Assembly: GCA_023078685.1 (NCBI GenBank)
Contig: JALGAS010000011.1
Span: forward strand, 682,001-746,000
From: Neopestalotiopsis rosae
Taxonomy: Eukaryota > Ascomycota > Sordariomycetes > Amphisphaeriales > Sporocadaceae
Length of the DNA stretch: 64,000 bases
Direction: 5' to 3'
Below, one piece after another: positions 1 to 64,000 of the stretch. Positions within the stretch are counted from its first letter, which is position 1. Each line of letters starts with the position of its first letter. The translations under genes and the position numbers were made by a program. The notes beneath the pieces are model-generated. The model ran no database searches. It was not told the origin of the DNA and was given only the letters and a program-made list of their open reading frames with translations.

Positions 1-3000
1 GACATCGTTGCGGGAAGGTGTGTATATTTGTGTGTGTCGAATTATTATTGACCGTATGAATGGATAAATGCAGGTGCAAATTCGTTGAATGGGGGGGGGG
101 TGGCCAAGGTTGATTAAAAATTAGACGGATGTGTACCAAATGCCCATGTGATGGTGGCGTCGTATTGGTTTCTGTCGGTTAGAAGTGACGACAAGTACAG
201 CCAGTAAGTAAGTGAAGATGAAGTAGAGAGAGGATCCAGCAAAGGACTCTGTCGTTGTGTTTTCTTATCTCGTGGTCTCTCTTCCCTTTTTTCTTCTTCT
301 TCTTCTATTCGTTGTCTTCCTCTCGTCTGAAGACAAACTGAGATCTAGAGAGAAAATCGATGAGACTTCCTTTCTTGGAGGGGGTTCAAGTTCGGCTGGG
401 CGCCTCTTGATTTGGGGGGTGGGAACCCGGCGACATTTTTATTGAAGATCCTCAATGCAGTTCGTTTTCGTATTTTTTTCCCTTTGGTATTTGGGCGGGC
501 CCCGGCTGGAGGCTCGGGTTGCTTCAAGACCCCTAGGGCCATCCGAAAGGTAGAAAGAGTCCGGGGAATTGGGACGCTAAGGGAGTGCCCAGGAGGTGAT
601 TGCACGCATTGGGTATGTTTGCGTGTACTTGTCCTCGCTAACGATTAACGTGTGTTCAAGGGGTATTTTTGTTATTTTTCCCTATGAGTTCTTTATTTTA
701 CGGGTCTCAATCTGCAGAAAATGCAACTGGCCCATCACATCCCACCACGGAGAGACCCCAGCAGGCTTCTAGAACATGGCACAACTTTGTTGCCTGGGCT
801 TGCCTTTGCTAAGCCTACAATCAATGAACGTAGGCTTGGTAGGTACTGTGTATCTGCTATCTCCGGCTCCCTGTCCATCTTCTGTAGCGGAGTATATTCA
901 TTTATTCATCTGGCGTCTACAGAGTACAGTAGGTTAGGTTAGTATTTTTCTTCAACAAGGACCTGTTACCAACAGATTGATGTATGCCCACCTTGATCTA
1001 TCTCGCCTATTCCATCACCATTTCAATCAGTCATGCTATAGAAATAAGCACTAGCATGAGAAGGATCGATTCTAAGTTGAGTTTTCTCTTGTTCTAACAG
1101 GACGTGGTACGACCTCCAAGACCTTTTACGCCTGCATGCCAATACAGTTTTACGTGGGTGGGTGGGTGGGTGTGCGGGCTGGTACCTAGCCTATGGTAGG
1201 TAGGTAGCCTATGATAGCCTGTAGCCTGCAGTGTAAGCAAGACCGACTTGCAGCGGTCGACGGGTTGTTGTTAGTCCCCGTCGCCCGGGTCGCAGAAGGC
1301 TGCCGAAAGTTGAAACTCTTCTTTTGTTTGTTTCGCTTCCTTCCTTTCCTTGCAACCACATGGCCATGGCCCGTGACAATTGCATCATCAATGCGCACTG
1401 ACGTCTTGGATGTGCTATAGCTTCTTTTGTCTCTAACATTCCGGATCCGATCTATTGTATTATGAGAAACGAAGAAACGATTGTGCAAGTCGATATACCT
1501 AAGAGGGGAAGAGATGGTAAATCATTGATCGATGCTAACAGATGGATTACCCTACTTGGGTCTAAGGCATCGGTCGCACAAAGGCTACACCGGGCATGTA
1601 CTGAACTACTTTGCACATTCCCCCTTATTATATGGGCAAGAAGTCAGAGCCCACACCTCGTCTACGTACTACGTACTTCGTACTACTACGCTATCCGAGT
1701 TGTCTTCGGCTACATTAGCAGGTAGGTTAGGTAACTGGGTAAGGTGACTGTATGGATCCTCCCACTGGCCCTGGTCTGTACTTAGTACGCATGAGACGTC
1801 CCCCCATTAGTGGGTGGTAATGAACCACGATAGCGCCCGCGAATGGAGGAGGCCCGCCGTACTTGAATCAAATGCGTCAAAGTAAAATTACCATTCGTGG
1901 CACGGTATTCAGACTAGTCATCGTACTCGGTTTGGCAACGCGCTACACAAGAGCATTGATACGTGAAGTTCAAATCAAAACTATTGCTTCCTGTCTGGGT
2001 TTCCAGTTGAATAGACTTACTCTGGGTCAGCAAGTACTATGGTACTGGTGGGCTGAGTTGAAAAGATAATCGTGTTCGGATTCAATTGTGTCTCGGTGCG
2101 CCTATCTCCTCCTCAGTCATCTAACCTACAGTATTTGTCGCATTGCTTGTAAACTCCCCACTGGGACCCTGGACGCGTACGAATACGCGTGCATGGTGGC
2201 AGTTGCGGTAGGTGGGTATACATACCTAGCGAATGCCGGCCAGCTTACAATCTTCAATAATGAACTGTTGGTATTGATTCGAGTATTCCATGATAATCAC
2301 TACTCTCTACGATTCCGTGAATCTCAAGAAGCATGACTCGTCTCCCTGTAGGCCCGACTGTCGCATAAAAACCAGACGTGTGTTGCATATGATATACGTA
2401 CTGCCTGCTCGAGTCTTGAGCTTGTTGCAAGGTAACAGGATTCTAGACGAGTCGCCTAGTTAGTGAAAAACCCGCGCTGGGGGCCGACTCGGAGTCTTCC
2501 AACACCCCGACGGCCCGCGAATACCTAATCCGCCAAGCCCAGCCCTTTTTCTCAACCTGACCCAGGTACCCGCATGCAGCTGTAACACGCCCAGGATAAC
2601 GGAAATGCGTGTGAGAGGGGAAAAACCAGCCTTATGAGATAGCTGAAGAGTGATGAGAAGCTTCGGTTGCGTCGAAACCCGAGCTTCTCCTGAGCGTCAA
2701 CATGGTGTGTTGGTGTGTGGTAGGTAGCATGACGAACAACAAAAAATGCGGCCTCCAAAAGGGTAAACATCCATTCACCACAGCAGCTACCAAGTACGAG
2801 TCGCGACGACGAGTAACTCATGATTCATTGAGCAGTGACTGACTGACTTTCCTTCTGTTGACGAGCATTCACAGCCTGTCGCATAGACAAGACTCGTACG
2901 TGTATGGTAATTGAGGTGTGCATTCATCATGTCCATCAGAATTTCAACCCGTTCTATCCATTTCAATTTCTGGCATCTACTCGAGATCTGAAACATCTCT

Positions 3001-6000
3001 CACGGGTTCTGTCTTGCTTTGTCCCTCTGCCTCCATGAATAAGTTCTCCCAATCTCCCTCTGAGCGAGAGAGCCCGTCGATCTCCCGGCTTGTGGGTATG
3101 TAAATTGTAAATGCATCCATGTTTGCCAATGCAAGGGGGCCGCTTACAGCACGTCTTTGCGGTCCCGTCGATCTCCCGGGTTCCGCCTGCGTCACCAACA
3201 CTCGGCGTCTACTTGCCGGATCTCCAATGTCCGCTTGCGTCCGCTCAGTCTGTCCGGCTGAGCCACTCGAGATGGCATCCTTCCAAGGCTCCGTATTGCA
3301 ACTCTGGCGATCCTTGGTGCGCCCCGCCTTACAAACACCATGTTATTGTTCGTGTCCTAATGCTGTTGAAATCCCGAGAGGACTAAAAGAAAAACAAGAA
3401 CGATCGTGATTTGCTGCTTTCTTCCGACATGTTCTGGGCGGTCGTCCCTCAAGTAGTATCTTCCTCGACAATGATGCTGAAGAAGTGGCTGGATCGAGTG
3501 GTTCGCGCGTGACAGTCTTGCATCAATGACCGGTCTGGTTGACTGCGGATTACACTCTGCCTGAGCACCAACCAGACTTGTGACTTTCCTCCTCGACGAC
3601 ACATGCCATGTCAACACTTACCTCTTCCCGAGATGCACTGGATTACTTGTATCCAGTCATCTAGTTACAATCCTTTTTTATCAGTGCTCGTCTCTATTTT
3701 TGCCATACATCTTCTATCGAAAGAATCATGCCTGTCCGCCATTAAGATATAGTGACTCCACGGCGTTATATTCATTTCATCTTCCTTTCAAGGCCTTAAC
3801 GACACATGCGATACAGATCAATAATATCATACTTGGTAGACTGGCTGTCCGTTGTGAACTTGTCAACATGTCTCGCGTTGATGAACTCACTCAGAGAGCG
3901 GATACGAGCGTTGTCTGAACAACAAAGAGTCTTCCGACCTGATGCAAGATCATATACTGTATCAGCCATGAGCTCTTGTCTCTAGGGTCAATACGATATC
4001 CATCATGATGATGTCGATGGCGGGAGGCCCGACCATTGCTGATACGACATCGATCCCGTTCCCCGCATCCCAAGCATGGCCACCGTTGTCCGAAAGAAGA
4101 AGAGAGGGCAATTTAGCCTGATATCACGTCACTTTTTACATGGTCGCAGCCCATGAGTCGCCTCGAGCAGGACGGATAGGTTATTCTGAACGTCGAGCAC
4201 ACAGTGTCCGATCCTAATTGCGACTGCATGGTCATCTCTCGACCGGCGAGGCTGCTTCCCTCCACTGGGTCATAAAACTCATGACATGGGCTCAAATCTT
4301 GAAGAGCCTCCTCTCGAGTCCTTGCACCTCATGCTGTCGATACAATGACTTGTCAAGTATTACCAGCAGCCCCCCCACCCTGTGTTGGTATGAATCGTTA
4401 CAGCCTGTTCAATTCTCACAGCAGAGTCCTATCGGTTATAATCTCCTCATGACTGACGGGATTGCCCAGTCGCAAAATACAGTCGATGCTTGCCCTCGTA
4501 GTAAACGATGTGACTGGCCGCCTGCCTTTTGAACCAAACGATGGTTTTGAATAATCGTTTCAAGTTTTGCAATGCCCATTGATTGACAGATTCATCCTGT
4601 AGAGCCTCGAACATGATCATAGGAAAATCTTAGATACACGTCTCTGGCTCGCGGGCATGAATACTTAGCTACTAGACTACGTTTTCAAGAAATGGGGCAG
4701 ATGAAGATGAAAATAAAAACAACACTGACCGACGCATGGTATGGCTCGCGTCTCCTCGTCTATCAGTTTGGCCACACCATTGCGGGTATTCTGTCTTGAC
4801 GGGAACAGCAACAAACGACAGAGATATTGCAAAAAAACATTGTTATCATTAGAGTGACTTGAAGGCAGCCATGAAGCATCTCAATGGAACCATGAAAAGA
4901 TCAGCGTCCTGGCCTGCGTTCTACAGATATTCTACGCGACAGGAGAAAGATCTGATGACGATGTATGCCGAGGCTGTCAAGCACACACAGACGTGTAGCA
5001 TCCCCAGACTTATACACAACCCGTTGTCGTTTTCCCGCTTGCCATGTGAGACAAATGCCAAGAAGACTGTCGGCATATTCTTGCCCATTGGACAACTACT
5101 CAGTAAGGTTGTGGCGTGACTCTCGGATACGCGAATAGCTGACCAGAACACCAATGACTAGCTCGGGTCCAGAGCACCATGGATGCTCAGCGTAATTCCC
5201 AGGTGGACGTCTGCTCGGTAGCGGGGAAATCGTGCTTTCTCAGTACCAATTTACACAGGGCTGTGAGTCTCGTGAGAGGTGGTTATTGGTAGCGGTAGTC
5301 GAAGGTAATCCAGGAAAGCGGGGATCTCGACGTTGCGGCCGTGGTTGTACACCATCGGAATCACATCCGAGCCACGCAGGTTTGTACGGAGTATACACAG
5401 TAGCGAGGGCCATGGTGCTTCTCATCCCTTGCATTCGGGCAGGGGAGCCACCGGGATTCAATCTGGATCTGCATGCTTATTGTGCGGGGACGGCAAGATG
5501 ACCAAGACTTGGCAGCATATACTCCCCTGCGCAATTGGTGATGATGCGGAGCGCACCGACACGGGAAGTTATAGTAGCTGCTGGCTCGTGTGATGCACTG
5601 TGTTCATTCGCATGTTGGGCAACCGTATGCCTACATGACTATAGAGCCCCTGCATGCCTGGCATCGGTGGGATAATGACACTCGCGACTTTGAGTCTGGT
5701 ATCCTCATGTACATTTATCACACCTCTGGCCTTGAATAATTGGTGGACTATTCGATCACGGTGCTGAACCCACGGCTGATTTCGCAAGAGAGAGCGGAGA
5801 GAAGAGAGCGGGATCGGGTCGGTGTATTTACAAATCAAGAGTTTTCAACACACTTGACTTGTGAGTGCATTTCCCTTCCTGGTGCCATCAGTCTGGTCTC
5901 TTGGCTGCTTGATCGCTCGCTCGCTCTTTGTTCTGTTCGCTCGACCTTGTCGACCGGGATGAGATGCTTTGACATCTGAGCGCACACCCACATACAAGTA

Positions 6001-6421
6001 GATCACCAGCTCAACGACGAGTAAAAACACATTAGATTACCCCCATCGCTGTTGTTCAGCGTTCCATCTGCTTGACGCCACTCGCGGTACGATGCGGGCA
6101 TGGGAGTGAGTGACTAGACCGAGGCGAGAGGAAAGATCATTGACGACTGCTTGTTCACATGCGTGTACGAGTACGAACATCGATCGAGTAGCTCGCGAGC
6201 TGGGGTGGTGGCGGCCCGGTCTCACCAATGCAAAGTATATCGCCAGACTAGCCATGTCAAAGAGACATGTCTCTGCTGGCAGCCAACATGACTCAAGATA
6301 TATAAAGACAAGCATGACCCGAGAGGCCGGTTCCATGGCCTCCCTCCTTTGGATATTGAATAGGAATCCACAACGGCGCATTTCGATACTTGGTCCCCCA
6401 GGTACAGCTGAAACAATCTTC
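1..6421. other. gene-free flank of ordinary base composition
   Basis: About 6.4 kb in which I find no convincing gene. Open frames are short (112 codons at most), overlap on both strands and show no family motif or credible splice chain. Visible features are a run of ten G near 90-100, a pyrimidine-rich tract (about 276-310), GGTG/GTAG microrepeats (about 1154-1224), a TACGTA-rich patch (about 1661-1691) and a 16-base direct repeat (CCCGTCGATCTCCCGG) near 3073 and 3164. Long promoters, UTRs or noncoding RNAs cannot be excluded. Confidence 0.6.
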
Positions 6422-8163
6422 ATGGATATCGACCCGAGCAAAGATGCCTCTCTGTTCTCACCGGAATCACGCGCCACGGTAGTCATCGGTGTTGCCGTGG
6501 CATTGATGCTATGCGCAACCACGGCAGTGGTCTTGCGATTGTATACACGAAAGATCATACTGAACCAGCTCGGACTCGATGACTGGCTATCAATAGGCGC
6601 ACTTGTACGATGGGCAACCCGCAAGCGTAATCACTGGAAGACTACAAGTAGCTGAACAGTGTATAGTTCTTTACATTGGCCACGGGCGTGAGCCAATGCT
6701 ATAGTACGTCGAATCGTGGATCCTTCGACCATCCAAATTTGCTACACTTATCTGACGTTACGACTGCTGACCTGGAGGTGCATCGGTTGCAATATAGTGA
6801 CTAGAAATGGTCTAGGACGGCACATTGGCACTCTTCCGCGGCCTGATGGCTTCAAGGACTATATGAAGGTATGTGACGGCTCTGGTAGCGGCGATGATCG
6901 TCATCGTCCTTGCTTCAACGACATGCTGACACGACTTGCAAAGAACTTCTACGTTGTGCTTATATGGTACAATGTAGCCATTGGCCTCATCAAGATGACC
7001 TTTCTGACGCAATATTACCGCGTATTACCAACGAGCCGCGTCAGAAAACTCTGCATCGTAGCAATGGTCATTGTCGGCAGCTGGAGTCTATCACAGATTC
7101 TGCTAACTATATTTCTCTGTGTCCCCATTTCCGGGTTCTGGGACTCTTCAGTCGAGGCATCCTGTATTCCAACCCCAGCAGAGTGGTACCAGAACGCAGC
7201 CGGAAATATTGTGACTGACGTTGCTATATTCTGTCTGCCCTTTCCGGTGCTTCGACGGTTGAATCTCCCACGGGCGCAAGTGAGTAGCATCCCCTACGTA
7301 CCCATCCACCTGATTTCTATCTAGTTCTGTACAAACCCGTGTCGTCTGCCCACCAACACGAGAGGGATCAATATCATTTGCTGACCAAGGTCGAACCGAC
7401 CATATTAGAGATACGTCTTGCTCGGCATCTTCTCACTTGGTTTCTTGTAAGTCCATCAAATCACCATGCTCGTGTAAATCCACATATATAAGTCTGATGC
7501 CAACTTAGCACGTGCACCATATCGGTTATTCGGATAAAATATCTACACCTGGAGGTCGACGTCACGTGGGAGAACGCAGAGGCATCCCTCTGGTCCCTAT
7601 GTGAAGTATGCTCCGGGACCATCTGCTCGTGCCTGCCCTGTCTCCGTCCGCTGGCCACACGATGGTTTCCGGCATTCTCCACTCATCGGTCGCACGGCTA
7701 TACTCAGCAATCTGACTCTTTTGCTGCAAATCTAAAGCTGTCGAGAGACCTGGAAGCCGGGCCATCGAAAGGCACCGCCGCCACGAGGAGGCTCTCGGGG
7801 TCGGACAGCGACTTCATCTTTGGGCTAGAGGACTACAACTTTGAGACGACCACCACGGCGCTTAAACGTGACCGTTCGTGTGGGCTGCCAAGCTCCAACC
7901 CCTTTAGACATGCCGCCACCGCTACTGCCTCGGCTGCCGCAACTACCACTATATCTACAATGGCTCTGGGCTCGAGCAGCAACGTCGAATCACCACCATG
8001 GGCAGCCCAAGCTGGGCTCGATAAAACGTGGAAGCAGCCGATCATCGCGGCTAGAATACACGGGGGTAGCAACGCGTCGGGTGCTGATGGAAATGACAAT
8101 CTGCCTCGCCAGCACGGGATCCAGGTGCAACACGATATTACCGTACAGACATCTAGATGGTGA
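6422..8163 (+). CDS. fungal rhodopsin-domain (PTH11-like) integral membrane protein
   Basis: Predicted seven-helix plasma-membrane protein of the fungal rhodopsin-domain family, which includes PTH11-like receptors; the ligand is unknown. My model has six exons: 6422-6604, 6660-6687, 6798-6868, 6944-7279, 7409-7446 and 7509-8163. All introns are GT-AG, and the total of 1311 nt stays in frame (436 residues). Visible family marks, in order, are a first helix at about residues 18-38, DDW at 53-55, GLGRH at 75-79, the NFYVVLIWYN helix from 95, CLPFPVLRRL near the end of exon 4, and TWEN at 238-241 followed by LWSLCE and a CLPCLRPL motif. Residues after about 267 form a Ser/Thr/Ala-rich, probably cytoplasmic tail. 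The ATG at 6422 is chosen because the family usually has a short N-terminus before helix 1. Exon 2 (28 nt) and the 6688-6797 intron are the least certain parts. The neighbouring minus-strand gene is convergent. Confidence 0.88.
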
Positions 8164-8340
8164 TTGGGAACAAATGCTCATCAACAGCGACTGGAAGATT
8201 GCATGTTGGGGCGGAAACTCAAAAAATGAATGTATACATAATCAACGATACACAGGCGGACATCTTGACTTCATTGCCATGTCACTAGTTTTGATTCAAT
8301 ACTAAAGCGTACTAGGAAGGTTGCCTTCATATCATTTATT

Positions 8341-9690
8341 TCATGGAGATTCTAATGCACTCCTAAGGCGTCCCATGACCTCTGCTCTGAGCTCATCTCT
8401 GAGCTCGTCCATTTCTGGAACACGCCGGAGGGCAAAATCCTCGCAGTGCTCCTGAAGCGCAGCGACATTGTGCTCTAATTCGGCCAGCGTGTCATCATGT
8501 TGAGTCACTGCGGCATCCAGGTCTACGACAGCCACATCGCCCTTGTCAATCCGCTGTTCTATAACGACTAGGTCGTCCTGCTGGGTTTTTACTTCGGCTT
8601 GCAGTCTGTTGAGTCTATCCTCCCGCACTCGTGCTTGGGCCTCGAGTAGAGCAACCTTGTCCTGGAGCTCTTGGATGGTCTTCTCTTGCCTTGATGCAAC
8701 CTGCTTGACATCAGCAAACTCAACAAAGAGTTGCTGGCAGAGCTGAAGCAAATCACTCCCTTCAACCGTCGACTTCTCTGCTGGCCCAGAATCCTTTCCC
8801 CCAGGCCCCCTTTTAGTTGGCCTGTTTGATGGGGATTCACCACCGTCTATGCTGGCGCTTCCGGAATGACGATGACGTTTGCCAGGGCCCTTGACGGACT
8901 CTGCCACCCATGGACCGTCTGATGTCGACGGAGGCATCGGCGGACCAGGGCCAATGTCATTGTATGCTGGCGGGCTTTCGCCGTGGGTCGACAGAGCAGC
9001 CTCAGAGTCTGTGCTCACGGTACTCTCATCGACAGGCAGATATCTCTTGCCTCCAGTACCCTCGTACAGTCTGTGTAGATGACTGTAAGAGGGCACTGGT
9101 TTGGACAAGCCTGACTGGATGACATGGACAAGGGCCTGCAGCCGCGATTTGGACAAGATGGTGTGTTCGAGGTATACCGTGAGGCTGCAGGAAGTGGCAA
9201 GCGATTCCAGGGCCTTGATGATATCTGCGGATAGAGTCCTCCTAGGGTGCAGGACTGTCCACTGGGAGGGCACAATCAAATGTGCAGGCTGGTGCAAGCT
9301 GAAGCGAAGACTAGTAATGTTGGAACTCAACTTGGCCTGTACATCAGACGAGGCCTCGCATTCGGTGGCCCAACTAAGGGAGGCAATATGATCTGGAGGT
9401 ATGTGTATATATAGGACGGTATCTTTCTGTTTGAGTCGAACAGGCACACGCAATCTAAAAAAAGCCAACAGTTGCGACGCATTGTGATCAACGCACACTT
9501 CGAAGGTAATGAATCTATTCTTGGGATCTGGGTGAATAAGGTATTGACGATCTTGCGCCCCGGCCAGTTCCCAGTGGATAGCCGCTTTTCCGCTCACTGA
9601 AAAGTTGCTGACATCGGTCATCTCCATGCGACTCGTCGGAGGCGGCGATGAAGGTGACGGGGGCGACAGGGCCTTTGCGTCACCAGACAT
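8341..9690 (-). CDS. hypothetical coiled-coil protein with PPAY motif
   Basis: Single-exon protein of 449 residues; I do not recognise a named family. The N-terminus is rich in Ser and Pro. The next roughly 200 residues look globular, with alternating hydrophobic strands. A low-complexity linker follows, containing GESPPAYND, a PPxY-type motif that could bind a WW-domain protein such as an Rsp5-like ubiquitin ligase (inference). Then comes a basic patch (GKRHRHSG ... NRPTKRGPGGK) that might be a nuclear signal. The last 130 residues or so form a long heptad-rich coiled coil (ASRQEKTIQELQDKVALLEA onward), so the protein is likely oligomeric. The start at 9690 has good context (gccATGT), and no in-frame intron is needed. 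It converges with the rhodopsin-domain gene, leaving 177 bp between stop codons. It is the last intact gene before the A+T block. Confidence 0.85.
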   Translation of the reverse strand: MSGDAKALSPPSPSSPPPTSRMEMTDVSNFSVSGKAAIHWELAGAQDRQYLIHPDPKNRFITFEVCVDHNASQLLAFFRLRVPVRLKQKDTVLYIHIPPDHIASLSWATECEASSDVQAKLSSNITSLRFSLHQPAHLIVPSQWTVLHPRRTLSADIIKALESLATSCSLTVYLEHTILSKSRLQALVHVIQSGLSKPVPSYSHLHRLYEGTGGKRYLPVDESTVSTDSEAALSTHGESPPAYNDIGPGPPMPPSTSDGPWVAESVKGPGKRHRHSGSASIDGGESPSNRPTKRGPGGKDSGPAEKSTVEGSDLLQLCQQLFVEFADVKQVASRQEKTIQELQDKVALLEAQARVREDRLNRLQAEVKTQQDDLVVIEQRIDKGDVAVVDLDAAVTQHDDTLAELEHNVAALQEHCEDFALRRVPEMDELRDELRAEVMGRLRSALESP

Positions 9691-11640
9691 GGCGATAGAT
9701 AGAGGAGCGGCGGCGACTGGATTCTACTATAAAAGAGCATCAGTGGACAAACGACAGTGGTACTACTCACCACTACACAATCGGAGCAGGCGAGGAACAA
9801 GAACCCGGCGACGTAACACGCTGCTCGTAAACCAACAATCCAGTCAATCATCCAGTCTTCGCACGCCCCAGCGGGTTGTTCAGAGACAAGAGCCGGTTCC
9901 GCTGACAGGTGGGCAATCTACAGATGCAGATATGCCTCCTTCCCCCGATCCCAGTCCTTTCTACGAAGAAGTTGTCCTCGCTCGCAGATGAACGAGGGAC
10001 AAGATGTTCGCAGAGTAGGAGGCTGGCAAGAGTTGATCGGGAGCGCGGGTGACGGGCGTCTGGTCTCTTCGTAACCGGCAGGACGTAGCACGACAGCTCT
10101 CAAAACGCTCAGACCAGAGATTGGAGGAGATGAGAGTGCCTAAAGACTTGGAAGCTTGGTACTTGTTTGGATGGGCGACGATGCAACAGGCGCGAAGGTT
10201 GGGTAGTCGACGGTGAGGTTGTTCGGTTGTGAAGGAGGGACAAAGAGCAATGGGTCGTCGCGCCTGGGTAAAGGATAAAAGAGAGAGGTTGGGGACAAGG
10301 TTGTAGCGTTGACCCACTAATCGTATCATCAGTGCTCAACATTGCAGTGCTTGATTGGACAGGAAATCACACTAGTGCATCTAGAGATTGGACTCACTAG
10401 CCTCCCGGTCCAGCCACATCCGAACGTACTAGCGCGTACAGCCAGCCTACATTGTAGCAGCCGCCCGTCCCCACACACTTGCTGATCAGCCACACAAGCC
10501 ATTGCAACAACCACCTTCTACCTAACATGCTCATACATAAGCATTCCCCTTTGACAGGACTGGAATTTCCTAGAGGAGCTTGAGTTATGCAGGCTCATTA
10601 TCTGAGCTTAGTCCAGCTCACGTGATTATGAGAGTCTGATATAAAGACTCTCTCGTGTCCAACGCCGCAAAGCAGCCAAGCGCTTCCCTGTCAGGAGGAT
10701 GTGAAAATCATGTTGTTGCTTTTGGAGTTGTATCGAGCCGCTAGTATAAAATCTGTATCACACCTCATGTACCAGGTTGAGCTAACACAAGGTAGTGTCC
10801 TGAAGGAGGATGGGGGATCTGTTAAGTTATGGCGTAATGGCACCAGCTGGAATGACCTACTCATCGATATAATGAGTGCGTACAAAAAGTGCATATTGTA
10901 AAGGCATTTAGAAGCAATGGATACAACAACCTAGAGTGCAACCTAGTACACCGAGATCCTGAAACCGCATACAAAGAAGCAGTAATTTCCAACATATTGA
11001 TCTGGCCTAGGTCAGCGTGAATTCATGAAGCTTTGATCTTGGCGGAGAGAAACGAGCTGGACCAAATTTGTGTGACAAGACATGAGACCCTGGGTGTACC
11101 TCCTAGCCGGATTCATGTCAAGTGCTTTGCGCCACACATGACAAAGAGATAAAGAGAGACTGCCAATTTCTATAATAAAATAAATGACCTATAGCATACA
11201 TGGTGTGGCAAGGATACTACTGATCAGTTACGTGGGCAGAGAATGTTAGGATATATGAATTCACTGTCCTAAAATAGGTGTCACTGACATCAGGTGTCCC
11301 ATCTTGTTTCGAGAGCATGTGAGTTCCAGTTTGTGATCACTCCTTAAGAATTGCGAGCATGCTATTTGCTACGACGTGGGTTACCATTATATAGCTATGG
11401 CAGAGAGCATCCTCTTAATCGTTAAGAAGCAATTGTATCAGGCATAGTCTGATATTATCGAGGCATTGGCTACCCTATGGCGGTCGAATCGCCTACGACA
11501 CCACTCCATGATCGAGCTTATTATAGCGGCAAAACGCCAGCGAGTCAAGAATTCCAGCACGAAAGACGATGTTCTCACGGCTCTGCCAGAGCCCGCGTAA
11601 AGAGGCGTGAACAGCAAGTTTTATACAGCACTATCCACTC
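9691..11640. other. intergenic region leading to the A+T-rich block
   Basis: The first part is the likely promoter and 5' UTR of the minus-strand coiled-coil gene. Around 10640 there is TATAAAG within a short inverted repeat (AGAGTCT...AGACTCT), followed by a 66-codon frame (10701-10901) that I could not link to a family. Around 11451-11600 a frame of about 50 codons is open but has no start and no recognisable motif. From about 11640 composition shifts sharply to A+T. I see no supported gene here. Confidence 0.5.
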
Positions 11641-12082
11641 GACGGCATAATAATACCAGCTTATCCCCTTATTTAGCAGGCAGCACCCTTTCCTATTATA
11701 ATGAGTTAAGCTATTATAATGAAATACTTTAGTGCTTCAAGTTGGGCGGCACTAAAACTTATTACAGCAGTGATATTTAATAATTATACGTTTTTTTAAA
11801 AAAATATAATAAAAAAATAGTTGAATCATTTAATTTTATTTAAGATTCAACTTATTATGACTTAAATTATTATTATATAATAATAGCAAAACCCATCCTT
11901 TTAATGAATAAGAAACGATCACGAACCACGATTTATATGCGTTAATTTAATTTGAATTAATAATTAAAGTGACGTAAGAATTCAAATTTAAAAATCAAAT
12001 TAATTAAAATAATTAATAATCAGGGTAAGAAAGGTAGTCTGCAATTAATTAATGCAATTATAATTAACTGCATTATAATAAT

Positions 12083-12535
12083 CAGGGTACGAATGCAGTT
12101 AATTATAATGCAGTTAATTTAACTGCATGAAATCCGGATTGCAACTTAATTAACTGCAGTTAATTAAAGTTTAAACTGCAATTACAGTTTTTGCAATTAA
12201 GTTAATTAACTGCTTACTGCCATAATATAAATTTTATTATTTTATTAAATAATAATAAAATATAAAACCTTATAATAGCTTTTTATTAAGCTTTATATAA
12301 CGTTTTATTCTAAAAAGAAAACTTTTAAATAAGTTAATTATTCGATTTTTTATTAATTATTTTGTTATTTTAATGCAGTTAATCATAATTAATTTAAGTT
12401 AACTTAAGTTAGTGGAACCCCGGACTTAAACTGACAAGTAACTGCATGCAGTTAGTGAAACTCTAAACTGCAACTGCACTAACTTAAGTTAACTGCAACT
12501 GCACTAACTAATTGCAGACTGCCTTTCCTACCCTA
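12083..12535 (-). mobile_element. hAT-like MITE, GCAGTTAACTGC family, degraded copy
   Basis: Inverted ends start CAGGGTACGAATGCAGTT on the left and finish GACTGCCTTTCCTACCCTA on the right, the two end types of this family. The interior is made of iterated GCAGTTAA / TTAACTGC units. A further end of the same family (CAGGGTAAGAAAGG) starts at 12021, so an older copy was probably interrupted here. I see no clear 8-bp duplication. Confidence 0.6.
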
Positions 12536-13178
12536 GTTATTAGGCTGATTAGAATTAAATGACTTAGTTATTAAGTAAATTATTCAATTAACTAAAGAAA
12601 TAAATTATAACCTTATTAATATTATAATGCAAACGATTTTAAAAAATTATATTTCGAATACCGGAAAAAGCACATTTTATAACGTTACGTTAATATTATT
12701 TTACCAATTTTATTAGCAAAAAATACCTTCGAAATCGAAAAAGGTTTTATTTTTAATAATGAATTATTTTATTATTTTATTAATTATTTAAGTTATTAAT
12801 TTTTAATTATTTTATTAAATTTAATTAGCCGGGTTCGAAGAATTATAATTATAATTAGCGTTGCAAATTAGGTGATTTATAATTAACTACGCGTAATTAA
12901 CTATAATCGTAATTAGTTAATGGTCTGATTAAAATTAAATTACGCGTGATTAATAGTTAATTATAATAATTAGGGTTGGCAGCTTGAGTTTGAGTTTTGA
13001 GTTTGAGTGTGAGTTAATTTATTTGAGTTGAGTTTTATTTACCGTTTTTAAAAACTCATTAAGTTTTATTTAAGGAATTAATTAAATTAGTGAGTTTTAA
13101 TTACGTAACTAACTATATCAATGAGTTTTACTCCAGCCATTAATTAGATTAAATAAATTAATTAATTTAAAACTCAAT

Positions 13179-13385
13179 TATTACGGTCCGGGAGGTCATA
13201 TAGGCTAAGCTGATATATACCCTATTAATATATATTAATCTAAAGACGAAGAATTAAAAAATTACGGAGCTACGGGCGTTGCTTTATATATAATACGAAT
13301 GGCATAATAAGGGACGAATTTTATTAAAGCTTACCCGTAGCGTGCTAATAGCCGGTTAATAGGGTAGCCGCAGTTATTATTATAT
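13179..13385 (-). repeat. left LTR of gypsy family 2
   Basis: About 207 bp, near-identical to 27580-27785 and 43593-43798 apart from transitions. It contains the shared stretch around CGGAGCTACGGGCGTTGC. It is the 3' LTR of the minus-strand element. Confidence 0.85.
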
Positions 13386-14254
13386 TACCCCTTTTTTTAA
13401 AAAATAAGGACTCGTCCCGAATCTAAAAAATAAAAAAAAACGGGCTAATTTAGGCTTAAATTAAATGCTTTCTAGGCGGAAAAGGGGCACCCTCGGATTA
13501 ATTTATATATTATTATATTATTAGGCTTTTAACCGGCTAGCGGAAATATATTCGTATTACGCATTATTCGTTGCGAATTTTTTTGCTATTTTAATTTAAT
13601 TTAGCCCTTGCGCGGCTTTTTTTTTCGCTTTATTTTTATTCCTTTTTATGCGGGTATATTATTATCCGCGTGGTTTTTTATAAATTTTTCGTATTCGGTT
13701 ATTTTTTTTTTAATTTTATAGCTTTATCGGGGGTTTAAAAGCTTTTAGGTATTTATTATAATATTTTTATAATACGACGGGATTATTTTTAAAGCTTTTT
13801 ATATTATATTATTTAGGGTCGGGGTTTTATCCCTTTTATTAAATTTAATATTATAATTTATTATAATATAAACGGGCGCTAAGAATTTTGCTAATTTTCT
13901 ATTCCTTTTTACCGTTTAGTTTAACGTTTTTATTATCGGGATTTTCGTTCGCTTGTCCCGGTATCGGGTTATTTGGATATTTCCTTAATTTATCCGCGTA
14001 AAAAATCCGAGGTCCCTTTTAAAAATCGGGAAATTTAAGCTTATATAAATAGCCGTTTATTTTCTCGATTTTATAATAATTCCTAATAAAAAGGAAATTT
14101 AGCTTATTATTAAAATAATTAATTTATATACCGGCTTTTTTAATAATATAAACCCGATCGCTAGGTTTAAAATTAAATTCGCGTTTATATTTATTAGCTT
14201 GCTTAATTTATTTTTATTATATTTTAGCTATTATTTTTTTAGTAATTTTTATTA

Positions 14255-14395
14255 TTGCACCTTGTGGTACAGGAGAGTAGTATGAAGAAGCATACATTAC
14301 TAACGATAGGTTAGCCGAAGGCCAATCCCATATATTTAAATCTAGCTGCGCTAAACGCTAAGCCTAATCTGGCCATAAGGTTGGGTTACGCCCAA
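14255..14395 (+). repeat. 141-bp multi-hairpin element, copy 1
   Basis: Begins TTGCACCTTGTGGTACAG and ends GGTTGGGTTACGCCCAA. Three adjacent inverted repeats are visible: ATAGGTTAGCC/GGCCAATCC with a GAA loop, CTAGC/GCTA, and terminal TTGGG/CCCAA. It lies inside gypsy family 2. This copy shows more G-to-A changes than the others. Confidence 0.85.
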
Positions 14396-14972
14396 TATTT
14401 ATAAATTAATAATATATATCGGTTATTTGCTATATTTTTTTTCGATTAAGCTTTTTCTTAGCCGTTATATCCGTGAATTCCTTAATACGTTATTCTTAAT
14501 CGAATAAGAGCGGTATAAGGAATCCTTTTTTAGCCTTATAAAGAGATATTTTAATAAATTTATACGGGACCGATGCCTAAATAGCGTTTAAAGCGGGGAT
14601 TATTTTTAATTGATTATTTTAATAATAAAAAATAAATAATTAAAGCCTTTAATTAACGTATTCGTTTATAATTTTTGCTTATTTAGCTATTTAAAAATAT
14701 CCGGCGGACGATAGCTTTAGCTTTATTCCGATAATTTTAAATAGCTTATTAATAAAATCCGCAATAAATTAAGGGCCACGATCCGTTCCGAATATTTTTA
14801 GGAATCCGTATATTTTATACGGACCGAAATTATATATTTTAGCGGCGTTTTTAATTATAGCCGTTTAATTATATAATATATATTAGGCTTTTTTTCCTAA
14901 GCGATTAATTATTACGAATAGGTTATCGAACCCGTATTTATTTAATAATATCGTTTTAAAATTTGCGATAAT

Positions 14973-15502
14973 TATTACGAATATGCACCCAGCAGGAAGA
15001 TAACGAATAATAGCGCTTAAGAGGATAGGTTGCGGGGCCCAAAACCACTAAATAAGGACCGCACGTCTTATTATAACTAATAGCTGCCGCTACCTGGCTA
15101 ATAAAATCACGGCTTTAGCGCGTAAGCTATAAAATAAATTACGCTTTCGGAAAGTAATCCAAAAAAGGATCACGGTTTAAAATAATAATCCAATATAAAT
15201 TATTATTTGCTATAATAATCTAATATTAATATTAATAAGGGATAAATAAATATATAAAAAACGGATTTCTTACGGTTATATAAATAATTATTATTTTAAT
15301 AATTAATTTAAATATTTATTTTATTTATAAATAAAGCATTTAATACGCTTTAACGATTATATTTATAAATCCTTTTAAAATTATTTTAATTATTTTTTAT
15401 TTAATATAATTATTTTTTTAATTAGCGCATTTTATTAATATAAACCTATATAAATTTATATTCTAGGTTTATTTAAAAAACCCGACCGTATAATTCGTTA
15501 TA
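14973..15502 (+). repeat. 5' LTR of gypsy family 1
   Basis: 530 bp, starts TATTACGAATATGCACCC and ends CGACCGTATAATTCGTTATA (originally TG...CA). Same length as the 3' LTR at 21844-22373; a third copy stands alone at 47817-48331. Confidence 0.9.
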
Positions 15503-18500
15503 TTTTAATTATTTTTATTTAGGTACGTTATTTTTAAAATAATTTTAAATAATATTTAATAAAAATATTAATTATCGGAAAAACTCCTTTTTTTTATCTA
15601 AATAATTTTAGCGCGCTCCGGCGGCTAAAATAAAAAAAAACGATTTCGAGCTTTTTAAAAAATAATATAAATTTATTATAGCCTAATTATACGAATTATA
15701 TTAAGATAACCTCCGTAAAAAATAAATTATCCGCAACCTTACCGAGGCCAACGCTATTATAATAAAAATAATTAATAATACTCCCGTATATTCGGAAAAG
15801 CTTAAATTTAGCGTATTTACGGCTTTTAATAATATCCCTAAAGCTTTCCGAGGATATTTAGCCTAAATTAAAGCTTATTAAAATTTTTACGGTAACGATT
15901 TTATAACCGAAAAATAAAAAATCCTTTACGCGTTATCCTATTTTAAAAAACGAATATTTATTTAATTCGAACCCTATTTTTTTAATATTATTAAAAACGA
16001 ATAATAGCTAAAATTTTATAAAAAGGAAATTTAAAATATTTTCGAAAATTATATAAAATATAAAACCGCGCTTCGGTCTTTATTCTAGGATCCGGATAAA
16101 AAGCGATAAATTAAAAAAGAATTTAAAAACCTTAAATAAAAAATATTAATATTTAGCTATACGGCGGATTTTAAGCGTATTATCGCCTAAATAGAATGCA
16201 TTAACGATATTCGAATTATATTTTATTATTAAAAATTTAAAAACGATATTAAAAACGAAATTAATAAAATTCTCGAACCCCCGACGGAATTCGGTAAATA
16301 TAGCGAATTCGTAATTAAAATTAATAATTAATTATACGCACGAAAAAACGAAAAAAGGAATTATTTTATTATTTTACGGTTTTAGCGCAATTACGCGAAT
16401 ATAAAAAAACCCCGAAAAAATCGTAATTCGCGAAATAAATAACGCTATAAAATATTTTATAGGAATTATAGCGGATTTATAAACCTTAATATTATTTAGC
16501 GCAAAAATATAATTAAGGTTAAATGCTATAATTATAACGAAATAAGCTATTATGCGAATAAATATTTTAAAAATAAAAAAAATAAATTTTAATTAATATT
16601 AAAAAGCAAGCGATAGCTTAATAGCGCTAAGCAAAAAAAAATACCTTATAATTTTTTTTAAATAGCGTATTACGACGATAATTATTAAATATATAAATTT
16701 AATAAGCGAAATAATAAATAATACCTTTAAAAGCCAAAAACTTTAACCGCCGCGATACGCCTAAAAAAAATATTTATATCGGTTTAAAAAAATAATTAAT
16801 AAATAGCGATAACGATATTATCGGCAGCGCTTTAAAAAAATAAAATTTATTATTAAATTAAAAAAGCAAAATAATAGCTCTAATAATAATAAACGACCCC
16901 GTTTATAAATAAAATTAATAATAATAAAAAAAATACCCGCGATCCTTTAAAAGCCAGCGTTAACGGCTATAAAAAAAAGGGAATTTATTACGAAATTAAA
17001 AACTTTTATTAGGGAAAAACTCGAGCACGAATTCTAATAAACGCGACTAAATAACGGAAACGCTAAATATATATTATCCGCCGTAAAAATATACGAAAGC
17101 GGACGAATATTCGCAAAAATCTTATAAAAAAATTAATATTTAATAGGAAAAAAAAAACCCCAAAAATAATACCCGGAAATAACCTCCGATTAAACCCAAA
17201 ATACCTTTAATACGGATAAATTGCGTAAATAAAATATATCGATTTAAAATACGACCGATATTTCGAAAATAAAACCGCTTAAAAAATATTCCTATTAAAA
17301 ATAGGCAAAAACGCTATTAGCTACCTTTATTTAGCTAAATACGCAAAAAAGGCAAAAATAAGCTATTGCGATATACGAAAATACGTTATATTTATTTCGC
17401 ATTTTAGCCCCTCGTAATATTTAATCGATAAAATAAAATTATAATAAATATATTTATAAAATAATTATATACGCTATATATTAAATAAGGTAAGGGCATA
17501 GCGATATATTAGGGAATCGAAAATAGCGGGGAGATTTAAAATTAAACCCGTTAAAAAATTATTAAAATTAAAAAAAAATCCTTAACCGAAGAAGAAATAA
17601 CGGGTAACGTATTTTACCGCTAAAAAAGGGACGAAAACCGTGCCTAACGAAATTAACGGATATTAAATAACGCCGCGAAAAAGCGTGCCTAATATAAAGC
17701 TAAATAAAAATCGGGAAACGACCTAAATTATTTTTAAAAAAGCAAAAGCGGTCCATTTTAAAAATATTTATTTATGCTATTAAAAGCGATAATAAATTAT
17801 ATAATTATTTAACGATAAAAATATAAATTATAAAATAACGTATATAAGCCCTAATCGATATAAAAGCTTAAGGAATTTTTATTTTATTAAAAATCGTTAA
17901 TAATTTCGATATATTACGAAAAATGTAAAAAACGCTTTACGCATTTAATACCGTCGATAAAAGCCCTATATTATATAACGGAAAAATAATTAATCGGGAA
18001 ATTGCGCATATTTAGATTTTTATTTAAAATTATTATAAAAAACTTACGTACGATATTACGGGAATTACGGATTACGATTTAATTTTAAAAATACCCTAAT
18101 TATAAATAAGCAATCCTAAAATAAATTAAAAAACCGGCTAATTTTAATAAAATACGCTAGGAAAAAAGCTAGCTTTTAAAAAGAATTTATTAAATAAACC
18201 TTTAAATAACTTTAAAATATTTAAATTTTATTTAATAACTAAAAATATTAAGCCGAATATTAATAAAATAATATTTAAAAAATATAAGGAATTTAGCGAT
18301 TTATTTAATAAAAAATTAAAAATAGGAATATTAAAATATATATAATACGATTACGAAATACCTTTTAAAAAAAACCTTATTATATATTAATTCGCTTTAT
18401 ATAACCTTAATATAAAATAATATTTAAGGAGTATATCGACAATATATTAAAAAAAGGGTAAATTATTAAAAGCCGATTACCCGCCGGATACCCTATCCTT

Positions 18501-21500
18501 TTCGTGCCAAAAAAGGGAAAAGATAAAAAGCCAAAAAAATAAAAGCTTTATATCGATTACCGCAAGCTTAATAATATTATAATAAAAAATCGTTATTTAT
18601 TTTTATTAATAAGCACGTTACGCGATAAATTATATAGCGCTTAATAATTTACGGTTTTAAATTTATTAAACGCGTATAATTTTATTAAAATTAAAATAAA
18701 AAACGAATAAAAAACAAATTTTCGCTACGAACTCGGATATTACGAATATAAAATAATGCTATTCGGGCTTATTAACGCATTAGCTAATTTCTAAAATATA
18801 ATTAACGACGTCCTAATGGAATTTTTCGACGAATTCGTCGTTATTTATTTAGACGATATTTTAATTTATTCCAAAAATTTGGAAAAATATAAAAAATATA
18901 TAAAATAAATATTACGGAAATTCCAAAATACTAAATTATTAATTAACCCTAAAAAAAGCGAATTTTATCGCAAATAAATTATTTTCGTAAAATACGTAAT
19001 ATCCCCCGGAGAAATTAAAATAAAAGATTTTAAAATCTTAGCAATTAGGGATTGGCCTACCCCGAAAACGGTTAAAAAAATTAGATTTTTTTTAAAATTT
19101 ATAAATTTTTATTAAATATTTATTAAAAAATTCGGAGGTATCGCAGCACCCCTAATATATTTAATAAAAAAAGATATATTATTTAATTAAATTATTAAAA
19201 AATAAAAAGCTTTTAAAAATATTAAAAAACGAATTATAAATAAATTTATAATATATATAATAAACCTAAATAAAAAATTTAAAATCGAAATAAATACTTT
19301 AAATTATGCTATAAGCGGATAATTTAATTAATAAAATAATAAAGGAAAATTATATTTTATAACTTTTTATTTTAAAAAATTTATTAAAAAGCAATTTAAT
19401 TATTAAATTTATAATAAAAAATTAATAATAATTATTAAAATATTCCGAAAATAAAAATATTATTTTAGCGGAATTAATTATAAAATCTAAATTTATACCG
19501 ATTATAAAAATCTCGCTTTATTTATTATTAATAAAAAATTTAATAAACGATAAATTAAATAAATAAAATTTTTAATAAATTTTAATTTCGAAATTAGCTA
19601 CCGAAAAAGATTTAAAAATGAACGAGCCGACGCATTTAATCGCCGGCCGGATTATTATTAAAAAATGCTTAAAAAATATATATACCTTTTTTATTAAAGG
19701 AGAAAACGGGAACCTAATTCCTACGATAATTTTTTACGCTATAATTAGGGTTATTAATAAAAATAATTAAACGGATCGAATTATTAATAAAAACCTTATA
19801 CCGCCGTTATTTTACGGAAAATTTAAAATACCGGAAGAATTCCGTAACGAATTTATTACGGATTTCTATATTATGCTAATTATTAAATATTAAGGCATTT
19901 TTAAAATAACTAATCGAATCCGATAATATTTCGATTGCGTAAACCTTAAAAAAAGAGCTATTAATATTATTAAAAAATACGACTTATATAATAAAGCTAA
20001 AACCGCTAAATATAAATAATATAAAAAATTGCAATTTATATTACCGCTAAATAAAATATAAAAATTTATTATTTTAAATTTTATCGTAAAATTACTATTA
20101 TTAAAGGAACCTTTAATAAAATTTTTTATAATAGCATCCTAATATTTATAAAACGATTTATTAAATACGCTTATTTTTTTTTATATAAAAAAGCTAATAA
20201 CGCAAAAAAATTAATTTATACGTTTTTTCGAACGATAGCTAATTAATACGGATTATTAAACGAAATTATTTTAAACCGAAATAAATTATTTATATCGAAA
20301 TTCTAAAAATTATTTATTAATTAATTAAAATACGATTATAAGCTATTTATAGCGTTTTATCCGTAAACCGACGGATAAATAAAAAAAATAAATTAAATAT
20401 TTAAAAAATATTTACGATATTACGTTAATTATTAGCAAAATAATTAGGTTATATTATTATTATTTGCGCAATTCGCGTATAATAATATAATACGAAAATT
20501 TATAAAAATATTATTATTTTACGCTAATTACGGCTATAAACCAAATATTATAAAAAAACCCCTAAAAAAAAGGAATTTATATTATATACGATTAAAAATA
20601 TAGGATAATTTAAGGAATTATAAGCTAAATTTTAAAAATTTTTTATTATTTTGCAAAATAAAACTAAAAAATATTATAATAAAAAAAAATTAAAAAATTA
20701 ATTTTTACGGAAAAAAATATAATTTACTTTTTACGCAAAAATATTAAAATAAAACGATTAAGCGATAAATTCGATTTTAAAAAACTCGGAATATTTATAA
20801 TCGAAAAAAAAATCTCGGATATTAATTATCGATTTAAATTACTAAAAATTATAAGGAATTACCGAATTTTTTATATTTTATTATTAAAATTAATATTAAA
20901 AAACGCTAAAATCGACGAAACGCTAAAAATAAAACCAAATTAGCAAAAATATATTATCGAAAAAATTATCGATTATAAAAAAATTAGACGAAAATACTAA
21001 TTTTACGTTAAATAAAAAAATTATTTATTTAAAAAAAATATTTAGGAATCTAAAAAATATATTAAAAGCTATGCCGCTTTTAATTAATATTTTTAATTTC
21101 GGCAAAAAAACCAGGATTTCTAAAATTATTTTCGAGGCCTAAAAAATCCTATTTTATAGCACTCCAATTTATTACGTCGAAAAAACCCGTAATCGCCGCT
21201 ATAGCTTTTATTTCCTTTTTAAAAACTAATTATTTTTTGCTAAACGCAGCACGCTCGCGCGCATTATTTTTATTTAATTATTATATATTACGGCGAAATA
21301 AATCGTCGCCCTTCGATTTAATAAATTTCCTTTATTTTCGGAGGCGAAAAAGCTTCGCTACCGCCTCGCTCGTTTTTTTCGTAATCCGCTTAATTTCGCG
21401 CTAATTAGCGAAAATTTTTTCTTTTATTAATTTTTTTTTTCTCGCAAACCGCTTTTCCTTTTTTATCGCCCAAATAAAAAACGATCCTATTAAAATGCTA

Positions 21501-21843
21501 TTATAGCTACGATTATAACGAGAGCATTCCCCGTAGCGCGTAAAATCCTTTTTTATAAAGCACGACTTTTTATGCTTAAAATAATAAAAATATAGCATAT
21601 TAGCAAAAAAACCGTATAGCCTAATACGAATAATAAGGCTTTTGCGCTTAAATTTTTTTTTTTAATTTTGTTTTAAATTTTAATTTTAATTTTTTAATAC
21701 GACCTAATATAATAAGCCTATATTACGAATAAAATATAAAAAAAATAAAAAGGGAACTAAAAAACCGCGAAAAGCGGGATTACGTGATTTATTTATGCGA
21801 TTAAAAATTTTTCGAGGATAAAAAATATAAAAAAAAGAGCTAA

Positions 21844-22373
21844 TATTACGAATATACATTTAGCAGGAAAATAACGAATAATAGCGCTTAAAAGGATAAG
21901 TTACGGGGCCTAAAATTATTAAATAAGGACCGTATATCCTATTATAATTAATAACTGCCGCTATTTAGCTAATAGGATTACGGCTTTAGCGCGTAAGCTA
22001 TAAAATAAATTACGCTTTCGGAAAATAATTTAAAAAAGGATTATGGTTTAAAATAATAATCTAATATAAATTATTATTTATTATAATAATCTAATACTAA
22101 TATTAATAAAAAATAAATAAATATATAAAAAACGGATTTCCTACGGTTATATAAATAATTATTATTTTAATAATTAATTTAAGCATCTATTTTACCTATA
22201 AATAAAACATTTAATACGCTTTAACGATTATATTTATAAATCCCTTTAAAATTATTTTAATTATTTTTTGCTTAATATAATTATTTTTTTAGCTAGCGCA
22301 TTCTATTAACATAAACCTATATAAATCTATATTCTAGGTTTATTTAAGAAACCCGACCGTATAATTCGTTATA
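21844..22373 (+). repeat. 3' LTR of gypsy family 1
   Basis: 530 bp, matches 14973-15502 throughout, with differences almost all C/T or G/A. Followed directly by the duplicated target ATAAT. Confidence 0.9.
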
Positions 22374-24182
22374 ATAATATATTATTACGTACGCAATAAA
22401 ACGGGTAATAGCTTTAATAAACCCGGTATTTTATCCTTTAGGTATTTAAAAAGTTTATATATATAATTTTCTATATACCGATTTACGTTAATAAATTAGC
22501 CTAGCTATTAATATCGAGCGGAAATTATTTTTTTAGTTTTAAAGCGTTTTGAATAGGTTATAATTAACCGTTTATAAACTTTTTCCAGGATTTTTATGCG
22601 AAAATTATTAACGTTAGGGATAATAAAACGTTTATTATATAGTATTAATCGTTTATTTATATTATACGGCTAATTTCCTCCCGAATTCGTTATTGCCTTA
22701 TTGCGAAAAATCTTTAAATTTAAATAAATAGCGTTATTTTTTAAAATCTAATTTATTAATTCGAAATTAAATAATTCCGGCGGGGGTATATCCTCGTTAA
22801 GCAAAAATATTTTTGCGTTAAAATTTAAAAAATTATTAAAATATAATCGGAATAAAATTATAATGCGCTAAATTTTTAGCTTTTTTTTAGGTTTTTTTTT
22901 ATTTTTTAAATAGGATAAAATATTAATTATTATATTTTAAAATCCCGGGCGGTAAAAAATATAAAAATTATATTAAGCTATTAATTTTATTTATTTAGCC
23001 TATTTAAAATTTAGCTACCGCTTAATATTAAAATATTCGAGCGCTTTATAATTTATTATAATTAAAAAAAAATAAGGATTTTAAAATCCGATTAGCTTTA
23101 ATCGCTAATTTTAAAGCCCGCGGATTATAGCTAAAAACTTTTTATTATAAATACTATAATTATTTTTTATATTTTAAAAGTTTTCCGAATAATACGCTAT
23201 AAAGTGCTATTTTCCGGTTTCCTCGTTTTTTTAAAATAATATTTTAGCTAAAATACCGTTAAACGCATTAATTTTTATCCGTATTTCGAAATTATACGAA
23301 AAATAATTTAGGATAAAAGTTATTATTAGGCGATTCCTAAATTCCTCGAATACGGCTTTATATTCGGCGTCGAAAATAAAGGCCTAATTTTTATAAATAA
23401 GCTTTATTATAAATTTGGCTATTCGGCCGAATTCTCGAATAAATTTCCTATAAAAATTATAAAAATTTAGGAAAAATTATATTTTTTTACGGTAATTAAA
23501 TATTTTTAATTTTTAAAAACGGTTATTTTTTTAGGGTCGATTTTAATATTATCGATATTTATAATAAATTTAAAAAATTTAATACGGGTTATATAAAATT
23601 TATATTTTTTAATATCGGCTTATAATTTTATTTCGCGTAATTTTTATAATATTTTTTTATATAAATTTTATATTTAATAATATTATCCGAAAAAATAAAA
23701 ATATTATTTATATACGCGCTATAAAAATCGTTTAAATATTTTATAAGCGTATTATTAATAAACCGCTAAAAAATAAAAGGTTTATTTAATAAACCGAAAA
23801 GCAATATTTTATATTTATATATATTATATCGTATATAAAATATTATTAAATTTTTATTTTTAGGAATTATCCGGATTCGGTAAAAAGCTTATTTAATATC
23901 GATTTTTATAAAAATTTTAGCTTTAGCTAAACGGCTTATAATTTTATTAATTAATAAAAAAATATATATATTTTTTTAATTAAAGCATTTAGCTTTTTAT
24001 AATTTATATATAACCGTAATTTTCCGTTCGCTTTAAGGGCGAAAAAAATAAAAGCGGTTTATAATGCGGAATTAGGCTCGATAAATCCTTTATTTAAATT
24101 TTCGATAATATATTTTTTATATACTTTTAATTTTTTTAGGGATATTTTATATAAAAGGCTAAATTTAAAATTTAAGGCATTA

Positions 24183-24323
24183 TTGGGCGTAGCCCAACCT
24201 CATAGCCAGATTAGGCTTAGCGTCTAGCGCAGCTAAACCCAAATATATAGGATTGGCCTTCGGCCAACCTATCGTTAATAATATATGCTTCTTTATACCA
24301 CTCTCTTGTACCACAAGGTGCAA
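24183..24323 (-). repeat. 141-bp multi-hairpin element, copy 2
   Basis: Reverse orientation; starts TTGGGCGTAGCCCAACC and ends CCACAAGGTGCAA. Flanks read AAGGCATT(A) and CAGGCATT, an 8-bp duplication with one mismatch. It lies inside gypsy family 2. Confidence 0.87.
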
Positions 24324-27300
24324 CAGGCATTTTTTTCAAAATTTATTTTATAATTTATTTCTAAATATAAGGATAGGAAGTTATCCGAGGCCGCTTTGCT
24401 AAATACGTTTAAGTATTCGTAATATTATTTTAGGACGATTTTGCGAATTTGCTGCCGTAAATCGTTATCGTCTCGTTTTAATTTTTTATTTTTTTCATTT
24501 GCGATTATACGGTCGATTTTATATAAATAAATAACCTTTATATTTTTAAAATCCATAATAATTAAAAATATTTTAGGGCTAATTACCGCGATATTTAATA
24601 TTTTATTTTTATATTATCCGAATAAATCGCGTTTTAAATAATATAAACTATTTTTATTTTTATATAATTAAGGGTTTTTAAGAGGCGATTGCTTTTTTTT
24701 TAAAAGCCCTTTATATCGGGACGTTTTTAATATTTTTTATTTTTTTCTAAAGCTTTTTTTATATTTAGCATATTTTTACGCTATAAAAGGGAATATATAA
24801 TTAAAAAAGCATAAATAATTAATTAGGGGATTAACTTTAAAAGCCGGGGTTCGTCGGTAATCGTCGGGCTTTACGCCTTTATAAGCTATTTTTTAATTTT
24901 AAAATACGCTTTTAAACGCTATTTAATTTTCGTTATTTTTCCTAAAAAGTTATTTTTTATATTTTATTTTTTTTCGCGAACGCTTTTACGATAAAAACTT
25001 TATTAATAAATAAACGGCGGAAAATAATTATAGCCTTTTGCTTCCTATTTTATTTCTTTTTATTTTTACGCTTTATTAGCTTATCCTTTTTTTCGACGTC
25101 GCGTTAAAATTATCTATTTTTATCCGGGATAAGGTTCCTAACCTAATTTATCGGAATATCGGTAATTCCTAAGCCTAGGAGATTAAAAAGAAAAAGCAAT
25201 CGATAATAACGTATATTAATATCGACGTCGTATTTTTTAAATTATTTTTTCCCGATAATTATATTATGCTTTATATTAATAATTATTAATAGCATTTGCT
25301 AAAAAGTCTTATCGGTAATCTTAAAATTAACGAATAAAATTACGTTAATTATTTAGGTTATTTTGCCGTTAAATCCGCCTACGGGCTTATATTCGAAATT
25401 TTTCGTTATTTTAGGCTTTAAAAATTTATATATATATTATATTAAATTTTAATTTACGAATAAATATCCGCTTACTCCCGTATCGGCGAAAGAATTTTTA
25501 ATAATTAACGATATATTATTATTCGCTATTAAATTAATAAAAAAAGGGGTTTTTTTTAATATTAAATTAAAAAAATTATATAGGATATTTTTTATTACGT
25601 TTTTTATAATCGATATATCCCCTAAAAAAAAGGCTATTTATCCTAAAGTTATTTTTTTTCCTTTTTATCGCTATTAAAGATTTCGCTTTCCTAATTATTT
25701 AAGCCCTTTTTTAAAAATCGCTTTAATTAATCGTAATTAAAAATAACTCGACCGAAGCAGGCTATAATAATAATAATTTTAGCAATTTTATTTTTATCGT
25801 TAAATTTGCTAATATTTTTCGGATAATTATAAATAAAATATCCGGTTTCGTTATAATAAAAATAGCGTCCCTTTTAAATTCGACGCTAGATTTTTAAATT
25901 TAATAATTTAAAAATATCGGTAACCGGCTTAATTTTATTTTTATCCTTATTTTTAGGCTTATTTTTATTTTTTTATTATTTTTTTTTATTTTTATTAAAC
26001 GGAAGCTAATTTTTATTATTTTAGCGCTATATATAAAATAAATTAAAATTAAAAAATATTTCGGCTCCCTAACGAATATATTCCTAAAAAATTATATTTT
26101 TATTAATATAAAATTATACAAAAGCGTTAGCTAAGCTAACTAATAAGCGACGCTTAAATTCGTTTTTTTAAATATTTTTATTAACGCGGCACTTTTTTAT
26201 TAAACGGATAAATTCGTTTTTAAACGTTTAATAATTATTACTTATTTTTATATATAGCTTTTAAAATTCGATAATAGCGTTTTTTTTTATATTAAAATCG
26301 TAATACTCCTTTTAAAAATATTTTATAAAAGCCTCGGTAATTTCGATACGGTCGAAATATCTTTAGCGTAAATACGGTATTAAAGCCTTAAACGCAAAAT
26401 TTTTAATACGGGATTTAATTTTAGCGAATTTAGCGTATTTATCGTTAAAATAATCGGCATTTATTTTTAATTTATCGGATATTTAAAAATATTATTATTC
26501 GAATATAACGTTATCCTTATCGGCGTCGTTATAAAAATCGGGAACGTAAAGCTTACCGGATTTTTTAGATTTTTTATATAAAAAGGTAGCAAATATTTTT
26601 ATAATAATATTAATTTTTCGTAGGCGCGCTTTAAGCTAAATAATTTTATTTTTTAGGGTTTAATATCGTCGGGCCTGCTTTTTTAAAAAATTTATTATAA
26701 CGTCGACGTCGTCCTAATATTCGTTATTTTAATCTTTTTTTTAGATAGCGAGCTTTTTTACTAGCTTATTAGCCTAATTAAATAAATTTGCTAAATTAAT
26801 AATATTTTTATAATTTCCTAAATATATCTTTTAAATTTATATAATATAGGCCTTTATAAAATATATTCGGATTTTAAATTCGTCCTATATAGCTTTTATA
26901 TTTTTTTTATAAAATTTCTAAAAATATTAAAAAATAATAGCGCTATCGGTTTTAGGCTATATTGTTTTTCCTTTAGGGGTAAAATTAACGAATTTTATAA
27001 TCGGCTTGGTATTTTAGGCGTAATATTTAGCGAAATAATTTATTTTAAATCGGAAATTATTTAGGAATATTTTAAATTTAGGGGAAAAAGCGGCTAAGCT
27101 AATATCGGTATATTTCTAAAAAAAGACTTTATAAAGGGCCGGTTCGGGTTCGTCCTTTTCTCCCTATTAAAAAATAATTATTTTATTAACGGCTTTAAAA
27201 ATTTCGATATTTTCGGTAGCGTAAAATATTTATCGGAGGCTGGAGTCGATTTTAATTTTAGGCTTCGTAATTTTATTTAATTTATTATTTAAATAATTTA

Positions 27301-27579
27301 CGGCCTAAACGGCCTTTTCGAGGACTTTTTTTACGGCTCCCTCGGCGGCGGGAGTATCTTTTTTAGGACGGAGCTGCCCTCGGCGGTATCGGCTATAATA
27401 ATTAAAAATATCGATTAATAAGTGGGGTTTTAATCCGGGTATATTTTCCGGCGCGTTTTAGCACCGCGTTTATTTTAATGCATTATTTAAATCGTGCGAT
27501 TTTTATTCGTTTTCGGTTTTAAAAATCGGTGGGATATTATTAATGCCTTCTTAAGCGGTTATCGATAATTTTTAAATTA

Positions 27580-27785
27580 TATTACGGTCCGGGAGGTTAT
27601 ATAAGCTAAGCTAATATATACCCTATTAATATATATTAATTTAAAGATAAAAAACTAAAAATCTACGGAGCTACGGGCGTTGCTTTATATATAATACGAA
27701 TAGCATAATAGGGGACGAACCTTATTAAAGCTTACCCGTAGCGTGCCAATAGCCGGTTAGTAGGGCAGCCGCAACTACCATTACA
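27580..27785 (-). repeat. right LTR of gypsy family 2
   Basis: 206 bp matching 13179-13385 by transitions only over most of its length. It is the 5' LTR of the minus-strand element. Flanking sequence resumes as TTAATAACTCAACGG, which matches the intact MITE sequence near 37040-37070. Confidence 0.85.
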
Positions 27786-29474
27786 TTAATAACTCAACGG
27801 TTATTTTATAAATTTAAAAATTAAATAAAATAATTAAAAATTAAATAATACCGCAATTAAATAAGCTTGCCCGTTAATTAACGTATAATAATAAAAGCTA
27901 AGCTTGAATTATTTTATTTATATATTAAATTATTAACTCAAACTTAATTAAATTAATTTATTTAAATTTTACTTAAGCAACTAATTTAATTAATTGAGTT
28001 TAAGTTAATTATTATAAAAACTTAATTCAATTAATTAATTAACTAACTCAATTAAATTTAAATTAAACTTATTTAAATTAACTACCAGTTAACTCAAAGC
28101 CAACCCTAATAATAATTAACTAATTACGGATAAAATAAAATAATAAATGAAGTAATAAATATCATTAAGTTTTAACGTTTATTATTAAAATCTAATTTAA
28201 AAAAATAAAAACGCAAAAGCTCTAGTAATAAGCCTAGTTTTATTAATTTTATATTTTATTTCAAGGTTTTATTAATTATTAATATGGTTGTAATTATTTT
28301 CTTAAGTTAACTATATAATTTAGTTAATAACTAAATCATTTAATTTTAATCAGACAATTAACTAAATCAATTTAATTTTAATTTAGTTTAATTTAGTTTA
28401 ATTATTAACTAATAATTAAAGAATTAATTAATTTAATTGATTTCATTTAATATAAATTACAATAACCACTTAAATTAATAAAACAAAAGAAAACTCATAA
28501 AATGCCGTAAAAATGGATACTTTGCCTTATTTAATAATATTTATTTCGAATTTCTCAAAAATGGCATTTTAAAAATAATAAATTTTAACAAACTTTTATT
28601 ATTTTTATCTTAATCCTTATAATTTGAATTTTTCTATAAAAAATAAAAAAATAACAGCATTAGCTTTCTTTTTATTTCTTTCATTAATAAAAGTAATAGA
28701 GCTTTAGATAATTCATTATTTTCATTAATTTAGCCTTATTCTTTTAGTTATTAGTTATTCTAATTATTAATTAAACTAAATTGATTTAGTTTTAATCAGG
28801 CTCCTAACTAAATCATTTAGTGTTAATCAGGACTCTTAATAACTAACGTTGGTTATTAGTTAACTAAATTAAACTTAGTTTTTAATTAACTAACGTTAGT
28901 TAACTATTAGTTACCTAAATTGCAACCCTGATTATTAATCAATATTTTATCCATTTTTAAAATAAATATTGAAAATTGATTTTCAATAAATAAAATAAGA
29001 TAAATAATGCATAGAACTTCCTTTTTGCGTTATTCGATCTTATATAAAGCCTTAATTAAAAAAGTAATTTCAAAATCGTAATTATTTAATTATTAATTAA
29101 ACTAACTAAGAATTACTCGTAATTAATTAGTTGCTTGAGTAAAGCTACGTAGTTTAGTTAATAAGGTGAGTAAAACTACGTAGTTTAGTTATTAGTTAAC
29201 TAAAACTAATAACTAAAACTAATCGTTGCAACCCTGGTTATAACGAAATACGTCCGCGAAATCCACAAGTTATTATTAAAAGGAATCGAAAAATGCAAAG
29301 CTAATGACATTTTACTTCAAAATTATAACAAAAAAACCCTAAACAGTGAATCAATTAATTATTTTATTTACCCATTTATTCATTTATTTATTTTATTTTC
29401 ATTTTTATTATTAATTAATTAATTAAATAAATTACTTTATCTGGTGGAATTTAGTTTATAATATGGTTAATACC

Positions 29475-29868
29475 CAGGTTAGGAAAGGCAGTTTCCAGTT
29501 AGTTAGTGCAATTGCATTTAACTTAAGTTAATTATAATTAACTGCATTAAAATAATAAAATAATTAATACAAAATCGAATAATTAACTTATTTAAAAGTT
29601 TTCTTTTTAGAATAAAACGTTATATAAAGCTTAATAAAAAGCTATTATAAGGTTTCATATTTTATTATTATTTAAGTAAATAATAAAATTTATATTATAG
29701 CAATAAGCAGTTAATGAACTTAATTGCAGAGTGCAATTGTTAGTTATTTTGCAGTTGACTGCAAAAAATGCAGTTGCAGTCTAGACTTTAACTAACTGCA
29801 ATTAGTTAAGTTGCAGTCCGGATTTCATGCAGTTAAGTTAACTGCCAGTTAACTGCATTCCTACCCTA
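29475..29868 (+). mobile_element. hAT-like MITE, GCAGTTAACTGC family
   Basis: 394 bp. Ends are CAGGTTAGGAAAGGCAG and TGCATTCCTACCCTA, inverted repeats with one RIP-like change each. Flanking 8-mers are TTAATACC and TTGATACC, one G/A mismatch, fitting an 8-bp hAT duplication. Confidence 0.8.
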
Positions 29869-30844
29869 TTGATACCAGTTTAAAATTAAAAGGTTTATTA
29901 ATTTATATTTACTGGATAACCGATAAGGCTGAGTTTTAAAATATCTTTTTTTTACTAGCTATTCAGTTTATTTTAACCTAATTATAAATTTCTTTCAAAA
30001 TCTTTATAAAGCCAAGCATTAAATTATAAGATGAATTTCATACCACTTTACCGACGGTGTTATTATACGTTTATGACTTCTATTCAAAATTAAATGAGCT
30101 TCGAACGGATTATTCCAGATTAAAACAGCGTTACCCTAAAGCAATAAGTTATTTACTTATTTTATTAACTCAATTAGTTAAGGCTATTAAAGTCAGTATA
30201 TAAAGATTGCATATTTACTTTCCGAAAAAAGTTGATTCCGGTAATTTTCGAAAATATAAGCCATTTGTACTGGCTATTCTTTCGGATCCTCGATTATAAA
30301 TTCATCATTTTAAACGCAATTAAATTTTTTGTTTTTATAAAAAGGTTTCATTGGACGTTATTTTACCTTCAAATAAAGTTTACGACGAGTAAATTTCATT
30401 TATTATTTTTAGTTAATTAAATCCTTTTTTTTATTCATTTTAATAAATAATTGATATGTAATAAAATTAGACTGCAACGGGCTGGAGAAATCGAAACCTA
30501 AACACAAGATATGGTTAAATTTTATAATTCTGATAAAGAAGGGTTTTTTATTAACCGTCGATTAATTATCGTTTAAAACGAATATGAAATTTATATACGT
30601 AAATCAGCCGCTCCTAGCGACGTAAATAAGTTATTTTACGTTTTGATTAATTGATTAACTAACTAAAAACTTAATTAGGAGGACTTAATTATTCATTAAA
30701 AAACAATTAGTATTAATTTTCAGTCTTAGTTATTTTAGCCCGGCGGTATTTAAATATACCGGCTACTTCGGCTACTTTCAAACGAAGTTTTTTTACTTTA
30801 AGCTATATTATTACGAAATCCCAAAATAAGTTAAGTCCTAAAAG

Positions 30845-31454
30845 CAGGGTAGGAATGCAGTTAACTGGCAGTTAACTGCAATGCAGTTAACTTAACTGCA
30901 TAAAATCCGGACTGCAACTTAACTGACTGCAGTTAGATAAAATCCGGACTATAACTGACTGCAGTTAGTGAAATTAAAACTTAAACTTAACTGCACTAAC
31001 TGCAGTTAGTAACTGCACTAACTGCTAACTGCAATAATAATAAAATAAATAATATTTTAATTAGAACTAATAAAAATAAGTGGTTTTTATTTATTATTAA
31101 GTTATATTATAATTTAATAAATTAATAACCGATGAAATAAATACTTCATAATAGCAAAAAAAGGTAATTAAATTTAATTGATTAAATTTAAACAAGTTAA
31201 AATTAAATAATTAAGGGCTTTTAAATTAAAACTATTAAAATTAATTCAAAAGTGCAGTTAGCAGTTAATTTACAGTTAACTTGCAGTTAACTGCATTATT
31301 AAATGCACTAACTTAAGTTAACTTAAGTTAGTGGAATCCCGGACTTAAACTGACAATTAACTGCATGCAGTTAGTAAAAGTCCGGACTGCAACTGCACTA
31401 ACTTAAGTTAACTGCAACTGCACCAACTAACTGCAGACTGCCATTCCTACCCTG
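30845..31454 (-). mobile_element. hAT-like MITE, GCAGTTAACTGC family, best-preserved copy
   Basis: 610 bp, with intact inverted ends CAGGGTAGGAATGCAG and CTGCCATTCCTACCCTG and a perfect non-repetitive 8-bp target duplication CCTAAAAG on both sides. The interior is dominated by GCAGTTAACT, GTTAACTTAAGTTAAC and related palindromic units. There is no coding capacity. The end sequence and 8-bp duplication place it in the hAT superfamily (non-autonomous). Confidence 0.9.
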
Positions 31455-31751
31455 CCTAAAAGAGTTGAATAATTAATTTTACTGAAAGGTTGGGGGTTAA
31501 AATTAACTCAGGAAATGGAGGAGTTTTTATAACCGGAGGATGGGATGGAGGAATAAAAGGATTAGTTCTTTTTATTTATTTTATCTTATCTCTTTAGTTT
31601 CTTTAGTTTTAGTTTCTTTTATTTTTATCAGGGTTGCAATTTAAATAACTAATAGTTAACTAACGTTAGTTAACTAAAAACTACAATTAGTTTAATTAAT
31701 TAAAAACTAACGTTAGTTATTAAAATGCTAATTAAAACTAAATTGATTTTG

Positions 31752-31892
31752 TTGGGCGTAGCCCAACCTTATGGCCAGATTAGGCTTAGCGTCTAGCGCA
31801 GCTAGACCCAAGTATATGGGATTGGCCTTCGGCCAACCCATCGTTAATAATATATGCTTCTTCACATCACACTTCTGTACCATAAGGTGCAA
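31752..31892 (-). repeat. 141-bp multi-hairpin element, copy 3
   Basis: Reverse orientation, TTGGGCGTAGCCCAACC to CATAAGGTGCAA. The hairpin TTGGCC-TTC-GGCCAA and the stem around GTCTAGCGCAGCTAGAC are intact. Flanks share GATTT. Confidence 0.87.
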
Positions 31893-31946
31893 TAGATTTA
31901 ATTAGGACCCTGATTAAAACTAAATCAGATTTGTTTAGTCAATAAC

Positions 31947-32592
31947 CAGGGTTGGCACGATTAGTTTTAGTTATTGGTTTTAGTTGATTAATAATTAAAC
32001 TACGTAGTTTTACTTACGTAACTAATTAATTATAATAGTTTTATTTATTTCACTAATTAATTACGTGTAGTTATTAATTAATTTAGTTAGTTCAGTTAAT
32101 AACTAACTAATTACGACTTTAAAAAGCTTTTCTTTAATAATTGAAATAATTAACAGCCTATACCGAATAAAATAAATAATAAAAACGAAGTATAAAGAAA
32201 TTATTCCCTTATTTTTCGAATATTAACTGGACTTTTAATATTTCTTTTAAAAATTACTAATTAGATATGAAATAATAATAAATTAAAATTAAAAAATTAA
32301 AAAAACTAAATAAAAACCGATATAAATAATAAAATTACCGAAGTTATTTCTTATTTATTCTTTTTTATTAGATTTTAATAATAACGGTTAAAAAGAAGTA
32401 ATATTAATTATTTTAATTATTCTTTTATTTTATTCGTAGTTAGTTAGTCAGTGTAGTTAACTACTAACTACGTGTAGTTTTGTTTTAATCAGATTATTAA
32501 CTAATTACGGTAGTTTTACTCAAGTCACTAACTAACTACGGTTGTAGTTAACTACGCGTAGTTAACTATTAGTTAACTAAATGCCAACCCTG
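31947..32592 (+). mobile_element. hAT-like MITE, GTAGTTAACTACG family
   Basis: 646 bp. Ends CAGGGTTGGCACGATTAG and TAAATGCCAACCCTG are inverted repeats. Internal units are ACTACGTAGTTTTACT and GTAGTTAACTACGCGTAG. Flanking 8-mers TCAATAAC and TTGATAAC differ by two transitions. It sits inside the 31629-33112 MITE. Confidence 0.78.
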
Positions 32593-33387
32593 TTGATAAC
32601 TAAATTAACTAATAACTAAAAGGAAAAATAAAAATTAATTAAAATAATTAATAATATTCAATAATAAGAATGTAATTAATAAAAATAATAAAAAGAAACC
32701 GGATGCCGTAGGTATTTTATTTTTATTATTAAAATTCGAATTTTTAGAATCAAAATAAAAGCAAGAGTTAATTATTAAATTTTAATATTTTTAAATTGCC
32801 ACTTTTGAAAAATTTAAAATAAACATTAATCACCAATATAAAGAATCCATTTTAACGGCATTTTATTTACTTTCTTATGAATTATGAGTTTTAATTATCA
32901 TTTATATTAATATTAAATAAAAATAACTAAATTTTTTATTTCTTTAGTTTTTAGTTAATAATTAAATTAAATCAAAACTAAATTAAATTAATCAGTAGCC
33001 TAATTAGAACTAAATTGATTTAGTTAGGACTCTATGCAAACTAAATGATTTAGTTACCAGGCTGATTAAAACTAAATGATTTAGTTAACTAAAGAAATGA
33101 ATTACAACCCTGGTTTTTTATTATTTATTTTATTAAAATATAACAGAATAAACCCGATAAAATAAATAAGTAAAATGGGGTTTACGTGAATTCTAAATTT
33201 TATATTAAAAATAAACGTTAATAAATAAGATTTAGTACTTATTAAGTTAATTTTAAGTAGTTAATTAAATAAATTAATTATCTTTTCTTTTTATTTTAAT
33301 TTAATAGTTGAGTTTTTAAGTTATTAAGTTATTAACTCGAATTTAATTGATTTCATTACAATTAGCACCCTAATTAAATCAGTTGAG

Positions 33388-33600
33388 TGTCACGGTACTG
33401 TACGGGAGCCGGTCTCTGCCTAGCATGGGGTACAATTAGGTGTATTAACGAAGCTGGAGAATAAACAATCCTCCAGCCCGGCGAAGATCTATTTACGCCC
33501 CCGACCGGTAGGATGGTCGGGGCCGGGTGGAGCTGGCTGCAGCGCAGCAGCCGGTCGCAGTGGGGCAACCAGGTGGTGGGGCAACTAGTGCGCCATCACA
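33388..33600. mobile_element. un-mutated G+C-rich solo LTR
   Basis: 213 bp from TGTCACGGTACTG to GCGCCATCACA, with TG...CA ends and a perfect 5-bp duplication TTGAG on both sides. Base composition is ordinary and G+C-rich, in sharp contrast to all surrounding DNA. The start resembles the gypsy family 2 LTR (TGTTACGGTCC) and the length is close (206-207 bp), but the interiors differ, so it is probably a related family. A 64-codon frame on its minus strand is incidental. Confidence 0.8.
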
Positions 33601-35237
33601 TTGAGTTTGAGTTAGCAAATTCAAAAACTTAATTAAGTTAGTTAAATAACTCAATTAATTGAATTTGAATTAAACTCACTTAAATTAACTGCCAGTTAAC
33701 TTAAAGCCAACCCTGTTTATTATTAGTATTTTAATTTTTTATTCGTTTTAAATAACTAATGTTAATTAATTATTAGTTAAATGAATTATAACCCTGCTAT
33801 GCAATAACTAAAGCTCGTATTTCAACCTGCTAATTAAAGGTAAGTCAATTTAATTCAGTTAATAACTAAAGTGACGTAATAAGTAAAAGTTAAAAGCAGA
33901 ATTACATTAAATAATAAGTAATTTACAGCCTTAATAGCTAGCTGAGTGAGACAAATAAAAGAAACTAAATGCCGTTAACTTTATATTTCTAATTTAATTT
34001 TGAAAACTCGAAATAAATATTAATCAATACGGTGAAATACTCATTTCTATGGCTATTTATAAGTTTTCTTTCGTTTTTTAATTTCTATGGTTATATTAGT
34101 TAATATTAAGCAGGCTTGGAAATTAATTAACTTGCAATCAATTCAAATGCGTTCCATTCAAATTTAATTAATTACTTAAGTAAAACTCAATGACTTGATT
34201 ATACTGCTGATTATAATTTAATCATTTGAGTTTGAGTTACTACTTTAATAACGCACTAGTTCAAAGATTTAATAAAATTTAATGGAAATTCAAGAAATAA
34301 TTGAATACTAATTGTTTATAAGTCAATTAATTAAATCATGAGTTAACTCAAGGGGAACTGATTTAATTACCACGGCGACTAAAACTCAAGTCAAGTGATT
34401 TAATTCAAACTTAAAATCAAAACTCAAACTCGAGCTGCCAGCTCTAAGAATAAGTGAAATTAATTGAACTAGATAAATCACTAGTTATCAAAGTTACAAT
34501 TTAGTTAACTAATAATTAATTAACGTTAGTTAATTAAAAACTAAATTTAGTTTAATTAATTAGTAAGTAACAATAACTAACGTTGTTTTTCAAACTGTTA
34601 ATTAAAACTAAATGATTTAATTAGGCTTTTAAGTAAAACTAAATCAATTTAGTTTTAGTTAGTAACTAACAGGGTTGTGAAATAGTTAACTAATAATTAA
34701 CTACGAGTAATTAACTAAAAACTACGCGTAGTTAGTTAGTAAGGTGAGTAAAATTACCGTAGTTAGTTAGTTGCTTAAGTAAAACTACGTTAATTAATTA
34801 GTTGCTTGAGTAAAATTACGTAGTTTAATTATTAGTTAACTAAAACTAATAAGTGAAACTAATCGTAACAGCCCTGGTAACTAAACTAACTAATGACCAA
34901 AAGAAAAAAGCCAAAATAAAATAAAATAATTAATTATTATAAGCTTTATTAATTGAATTCATAAAAGAATAAAAAAGAAACGCAAAAGCGTTGTTCTTTT
35001 ATTTATTAGGACAACTCGAGTGTCAATAAATAAAATAAAACCGTAAGCAAAATATTAAAATTAATTTTTTAAAAATCCCTATTTTGAAAAATTCAAAATA
35101 AACATTAATTAATATGGTAAAATACCCATTTCTTCGGCTATTTATAAATTACTTTTAATTCTTTTGATTTGAATGGTTCTTTTAACTAATAAAAAATGAA
35201 GATAATTATATTAATTAAATCTTTGATTACTGGTTAT

Positions 35238-35652
35238 CATGGTAGGAAAGGCAGTCTGCAGTTAATTAGTGCAGTTGCAGTCAACTTAAGTTAATGCAGT
35301 TGCAGTCCGTATTTTTTCTAACTGCATGCAATTACTTGTTAGTTTACGTCCGTGATCCCACTAACTTAAGTTAACTTAAGTTAATTGCAGTTCGATATAA
35401 TTAAGTGCATAATAATAATAAATAATTAATAAGAAATCGAATATTTAAAGTATTTTAAAGCTTTTTCATTAATAATAAAGGATTAAATAAAGCTTAACAA
35501 AAAGGCATTAAAAGTTTTAATATTTTATTATTAATAAATTAAATAATATTACTTATAAAATGCAGTTAATAATTAATTAACTTAACTGCAAGGTGCAGTT
35601 AGTAGTTATTTTGCAGTTATTTAAAATGCCAGTTAACTGCATTCCTACCCTA
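35238..35652 (+). mobile_element. hAT-like MITE, GCAGTTAACTGC family
   Basis: 415 bp from CATGGTAGGAAAGGCAGTCTGC to CTGCATTCCTACCCTA; interior of GCAGTTA / TTAACTTAAGTTAA units. The flanking 8-mers do not match, so one side may have been rearranged. Confidence 0.65.
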
Positions 35653-35855
35653 TTCATTAATTAAATAAAATAAAAAACTCTTTACTTGAATAATTACCAG
35701 ACTTATTATTAATACTTTGATTGCTTTAGCTATTAGTTTCTAGTTAACTAGTAATTAATTAACGTTAGTTAACTAAAAAGTATATTTAATTTAATTAACC
35801 AATAACTAACGTTAGTTATTAAAAGTCTTGATTAGAATTAAATTAATTTAGTTTG

Positions 35856-35996
35856 TTGCACTTTGTGGTACAGTGGTGTGATGTGAAGAAGCATATATTA
35901 CTAACGATAGGTTGGCCGAAGGCCAATCCTATATACTTGGGTCTAGCTGCGCTAGACGCTAAGCCTAATCTGGCTATGAGGTTGGGCTACGCCCAA
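35856..35996 (+). repeat. 141-bp multi-hairpin element, copy 4
   Basis: TTGCACTTTGTGGTACAG to GGTTGGGCTACGCCCAA. All three hairpins are intact. Flanks share TAGTT. Confidence 0.87.
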
Positions 35997-36410
35997 TAGT
36001 TAGTCCCCTAATTAAAACTAAATTGATTTAGCTTAGTTTATAACTAAAGAAATTAATAACTAAAAGATTAAAGCTAAATTAAAAAAATAATTAAAAAGAA
36101 ACGCAAAGCTGTTATATTTTTATTTTTATTGTGCAAATTCGTTGTTAATAATTAGAATGAAACCGTTGGCAAAGTATTAAAATCTATTATTTTTAAAATG
36201 CCACATTTTAAAAATTCGAAACAAACACTCATTAATACGGTAGAATTCTTTTTTTACGGCTACGGCTATTTATTAGCTTTCTTCGGTTCTTCAAGATGTA
36301 GTGGGTATTATTATCAATTAAAATTAAAATTAATCAAATTAATTAAATTTTTAGTTATTACTTAATAATCAAAATAAACCAAGATAAATTAATTTAATTA
36401 ATACTTTATG

Positions 36411-36551
36411 TTGCACCTTGTGGTACAGGAGAGTGGTGTGAAGAAGCATATATTACTAACGATAGGTTGGCCGAAGGCCAATCCTATATACTTGGGTCTA
36501 GCTGTGCTAGACGCTAAGCCTAATCTGGCCATGAGGTTGGGCTACGCCCAA
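36411..36551 (+). repeat. 141-bp multi-hairpin element, copy 5
   Basis: TTGCACCTTGTGGTACAG to GGTTGGGCTACGCCCAA. Flanks are ACTTTATG on the left and ACTTTACT one base after the right end, suggesting a target duplication of 6-8 bp. Only about 415 bp from copy 4. Confidence 0.87.
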
Positions 36552-36819
36552 CACTTTACTTAAAACTAAATCATTTAATTAATTAAAGAAATTAACTACA
36601 ACCCTATTGATAATTAAATCAAGGCCTTTAATTTTAATAAAAGTATTAATTAAATCATTTAATTGTAATTAAAGTGCTAACTAAATTAATTTACTTCAAA
36701 TTAGCACTTTAAAAACCTAACGTTGGTTTTTAATTAATTGAATTAAATTTAGTTCTTAAATAACTAACGTTAGTTAATTATTTATTAAGTAAATTGCAGC
36801 CCAGCTTCTTAATTATTGA

Positions 36820-37519
36820 CAGGGTTGGCAGCTTGAGTTTGAGTTTTGAGTTTGAGTTTGAGTTAACTCACTTGAGTTGAGTTTTACTCACCGTTTTTAA
36901 AAACTCATTAAGTTTTACTCAAATAACTAACTAAATCAGTGAGTTTTACTCACGTAACTAACTAAATCAATTGAGTTTTACTCACATTACTAACTAAATC
37001 AAATGAGTTAATTAACTCAAAACTCAATAACTCAACGGTCTTTTAACTCAAAACTCAATAACTCAACGGTATTTTAATCAAATTAAAAATTAAATAAAAC
37101 CGGTAAAAATAAAATAAACCCGTAATTAAGTGAGTGTGGCCGGAAATTAATTATTTACGTTAATGATTAAATTATTATTTAAAGATTGAGTTATTAACTC
37201 AAAATTAATTGAGTTTTACTCATCGAGTTTTACTCAGGCTGGTAACTAAATCATTTGAGTTTGAGTTAGCACTTTTAATAACTTGTTGCACCTTGTGGTA
37301 TAGAAGAGTGATGTGAAGAAGCATATATTACTAACGATAGGTTGGCCGAAGGCCAATCCCTTATATTTGGGTCTAGCTGCGCTAGACGCTAAGCCTAATC
37401 TGGCCATGAGGTTGGGCTACGCCCAATATAACTCAATTAAGTTAGTTAATTAATTAAATCAATTAAGTTTGAGTTAAACTCACTTGAGTTAACTAGCAGT
37501 TAACTCAAAGCCAACCCTG
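36820..37519 (+). mobile_element. hAT-like MITE (TTGAGTTTGAG family), without retrotransposon
   Basis: Ends CAGGGTTGGCAGCTTGAG and CTCAAAGCCAACCCTG are intact inverted repeats. Flanking 8-mers ATTATTGA and GTTATTAA differ by two transitions. It contains a 141-bp element (37286-37426) and a small tandem duplication around ACTCAATAACTCAACGG near 37020-37070. It is the reference for the copy disrupted at 12971-28108. Confidence 0.82.
37286..37426 (+). repeat. 141-bp multi-hairpin element, copy 6
   Basis: TTGCACCTTGTGGTATAG to GGTTGGGCTACGCCCAA. Flanks share ATAACT. It is inserted within the 36820-37519 MITE. Confidence 0.87.
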
Positions 37520-38311
37520 GTTATTAACTATTCAAGTTAAACTAAATTAAATTTATATTATTTTAATTGGAACCAGGATTGCAATTTAGTGGACTAATAG
37601 TTAATTATAAGTGTAGTTAATTACAAGCGTAATTACTTAATAAACTGATTAACACTACGGTAGTCTTAATTATTTTTATTTAATATTAATAAGAGCAATA
37701 ACTGAAGCTAATGATTACAAAGAAAGTAAATGAAATGCTATTGAAATGGAGTTTCTATTTTAATAATTAATATTTATGTTGAATTTTTAAAAAGTGGCAA
37801 TTTTAAAAACTCAAATTTTCATAATTAACTCTTGCTTTTATTTCAATTTTTAAAATAGAATTTTGACAATGAAAATAATACGGCTACGATATCCGGCTTT
37901 TTTTTAATTCTTATTAATTATACTCTTAGTACTTTATATTATTAGTAATTTTATTTATCTTTCATTTATCTTTTATATTATTTTTTAATTATTAGTTAAT
38001 TTACTCATTAACTAAACTAATTTTATTTAGTTTAAATCAGGATTCTAATTAAATCAATTCAATTTTAATTAGCATTTTTAATAAGTAACGTTAGTTAATT
38101 AGTAGTTAACTAAATTGCAACCCTGAATATAATATATTAAACTTCTTTTTATATATCTTATTTAACTTGGTATCAGGGTTGGCTTTAAGTTAACTGCCAG
38201 TTAACTTAATTGAGTTTAATTCAAACTCATTTAATTTACTTAGTTAACTAAATCAATTAAGTTATGAAAATGCTAACTCAAACTCAACTGATTTAGTTAA
38301 TTGCTTAAGTA

Positions 38312-41300
38312 GATATTTATAATTTTTGCTTATTTAGCTATTTAAGAATATCCGGCGGACGATAGCTTTAGCTTTATTCCGATAATTTTAAATAATTTAT
38401 TAATAAAATCCGTAATAAATTAAGGGTTACGATTTATTCCGAATATTTTTAAAAACCTATATATTTTTATACGGACCGAAATAATATATTTTAGCGGCGT
38501 TTTTAGCTATAGCCGTTTAATTATATAATACGCATTAAGCTTTTTTTCCTAATCGATTAATTATTATAAATAAATTATCGAACCCGTATTTATTTAATAG
38601 CATTATTTTAAAATTGCCGATAATATATTATTATATATATAATAAAATAAATAATAGCTTTAATAAACCCGGTATTTTATTTTTTAAATATTTAAAAAAT
38701 TTATACATATAATTTTTTATATATTAATTTACGTTAACGGATTAGCTTAGCTATTAATATTAAGCGGAAATTATTAATATTAAAAATAATAAAACGTTTA
38801 TTATATAGTATTAATCGTTTATTTATATTATACGGCTAATTTATTTCCGAATTTATTATTATTTTATTACGAAAAGTTTCTAAATCCGGATAAATAGCGT
38901 TATTTTTTAAAACCTAATTTATTAATTTAAAGCTAAATAATTCCGGTGGAAGCATATTTTTATTAAATAAAAATATTTTTACGTTAAAATTTAAAAAATT
39001 ATTAAAATATAATCGAAATAAAATTATAATACGTTAAGCTTTTAGCTTTTTTTTAAAATAAATTTTTTATTTTTTAAACGGGATAAAATATTAGCTATTA
39101 TATTTTAAAATTTAAAACGGTAAATAATATAAAAATTATATTAAGCTATTAATTTTACCTATTTAGCTTGCCTAAAATTTAGCTACCGCTTAATACTAAA
39201 ATATTCGAGCGCTTTATAATTTATTACGATTAGAAAAAAACGGGGATTTTAAAATCCGATTAATTTTAATCGCTAATTTTAAAATTTACGGATTATAATT
39301 AAAAGCTTTTTATTATAAATACCGTAATTATTTTTTATATTTTAAAAGCTTTTTAAACAATACGTTATAAAATGCTATTTTCCGGTTTTTTCGTTTTTTT
39401 AAAATAATATTTTAGCTAAAATATTATTAAATATATTAATTTTTATCCGTATTTCGAGGTTATATAAAAAATAATTTAAAATAAAAGCTATTATTAAGCG
39501 ATTCCTAAATTTTTTAAATACGGCTGCGCATTCGGCGTTAAAAACGAAAGCCTAATTTTTATAAATAAGCTTCATTATAAATCTAGCTATTCGGCCGAAT
39601 TCTCGAATAAATTTCCTATAAAAATTATAAAAATTTAGGAAAAATTATATTTTTTTACGGTAATTAAATATTTTTAATCTTTAAAAACGGCTATTTTTTT
39701 AAAATCGATTTCGATATTATCGATATTTATAATAAATTTAAAAAATTTAATACGGGTTACGTAAAATATATATTTTTTAATATCGGTTTATAATTTTATT
39801 TCGCGTAATTTTTATAATATTTTTTTATATAAATTTTATATTCGGTAATATTATTAAAAAAAATAAAAATATTATTTATATACGCGCTATAAAAATCGTT
39901 TAAACATTTTATAAGCGTATTATTAATAAACCGCTAAAAAATAAAAAGTTTATTCGATAAATTAAAAAATAATATTTTATATTTATATATACCGTATCGC
40001 ATATAGAACGTTATTATATTTTTATTTTTAAAAATTATCCGGATTTTATAAAAAATTTATTTAATATTAATTTTTATAAAATTTTTAATTTTAGCTAAAC
40101 GGTTTATAATTTTATTAATTAATAAAAAAAAAATATTTATTTTTTTAATTAAAGCATTTAGCTTTTTATAATTTATATATAATCGTAATTTTCCGTTTAT
40201 TTTAAAAGCGAAAAAAATAAAAGCGGCTTATAATGCGGAATTAAGCTTAATAAATTTTTTATTTAAATTTTCGATAATATATTTTTTATATATTTTTAAT
40301 TTTTTTAGGGATATTTTATATAAAAGGCTAAATTTAAATTTTAAGGTATTTTTTTAAAATCGATTTTATAATTTATTTTTAAATACGGGGGTAAAAAATT
40401 ATTTAAAGCCGCTTTATTAAATACGTTTAAATATTTATAATATTATTTTAAAATAATTTTACGAATTTATTACCGTAAATTATTATCGTTTTATTTTAAT
40501 TTTTTATCCTTTTTATTTATAATTATACGGTTAATTTTATATAAATAAATAATTTTTATATTTTTAAAATTAATAATAGCTAAAAATACTTTAAAGCTAA
40601 TTATCGCGATATTTAATATTTTATCTTTATATTATTTAAATAAATCGCGTTTTAAACGGTATAAGCTATTTTTATTTTTATATAATTAAAAATATTTAAA
40701 AAATAATTATTTTTTTTCTCCTAAAAATCTTTTATATTGGGATATTTTTAATATTTTTTATTTTTTTTAATATTTCCTTTATATTTAGTATATTTTTGCG
40801 CCGTAAAAAAAAGTGCGTAATTAAAAAAGCATAAATAATTAACCGGAAGGTTAGCTTTAAAAGCCGGGGTTTATTAGTAACCGTCGGGCCTAACGCTTTT
40901 ATAAATTATTTTTTTAATTTTACGATACGCTTTTAAACGCTATTTAATTTTCGTTGCTTTTTTTAAAAAAATTATTTTTTATATTTTATTTTTCTTTTTT
41001 ACGGACGCTTTTACGATAAAAGCCTTATTAATAAATAAACGGCGGAAAATAATTACGGCTTTTTATTTTTTATTTTATTTCTTTTTATTTTTACGCTTTA
41101 TTAATTTATCCCTTTTTTCGATATCGCGTTAAAATTATTTATTTTTATCCGGGATAAAATTTTTAATTTAATTTATCGGGATATTAATAATTTTTAAGCC
41201 TAAAAAATTAAAAAAAAATAATCGATAATAATATATATTAATATCGATATTATATTCCTCCAATTATTTTTTCCCGATAATTATATTATATTTTATATTA

Positions 41301-43798
41301 ATAACTATTAATAAAATTTGCTAAAAAATCTTTTTAATAATCCTAAAATTAGCGAATAAAATTACGTCGATTATTTAAATTACTTTACCGTCGAATCCGT
41401 TTACGTATTTATATTCGAAATTCCTCGTTATTTTAGGCTTTAAAAATTTATATATACGTTATATAAAATTCTAATTTATAAATAAATATCCGCTTGCTTT
41501 TATATCGGCGAGAAAATTTTTAATAATTAACGATATATTATTATTCGCTATTAAATTAATAAAAAAAAAATTTTCCTCCTAATATTAAATTAAAAAAATT
41601 ATATAAAATATCCTTTATTACGTTTTTTATAATTAATATATCCTTTAAAAAAAGGCTATTTATCCTAAAATTATTTTTTTCCTTTTTATTATTATTAAAA
41701 ATATCGCTTTTTTAATTATTTAAGCCTTTTCCTAAAAATCGCTTAAATTAATCGTAATTAAAAATAGCTCGATTAAAGCGGGCTATAATAATAGCAATTT
41801 TAATAATTTTATTTTTATTATTAAATTTATTAATATTTTTCGGATAATTATAAATAAAATATCCGGTTTTATTATAATAAAAATAGCGTTTTTTTAAATT
41901 CGGCGCTAGACCTTTAAATTTAATAATTTAAAAATATCGGGAACCGGCTTAGCTTTATTTTTATCCTTATTTTTAGGCTTATTTTTATTATTATTATTAT
42001 TATTATTATTTTTATTAAATAAAAGCTAATTTTTATTATTTTAGCGCTATATATAAAATAAATTAAAATTAAAAAATATTTCGGCTTTTTAACGAATATA
42101 TTTTTAAAAAATTATATTTTTATTAATATAAAAGTATACGAAAGCGTTAGCTAAGCTAATTAATAAGCGGTGCTTAAATTTATTTTTTTAAATATCCTTA
42201 TTAACGCGGTATTTTTTTATTAAATAGACGAATTCGTTTTTAAATATTTAATAATTATCGCTTATTTTTATACGTAATTCCTAAAATTCGATAATAGCGT
42301 TTTTTTTTGCGTTAAAATCGTAATATTCCTTTTAAAAATATTTTATAAAAGCTTTAATAATTTCGATATAATCGGGGTATCCCTAGCGTAAATACGGTAT
42401 TAAAGCCTTAAATATAAAATTTTTAATATAAAATTTAATTTTAGCGAATTTAGCGCGCTTATCGTTAAAATAATTAGTATTTATTTCTAATTTATCGGAT
42501 ATTTAAAAATATTATTATTCGAATATAACGTTATTTTTATCGGCGTTATTACAAAAATCGGGAATATAAAATTTACCGGATTTTTTAAATTTTTTATATA
42601 AAAAAATAATAAATATTTTTATAATAATATTAGCCTCGCATAAGCATATTTTAAATTAAATAATTTTTCTTAAGGCTCGGTATTATCGGGCTTATTTTTC
42701 TAAAAAATTTATTATAACATCGACGTTATTTTAATAATCGTTTTCCTAAATTTTTTTTTAAATAACGAGCTTTTTTATTAGCTTATTAGCTTTATTAAAT
42801 AAATTTGCTAAATTAATAATATTTTTACGATTTTTTAAATATATTTTTTAAATTTATATAATATAAGCCTTTATAAAATAAATTCGGATTTTAAATTCGT
42901 TTTATATAGCCTTTATATTTTTTTCGCAAAATTTTTAAAAATATTAAAAAATAATAGCGCTATCGGTTTTAAATTATATTTTTTTTAAAAAATAAAATTA
43001 ATAAATTTTATAATCGGCTTAATATTTTAAATATAATATTTAATAAAATAATTTATTTTAAATCGGATATTATTTAAAAACGTTTTAAATTTAAAAAAGA
43101 AAATAATTAAGCTAATATTAGCATATTTTTAAAAAAAATTTTATAAAAAGCCGGCTCGGATTCGCCCTTTTTTTTTTATCGAAAAATAATTATTTTATTA
43201 ACGGCATTAAAAATTTCGATATTTTCGGTAGCGTTAAATATTTATTAAAAGCTAAAATCGATTTTAATTTTAGGCTTTATAATTTTATTTAATTTATTAT
43301 TTAAATAATTTACGGCCTAAATAGCCTTTTCGAAAACCTTTTTTACGGCTTTTTTAGCGGCGGGAATACCCTTTTTAAAATAAAAATTACCCTCGGCGAT
43401 ATCGGCTATAATAATTAACAATATCGATTAATAAATAAAATCTAAATTTAGATATATCTTCTGGCGCGTTTTAGCACCGCGTTTATTTTTATATATTATT
43501 TAAATCGTATAATTTTTATTCGTTCTCGATTTTAAAAATTAATAGAATATTATCGATACCTTCCTAAGCGGTTATCGATAATTTTTAGATTATATTACGG
43601 TCCGTAAAATTATATAAGCTAGGCTAATATATACCCTATTAATATATATTAATTTAAAAACGAAAAACTAAAAATCTACGGAGCTACGGGCGTTGCTTTA
43701 TATATAATACGAATAGCATAATAGGGGACGAACCCTATTAAAGCTTACCTATAGCGTGCCAATAGCCGGTTAATAGGGCAGCTATAGCTGCTATTATA
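38312..43798 (-). mobile_element. truncated gypsy family 2 retrotransposon
   Basis: Runs parallel to 14668-27785 minus the family 1 and 141-bp insertions, with differences mainly transitions. It has only the right LTR (43593-43798, 206 bp). The left LTR and about 1.4 kb of the integrase side are missing; homology starts abruptly at about 38312 next to a MITE end. The RT region is on the minus strand near 39900-40080. It preserves the uninterrupted target (GCCGATAATATATTATTA near 38616) of the family 1 insertion. Confidence 0.85.
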
Positions 43799-46590
43799 AT
43801 TTTAAATTTAAATTTAAATTAATTTAATTAATTTAGGTTTTAATTAAATAATTAACTGAAGTAATTAAACTTAACTTACCGTTTTTAAAATCTTATTAAA
43901 TCTTACTTTTTAAATTACATAAATTGATAAGCTTTAATTAAGCAATTAAAGAAATCAAATAAATTCGAATTAATTAAAAAAATAATTTAAAAAATATTTA
44001 TTTAAATTCGAATAATAACGTTATAATAAAGTTTTATAATAAATAAAGCATTATATTTATAAAACCTAATCTAGTTAAGTTATTTATATTATAATTAAAT
44101 AATTTATAAAATTAAAAATCGATAAGTTCTTGAGTTTTTAAGTGGACTTAAATTAGTGATTATTTTATAAAATTTCATTTCAATAAATAATTGCTTTTAT
44201 AAATTTTAATTAAGCAACTAATCAAACTATTTATATTCGAGCTAGCATTTTTCATAACTTGATTAATTTAATTAATTAATTAAATAATTGACTTTAAATT
44301 AAAACTCACTTAAGTTAACTGCTAGTTAACTTATTACTAACCCTGATAAAACTACGTAGTTTAGTTTTTGATTAATTAAAATTAAAAATTAAAATTAATC
44401 GTTAGCACCTTATTTAAAACGTTACTTAAAATTAAATGATTTCATCACCACCCTGATTAAAACTAAATTTATTCGATTGCTACCTTAATTAAAACTAAAT
44501 AAATTAATTAGTAACTAAATCATTTATCAAACTAAAAAAACGATTTATAACGCTGCTAAATAATATTATTCCTTTCCTTTTAATAATTTTCGTTATTTTT
44601 AAATAATTAAAAGAATTGTTCAATTAGTGACTTATAAGTTAATTAACTCATTTGATTTAATTGATAAGTTTAATAAAATATATTTATCTCTTTATTTGCT
44701 TAAATAAAATTGAAGTTAATTAAGTTGACTGGAATTTTATTTAAAGCTTGAGCCTAGAGTCGTAACGAATGGTTTTAATTATTAGTTTTATTTAATTGAT
44801 AATTAAACTACGTGGTTTTACTCAAGCAATTAATTAAAAACCATTCGTAGTTAATCAGTTCGTTTAGTTAGTGTAATTAAGAACTAAAAAACTACAATTT
44901 TTTCAAAGTTTATTTATTATACTAAAGCTTTATATAAAATTAATTGACGTAGTAAAAAAGAATTTTAATATATCATTTATTCTATTTTATTTAGTGAAAA
45001 TCGATTTTCAATATTTACTTTAAAAATAAATAAAATATTAATTAACAAATAATACTTAATAAAACCTTAAGATTGGAAAAAACAAAAATCGATAAAATCA
45101 ATATAATTATCAGAAACATTGCGTTTTTATCCTTTTAAATCAGGTTTTATTAATAAATGTTAACACTTAATAATACTTTTTGATTTAGTTATTATTTTCT
45201 TTTATCCGTATTTAATTAACTAGTGTATTTAATTACTAATTATGCGAAGTTTAATTTTAAACAAAGCATTAACTAAGTACCGTAGCTTTAGTTAAGTCAC
45301 TAATTAACTACGATTATAGTTAATTACGCGTAATTAATTATTAATTCATTATTTTGCAACCCTATTAATTATAAATTAAAAAAGGCTAAAATGAATAAAA
45401 TAATTAATTATATCTAGGATTAGCTTTGAGTTAACTAGCAGTTAACTAAAGTAAGTTTGATTTAAATTCAATTGAGTTAAGTTAATTAACTAATTTAATT
45501 AAGTTTTTAAAACCGGTAAAGAAAACTTGATTAATTTAGTTAATAGCTTAAGTAACTTGATAAGTTTTTAAAAGTGCTAACTCAAACTTATTGATTTAAT
45601 TAATTGCTTAAATAAAACTTAACTTAAACTTGATAAGTTTTTAAAAGTGCTAACTCAAACTTATTGATTTAATTAATTGCTTAAATAAAACTTAACTTAA
45701 ATGAGTTAACCCAAACTCAACCTGCCAACATTAATTATACCAAATAATTAATTATATAACGTCTTGTTATTTTAACTTGTTCAAAAGAAAAAAAGACCTT
45801 AATACCATCATCCCTTTATTTATTTATCAAAATTCGAATCTTAATAATTATAATGAAAACCGTGATACTTTGTTTGTATCTATAATGTTTAAACAGGCAC
45901 TTTTAAAAAATTTAAACTGAATATTATTTAATAAAGTTAAATATTTGTTTCTACTATAATTTGTAAAATTCCTTTTATTTTATTAATTTAAGCGGTTATT
46001 ATATTTAATATTAAATAGAATTAGCTATGTTAATTAAATCTTTAATTCTTAGTTAATAACCAAATTAAATCAAATTAAATCAAATTAAATCAAATTAAAT
46101 TAAGAATGATTTAATTTGATTAATTGCTTGATTAAAACTAAATGATTTAATTATTGATTAAATCATTTAATTAATTAAAGAAATCTTTTACGAACTTATG
46201 AATAACTAAAATTAATCGTTGCAACCCTGCTAATTAAAATTCATTTTATTTTTTTATTATTATATTTTAATTAATTATTATTCTAAATAATCATTATCTT
46301 AATAAATTTTATTAACTCTTTAAAATGAATATTTAAAATCGCGTTTATTTTAAAAAAAAGGAATACTTGCTTTATATTTTATTTTCATTATTTCGTTTTA
46401 TTTAATATAAGCAGGGTTAGCATTAACTTAACTGTTAATTAACTTAAATGAGCTTAGTTTAAAATTATTTAATTTATATATCTAATTAATTCAATTAAAT
46501 TTTTAAAACTGCTAACTAATAATTTATTAGCAGGGTTTATATTTTTAGTTTTTAGTTTTAATTAACTAATAATTAAACTACGTATCTTTA

Positions 46591-49380
46591 TATAATAATA
46601 GGACGACGCGAGAACGAATAAATATCGATACGAGGGCGAATAAGCAACGGTTCGTTCACGAACTGGTGAGGTGCGGCAATATACGGGGGGTAATAATAAA
46701 ATTAAAAGCTACGGTATTAATTTTATATATGTACGGGATATTATATAGGACCGGTTTATAATAATAGCTGGCAATAATAAACCGAGAGGGTAACCACGTT
46801 ATAATTATCCCCTTTTTAGCCGTTGCTTCGACCCCGAAGCATTAGTTTTTATAGCATTTAATATAAATTAATTAAACCCGGATTTAAATTAATTTTTTTA
46901 ATAATTAATAATAATTACGGTATTATCCGCGAAATAAGCTTATCCGATTCCGATAAATTATTAGGGATATTTAGCTATTATGCTAGATTTATATTACGAC
47001 GACGAATTAATTATACGATCGATTACGTATTATTAATTCCCTAACGGCGATTATATTACGATTCGGCTAAATATCGCTATATTAGGATTAAATAAATAAT
47101 TAAAAAATTAATTATTATTAAAAATAATATTTTATATTAAAAATTATTTTATAATTAACGGACGGACGGGATTTAACGGGGAATTAAAATTAAATAATTA
47201 AACGATTAAACGATTAAACAACGGATTATTATAAATATACCGATAAATTATTATCGATATAATAATTTATAATTAAGCGACGATAAAAAATAGGATTATA
47301 ACGAATAAAATAAATTATTAATATATATTCGTCGGTATTAATTATATAAAGGGAAAATTTTATAAAAACGAAAACTTTTATAATATTATTATAACGATTT
47401 AACGTTATTTACGCGATTTAATAATAATTTATTTTAAAAATATTTTAATTTTTAATAAATAATAATATTATATTTTTAGCAAAATATTATTTTACTTTTT
47501 TTATCCCGGCGGGTATTATCGGCTAAAAATACTAATAATTTAAAATCCTTAATAATAATTTAAAATTAAAGCCGAATAAATTTTATAATAATAAATAAAG
47601 AAATTAGGGTTAATAACGGCCGGGTAATAATATAAAAATATTTTTATAGCGTATCGCGGTCGACCCGGTATTAATCCGATTATAATTCGGTAAATATAAA
47701 TATTAAATTAAATAATTTTTATAGCTTAATAATAATCCTAATTATATTTTCGTATATACTAAATAGCGTTATAAATTACGTTTTTAATTTAATTCGCAAA
47801 CGCTCCGTTAATTTAATATTACGAACATGCACCCTTGCAGAGGGTTAAACAAATGCGTTAGCGCTTAAGAAGGTATGCTGCGGGGCAATGATTATGGCCC
47901 TGGCCAAAAAACCCAGCCACCCCTGCCAGCCGTCAATAAATATTAACAGGATTATAGCCTTAAAAATAATTTATTAGCATGGATTATAGGGATTATTATG
48001 ATTTATAAAATCCAGGAATAAAGGGGATTATATTTATTAATATAATTTAAAGCAAATATTAATAAAAGAATAAATGGATATATTAGGGACGGATTTCCTA
48101 CGGTTATATAAATAATTATTATTTTAATAATTAATTTAAGCATTTATTTTATTTATAAATAAAGCACTTAATACGCTTTAACGATTATATTTATAAATCC
48201 CTTTAAAATTATATTAATTATTTTTTGCTTAATATAGTTATTTTTTTTAGCTAGCGCATCCTATTAGCATAAACCCACCTAGATTTATATTCCAGGTTTA
48301 TTTAAAAAACCCGACCGTATAACTCGTCATATTTAGTATAAAAATACCGGGTATTAGCCGCTTCCGTTTAACGATTATTATTTTAATTTTTAAAAAATTA
48401 AAAATAATTATCGAAATCCCAAAAATATTATTTTAGCTTTTATTATATAGCTTCGAATAATTTTATAATAATAATTTTATAATAATTAGCGTTACGAATT
48501 AAATTAGCGGTTTATTTAAAAAAACGCCGTTTAATCGCTAGCGATTCGTTCCGCTATTATCGGGTTTTCGTTTTCGAGCCGCTAAATTTTGCGATTTTAT
48601 AAAAATCGGTATTAGGAATTTATTTTCGAAACGGCTAAATTAATATATTAATATAATTATCGGTATTTTTTCGGGATATTATCGAAAATATAACGAAAAT
48701 CGGCGAGCTATTTATTTTATTATTTAAACGAAAATTTTAGCGTAAAAATATTAATTAACCTTTTTAAATTAACGTTATAATCGCGTTCCGACCCCGAATC
48801 GTTATCGCGACGACGGCGACGGGACGACGAAAAAAACGCGTTTTTTTCGTTTTATTATTATAATTATTAAAGCTTTTTTTTAATATTATTAGCTATTCGG
48901 CTCGATCGATTTATTATTAAAAATCGTTAAGCTATTATTAAATAACGATAAAGGAAAAATTATTTTGCAATTAATCGGTAAATTATTAATAAATAATAGC
49001 TAATTTAACGTTAAGGGTATTAGCTAAATTAAATATAATTATAATAATAAAACGTATAATACGCGAATTTTGCGAATACGCTATTTTTATGCGTTTGCGC
49101 TAAAAATCGACGGGGACGATAAAAATAACGATACCGTAAGCTACCGGGGGGTAAAGCTTTTAAAATTATAATAATAAAACGACGCGAAAACGAATAAATA
49201 TCGATATAAAGGCGAATAAATAACGGTTCGTTTATAAATTAATAAAATACGGTAATATACGGGGGGTTAATAATAAAATTAAAAGCTACGGTATTAATTT
49301 TACGTACGTACGGGATATTATATAAGACCGGTTTATAATGGCAGCTAATAACGATGGACCGGGAGGGTGACCACGTTATA
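46591..49380. mobile_element. non-autonomous LTR element with internal solo LTR
   Basis: Direct LTRs of 213-214 bp at 46591-46803 and 49167-49380 start TATAATAATA and finish CCACGTTATA (originally TG...CA). The interior is about 1.85 kb after removing the nested solo LTR, and I find no RT, integrase or gag motif in any frame. A CCGGGGGG run just before the right LTR could be the polypurine tract. Flanks CTTTA and ATTAA do not match clearly. It may be a TRIM/LARD-like element or a deleted autonomous one. Confidence 0.75.
47817..48331 (+). repeat. solo LTR of gypsy family 1
   Basis: 515 bp, TATTACGAACATGCACCC to CGACCGTATAACTCGTCATA, homologous to the LTRs at 14973 and 21844. Flanks TTTAA/TTTAG look like a 5-bp duplication with one G/A change. 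Some stretches (e.g. 47821-47930) are less mutated than in the full element. Confidence 0.85.
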
Positions 49381-49578
49381 ATTAATTACGGTTTTAATTA
49401 ATAACGCGTAATTTAATTAAATCACAGCCTTGATTATAATAAAATTACCGTGTTTTAATAAATGCACTTTAATTAAAAAAAGTAAATTTTAGATTTTAAA
49501 CTAAGGCTGCTATTAATCACGATTTTTTATGCTTATTTTAAATTTTAATATTTTCAAACTTTTATAAGATTAATTATA

Positions 49579-52020
49579 TTAATAATTATTCAAGTTGAAA
49601 CACTGCGGAATAAAATATGAATTATGCCGCAAGTGAAGCTGTAAAGGAACAGCGTCTCGCTCATCGCGAGCACGGAGAATACCATTCTTAACTTCGAGAA
49701 TACATGGCCATACTCCCTTTATATCGTCCATGGCCTGCAAAATCTGGCCGAGTTGTCGGGCGATATCAGGATGATCCCACGTCAAATTCTCCAAGTGCCG
49801 CCTCATTAAGACGACACCGGCCGTCGTTGACAAGGTGTAGGCAAAGTCGAGCGGCAGGAAACACAGTTCATAATACTTTGTATATGATCTGATGAGGCGC
49901 AGGATTGCTGTGACAGACTCATAGCATATGTCAACATCGTCAGTTGTCGACATGCCCGGCTTGCCCCATAGGTTACTAGGGGGTCTGTGAAGGGTGATCA
50001 TAGCTGTGTGGAAGAGCAAGCTGGGATAGGATTCCTGACATCAGCCTGGCTCTTTTGGCAGTGATGATGGAATGATGAGTCGACTTACTGGAGATGTATT
50101 ACGCTTGCAGGAATTTGGCCAATGGACCACTGATTCCAGTGCAGTCGGCTTGGCAGGGCCATGAGCCACCGGTTCAAGGCAACATTGAGCTGCTGCACAA
50201 TGGCAATAACAACGGCATCATCGGGATTAGACCTGCGATTTTCAAAGAGCTCTGTAATCATGCGATGTATAATCTTGGACAGCTCCGCCTGGTGTACAAA
50301 TGCTTCGACGTGGATGATACCGTCTTGAACCGAATTGTCATGAATCCCGCAGGAATCTAGAAGCGACTTCCAGTTTGGAGGATAAGGCAGTCGCACAGGG
50401 CTACGTACGTCGGACTCATACGTATGCAGGGCTGGAGGTCGGCCAAAGAAGAGACTGAGCTGCTTGTCGAGCACAAATGCTGCCCAGTAGACACGGCGGA
50501 ATATCTCACGGTCGATGACCTCTTCCTGGTTATCTGTCGTGGCAGCACTGGCAGTAGCAGTCGAGGCCGCAGAAGAAGCAGCAATCCAATTGGCAGGGTC
50601 GAGATGAAGGCCCATTTCGTGAGTCAGCCGAAAAGCCATGCCGCATAGCAGCCAACCTCGAGAAGTACGCCCTCGCCCAATCTCACATTGGCCCAAGAGC
50701 AACAATGCCTGTAGCAAGGTGATGTCCGGATGATCCAGTGAAGCTTGCACGAGGTGCTGTGCTTGTTGCAAGTAAACCTCAGCGAGAGGTCTCTTTGCGA
50801 CGTCGTCGGTAATGAGGGCGCCCATGGCACAGATTGCGCATATCAGCACGTCCGAGTAGCGTCGCCCCGTGGCCCCATGATAGTCTCTTAAAAAATACTC
50901 ACGGTGGATCGACATGTTGAACGAATACTGGTGCTTGAAGAATTCCACCATCAGCTCTTGCGAAATGGCACCATGGGGCTCGGGATGGCGAATCCGAGCA
51001 CATGGGGAACCAAAAACGCCATCTGCTGCCAAGTTTACCGCCTCGGATTCCACGTCACCGGTGGTTTCATGACTCGATGTTGGCTCCTCACCCGAGTTGG
51101 GTGGCCGCGAATCGCCGGACAGGGCTATCTGAAGAAGACTTGTGCCGCCATAGAATTGAGCCGCCCCGCCCCGGACCAGCCTACGGAGTTGGCCCGTCTT
51201 TGCTCTTGCTCGGGCCAAGTCGCCCTCTCTCATGTCTGCGTTTGCCGTGGCGGCACTATCGCTGGCTGTTGGCTGTCGTGGTAGTAGAGCAGCAGATGTT
51301 GATGCTTCAGAGCTGTATTCTGCGAGCATAGCCGCGCGCTGATCATTGTCGGCGTCTGCAACTGCGCGGAGCAGTAGTTCTAGCGAAGCGACTTGGCCCT
51401 CGAGTGCCTGGACGTAGCTCTTAGGCATCGGTCTAGTTGATCGTAACAACTCTTAACATGCGCTCCTTGTTGGCCCACGATGGCCGGGGCGGGAGAGCTG
51501 ATTAATCGCACCTTAATTTTTCGCCAGCACCGCGGTCGCATTCGGCACCAGCCTGGCGGCATTTCGCGCAGGGGTTTTTGCGATCACATTTGATCTGTGA
51601 GCATCGTAAGGTGAGCATCATGGTCTCTGCTCATGGCCTGTAAAGTGAGATAGATACATGGTCCATTCAGGCTCTCGAAGAGCGTCGCCCAAAGGCTACG
51701 GACCTCCAGCATACCTTTCGCTTCCGGCACCTGAGACAGCTGCGAGTAAGGGTCAACGAGGAGAACACGCCGCGATATACGTTTCATTTCCTGGTGGCAA
51801 AGTCAAGTTATACGTACGCCAGGGATGTTCCAATGTCCTGTGGCTCATCGGTGTCGCTTTGGGGCGGCCGGCCGAGGGTCTGCATAGTGGATGATAAATC
51901 GGGCACGTTGCTATGGCTGCAGGCTGGAGATGATGCAGAATAAAGATCATCATTATTTTCACTTGATTGCAATAAACTCAATTCATTAAACACTAGTTGG
52001 GCTCGGGACACCAAGGCCAT
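49579..52020 (-). CDS. Zn2Cys6 fungal-specific transcription factor
   Basis: Nuclear DNA-binding regulator. My model has five exons: 52020-51818, 51739-51715, 51594-51512, 51432-50089 and 50020-49579. GT-AG introns and 2097 nt in frame give 698 residues. Splicing reconstitutes a perfect zinc cluster, Cys 69, 72, 79, 85, 88 and 95 (CxxCx6C then CxxCx6C), spread over three exons. It is followed by PMPKSYVQALEGQVASLELLL, the usual linker and coiled coil. The fungal-specific transcription factor domain lies in the large exon (EFFKHQYSFNMSIHREYFL; GRGRTSRGWLLCGMAFRLTH; REIFRRVYWAAFVLDKQLSL), and the last exon starts LLFHTAMITLHRPP. It sits directly downstream of the permease on the same strand, so it probably regulates this cluster (inference). 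Its final residues run into the edge of the RIP block, so the native C-terminus may have been replaced. The start ATG is less certain than the rest. Confidence 0.88.
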
Positions 52021-52269
52021 GTGGCGGCCGAGTCATTTCAGTAAACTCCTCTTATCAGGTTGGCGGAGTTCTCCCTCCGCCGCCCCTCTCTTTTGGGGTA
52101 AGTCTCTCGACTCATCATACTATGCTGGCTAGATTAGAGGCCCATCACTGACTGCTTCGGCGTCATGACTTAGACGCCAGAGTCAAGCAAGAAACCCTCG
52201 AGTGCACGCATTGAAACGCCTCACATCTCACTACAATATCAACTTCCCGCACATGCGTACCCCAGTATA

Positions 52270-54232
52270 TCAGTACACGTAGGTGAAGGCCAGGTCGCCC
52301 TCGCCAGTCGTCTCTTTTCGACTGTCCAAGCACTTCCCTTGTGAAATCTGGATCTTTTTCCGGTTGAGAGTGTATAGATATCCAATCTGGATGGCAATAA
52401 GTGCCATGGCAATCAAGGCCGAGGCCAAAGAACACCAATGCCCGAGCCGGTATGGCGCAGCCCGATAAACTTGGGGTGCCACGACACCAGCAAGATTACC
52501 AATGGTCTGCTGGACACCGATTGCTGTCGCGCGTCGGTAATGAGGGGCCATGTTATTATTAATCCCTGGACGAGGATCATGATGAGCAAATGCTTCTCGC
52601 GAAATTGGATGGATGGGTGATGTCTGTCTGACTTACAAACTTCGTTGATACCAGGTCCGCAGTATAGAGGGATCGCGATTAGGTAGCAGGCAAAGTAACG
52701 GACACCAGGTACATCTGTTCCAATGAGAACAGCATAGCCAACAACCGCAAAGATATCAAGCAGCAATAAGAGCTAGAGAGAAGGGCGTCCTTAGAAAAGA
52801 TACGGCTTGCAGGATAAGATGGCTACTTACCGTGCCTCGGAGTTTCCATTTGTCGCCGAGCACCGCTGCAGTCTGTACAAATGCACACGCCATTATCAGT
52901 CCAACATGTATACTTGCCGTGTTTGGTAGTGATAAATATGCCAACTCACAAAGAAAGAAATACCACCTAGCAAGTAAATGGGCACACTCAAGTATTGCGC
53001 TTGGATTGTACTGTATCCAAGGTCCGACTTTAAGATGGACGGCAGAAAAGTGCTGAATCCATAGAGTATGATATCCTGGAAGAACTGGATCAGGGCTCTG
53101 TACAGTTCAATTTTCAAGTCAGCCTCGGTTACGGGAACTTATCGCCTGGAAGATAACAAGATCACACACCGGTAATCGACCGGCATGGGAGTGGAAGCAA
53201 GACGTACGTCAGCCAGACCTTGGGGTCTAGGAATGCTTTTCCAACTTCTGACCACTGGAACACAAGACTACCGAGATACTGTGCGCGTTGGGCTTCACGG
53301 ATCGCCATGGTGTTCTTGTCCTCGGCGGTCAGGAAATTGGCGTCTGCGGGATGGGCAGGTAGACCAAAGAAGACCCAAAATACCACAAGAATGGAAATGC
53401 ATCCCTCGATGATGTAGAGCCAACTGTGATGATGCAGCAGTTAGACAGTTAGGTCCTACTGAATAAAGGTGGTGTTCATAGCAGGTCAAGGAATAGGTCA
53501 TGAGATCACTCACCTCCAAGACTGCAGGCCGTGTACGTTACCGATATATGTAATGCCAGTAGCAATCAGTCCACCAAACATACCAGCCAGAGTCACGGAT
53601 GAAAATAAATAAGCCAGTCGACGGCCCTAGGGAGATACCACATTCTGCGTTAGAATATAACAGAGGAAGTCTCGATGATCGTTGGGATGGGGCGGAACAA
53701 GGGACTATCTTACTTGCTCTTCCTTTTTATAGACCATGGTGATGTACAGACTGAGGCATGGGAAGAACCCAGCTTCAGTCAGACCCAGCAAGACCCGAAC
53801 GGTCACCAACTCTCCAAAGTTCTTGACAAAGGCCGTTCCAATCGCCACTACGGACCAACCTAGGCACATGAGAGCAATGGCACGGTGTGGTCCCATCCGC
53901 TGCATGGCCAAGGCGATCGGGATCTCGAGGGCGACATAGGTGGCGAAAAAAACGCTGACGGCGGTGCTATATTGGGAACCCGTCAGTCCCAGGCTTGTCG
54001 TTAACCCGGCGACGGCAGCATTGCCAATATTGCTTCGATCAAGGTATGCGACAAAATAGAGTGCAGCGAATAGCGGTGCTAGTCTCCAGTCCAGCTTGTG
54101 CAGCAACTGCTTCTCAAGTCTGGGGTCAGGTGCAGGAAGAGTGGGAGCAGCCGATACGTCTGGCTTCGAACCACTCTCGACATCACACTTCTCCAGGCCA
54201 TCTAGGCGAGGCTTACTGTCGCTGGCATCCAT
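52270..54232 (-). CDS. MFS permease, Dal5/anion:cation symporter type
   Basis: Plasma-membrane major facilitator of the allantoate permease (Dal5-like) family, which imports organic anions and carboxylates with protons. Seven exons: 54232-53714, 53626-53514, 53423-53208, 53097-52950, 52872-52831, 52772-52637 and 52565-52270. All introns are GT-AG; 1470 nt gives 489 residues, normal for the family. Marks include LDWRLAPLFAALYFVAYLDR with the DRSNIGNA motif of helix 1, RVLLGLTEAGFFPCLSLY in helices 4-5, IQFFQDIILYGFSTFLP in helix 7, and the C-terminal NNNMAPHYRRATAIGVQQTIGN. The acidic N-terminus and the tail are cytoplasmic. Exon 5 is only 42 nt but splices in phase. It is divergent from the hydroxyacid dehydrogenase across 788 bp, consistent with shared control. 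The substrate is not readable. Confidence 0.92.
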
Positions 54233-55020
54233 ATCGAGCTAGGTAGCCAAAGAAATCGACTTTTGATGACTCAAACGAGACGAGAAAGCAGAGCTAGCGA
54301 GGCAAGATGGGAGGGGAATCGACAAGAATGGTCCTCTCTTATGCAGATTGACCACACTCCGGTAACCTGGCACCTGGCACTCTGTATAGGCAACAAATGG
54401 ATGTCGCTCTCGGTTGGAACGCTTCTTGGTTCTCTATCATGACTTACTGATACGTTATCTCAGCATGGCCAGAGCGCTGGAGCGACAAGACCCGTGGGAG
54501 ACGACAGTAGCAACTCGTCCATTCGGAAAGGGATCTATGTACGAAAGATAACGGAGGAAAGGACTTCGCCAGGGACACAGCTTCTTATCGCTGCCCAGCA
54601 CATCTGACACATCTGAGCAACTTTGTGAGGATGAGCAACGAGGATTGCCGTGTGCGCCATGTGCTTGACTCGCCTGACGTTGGCCATTCAGGCTATCCGA
54701 TATGAGGGATCCACCCCGGTGTAGGAACTCCGTCGCCCAAGTCTTCTGCTTAGCGGGTTTTGTCACATCGCCGGTCCGGGAGGCATGGCAGCAATCCGAA
54801 GTGTGGAGGTGGATGCCAGTCGTTGAAACACGTAGAGATCTTAATGTTGGCGTACAAAATATTAATAAATCTCTTGTCAGTATGTCCGGAGATGTAGTCT
54901 GGAAATTCTATTCAAGCCCCCCAACACGACCTAGCTATCTCCTTGTTGCCCTCAAGCATATGATACCGACGCTGGAAAAGGTCATTCTCCCCCAATAATT
55001 GTATTCAAGTCATTGTCAGC
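54233..55020. promoter_or_regulatory. divergent intergenic promoter, permease / dehydrogenase
   Basis: 788 bp between two divergent starts. It contains CGG-N10-CCG at 54717-54732 and further CGG/CCG triplets (near 54770), the type of half-sites bound by Zn2Cys6 dimers such as the one encoded next door. Binding is inference. No other gene seen. Confidence 0.4.
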
Positions 55021-56093
55021 ATGTCGACCTCGGACGTGAAGCTTGTTGGCTACATCGGCCTCGGCTTGGCAGGCGGCCCTCTCGCCGAGTGTATCATTAA
55101 AAAGGGATTCACAACCCTGGTTCGCGATGCTGATCCAGCACGTGTCGAGAGTTTCCTGAAAGCAAACGAAGAATTCCCAGTTTCGGAAGCCCCTACTGGT
55201 CCGCAGGGTTTCAAGGATGTTGATGTCCTCATCACCATGGTTCCCAATGGTCACATTGTTCGAGAGATCCTCCTAGGCAAGGACGGCATTGCACCCCACA
55301 TGAAAGCCGGTATGCAATCAACAGACACCCATGAACTTGATGGCCTTCCGTCTTATCAGCGAGACTTTCATGATTTCCTCTGACTAACTCTTACCACGTC
55401 CTAGGTTGCGTTATCGTGGATACTTCCTCGTCGAATCCCTTTGGCACCGTTCAGCTAGGCAAAGACCTTGAACAATACGGCCTCCGCCTGGTCGATTCAC
55501 CCGTTACGCAGGTCCGCATGCACGGGATTAATGATGGAGAGGCCACCTTTATGATTGGAGGCGATAGCAAAGACATTGAAAAGGTCCTGCCAGTCTTGAA
55601 AGCCATGTCGCGGTGGAGATTTGTCGTGGGCGATCTGGGCAAGGGCCACATCATGAAGACATTCAATAACTATATGACAGCGGCGGCGATTGCGGCCTTG
55701 AACGATTGCTTCGTCGTCGGCCACAAGTTTGGTATTGACCCAGTCCAGATCACCGACGTGATGAATGTCGGGACCGGAAGAAACTATGGCACAGCGCATT
55801 CCATTCGCGCCGAGGGCTTGACGAGGACCTACAACAGCGGTTATGGGCTGGCACTTTTGGTCAAGGACCTAAAGATCAATCTTGACGTTGCATCAATGGC
55901 CGGGATCGACACAACGCTGGCATCTCTCATGCACACTACATTCGCAGACGCCTTGGAAGAGCCCAATGTAGAACCGAGTGCGGACTACACCGAATGCCTC
56001 AAGTTGTGGGAGAGGAGGGCTGGTTTCCAACTGGCAACACCAGTGGGCATCAAGGAATGCGAAGAACCCAGAGATTTTGTTAGTCCTGCCTAG
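55021..56093 (+). CDS. beta-hydroxyacid dehydrogenase (HIBADH / tartronate semialdehyde reductase family)
   Basis: NAD(P)-dependent oxidoreductase acting on a beta-hydroxyacid, likely cytosolic (no targeting signal seen). Two exons, 55021-55309 and 55405-56093, join in frame to 325 residues, slightly longer than the usual 290-300. The Rossmann motif GLGLAG is at 13-18 after a short beta strand. DTSSSNP at 102-108 matches the family's DxSSxxP substrate loop. The catalytic lysine is Lys181 in GKGHIMKTFNN, with the paired Asn 184-185. The second substrate motif, normally SGG in DxPVSGG, reads DSPVTQV here, so the substrate may be unusual. The final 30 residues are an extension. It is divergent from the permease and tail-to-tail with the aldehyde dehydrogenase (409 bp apart), which suggests joint use in one pathway. 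Confidence 0.9.
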
Positions 56094-56502
56094 AAATGTA
56101 TATCATCAGAGTGTCAGTCCCTACTGAATGTCAAAAATCGAATGAATTGAAATACAGTCGACGTTGCGATCGAAGCCGATGAAAGAGAGCCAAGATGGGC
56201 TGCACATATTTTATACAAGTCTGGGTTCGTTGGGAAAGTCTGGTACATCTCATTCCGACTCGAACATGCTGCCTCACTTCAAAATATACCCATCGATTGA
56301 TGACATGGGACATGGGGCAATTGAAAACATTAGCACTCTTTTCAGGACTCCCTCCTGTGCTGCGATGTGATACGGGCACTGCTCCCTTTCCTTCACATCA
56401 CACCTCAATTCCAACTCCATCGGCGATACTGGCGCAGGGGATATCTACTGGTGTTTCTACACAGTGATGCCGAGAAGTGGTACGGTTCATGAATATCTTG
56501 AT
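56094..56502. terminator. shared 3' region of convergent genes
   Basis: 409 bp between the stop codons of the convergent dehydrogenases. It must hold both polyadenylation regions. I see no gene and no clear hairpin. Confidence 0.4.
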
Positions 56503-58267
56503 CTAGAGCATGATACGTATAGACTTGGTGTTGGTAAACTCACTCAGCACATTCTCGCCCAAATCCTTACCAATACCACTTTCCCTGCAGCCTCCAAAAG
56601 GTAACGCATGAGTAATCATATTGTAGCAGTTTACCCAAACCGTGCCAGCCTCCATCGACTTGGCCATGCTGAGACCCTGCTTGAGATCCGAGGTGAAGAC
56701 GGCGGCCGCCAACCCGTAGCACGTGTCGTGTACCTTGGCCAAGGCATCGGAAACGTCCTTGAAGGGCGCAACTGCAATAACCGGTCCAAATACCTCCTCT
56801 TGCATAATATCCATGTCCTGACTCACGTCTCGGAAGATGGTTGGCTCAATGAACCAGTCATGCGGACTTTTACCGCCCGTTGCGACCACGGCGCCCTGAG
56901 CCTTAGCCTTCTCAATCATGCCCATGATTTTTTCGTGGTGGGCTGCACTAATCTGTGGACCAAGAAAGGTCTTCTCATGAAACGGATCACCCATGACATT
57001 CTTCTCTGCTCTCTTGATGAATTTTGAGAGAAAAGCTTCATAGACACCCTCCTGCACATATACTCGACTGCCAGCACAGCAGTTTTGTCTAGGACATAAT
57101 TAGTTAACTTTTCAATACAAGCATCCGTCCTTCTGATCGGGGATGAATTTTGCTCACCCCATATTGTAGAATATACCGCCATTGACCCATTCTACGACAT
57201 CATCCAGGTCTGCGTCATTGAAGATTACAGAGGGTGATTTGCCGCCCAACTCCAATGTGATCTTCTTCAGGTTACTGTCGGCCGAAGCGCGGAGAAGTCC
57301 CTTTCCGACAGGCGTGCTTCCTGTAAAGGAGATCTTGCTGACGCCGGGGTGGCTTGCCAGAGCAGCACCGGCCTCAACGCCCAGGCCGGTCACAATGTTG
57401 ACGACACCGGGTGGAAAACCGGCTTCTTGGATGAGTTTTCCCACGTAGAGGGCTGAAAGCGGCGTCAACTCGGCGGGTTTTAATACCGCCGTGTTACCTG
57501 CCGCGAGAGCTGGAGCCAGTTTCCACCCTACCATAAGGATTGGGAAGTTCCACTGGAGGATATCGTCGAATCAGCATAAACTGACACGAAGCAGAGAGAC
57601 AGATGAGTATATTTGATGCCAGCATACCGGGATGATATGGCCACAGACACCGACTGGTTCTCGCACCGTGAGATTCAATGTCTTGGGATCGGTCTCGACC
57701 GTGTCGCCCTTTATTTTATCCGCCCTGCAAAAGAACACTATCAGATCAAGCTTGATGGACACGGAAGTGACAAGATTCAAAACAGTCTCACCACCCAGCG
57801 TAATACTCGATACAAGCTGCCGCCGCGAGTACATCGGCCTCTTTAGCTATATGAACTGGTTTGCCTGCATCCACAGCCTACAATGCAGTTCTGTCAACTT
57901 ACTGGCCCCCTGTGTGGACTAGGGGAAATTTCTGGACTAAGGGAAATTTCTTTACCTCTATCTTTGCTAGGATATCGGCATCTCGTCTTATGAGACCGGC
58001 CAATGTTTGGAGAAGTTGTCCCCGCTGCCGAGGCGGTGTATCTTTCCAAACTTTGAAGGCAAGCTGTGCCGCAGAAACCGCTGCATTGATATCCTCGCTG
58101 CGGCCCCTAGCAATCGAGGAAATGGTTTTGCCCGTGTAAGGGTTGATGGTGTCAAGACTGAGCTGCTCCTGGGCTGTAGAAAACTCGCCATTGATGAATA
58201 AGCCAACGGGTTGCTGATAGCTGGTACCATCGGGCAGCACTACGGTCGACTCTGTCTGCGATGCCAT
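56503..58267 (-). CDS. NAD(P)-dependent aldehyde dehydrogenase
   Basis: Oxidises an aldehyde to the carboxylic acid; probably cytosolic, ALDH1/2-like class. Five exons: 58267-57956, 57877-57792, 57724-57628, 57552-57158 and 57088-56503. GT-AG introns and 1476 nt give 491 residues, standard length. Every catalytic element is present: Asn167 in WNFP, Lys190 in [12 protein letters not shown] for the cofactor, general base Glu266 in ELGGKSP, nucleophile Cys300 in GQNCCAGSR (that junction spans exons 4/5), and EEVFGPV for the ribose-binding Glu. The start at 58267 (MASQTE) is chosen over an upstream TTG that merely keeps the frame open. Intron 1 carries an 18-bp tandem duplication beside its donor. 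Within the putative cluster it would oxidise the aldehyde made or used by the hydroxyacid dehydrogenase (inference). Confidence 0.93.
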
Positions 58268-58984
58268 TGCTGCTGCTTTCGAAGCGATGGTGGTTTGCAG
58301 GAATAAATTTGACAAGTAGAAAAATGATTGTTGTGATAATGAATGTATACAACAACTACCATTTGAGACTGATCAGGAAAGAGCCGAATTTCAGACATAT
58401 GTCAAACGCGTCACGCATGCTACTGTATGTCCACATCTTGTCGACGTATATTTTGGTGATGAAGCTACGGACTGCCGTTTCCGTGGTGGAGAATGTGGGT
58501 GGTCATCAGGGAATGATACAGATCCACTTCGCCGATCTATACGCAGTATACTAACCTATAGTGCGATTGTTAGCATAGAGACGCTGAAGCTAATGGCGGG
58601 CCTTCACCACCGCTATGGGGACTGGTAAGAACATATCGAAAAGATAGCAAGATTGCCCCCGTGTGAGGTTGGCTTTGAGCTCTTATTCTGCAACATCATT
58701 TGCGCGGCTAAATAGACCCAATTTTGATATGCATATGGTATCGCCATTCACTAGGGAGAGAGAATCTTCGTGTGCCACAGGGCGAACAGCGCGAGGATAT
58801 AAGAGAAGATGACAGAAGTAAAGCTTGAGCAGGGACTTTTTTTTTTTTTTTGGATTCGTTGCAATGATGCCAGTATGTAAGGTGGAGGTCTATAGGTCCA
58901 AGAAGTACGAGACAGTGAACGAAATGCAACACCTCATGTGTCATTTGGCCCCAGGTACCAAGACATAGACCTTCTCTTTTGTTT
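58268..58984. other. intergenic region upstream of the aldehyde dehydrogenase
   Basis: About 717 bp between the aldehyde dehydrogenase start and the DUF1993 gene stop. It should hold the promoter of the former and the 3' end of the latter. A 15-base T run is at about 58837-58851. A 97-codon plus-strand frame (58261-58554) has no family marks. Confidence 0.45.
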
Positions 58985-59583
58985 CTACAATGCCAAAAAA
59001 TTCCCAAGGTAATCAGCTTTGCCGAGTGGCACTCCACGTGACCTCAAGATTGAGTATCCCGTTGTAAGATGAAAGTAAAAGTTTGGCAGCCCCTGGGTGA
59101 GGATTGCCGCCTTGACGGTGATCTTGTGAGTCTGACCAGCCCAAGGGCTGTAATGTTTAGTAATGATTAGCTCTACTTCCACATTATCACCTGGGTTCCC
59201 AATGGGCACCCCAATGGCTTGACTTACAAATCAAGTAGCTCTTCGTCTCTCCCCTTCGTCGTGGCGGCATCAAAAGATTTGACAACATCCAGTGCTCTCG
59301 CGACCCGGTTCTGCAGATCCGCAAAGGTTTGTTCGTGGTTCTCAAAAAGGACTGGCTCGACGCCGCTGAGGCGGCCGAGATTCAGCTGGACAGCCTTGGT
59401 GGCATTCTGAACTTGGAAGGAAAAGGGCAGTTGATCCTCAATGAGGCGCGCATTGACAAAGCTATTCACATCGATGCCCTTCTCCTGGGCATATTGCTGC
59501 GTCTTGGCCAAAATATGAGCATACGTCTCAAGTCCCCTTTGGAAGGTTGAGAGGGTCAATTCAGGTAATGCAAGGGAAGCCAT
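58985..59583 (-). CDS. DUF1993 family protein
   Basis: Small soluble protein of a family common in fungi and bacteria, with a predicted DinB-like helical fold and no established function. Two exons, 59583-59228 and 59147-58985, GT-AG, 519 nt, 172 residues (typical 165-175). Family marks are the N-terminal TLSTFQRGLETYAHIL, the central LIEDQLPFSFQVQNATKAV, and the C-terminal LPNFYFHLTTGYSILRSRG followed by VPLGKADYLG. The splice restores a Phe at the junction and the correct frame. An isolated gene: 717 bp and 1070 bp of noncoding DNA lie on its two sides. The start has a favourable context and lies directly before the first conserved segment. Confidence 0.9.
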
Positions 59584-60653
59584 TGGGTCAAAGTGGCGAT
59601 GATGGCGATACAGTTTTCTTTGTCGTTGTCGTTGTCGGTTCGCTTGTTGCTTGAGGGTATATCTCAGAAGACGAGAGGAAGGAGGAGTATTGAGGTGGCT
59701 GGCGTGAGTTTCTCCAAAATCGCTAGGCTAGGGAATTGATGACTCTGAGGATTGTAGTCGGAAGTTAGTCGCCGGTAGGGTAGTGATGTCTTGCAATAAG
59801 GAAGAGCAACCAAGTCGAAATAGCCGAATATATGCTCAAGAATCCCACCGACTGCATATGATGTGATGAAGATGGATTATTTCGTGATGCTGATCCAGCT
59901 GTCCCTCTGCATCTATTATTGATCTTGACCGACTGATGAGTTCAGAAAGACACTCGATTTCATGTCGTGCTGGTTGTTTCTGGCGCACGTTCGCGGGGAC
60001 GGCGGGGAGAGTCTGCACGCACACCATAGCTCCCTATTATCTTTGGCGTTGGATATGTATGGCGCCATTCTCGGCCGCATTGCACCACTGCCATCAAGGT
60101 CTTTTACAAGGAAACTTTTCTCTCTTTTTCAACAGCTGCATTGGCGTGAAACAGGTAACACTGTCGACATTTTTGTAGCAGATCGTGTTCAATATGCCTA
60201 TATATATATATATATACATATATATGGATCTGAGTATGTAAACGAGAGACAGCAGGAGAGAAAGCGAGTGTAACACTCGAATAAAATTAAAGCACAAGCG
60301 AATGACTCCAGTGAGGCCCCCAATGGTACTATACCATACTCATGTAAAAAGGAAGGTCCAGAATTGCAATAATGCAACTAAGGCCTCGGGGCATGAAGGA
60401 AATAATCATACCCGAAAAGACGATACTGCATATTGATTCCGATGATAGAATAAGATGAAGAGAAATTCCCCAATCAGCACACCTTCTCAGCTCAATTCGA
60501 CACGACTTGAACTGCACATCTCAATGTGCCTAATCCCTTGATAACTTTGCTGATATTCAACGACTTGCTCGATTTCAGCAGCAAGGTACTCGCAGTCAAT
60601 GAGCGTAACAATGGCTCACTGACTCGAGAAATCTTGGCTCATGGATCCATCAA
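59584..60653. other. intergenic region with TA microsatellite
   Basis: About 1070 bp: promoter of the DUF1993 gene and 3' region of the ATPase gene. A TA-type microsatellite lies at about 60199-60226. No supported gene. Confidence 0.45.
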
Positions 60654-63600
60654 TCACGCCGTAGCGTCCTGGGCCGCAGCAAACGATTTCATCCATCTCC
60701 GCTTCACTGCCTTGTAAGCCTCAACCAAGGCAACATAAACGACGAAGCAAGCGACAACCACACCCCATTCCCAGGTGATGCCGCTGTGCTTGAAGCCGAT
60801 CTCATTCACATAGGGAATGTAAATGACAGGAAATGCTGCAAGGAAGCCGCCAAAGACTGCCCAGAACAAGACGCGATTTCTCATAATGGTCTTGAACACG
60901 GCAAATGGCCCCGTGTAGAGCTCAGGGTTCATGGCAAAGAGTGAACGCGTAAAGTGCTTGACTTCCAACGCCGTCACAAGCAAGAGAAACACGAGCGTCG
61001 CAAACGTCGTGGCACGCGCGCGGAACACCTCGTCGCACGATTCATTGTAGGCCGAGTTGCAGTCGCGACCAAGAAAGGATGGGTCAGTGCCATACCGCCC
61101 AAATGTTGTCGACGTGAATGCAGCCAAGCAGAGAGATCCCATAAAAAACCCATACACCATCTTGTCGATGATCAATTCCCAGGTGAAGACGCCGGCCCGC
61201 AGGCTGTGCGGTGGTCGAAGCATGACGTCCGGCTGGGCTTCTTCGAGGCCGAGGCCAATGGCAAGTCCAGACGACGTGATCAGATTGGCCCAAAGAATCT
61301 CCAGGGGCGACAGTGGGAACACCGAGTGCCCGGCGTCATCCTTGAAGGACAGGGCAATGAGTAATAGAATCACCTGGGCAATGTTGGATACGAGGAGATG
61401 GAGCAGGAACTTTTGGATATTGTCGAAAAGACGACGGCCCTCCATTATGGCCGTCACAATAGACTCAAAGTTGTCATCGGTCAGAACCATATCGGCAGCC
61501 TCCTTGGCCACGTCACTCCCGTTCAAGCCCATGGCAATACCAACGTCGGCCTTTTTGAGCGCGGGTGAGTCGTTTACACCATCTCCAGTCATGACACAGA
61601 ATGCACGTCGGCGGTGCAGAGCCTCGACCATTCTGACTTTTGTCGCGGGGCTGCAGCGAGCCAGGACAATGGGTAGCTCGTCGAGGCTGTCAATCTCGTC
61701 CTCGCCAAGAGCATCAAACACATTGGCCGCCATGACCACGCTGCCGACCCGGGCTGGGGAAAGGTCACCTTGGAGGATGCCAACCTCGTGGGCAATTGCC
61801 GTTGCTGTCTTGATGTGGTCGCCGGTGAGCATATGAACAGTGATACCTGCACGCTTACATCTCTGCACTGCGGCAGCCGTCTCGAGGCGAGGTGGGTCGT
61901 AGAGACCGGCCAAGCCCAGAGCGTTGAGCTGACTCTCGGCGACTTCTCGGTTCTTGGCAATACCGTCACTCATGGCAGTGACTTTCTGAGCAATGCACAA
62001 GACTCGCAGGCCCTCGGAAGCCAGTGACTCGGCTTCGGCTGTGATTGCAGCCTTGAAGTCGTCCGTGGCATCCAGCAACGGCAGCATGGCCTCGAGTGCA
62101 CCCTTGCTGTAGACATGCATCGAGTTGGACCCCGCGTGCTTGTAGACAACCGTCATTCGCTTGCAGGACGAGTCAAATGGGAATTCGGCAATCAAGCTAG
62201 ACGTCCTGTTCTGCATAATGGTGGACTTGTTGAGGCCGAAACGCATGGCGAAAACGTGCAGCGCAATCTCGGTCGGTTCGCCGGTGGCGGTCCAGTCCGA
62301 GGGTCCTACGGTGGATATCGTAGATGTCTCTCCCAGGTCCTCGCCCGGCCCAGCCTTGCCATCACTGACAACAGAGTTGTTACAGAGCGAGATACACTCT
62401 ACAAACGCTTGAGCTCCTCCAGAGAGCTGCGAAAGCGAAGCAGACTCGGCTTTGTCTTCCCTGTTTGAGCCCCATCTCACCCTTCCGCTGCTCGGATCAA
62501 GAGGGTGTGTACATTCTTCCACTGTAGCCATCATCGGGCCTTCACAGAGCCAAACTTTTCTTGTGATCATCTTGCCTTGGGTGAGAGTTCCGGTCTTGTC
62601 GGTGCAGATGTTGGTCACGCCACCCACGGCTTCCAGGGCCGACATCTTTCGCACAATCACATTGCCTCGAGCCATGGCCTTTGTCCCCACGGCGATACTG
62701 ATGGTAAGTACAGCGATGAGCGACTCTGGAATCACGGCAACTCCGACGCAAATGCCGTAGATGAGGACTTCGTCGCTGACCTGGAACCTGCTGACGGAGA
62801 AAACAATGATGACCAAGAGAGCGGCGAGCGCAAAGAGTAGCAGTGCAAATTTACTGAGCTTAACCTGAAGAGGAGTTCCATCGAGACCGAGGATACCCTT
62901 CATTGTGATTTTTGACTTTCTGAACATCCGGGCAGCAAAGGATAAGTCTTGTCCAGCAAAGGGATTTGCTCTCAGCATTTCTGCGATCTTACCAACCTCG
63001 GTCGACATACCCGTGGCCACTACTACTGCAGTGCCTCTACCCCGGGTGATCTTGCTGGCCGAGTACAACACTGCAGAGAGTAAGTATATAGTCGAAATAG
63101 TCTCGTTTTGCACACTGCGCATATCCACTTTATGTTGACACTGAACGCTGCTCTGTCGTCTTGGATCGTGTGATTTTCCATGGTGGAAATACGAAAGACT
63201 GTAGGGAGGTTCCACTCACTATTTATCCTGTCACCAAGGGGAACTTCTGGATCATCCAAGATTGCCTCGGCATGTTTGCTGATTGGAAGCGATTCTCCGG
63301 TCAAGTGAGCTTCCTGGCAAATTGTTAGCAAACAGACGCTCGCAAGCCGAAAAGGACCGCCTCGCAGCTCTCACATCAGTTGTCAGGTTAAGACCACCAA
63401 TCAGTCGGAGGTCGGCTGGGACAATGTCGCCAACATGGAGGACGACGACATCACCGCAAACCAGCTCCTCAGCCTTGATGGCAATGGTGCGCCCCTGTCG
63501 GATGACCTTGCATGTTGGTGCCGAGAGAGCAAAAAGTGACTGGATAGCCTTTTCAGCTTTAAAGTCTTGCCAAAACCTAGCGAACCATTAGCATGTGTAT

Positions 63601-64000
63601 TTTTTATAATCATACTTTATCCAGACAGAGCCGTATGCACATGCAGCATCAAATGCAGGGCCATCATGGTATGGAGGAGGCGCAGCAATATATTGTAGAA
63701 GTTGTCAGAGGAAGAGCAGGTCGCGTGACATCTGGCTTGGCATGGCATTGTATGACAGCCACGCAAAATACTGACCCTCGTGGCGTGGCCAGCAGACAGC
63801 GCACAAAGCAAGATGAATGGTGATGGCCACAGCAGTGGAGTGAGCAAAGAGGGCAGAGCAGGAGATGGCAACGCAATTGATAAAGACTCACCCAACGACA
63901 ATGTTGAGGCCAATGACAAAGGTAATGATACCACCTTCGATATAATCGTGAATGGCAAAGGAGATGGCCATGACGGCGACGAGGACGAGAGTTAAACTGT
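60654..64000 (-). CDS. P-type ATPase, ENA (type IID) Na+/K+ efflux pump, 5' end cut by window
   Basis: Membrane cation pump that hydrolyses ATP through a phospho-aspartate; type IID ENA pumps export Na+ or K+ from fungal cells. Visible exons: 64000-63892 (partial), 63576-63375, 63313-63220 and 63070-60654. All join in phase, giving about 940 residues; the family is usually 1000-1100, so roughly the first 100 are outside the window. In order: the second helix (SLTLVLVAVMAIS) and DYIEGG; an actuator domain with LVCGDVVVLHVGDIVPADLRL and the phosphatase loop LTGES; helix 4 with IPESLIAVLTI; phosphorylation loop DKTGTLTQ (Asp at 62598-62600); nucleotide-binding domain with FPFDSSCKRMTVV; MLTGDH; hinge [21 protein letters not shown]; then six C-terminal helices. 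DYIEGG and PESL point to ENA rather than SERCA or plasma-membrane H+ pumps. The intron at 63577-63891 (315 nt) is long for this window. Confidence 0.92.

What the first reader, a model, noticed from the sequence alone, without database searches (positions are those of the whole stretch)
14255..37426. Six copies of an exactly 141-bp multi-hairpin element in 23 kb
Copies at 14255, 24183(-), 31752(-), 35856, 36411 and 37286 are each 141 bp with the same ends (TTGCACC...CGCCCAA) and three consecutive hairpins (ATAGGTTGGCC-GAA-GGCCAATCCTAT with one bulge; TCTAGC-TGC-GCTAGA; TTGGGC-TAC-GCCCAA). Flanks show imperfect 5-8 bp duplications. The ends are not good inverted repeats of each other, so this is not an ordinary MITE. 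They are much less RIP-mutated than their surroundings, either because they are short or because they are young. They could be a structured-RNA retroposon or a hairpin-mobilised element. I do not recognise the family.
Basis: partly seen in the sequence, partly recalled or inferred. Interest (0 to 1): 0.75.

Follow-up and report, generated by a model that had tools for sequence, protein, structure and literature searches.

The report
Centromere-only solo LTRs in a fungus
The six repeated hairpin pieces are leftover end-repeats (solo LTRs, 145 bp) of a retrotransposon that, in this fungal genome, was found only in one AT-rich block on each of seven contigs, most likely the centromeres, so they make a handy centromere marker but are not a new kind of element.

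Summary
Of 42 copies examined at full length, 28 have an exact 5-bp target duplication at one fixed offset, against 8 of 1722 between-copy pairs. Two copies nested in an older element have their empty site preserved in a sister element. Three elements of 2.6-9.9 kb carry this sequence at both ends with a purine-rich tract beside one end: it is an LTR, and the six window copies are solo LTRs. A pattern scan gives 41 hits, all in one cluster on each of seven contigs; the window's cluster is a 38-kb, 23% GC, gene-free block. A review gives seven chromosomes for Neopestalotiopsis, a probable relative. This is a centromere-confined LTR family, of the same kind as VdLTRE9 or GlCEN427. The hairpins are real parts of the LTR; covariation is weak. 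Unexpectedly, the long elements show no retroelement domain in the frames scanned, although more AT-rich Gypsy remnants nearby do, so the family may be non-autonomous.

The parts
14253..14397 (-). solo LTR 1 (145 bp; strand = sense by the purine-rich tract of the long elements), target duplication TTTAT at 14248-14252 and 14398-14402
35854..35998 (-). solo LTR 4, no target duplication (0 of 5 letters agree)
36409..36553 (-). solo LTR 5, target duplication CTTTA, both TG and CA ends kept; core 100% identical to C11:4172542-4172682, which has another duplication (AATAA)
37284..37428 (-). solo LTR 6, target duplication TAACT
11751..49500 (.). AT-rich (about 23% GC), RIP-mutated block without open frames of 150 aa, between ordinary genes at about 50% GC: putative regional centromere; holds all six copies

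Best explanation
The 141-bp element is a 145-bp LTR (TG...CA, 5-bp target duplication) of an LTR-retrotransposon family confined to one AT-rich block per chromosome, in all likelihood the regional centromeres. The six window copies are solo LTRs. Shown: LTR structure, exact 5-bp duplications, two filled/empty site pairs, three longer elements bounded by the same LTR, a purine-rich tract next to the downstream LTR, confinement of the hits found to seven clusters on seven contigs. Inferred: an element is reverse transcribed, an integrase (its own or a helper's) inserts it into centromeric chromatin, LTR-LTR recombination then removes the inside and leaves one LTR plus the duplication; elements that stayed long were RIP-mutated, while 145-bp solos are below the length RIP is thought to act on. 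The hairpins are palindromes of the LTR itself, kept perhaps as RNA or protein-binding signals; they are not the means of movement.
For: Exact 5-bp duplication in 28 of 42 copies at one offset; the two neighbouring offsets, which overlap the same duplication, give 13 and 11, the next best 2; between-copy control 8 of 1722 (9 fragment hits of the 51 were left out, none of which has an exact duplication). Empty sites for C11:4172542 and C11:4170578 in E1, each 75 of 75 letters aligned without gap at 90.7% identity, one copy of the duplication. E1 (C1:3981180-3990815) has the LTR at both ends and CCGTT on both sides; E2 (C11, 9.9 kb) is 83-87% identical to E1; E3 (C16) is E1 with its middle missing. 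Purine-rich tract directly before the downstream LTR: 20 of 21 purines in E1, 18 of 20 in E2, 21 of 22 in E3 (my count). 41 of 41 pattern hits in seven clusters, reversed control pattern 0; the BLAST scans add further copies in or next to the same clusters. The clusters as I bounded them are 0.55% of the genome, and only 8 of 60 RVT_1 hits and 0 of 36 RVT_2 hits fall in them (my count). C10 and C12 have telomere repeats at both ends and one cluster each. The nearest relative lies on another contig for 39 of 42 copies, ties included, as for transposition, not local duplication. LTRs of long elements (7, counting one one-sided remnant) carry on average 26 C>T/G>A changes against copy 5, solos 8.2 (35; Mann-Whitney p 2.6e-4, copies not being independent).
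Against: 14 of 42 copies lack an exact duplication: 7 are the LTRs of E1-E3 and of a one-sided remnant on C12; of the other 7, four agree in 4 of 5 letters and three in 0-2, among them two young copies (C1:3975463, 7 differences from copy 5; window 35856, 8 differences). No gag, RT, RNase H or integrase was found in E1-E3, and no plain primer-binding site (the letters after the 5' LTR are ATTAATAGC). No CenH3 ChIP or Hi-C data were at hand, so 'centromere' is inferred. No young full-length element was found, so the recombination step is not seen directly.
Confidence: 0.9

Rival explanations
1. The family is non-autonomous: even its long form (9.35 kb inside) never coded for a reverse transcriptase (LARD-like), and both long and solo forms were made with proteins of another retrotransposon. 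This refines the best explanation and does not contradict it.
For: Pfam scans with X at stops, E up to 1, found no retroelement domain in six frames of 8.8 of the 9.6 kb of E1, in six frames of E3, nor in E2 over about 9.0 kb in the sense frames and 6.2 kb in the antisense frames. The only matches were two of unrelated families well below their cut-offs (FeoB_associated E 0.02; NADase_NGA E 0.029). The same method finds RT (E 6.9e-16) and RNase H (E 1.4e-12) in a Gypsy remnant at window 17400-20400 whose detected stretch has 17.8% GC, lower than the 25.4% of E1. A protein search with a low-stop stretch of E1 scored none of 2082 candidates at E up to 1.
Against: RIP with frameshifts can hide domains; only three long copies exist and they may descend from one defective copy. 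Two stop-free runs of E1 (159 and 139 aa), three of E2 (139, 127, 105) and one of E3 (109) exceed the 95% level of 60 Markov sequences (118, 96 and 104 aa), and the longest sense runs of E1 and E2 lie at about the same place, so a gene remnant is possible. The Gypsy remnant has a different LTR of about 530 bp and is no evident helper.
Confidence: 0.3
2. A structured-RNA retroposon (SINE-like) that moves as the 145-bp unit.
For: Strong hairpins, fold z -3.86, -4.07 and -4.18; G and C columns in stems change half as often as others (0.073 against 0.161).
Against: Fixed 5-bp duplications, TG...CA ends, no A tail, paired copies bounding longer elements next to a purine-rich tract, no Rfam match on a copy.
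Confidence: 0.03
3. A DNA transposon or MITE with TGTTG/CAACA ends.
For: Short terminal inverted repeat and a target duplication.
Against: The same sequence stands at both ends of E1-E3 in direct orientation, with a purine-rich tract; the inverted repeat is only 5 bp.
Confidence: 0.02
4. The 145-bp LTR is inserted directly as a short LTR-only DNA and is not left by recombination.
For: 14 of the 42 copies differ from copy 5 at 8 positions or fewer (copy 5 counted) and none of these is the end of a long element; only three long copies are found genome-wide with the E3 inside as query.
Against: Solo LTRs commonly outnumber full elements in fungi (recalled); one assembly cannot separate the two routes.
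Confidence: 0.05

Closest known systems
VdLTRE9 of Verticillium dahliae (PMC7482064, passages seen)
   Same: LTR element, short LTRs (about 200 bp), about 7.3 kb, AT-rich and RIP-marked, found nearly only at the centromeres (204 of 215 matches), only remote similarity to Gypsy
   Different: There it covers about 70% of the centromeres on average; in this window the six solo LTRs are about 2% of the block (870 of 37,800 bases).
GlCEN427 Copia element of Ganoderma leucocontextum (PMC10817607, passages seen)
   Same: Centromere-restricted LTR family with paired and solo LTRs; two chromosomes with solo LTRs only
   Different: Basidiomycete; full elements there keep gag, integrase, RT and RNase H. 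No sequence comparison made
Tcen1-Tcen6 of Cryptococcus amylolentus (PMC5568439, passages seen)
   Same: LTR elements clustered exclusively at centromeres; Tcen1 has LTRs only and no coding domains
   Different: Basidiomycete; no sequence comparison made
LARD-type non-autonomous LTR elements of plants (recalled, no call)
   Same: Long non-coding inside between LTRs
   Different: Known LARDs usually have long LTRs (recalled); here 145 bp, and the non-coding state is not proved

Membership tests
LTR retrotransposon | direct terminal repeats bounding a longer inside | tested here: met
   E1, E2, E3
LTR retrotransposon | TG...CA ends and 4-6 bp target duplication | tested here: met
   28 of 42 exact 5 bp; in these 28 the ends are TG or TA and CA or TA, 8 with both TG and CA
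LTR retrotransposon | polypurine tract before the 3' LTR | tested here: met
   three of three long copies, with one C (E1, E3) or two C (E2) in 20-22 bases
LTR retrotransposon | primer-binding site after the 5' LTR | tested here: inconclusive
   letters ATTAATAGC, no plain TGG; may be RIP-altered; no tRNA comparison was made
LTR retrotransposon (autonomous) | gag-pol with RT, RNase H, integrase | tested here: not met
   no retroelement domain in the scanned frames of E1, E2, E3; control positive. RIP could hide it
Centromere-specific LTR family (VdLTRE9/GlCEN427/Tcen kind) | copies confined to one AT-rich block per chromosome | tested here: met
   41 of 41 pattern hits in seven clusters on seven contigs; several chromosomes are split over contigs, and AT-richness was measured in detail only for the window
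Centromere-specific LTR family (VdLTRE9/GlCEN427/Tcen kind) | blocks bind CenH3 | not testable with these tools
   no ChIP or Hi-C data
Gypsy or Copia superfamily | order and type of pol domains | tested here: inconclusive
   no domain found
MITE / DNA transposon | inverted terminal repeats; not the direct terminal repeat of a longer element | tested here: not met
   direct repeats bound E1-E3; inverted repeat only 5 bp
SINE / structured-RNA retroposon | RNA-gene ancestry or A-rich tail, variable-length duplication | tested here: not met
   no Rfam hit on a copy, no tail, fixed 5-bp duplication

The most novel reading that the evidence does not exclude
A non-autonomous LTR family: a 9.35-kb non-coding inside with a tiny, strongly palindromic 145-bp LTR, moved by another element's proteins and yet delivered only to centromeres. 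Centromere targeting would then be a property that a non-coding element can borrow in trans, with the LTR hairpins as candidate recognition signals, and its solo LTRs would be the youngest datable insertions in these centromeres.
Probability: 0.25. Interest if true: 0.55.

Novelty: new member of a known kind. Interest (0 to 1): 0.38.

Why it matters
It gives a sequence tag for the likely centromeres of a group of plant-associated fungi. I saw no paper on centromeric repeats of this group among the rows listed by my searches (15 of 1,444 matching papers listed; 15 of 82; 10 of 12,235), which is no proof of absence. It also lets the relative age of insertions into fungal centromeres be read, because 145-bp solo LTRs are far less RIP-altered than what surrounds them. 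If the family is indeed non-coding, it would be a natural test of whether centromere targeting can act in trans.

Tried and rejected
MITE, SINE and structured-RNA readings were rejected on the direct terminal repeats, fixed 5-bp duplications and purine-rich tract. I looked for coding domains in E1-E3 with Pfam and for proteins like a low-stop stretch of E1: no retroelement match. I asked whether the Gypsy in the same block is the helper: its LTRs are about 530 bp and its ends differ; one match of 44 bases (86%, E 2.5e-6) between it and E1 was not followed up and may be chance in AT-rich DNA. Genome-wide RVT_1 and RVT_2 searches gave no hit inside E1 or E2. Hairpin covariation (35 sequences, 34 distinct): 93.7% of cells pair (1 of 500 shuffles reach that), covariation score 0.086 (3 of 500), 6 pairs with change on both sides (25 of 500), further pair types 20 (99 of 500); the tool warns that related sequences can exceed the shuffles without structure, and most changes here are C>T/G>A, so no strong claim is made. 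The outermost pair of the first hairpin is not formed in 23 of 34 sequences. A literature search for six terms on hairpin-bearing short LTRs in fungi found no paper with all six.
Full report
WHAT IS THERE. The window is contig C3:682001-746000 of a 53.77-Mb fungal assembly in 17 contigs. A P-type ATPase of the window has as its closest named relative a protein of Pestalotiopsis fici, 91% identical (the 99% entry carries no source or name, as the tool marks a window's own protein), so the fungus is a member or neighbour of the Pestalotiopsis group; the species is not settled. Bases 11751-49500 are AT-rich (core 23% GC, composite RIP index 0.59 against -0.49 and -0.77 in the arms) and hold no stop-to-stop frame of 150 aa. 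All six copies lie in this block.

UNIT AND STRAND. Extending the 141-bp core by two bases on each side gives TG/TA...CA/TA ends and exact 5-bp duplications. Of 51 BLAST hits in the stretches fetched, 9 fragments were left out and 42 were examined; 28 of the 42 have the exact duplication at the one offset (2,2), between-copy control 8 of 1722. The 14 without it are 7 LTRs of long elements or of a one-sided remnant, four copies with 4 of 5 letters alike and three with 0-2. Five of the six window copies have it. Of the 28, 8 keep both TG and CA, 15 have one end and 5 both ends in the TA form.

LONG FORMS. Four copies are followed by one common sequence and three are preceded by another. They pair up: E1 on C1 (9.6 kb, CCGTT on both sides), E2 on C11 (9.9 kb, with two later solo LTRs nested in it; outer duplication 4 of 5 letters), E3 on C16 (2.6 kb, E1 without its middle; CCAAA/TTAAA); the fourth, on C12, has lost most of its inside. 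E1 and E2 are 83-87% identical along their length. With the E3 inside as query only these three long forms are found in the genome (5 matches, all 5 candidates scored).

EMPTY SITES. The two solo LTRs nested in E2 have their empty sites in E1: 75 of 75 letters without a gap, 90.7% identity, one duplication copy.

WHERE. A 35-letter pattern with up to 3 mismatches finds 41 places, all in seven clusters on C1, C3, C10, C11, C12, C13 and C16; the reversed control pattern finds none. Three BLAST scans (40 candidates scored of 50, 54 and 41) add older copies in or next to the same clusters, the farthest (C11:4121794) 25 kb from the next. RVT_1 and RVT_2 hits are spread over the genome, 8 of 60 and 0 of 36 in the cluster intervals. 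C10 and C12 have telomere repeats at both ends, and each has one cluster; the contigs over 3 Mb without a cluster (C14, C15, C17) have a telomere at one end at most. [quoted passage not shown] 2024 (PMC12891159, passages). Seven clusters fit one per chromosome, though several chromosomes are split over contigs here.

AGE AND RIP. Against copy 5 (identical to C11:4172542, which has another duplication), the LTRs of the long elements carry on average 26 C>T/G>A changes and the solos 8.2 (7 and 35 sequences). The flanks of the 42 copies have 21.5% GC, the solos 44.7%, the LTRs of long elements 31.7%. RIP is described as acting on repeats over 400 bp (PMC2621366, passages), so a 145-bp solo may escape; that paper also reports a RIP-marked 275-bp repeat in another fungus, so length is no absolute rule.

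HAIRPINS. The 145-bp strand folds better than all 200 shuffles in each of three tests (z -3.86 sense RNA, -4.07 antisense RNA, -4.18 DNA). In 34 solos the G and C columns in stems change in 7.3% of cells against 16.1% elsewhere; for CpA/TpG columns alone it is 15.9% against 22.2%, for A and T columns 3.6% against 4.4%. On 35 aligned copies (34 distinct) 93.7% of cells pair; one pair (columns 69-90) occurs as A-U, G-U and G-C. This suggests constraint, but the covariation test is weak.

CODING. No retroelement domain was found in six frames of 8.8 of the 9.6 kb of E1, six frames of E3 and the scanned parts of E2 (about 9.0 kb sense, 6.2 kb antisense); two unrelated sub-cut-off matches were seen. 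The same procedure finds RT and RNase H in Gypsy remnants of the window with 18-19% GC, lower than E1's 25%. Against this, some stop-free runs of E1-E3 exceed the Markov control. So the long form may be non-coding, but a gene hidden by RIP is not excluded.

COMPARISON. Centromere-restricted LTR families in fungi are known: VdLTRE9, Tcen1-6, GlCEN427. The present family resembles them and meets the tests that could be made; CenH3 binding could not be tested and the superfamily is open. It is a new member of a known kind, with a possibly non-coding long form as its one unusual trait.

Noticed in passing
window 14973-22373: A degenerate Gypsy-like element in the same block, with about 530-bp LTRs at 14973-15502 and 21844-22373 (90% identical) and RT plus RNase H at about 18504-19600 (+); stretches alike lie in the C1, C10, C11 and C13 clusters.
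   Followed up: partly
window 22600-24100 (-): Second RIP-mutated RT/RNase H remnant; 88% match to window 38760-40349 (C3:720760-722349).
   Followed up: no
G000, e.g. C1:6046237, C9:411/10436/20451, C11:4127067: 29 of 60 RVT_1 hits have an identical score and no stop, 23 of them in 1188-aa open frames, several near contig ends, on C9 three at about 10-kb spacing: a young family not visibly hit by RIP, hinting that RIP is weak or absent now.
   Followed up: no
C12:4187131-4187271 and C11:4167358-4167498: Solo LTRs inserted into other copies of the same LTR (duplication GTGTT; GTTTA/ATTTA).
   Followed up: partly
C13:417200, C13:419594, C11:4121794, C16:442629: Four further old copies, three of them listed only with the diverged query and C13:417200 also by the pattern; not fetched or tested for duplications.
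   Followed up: no
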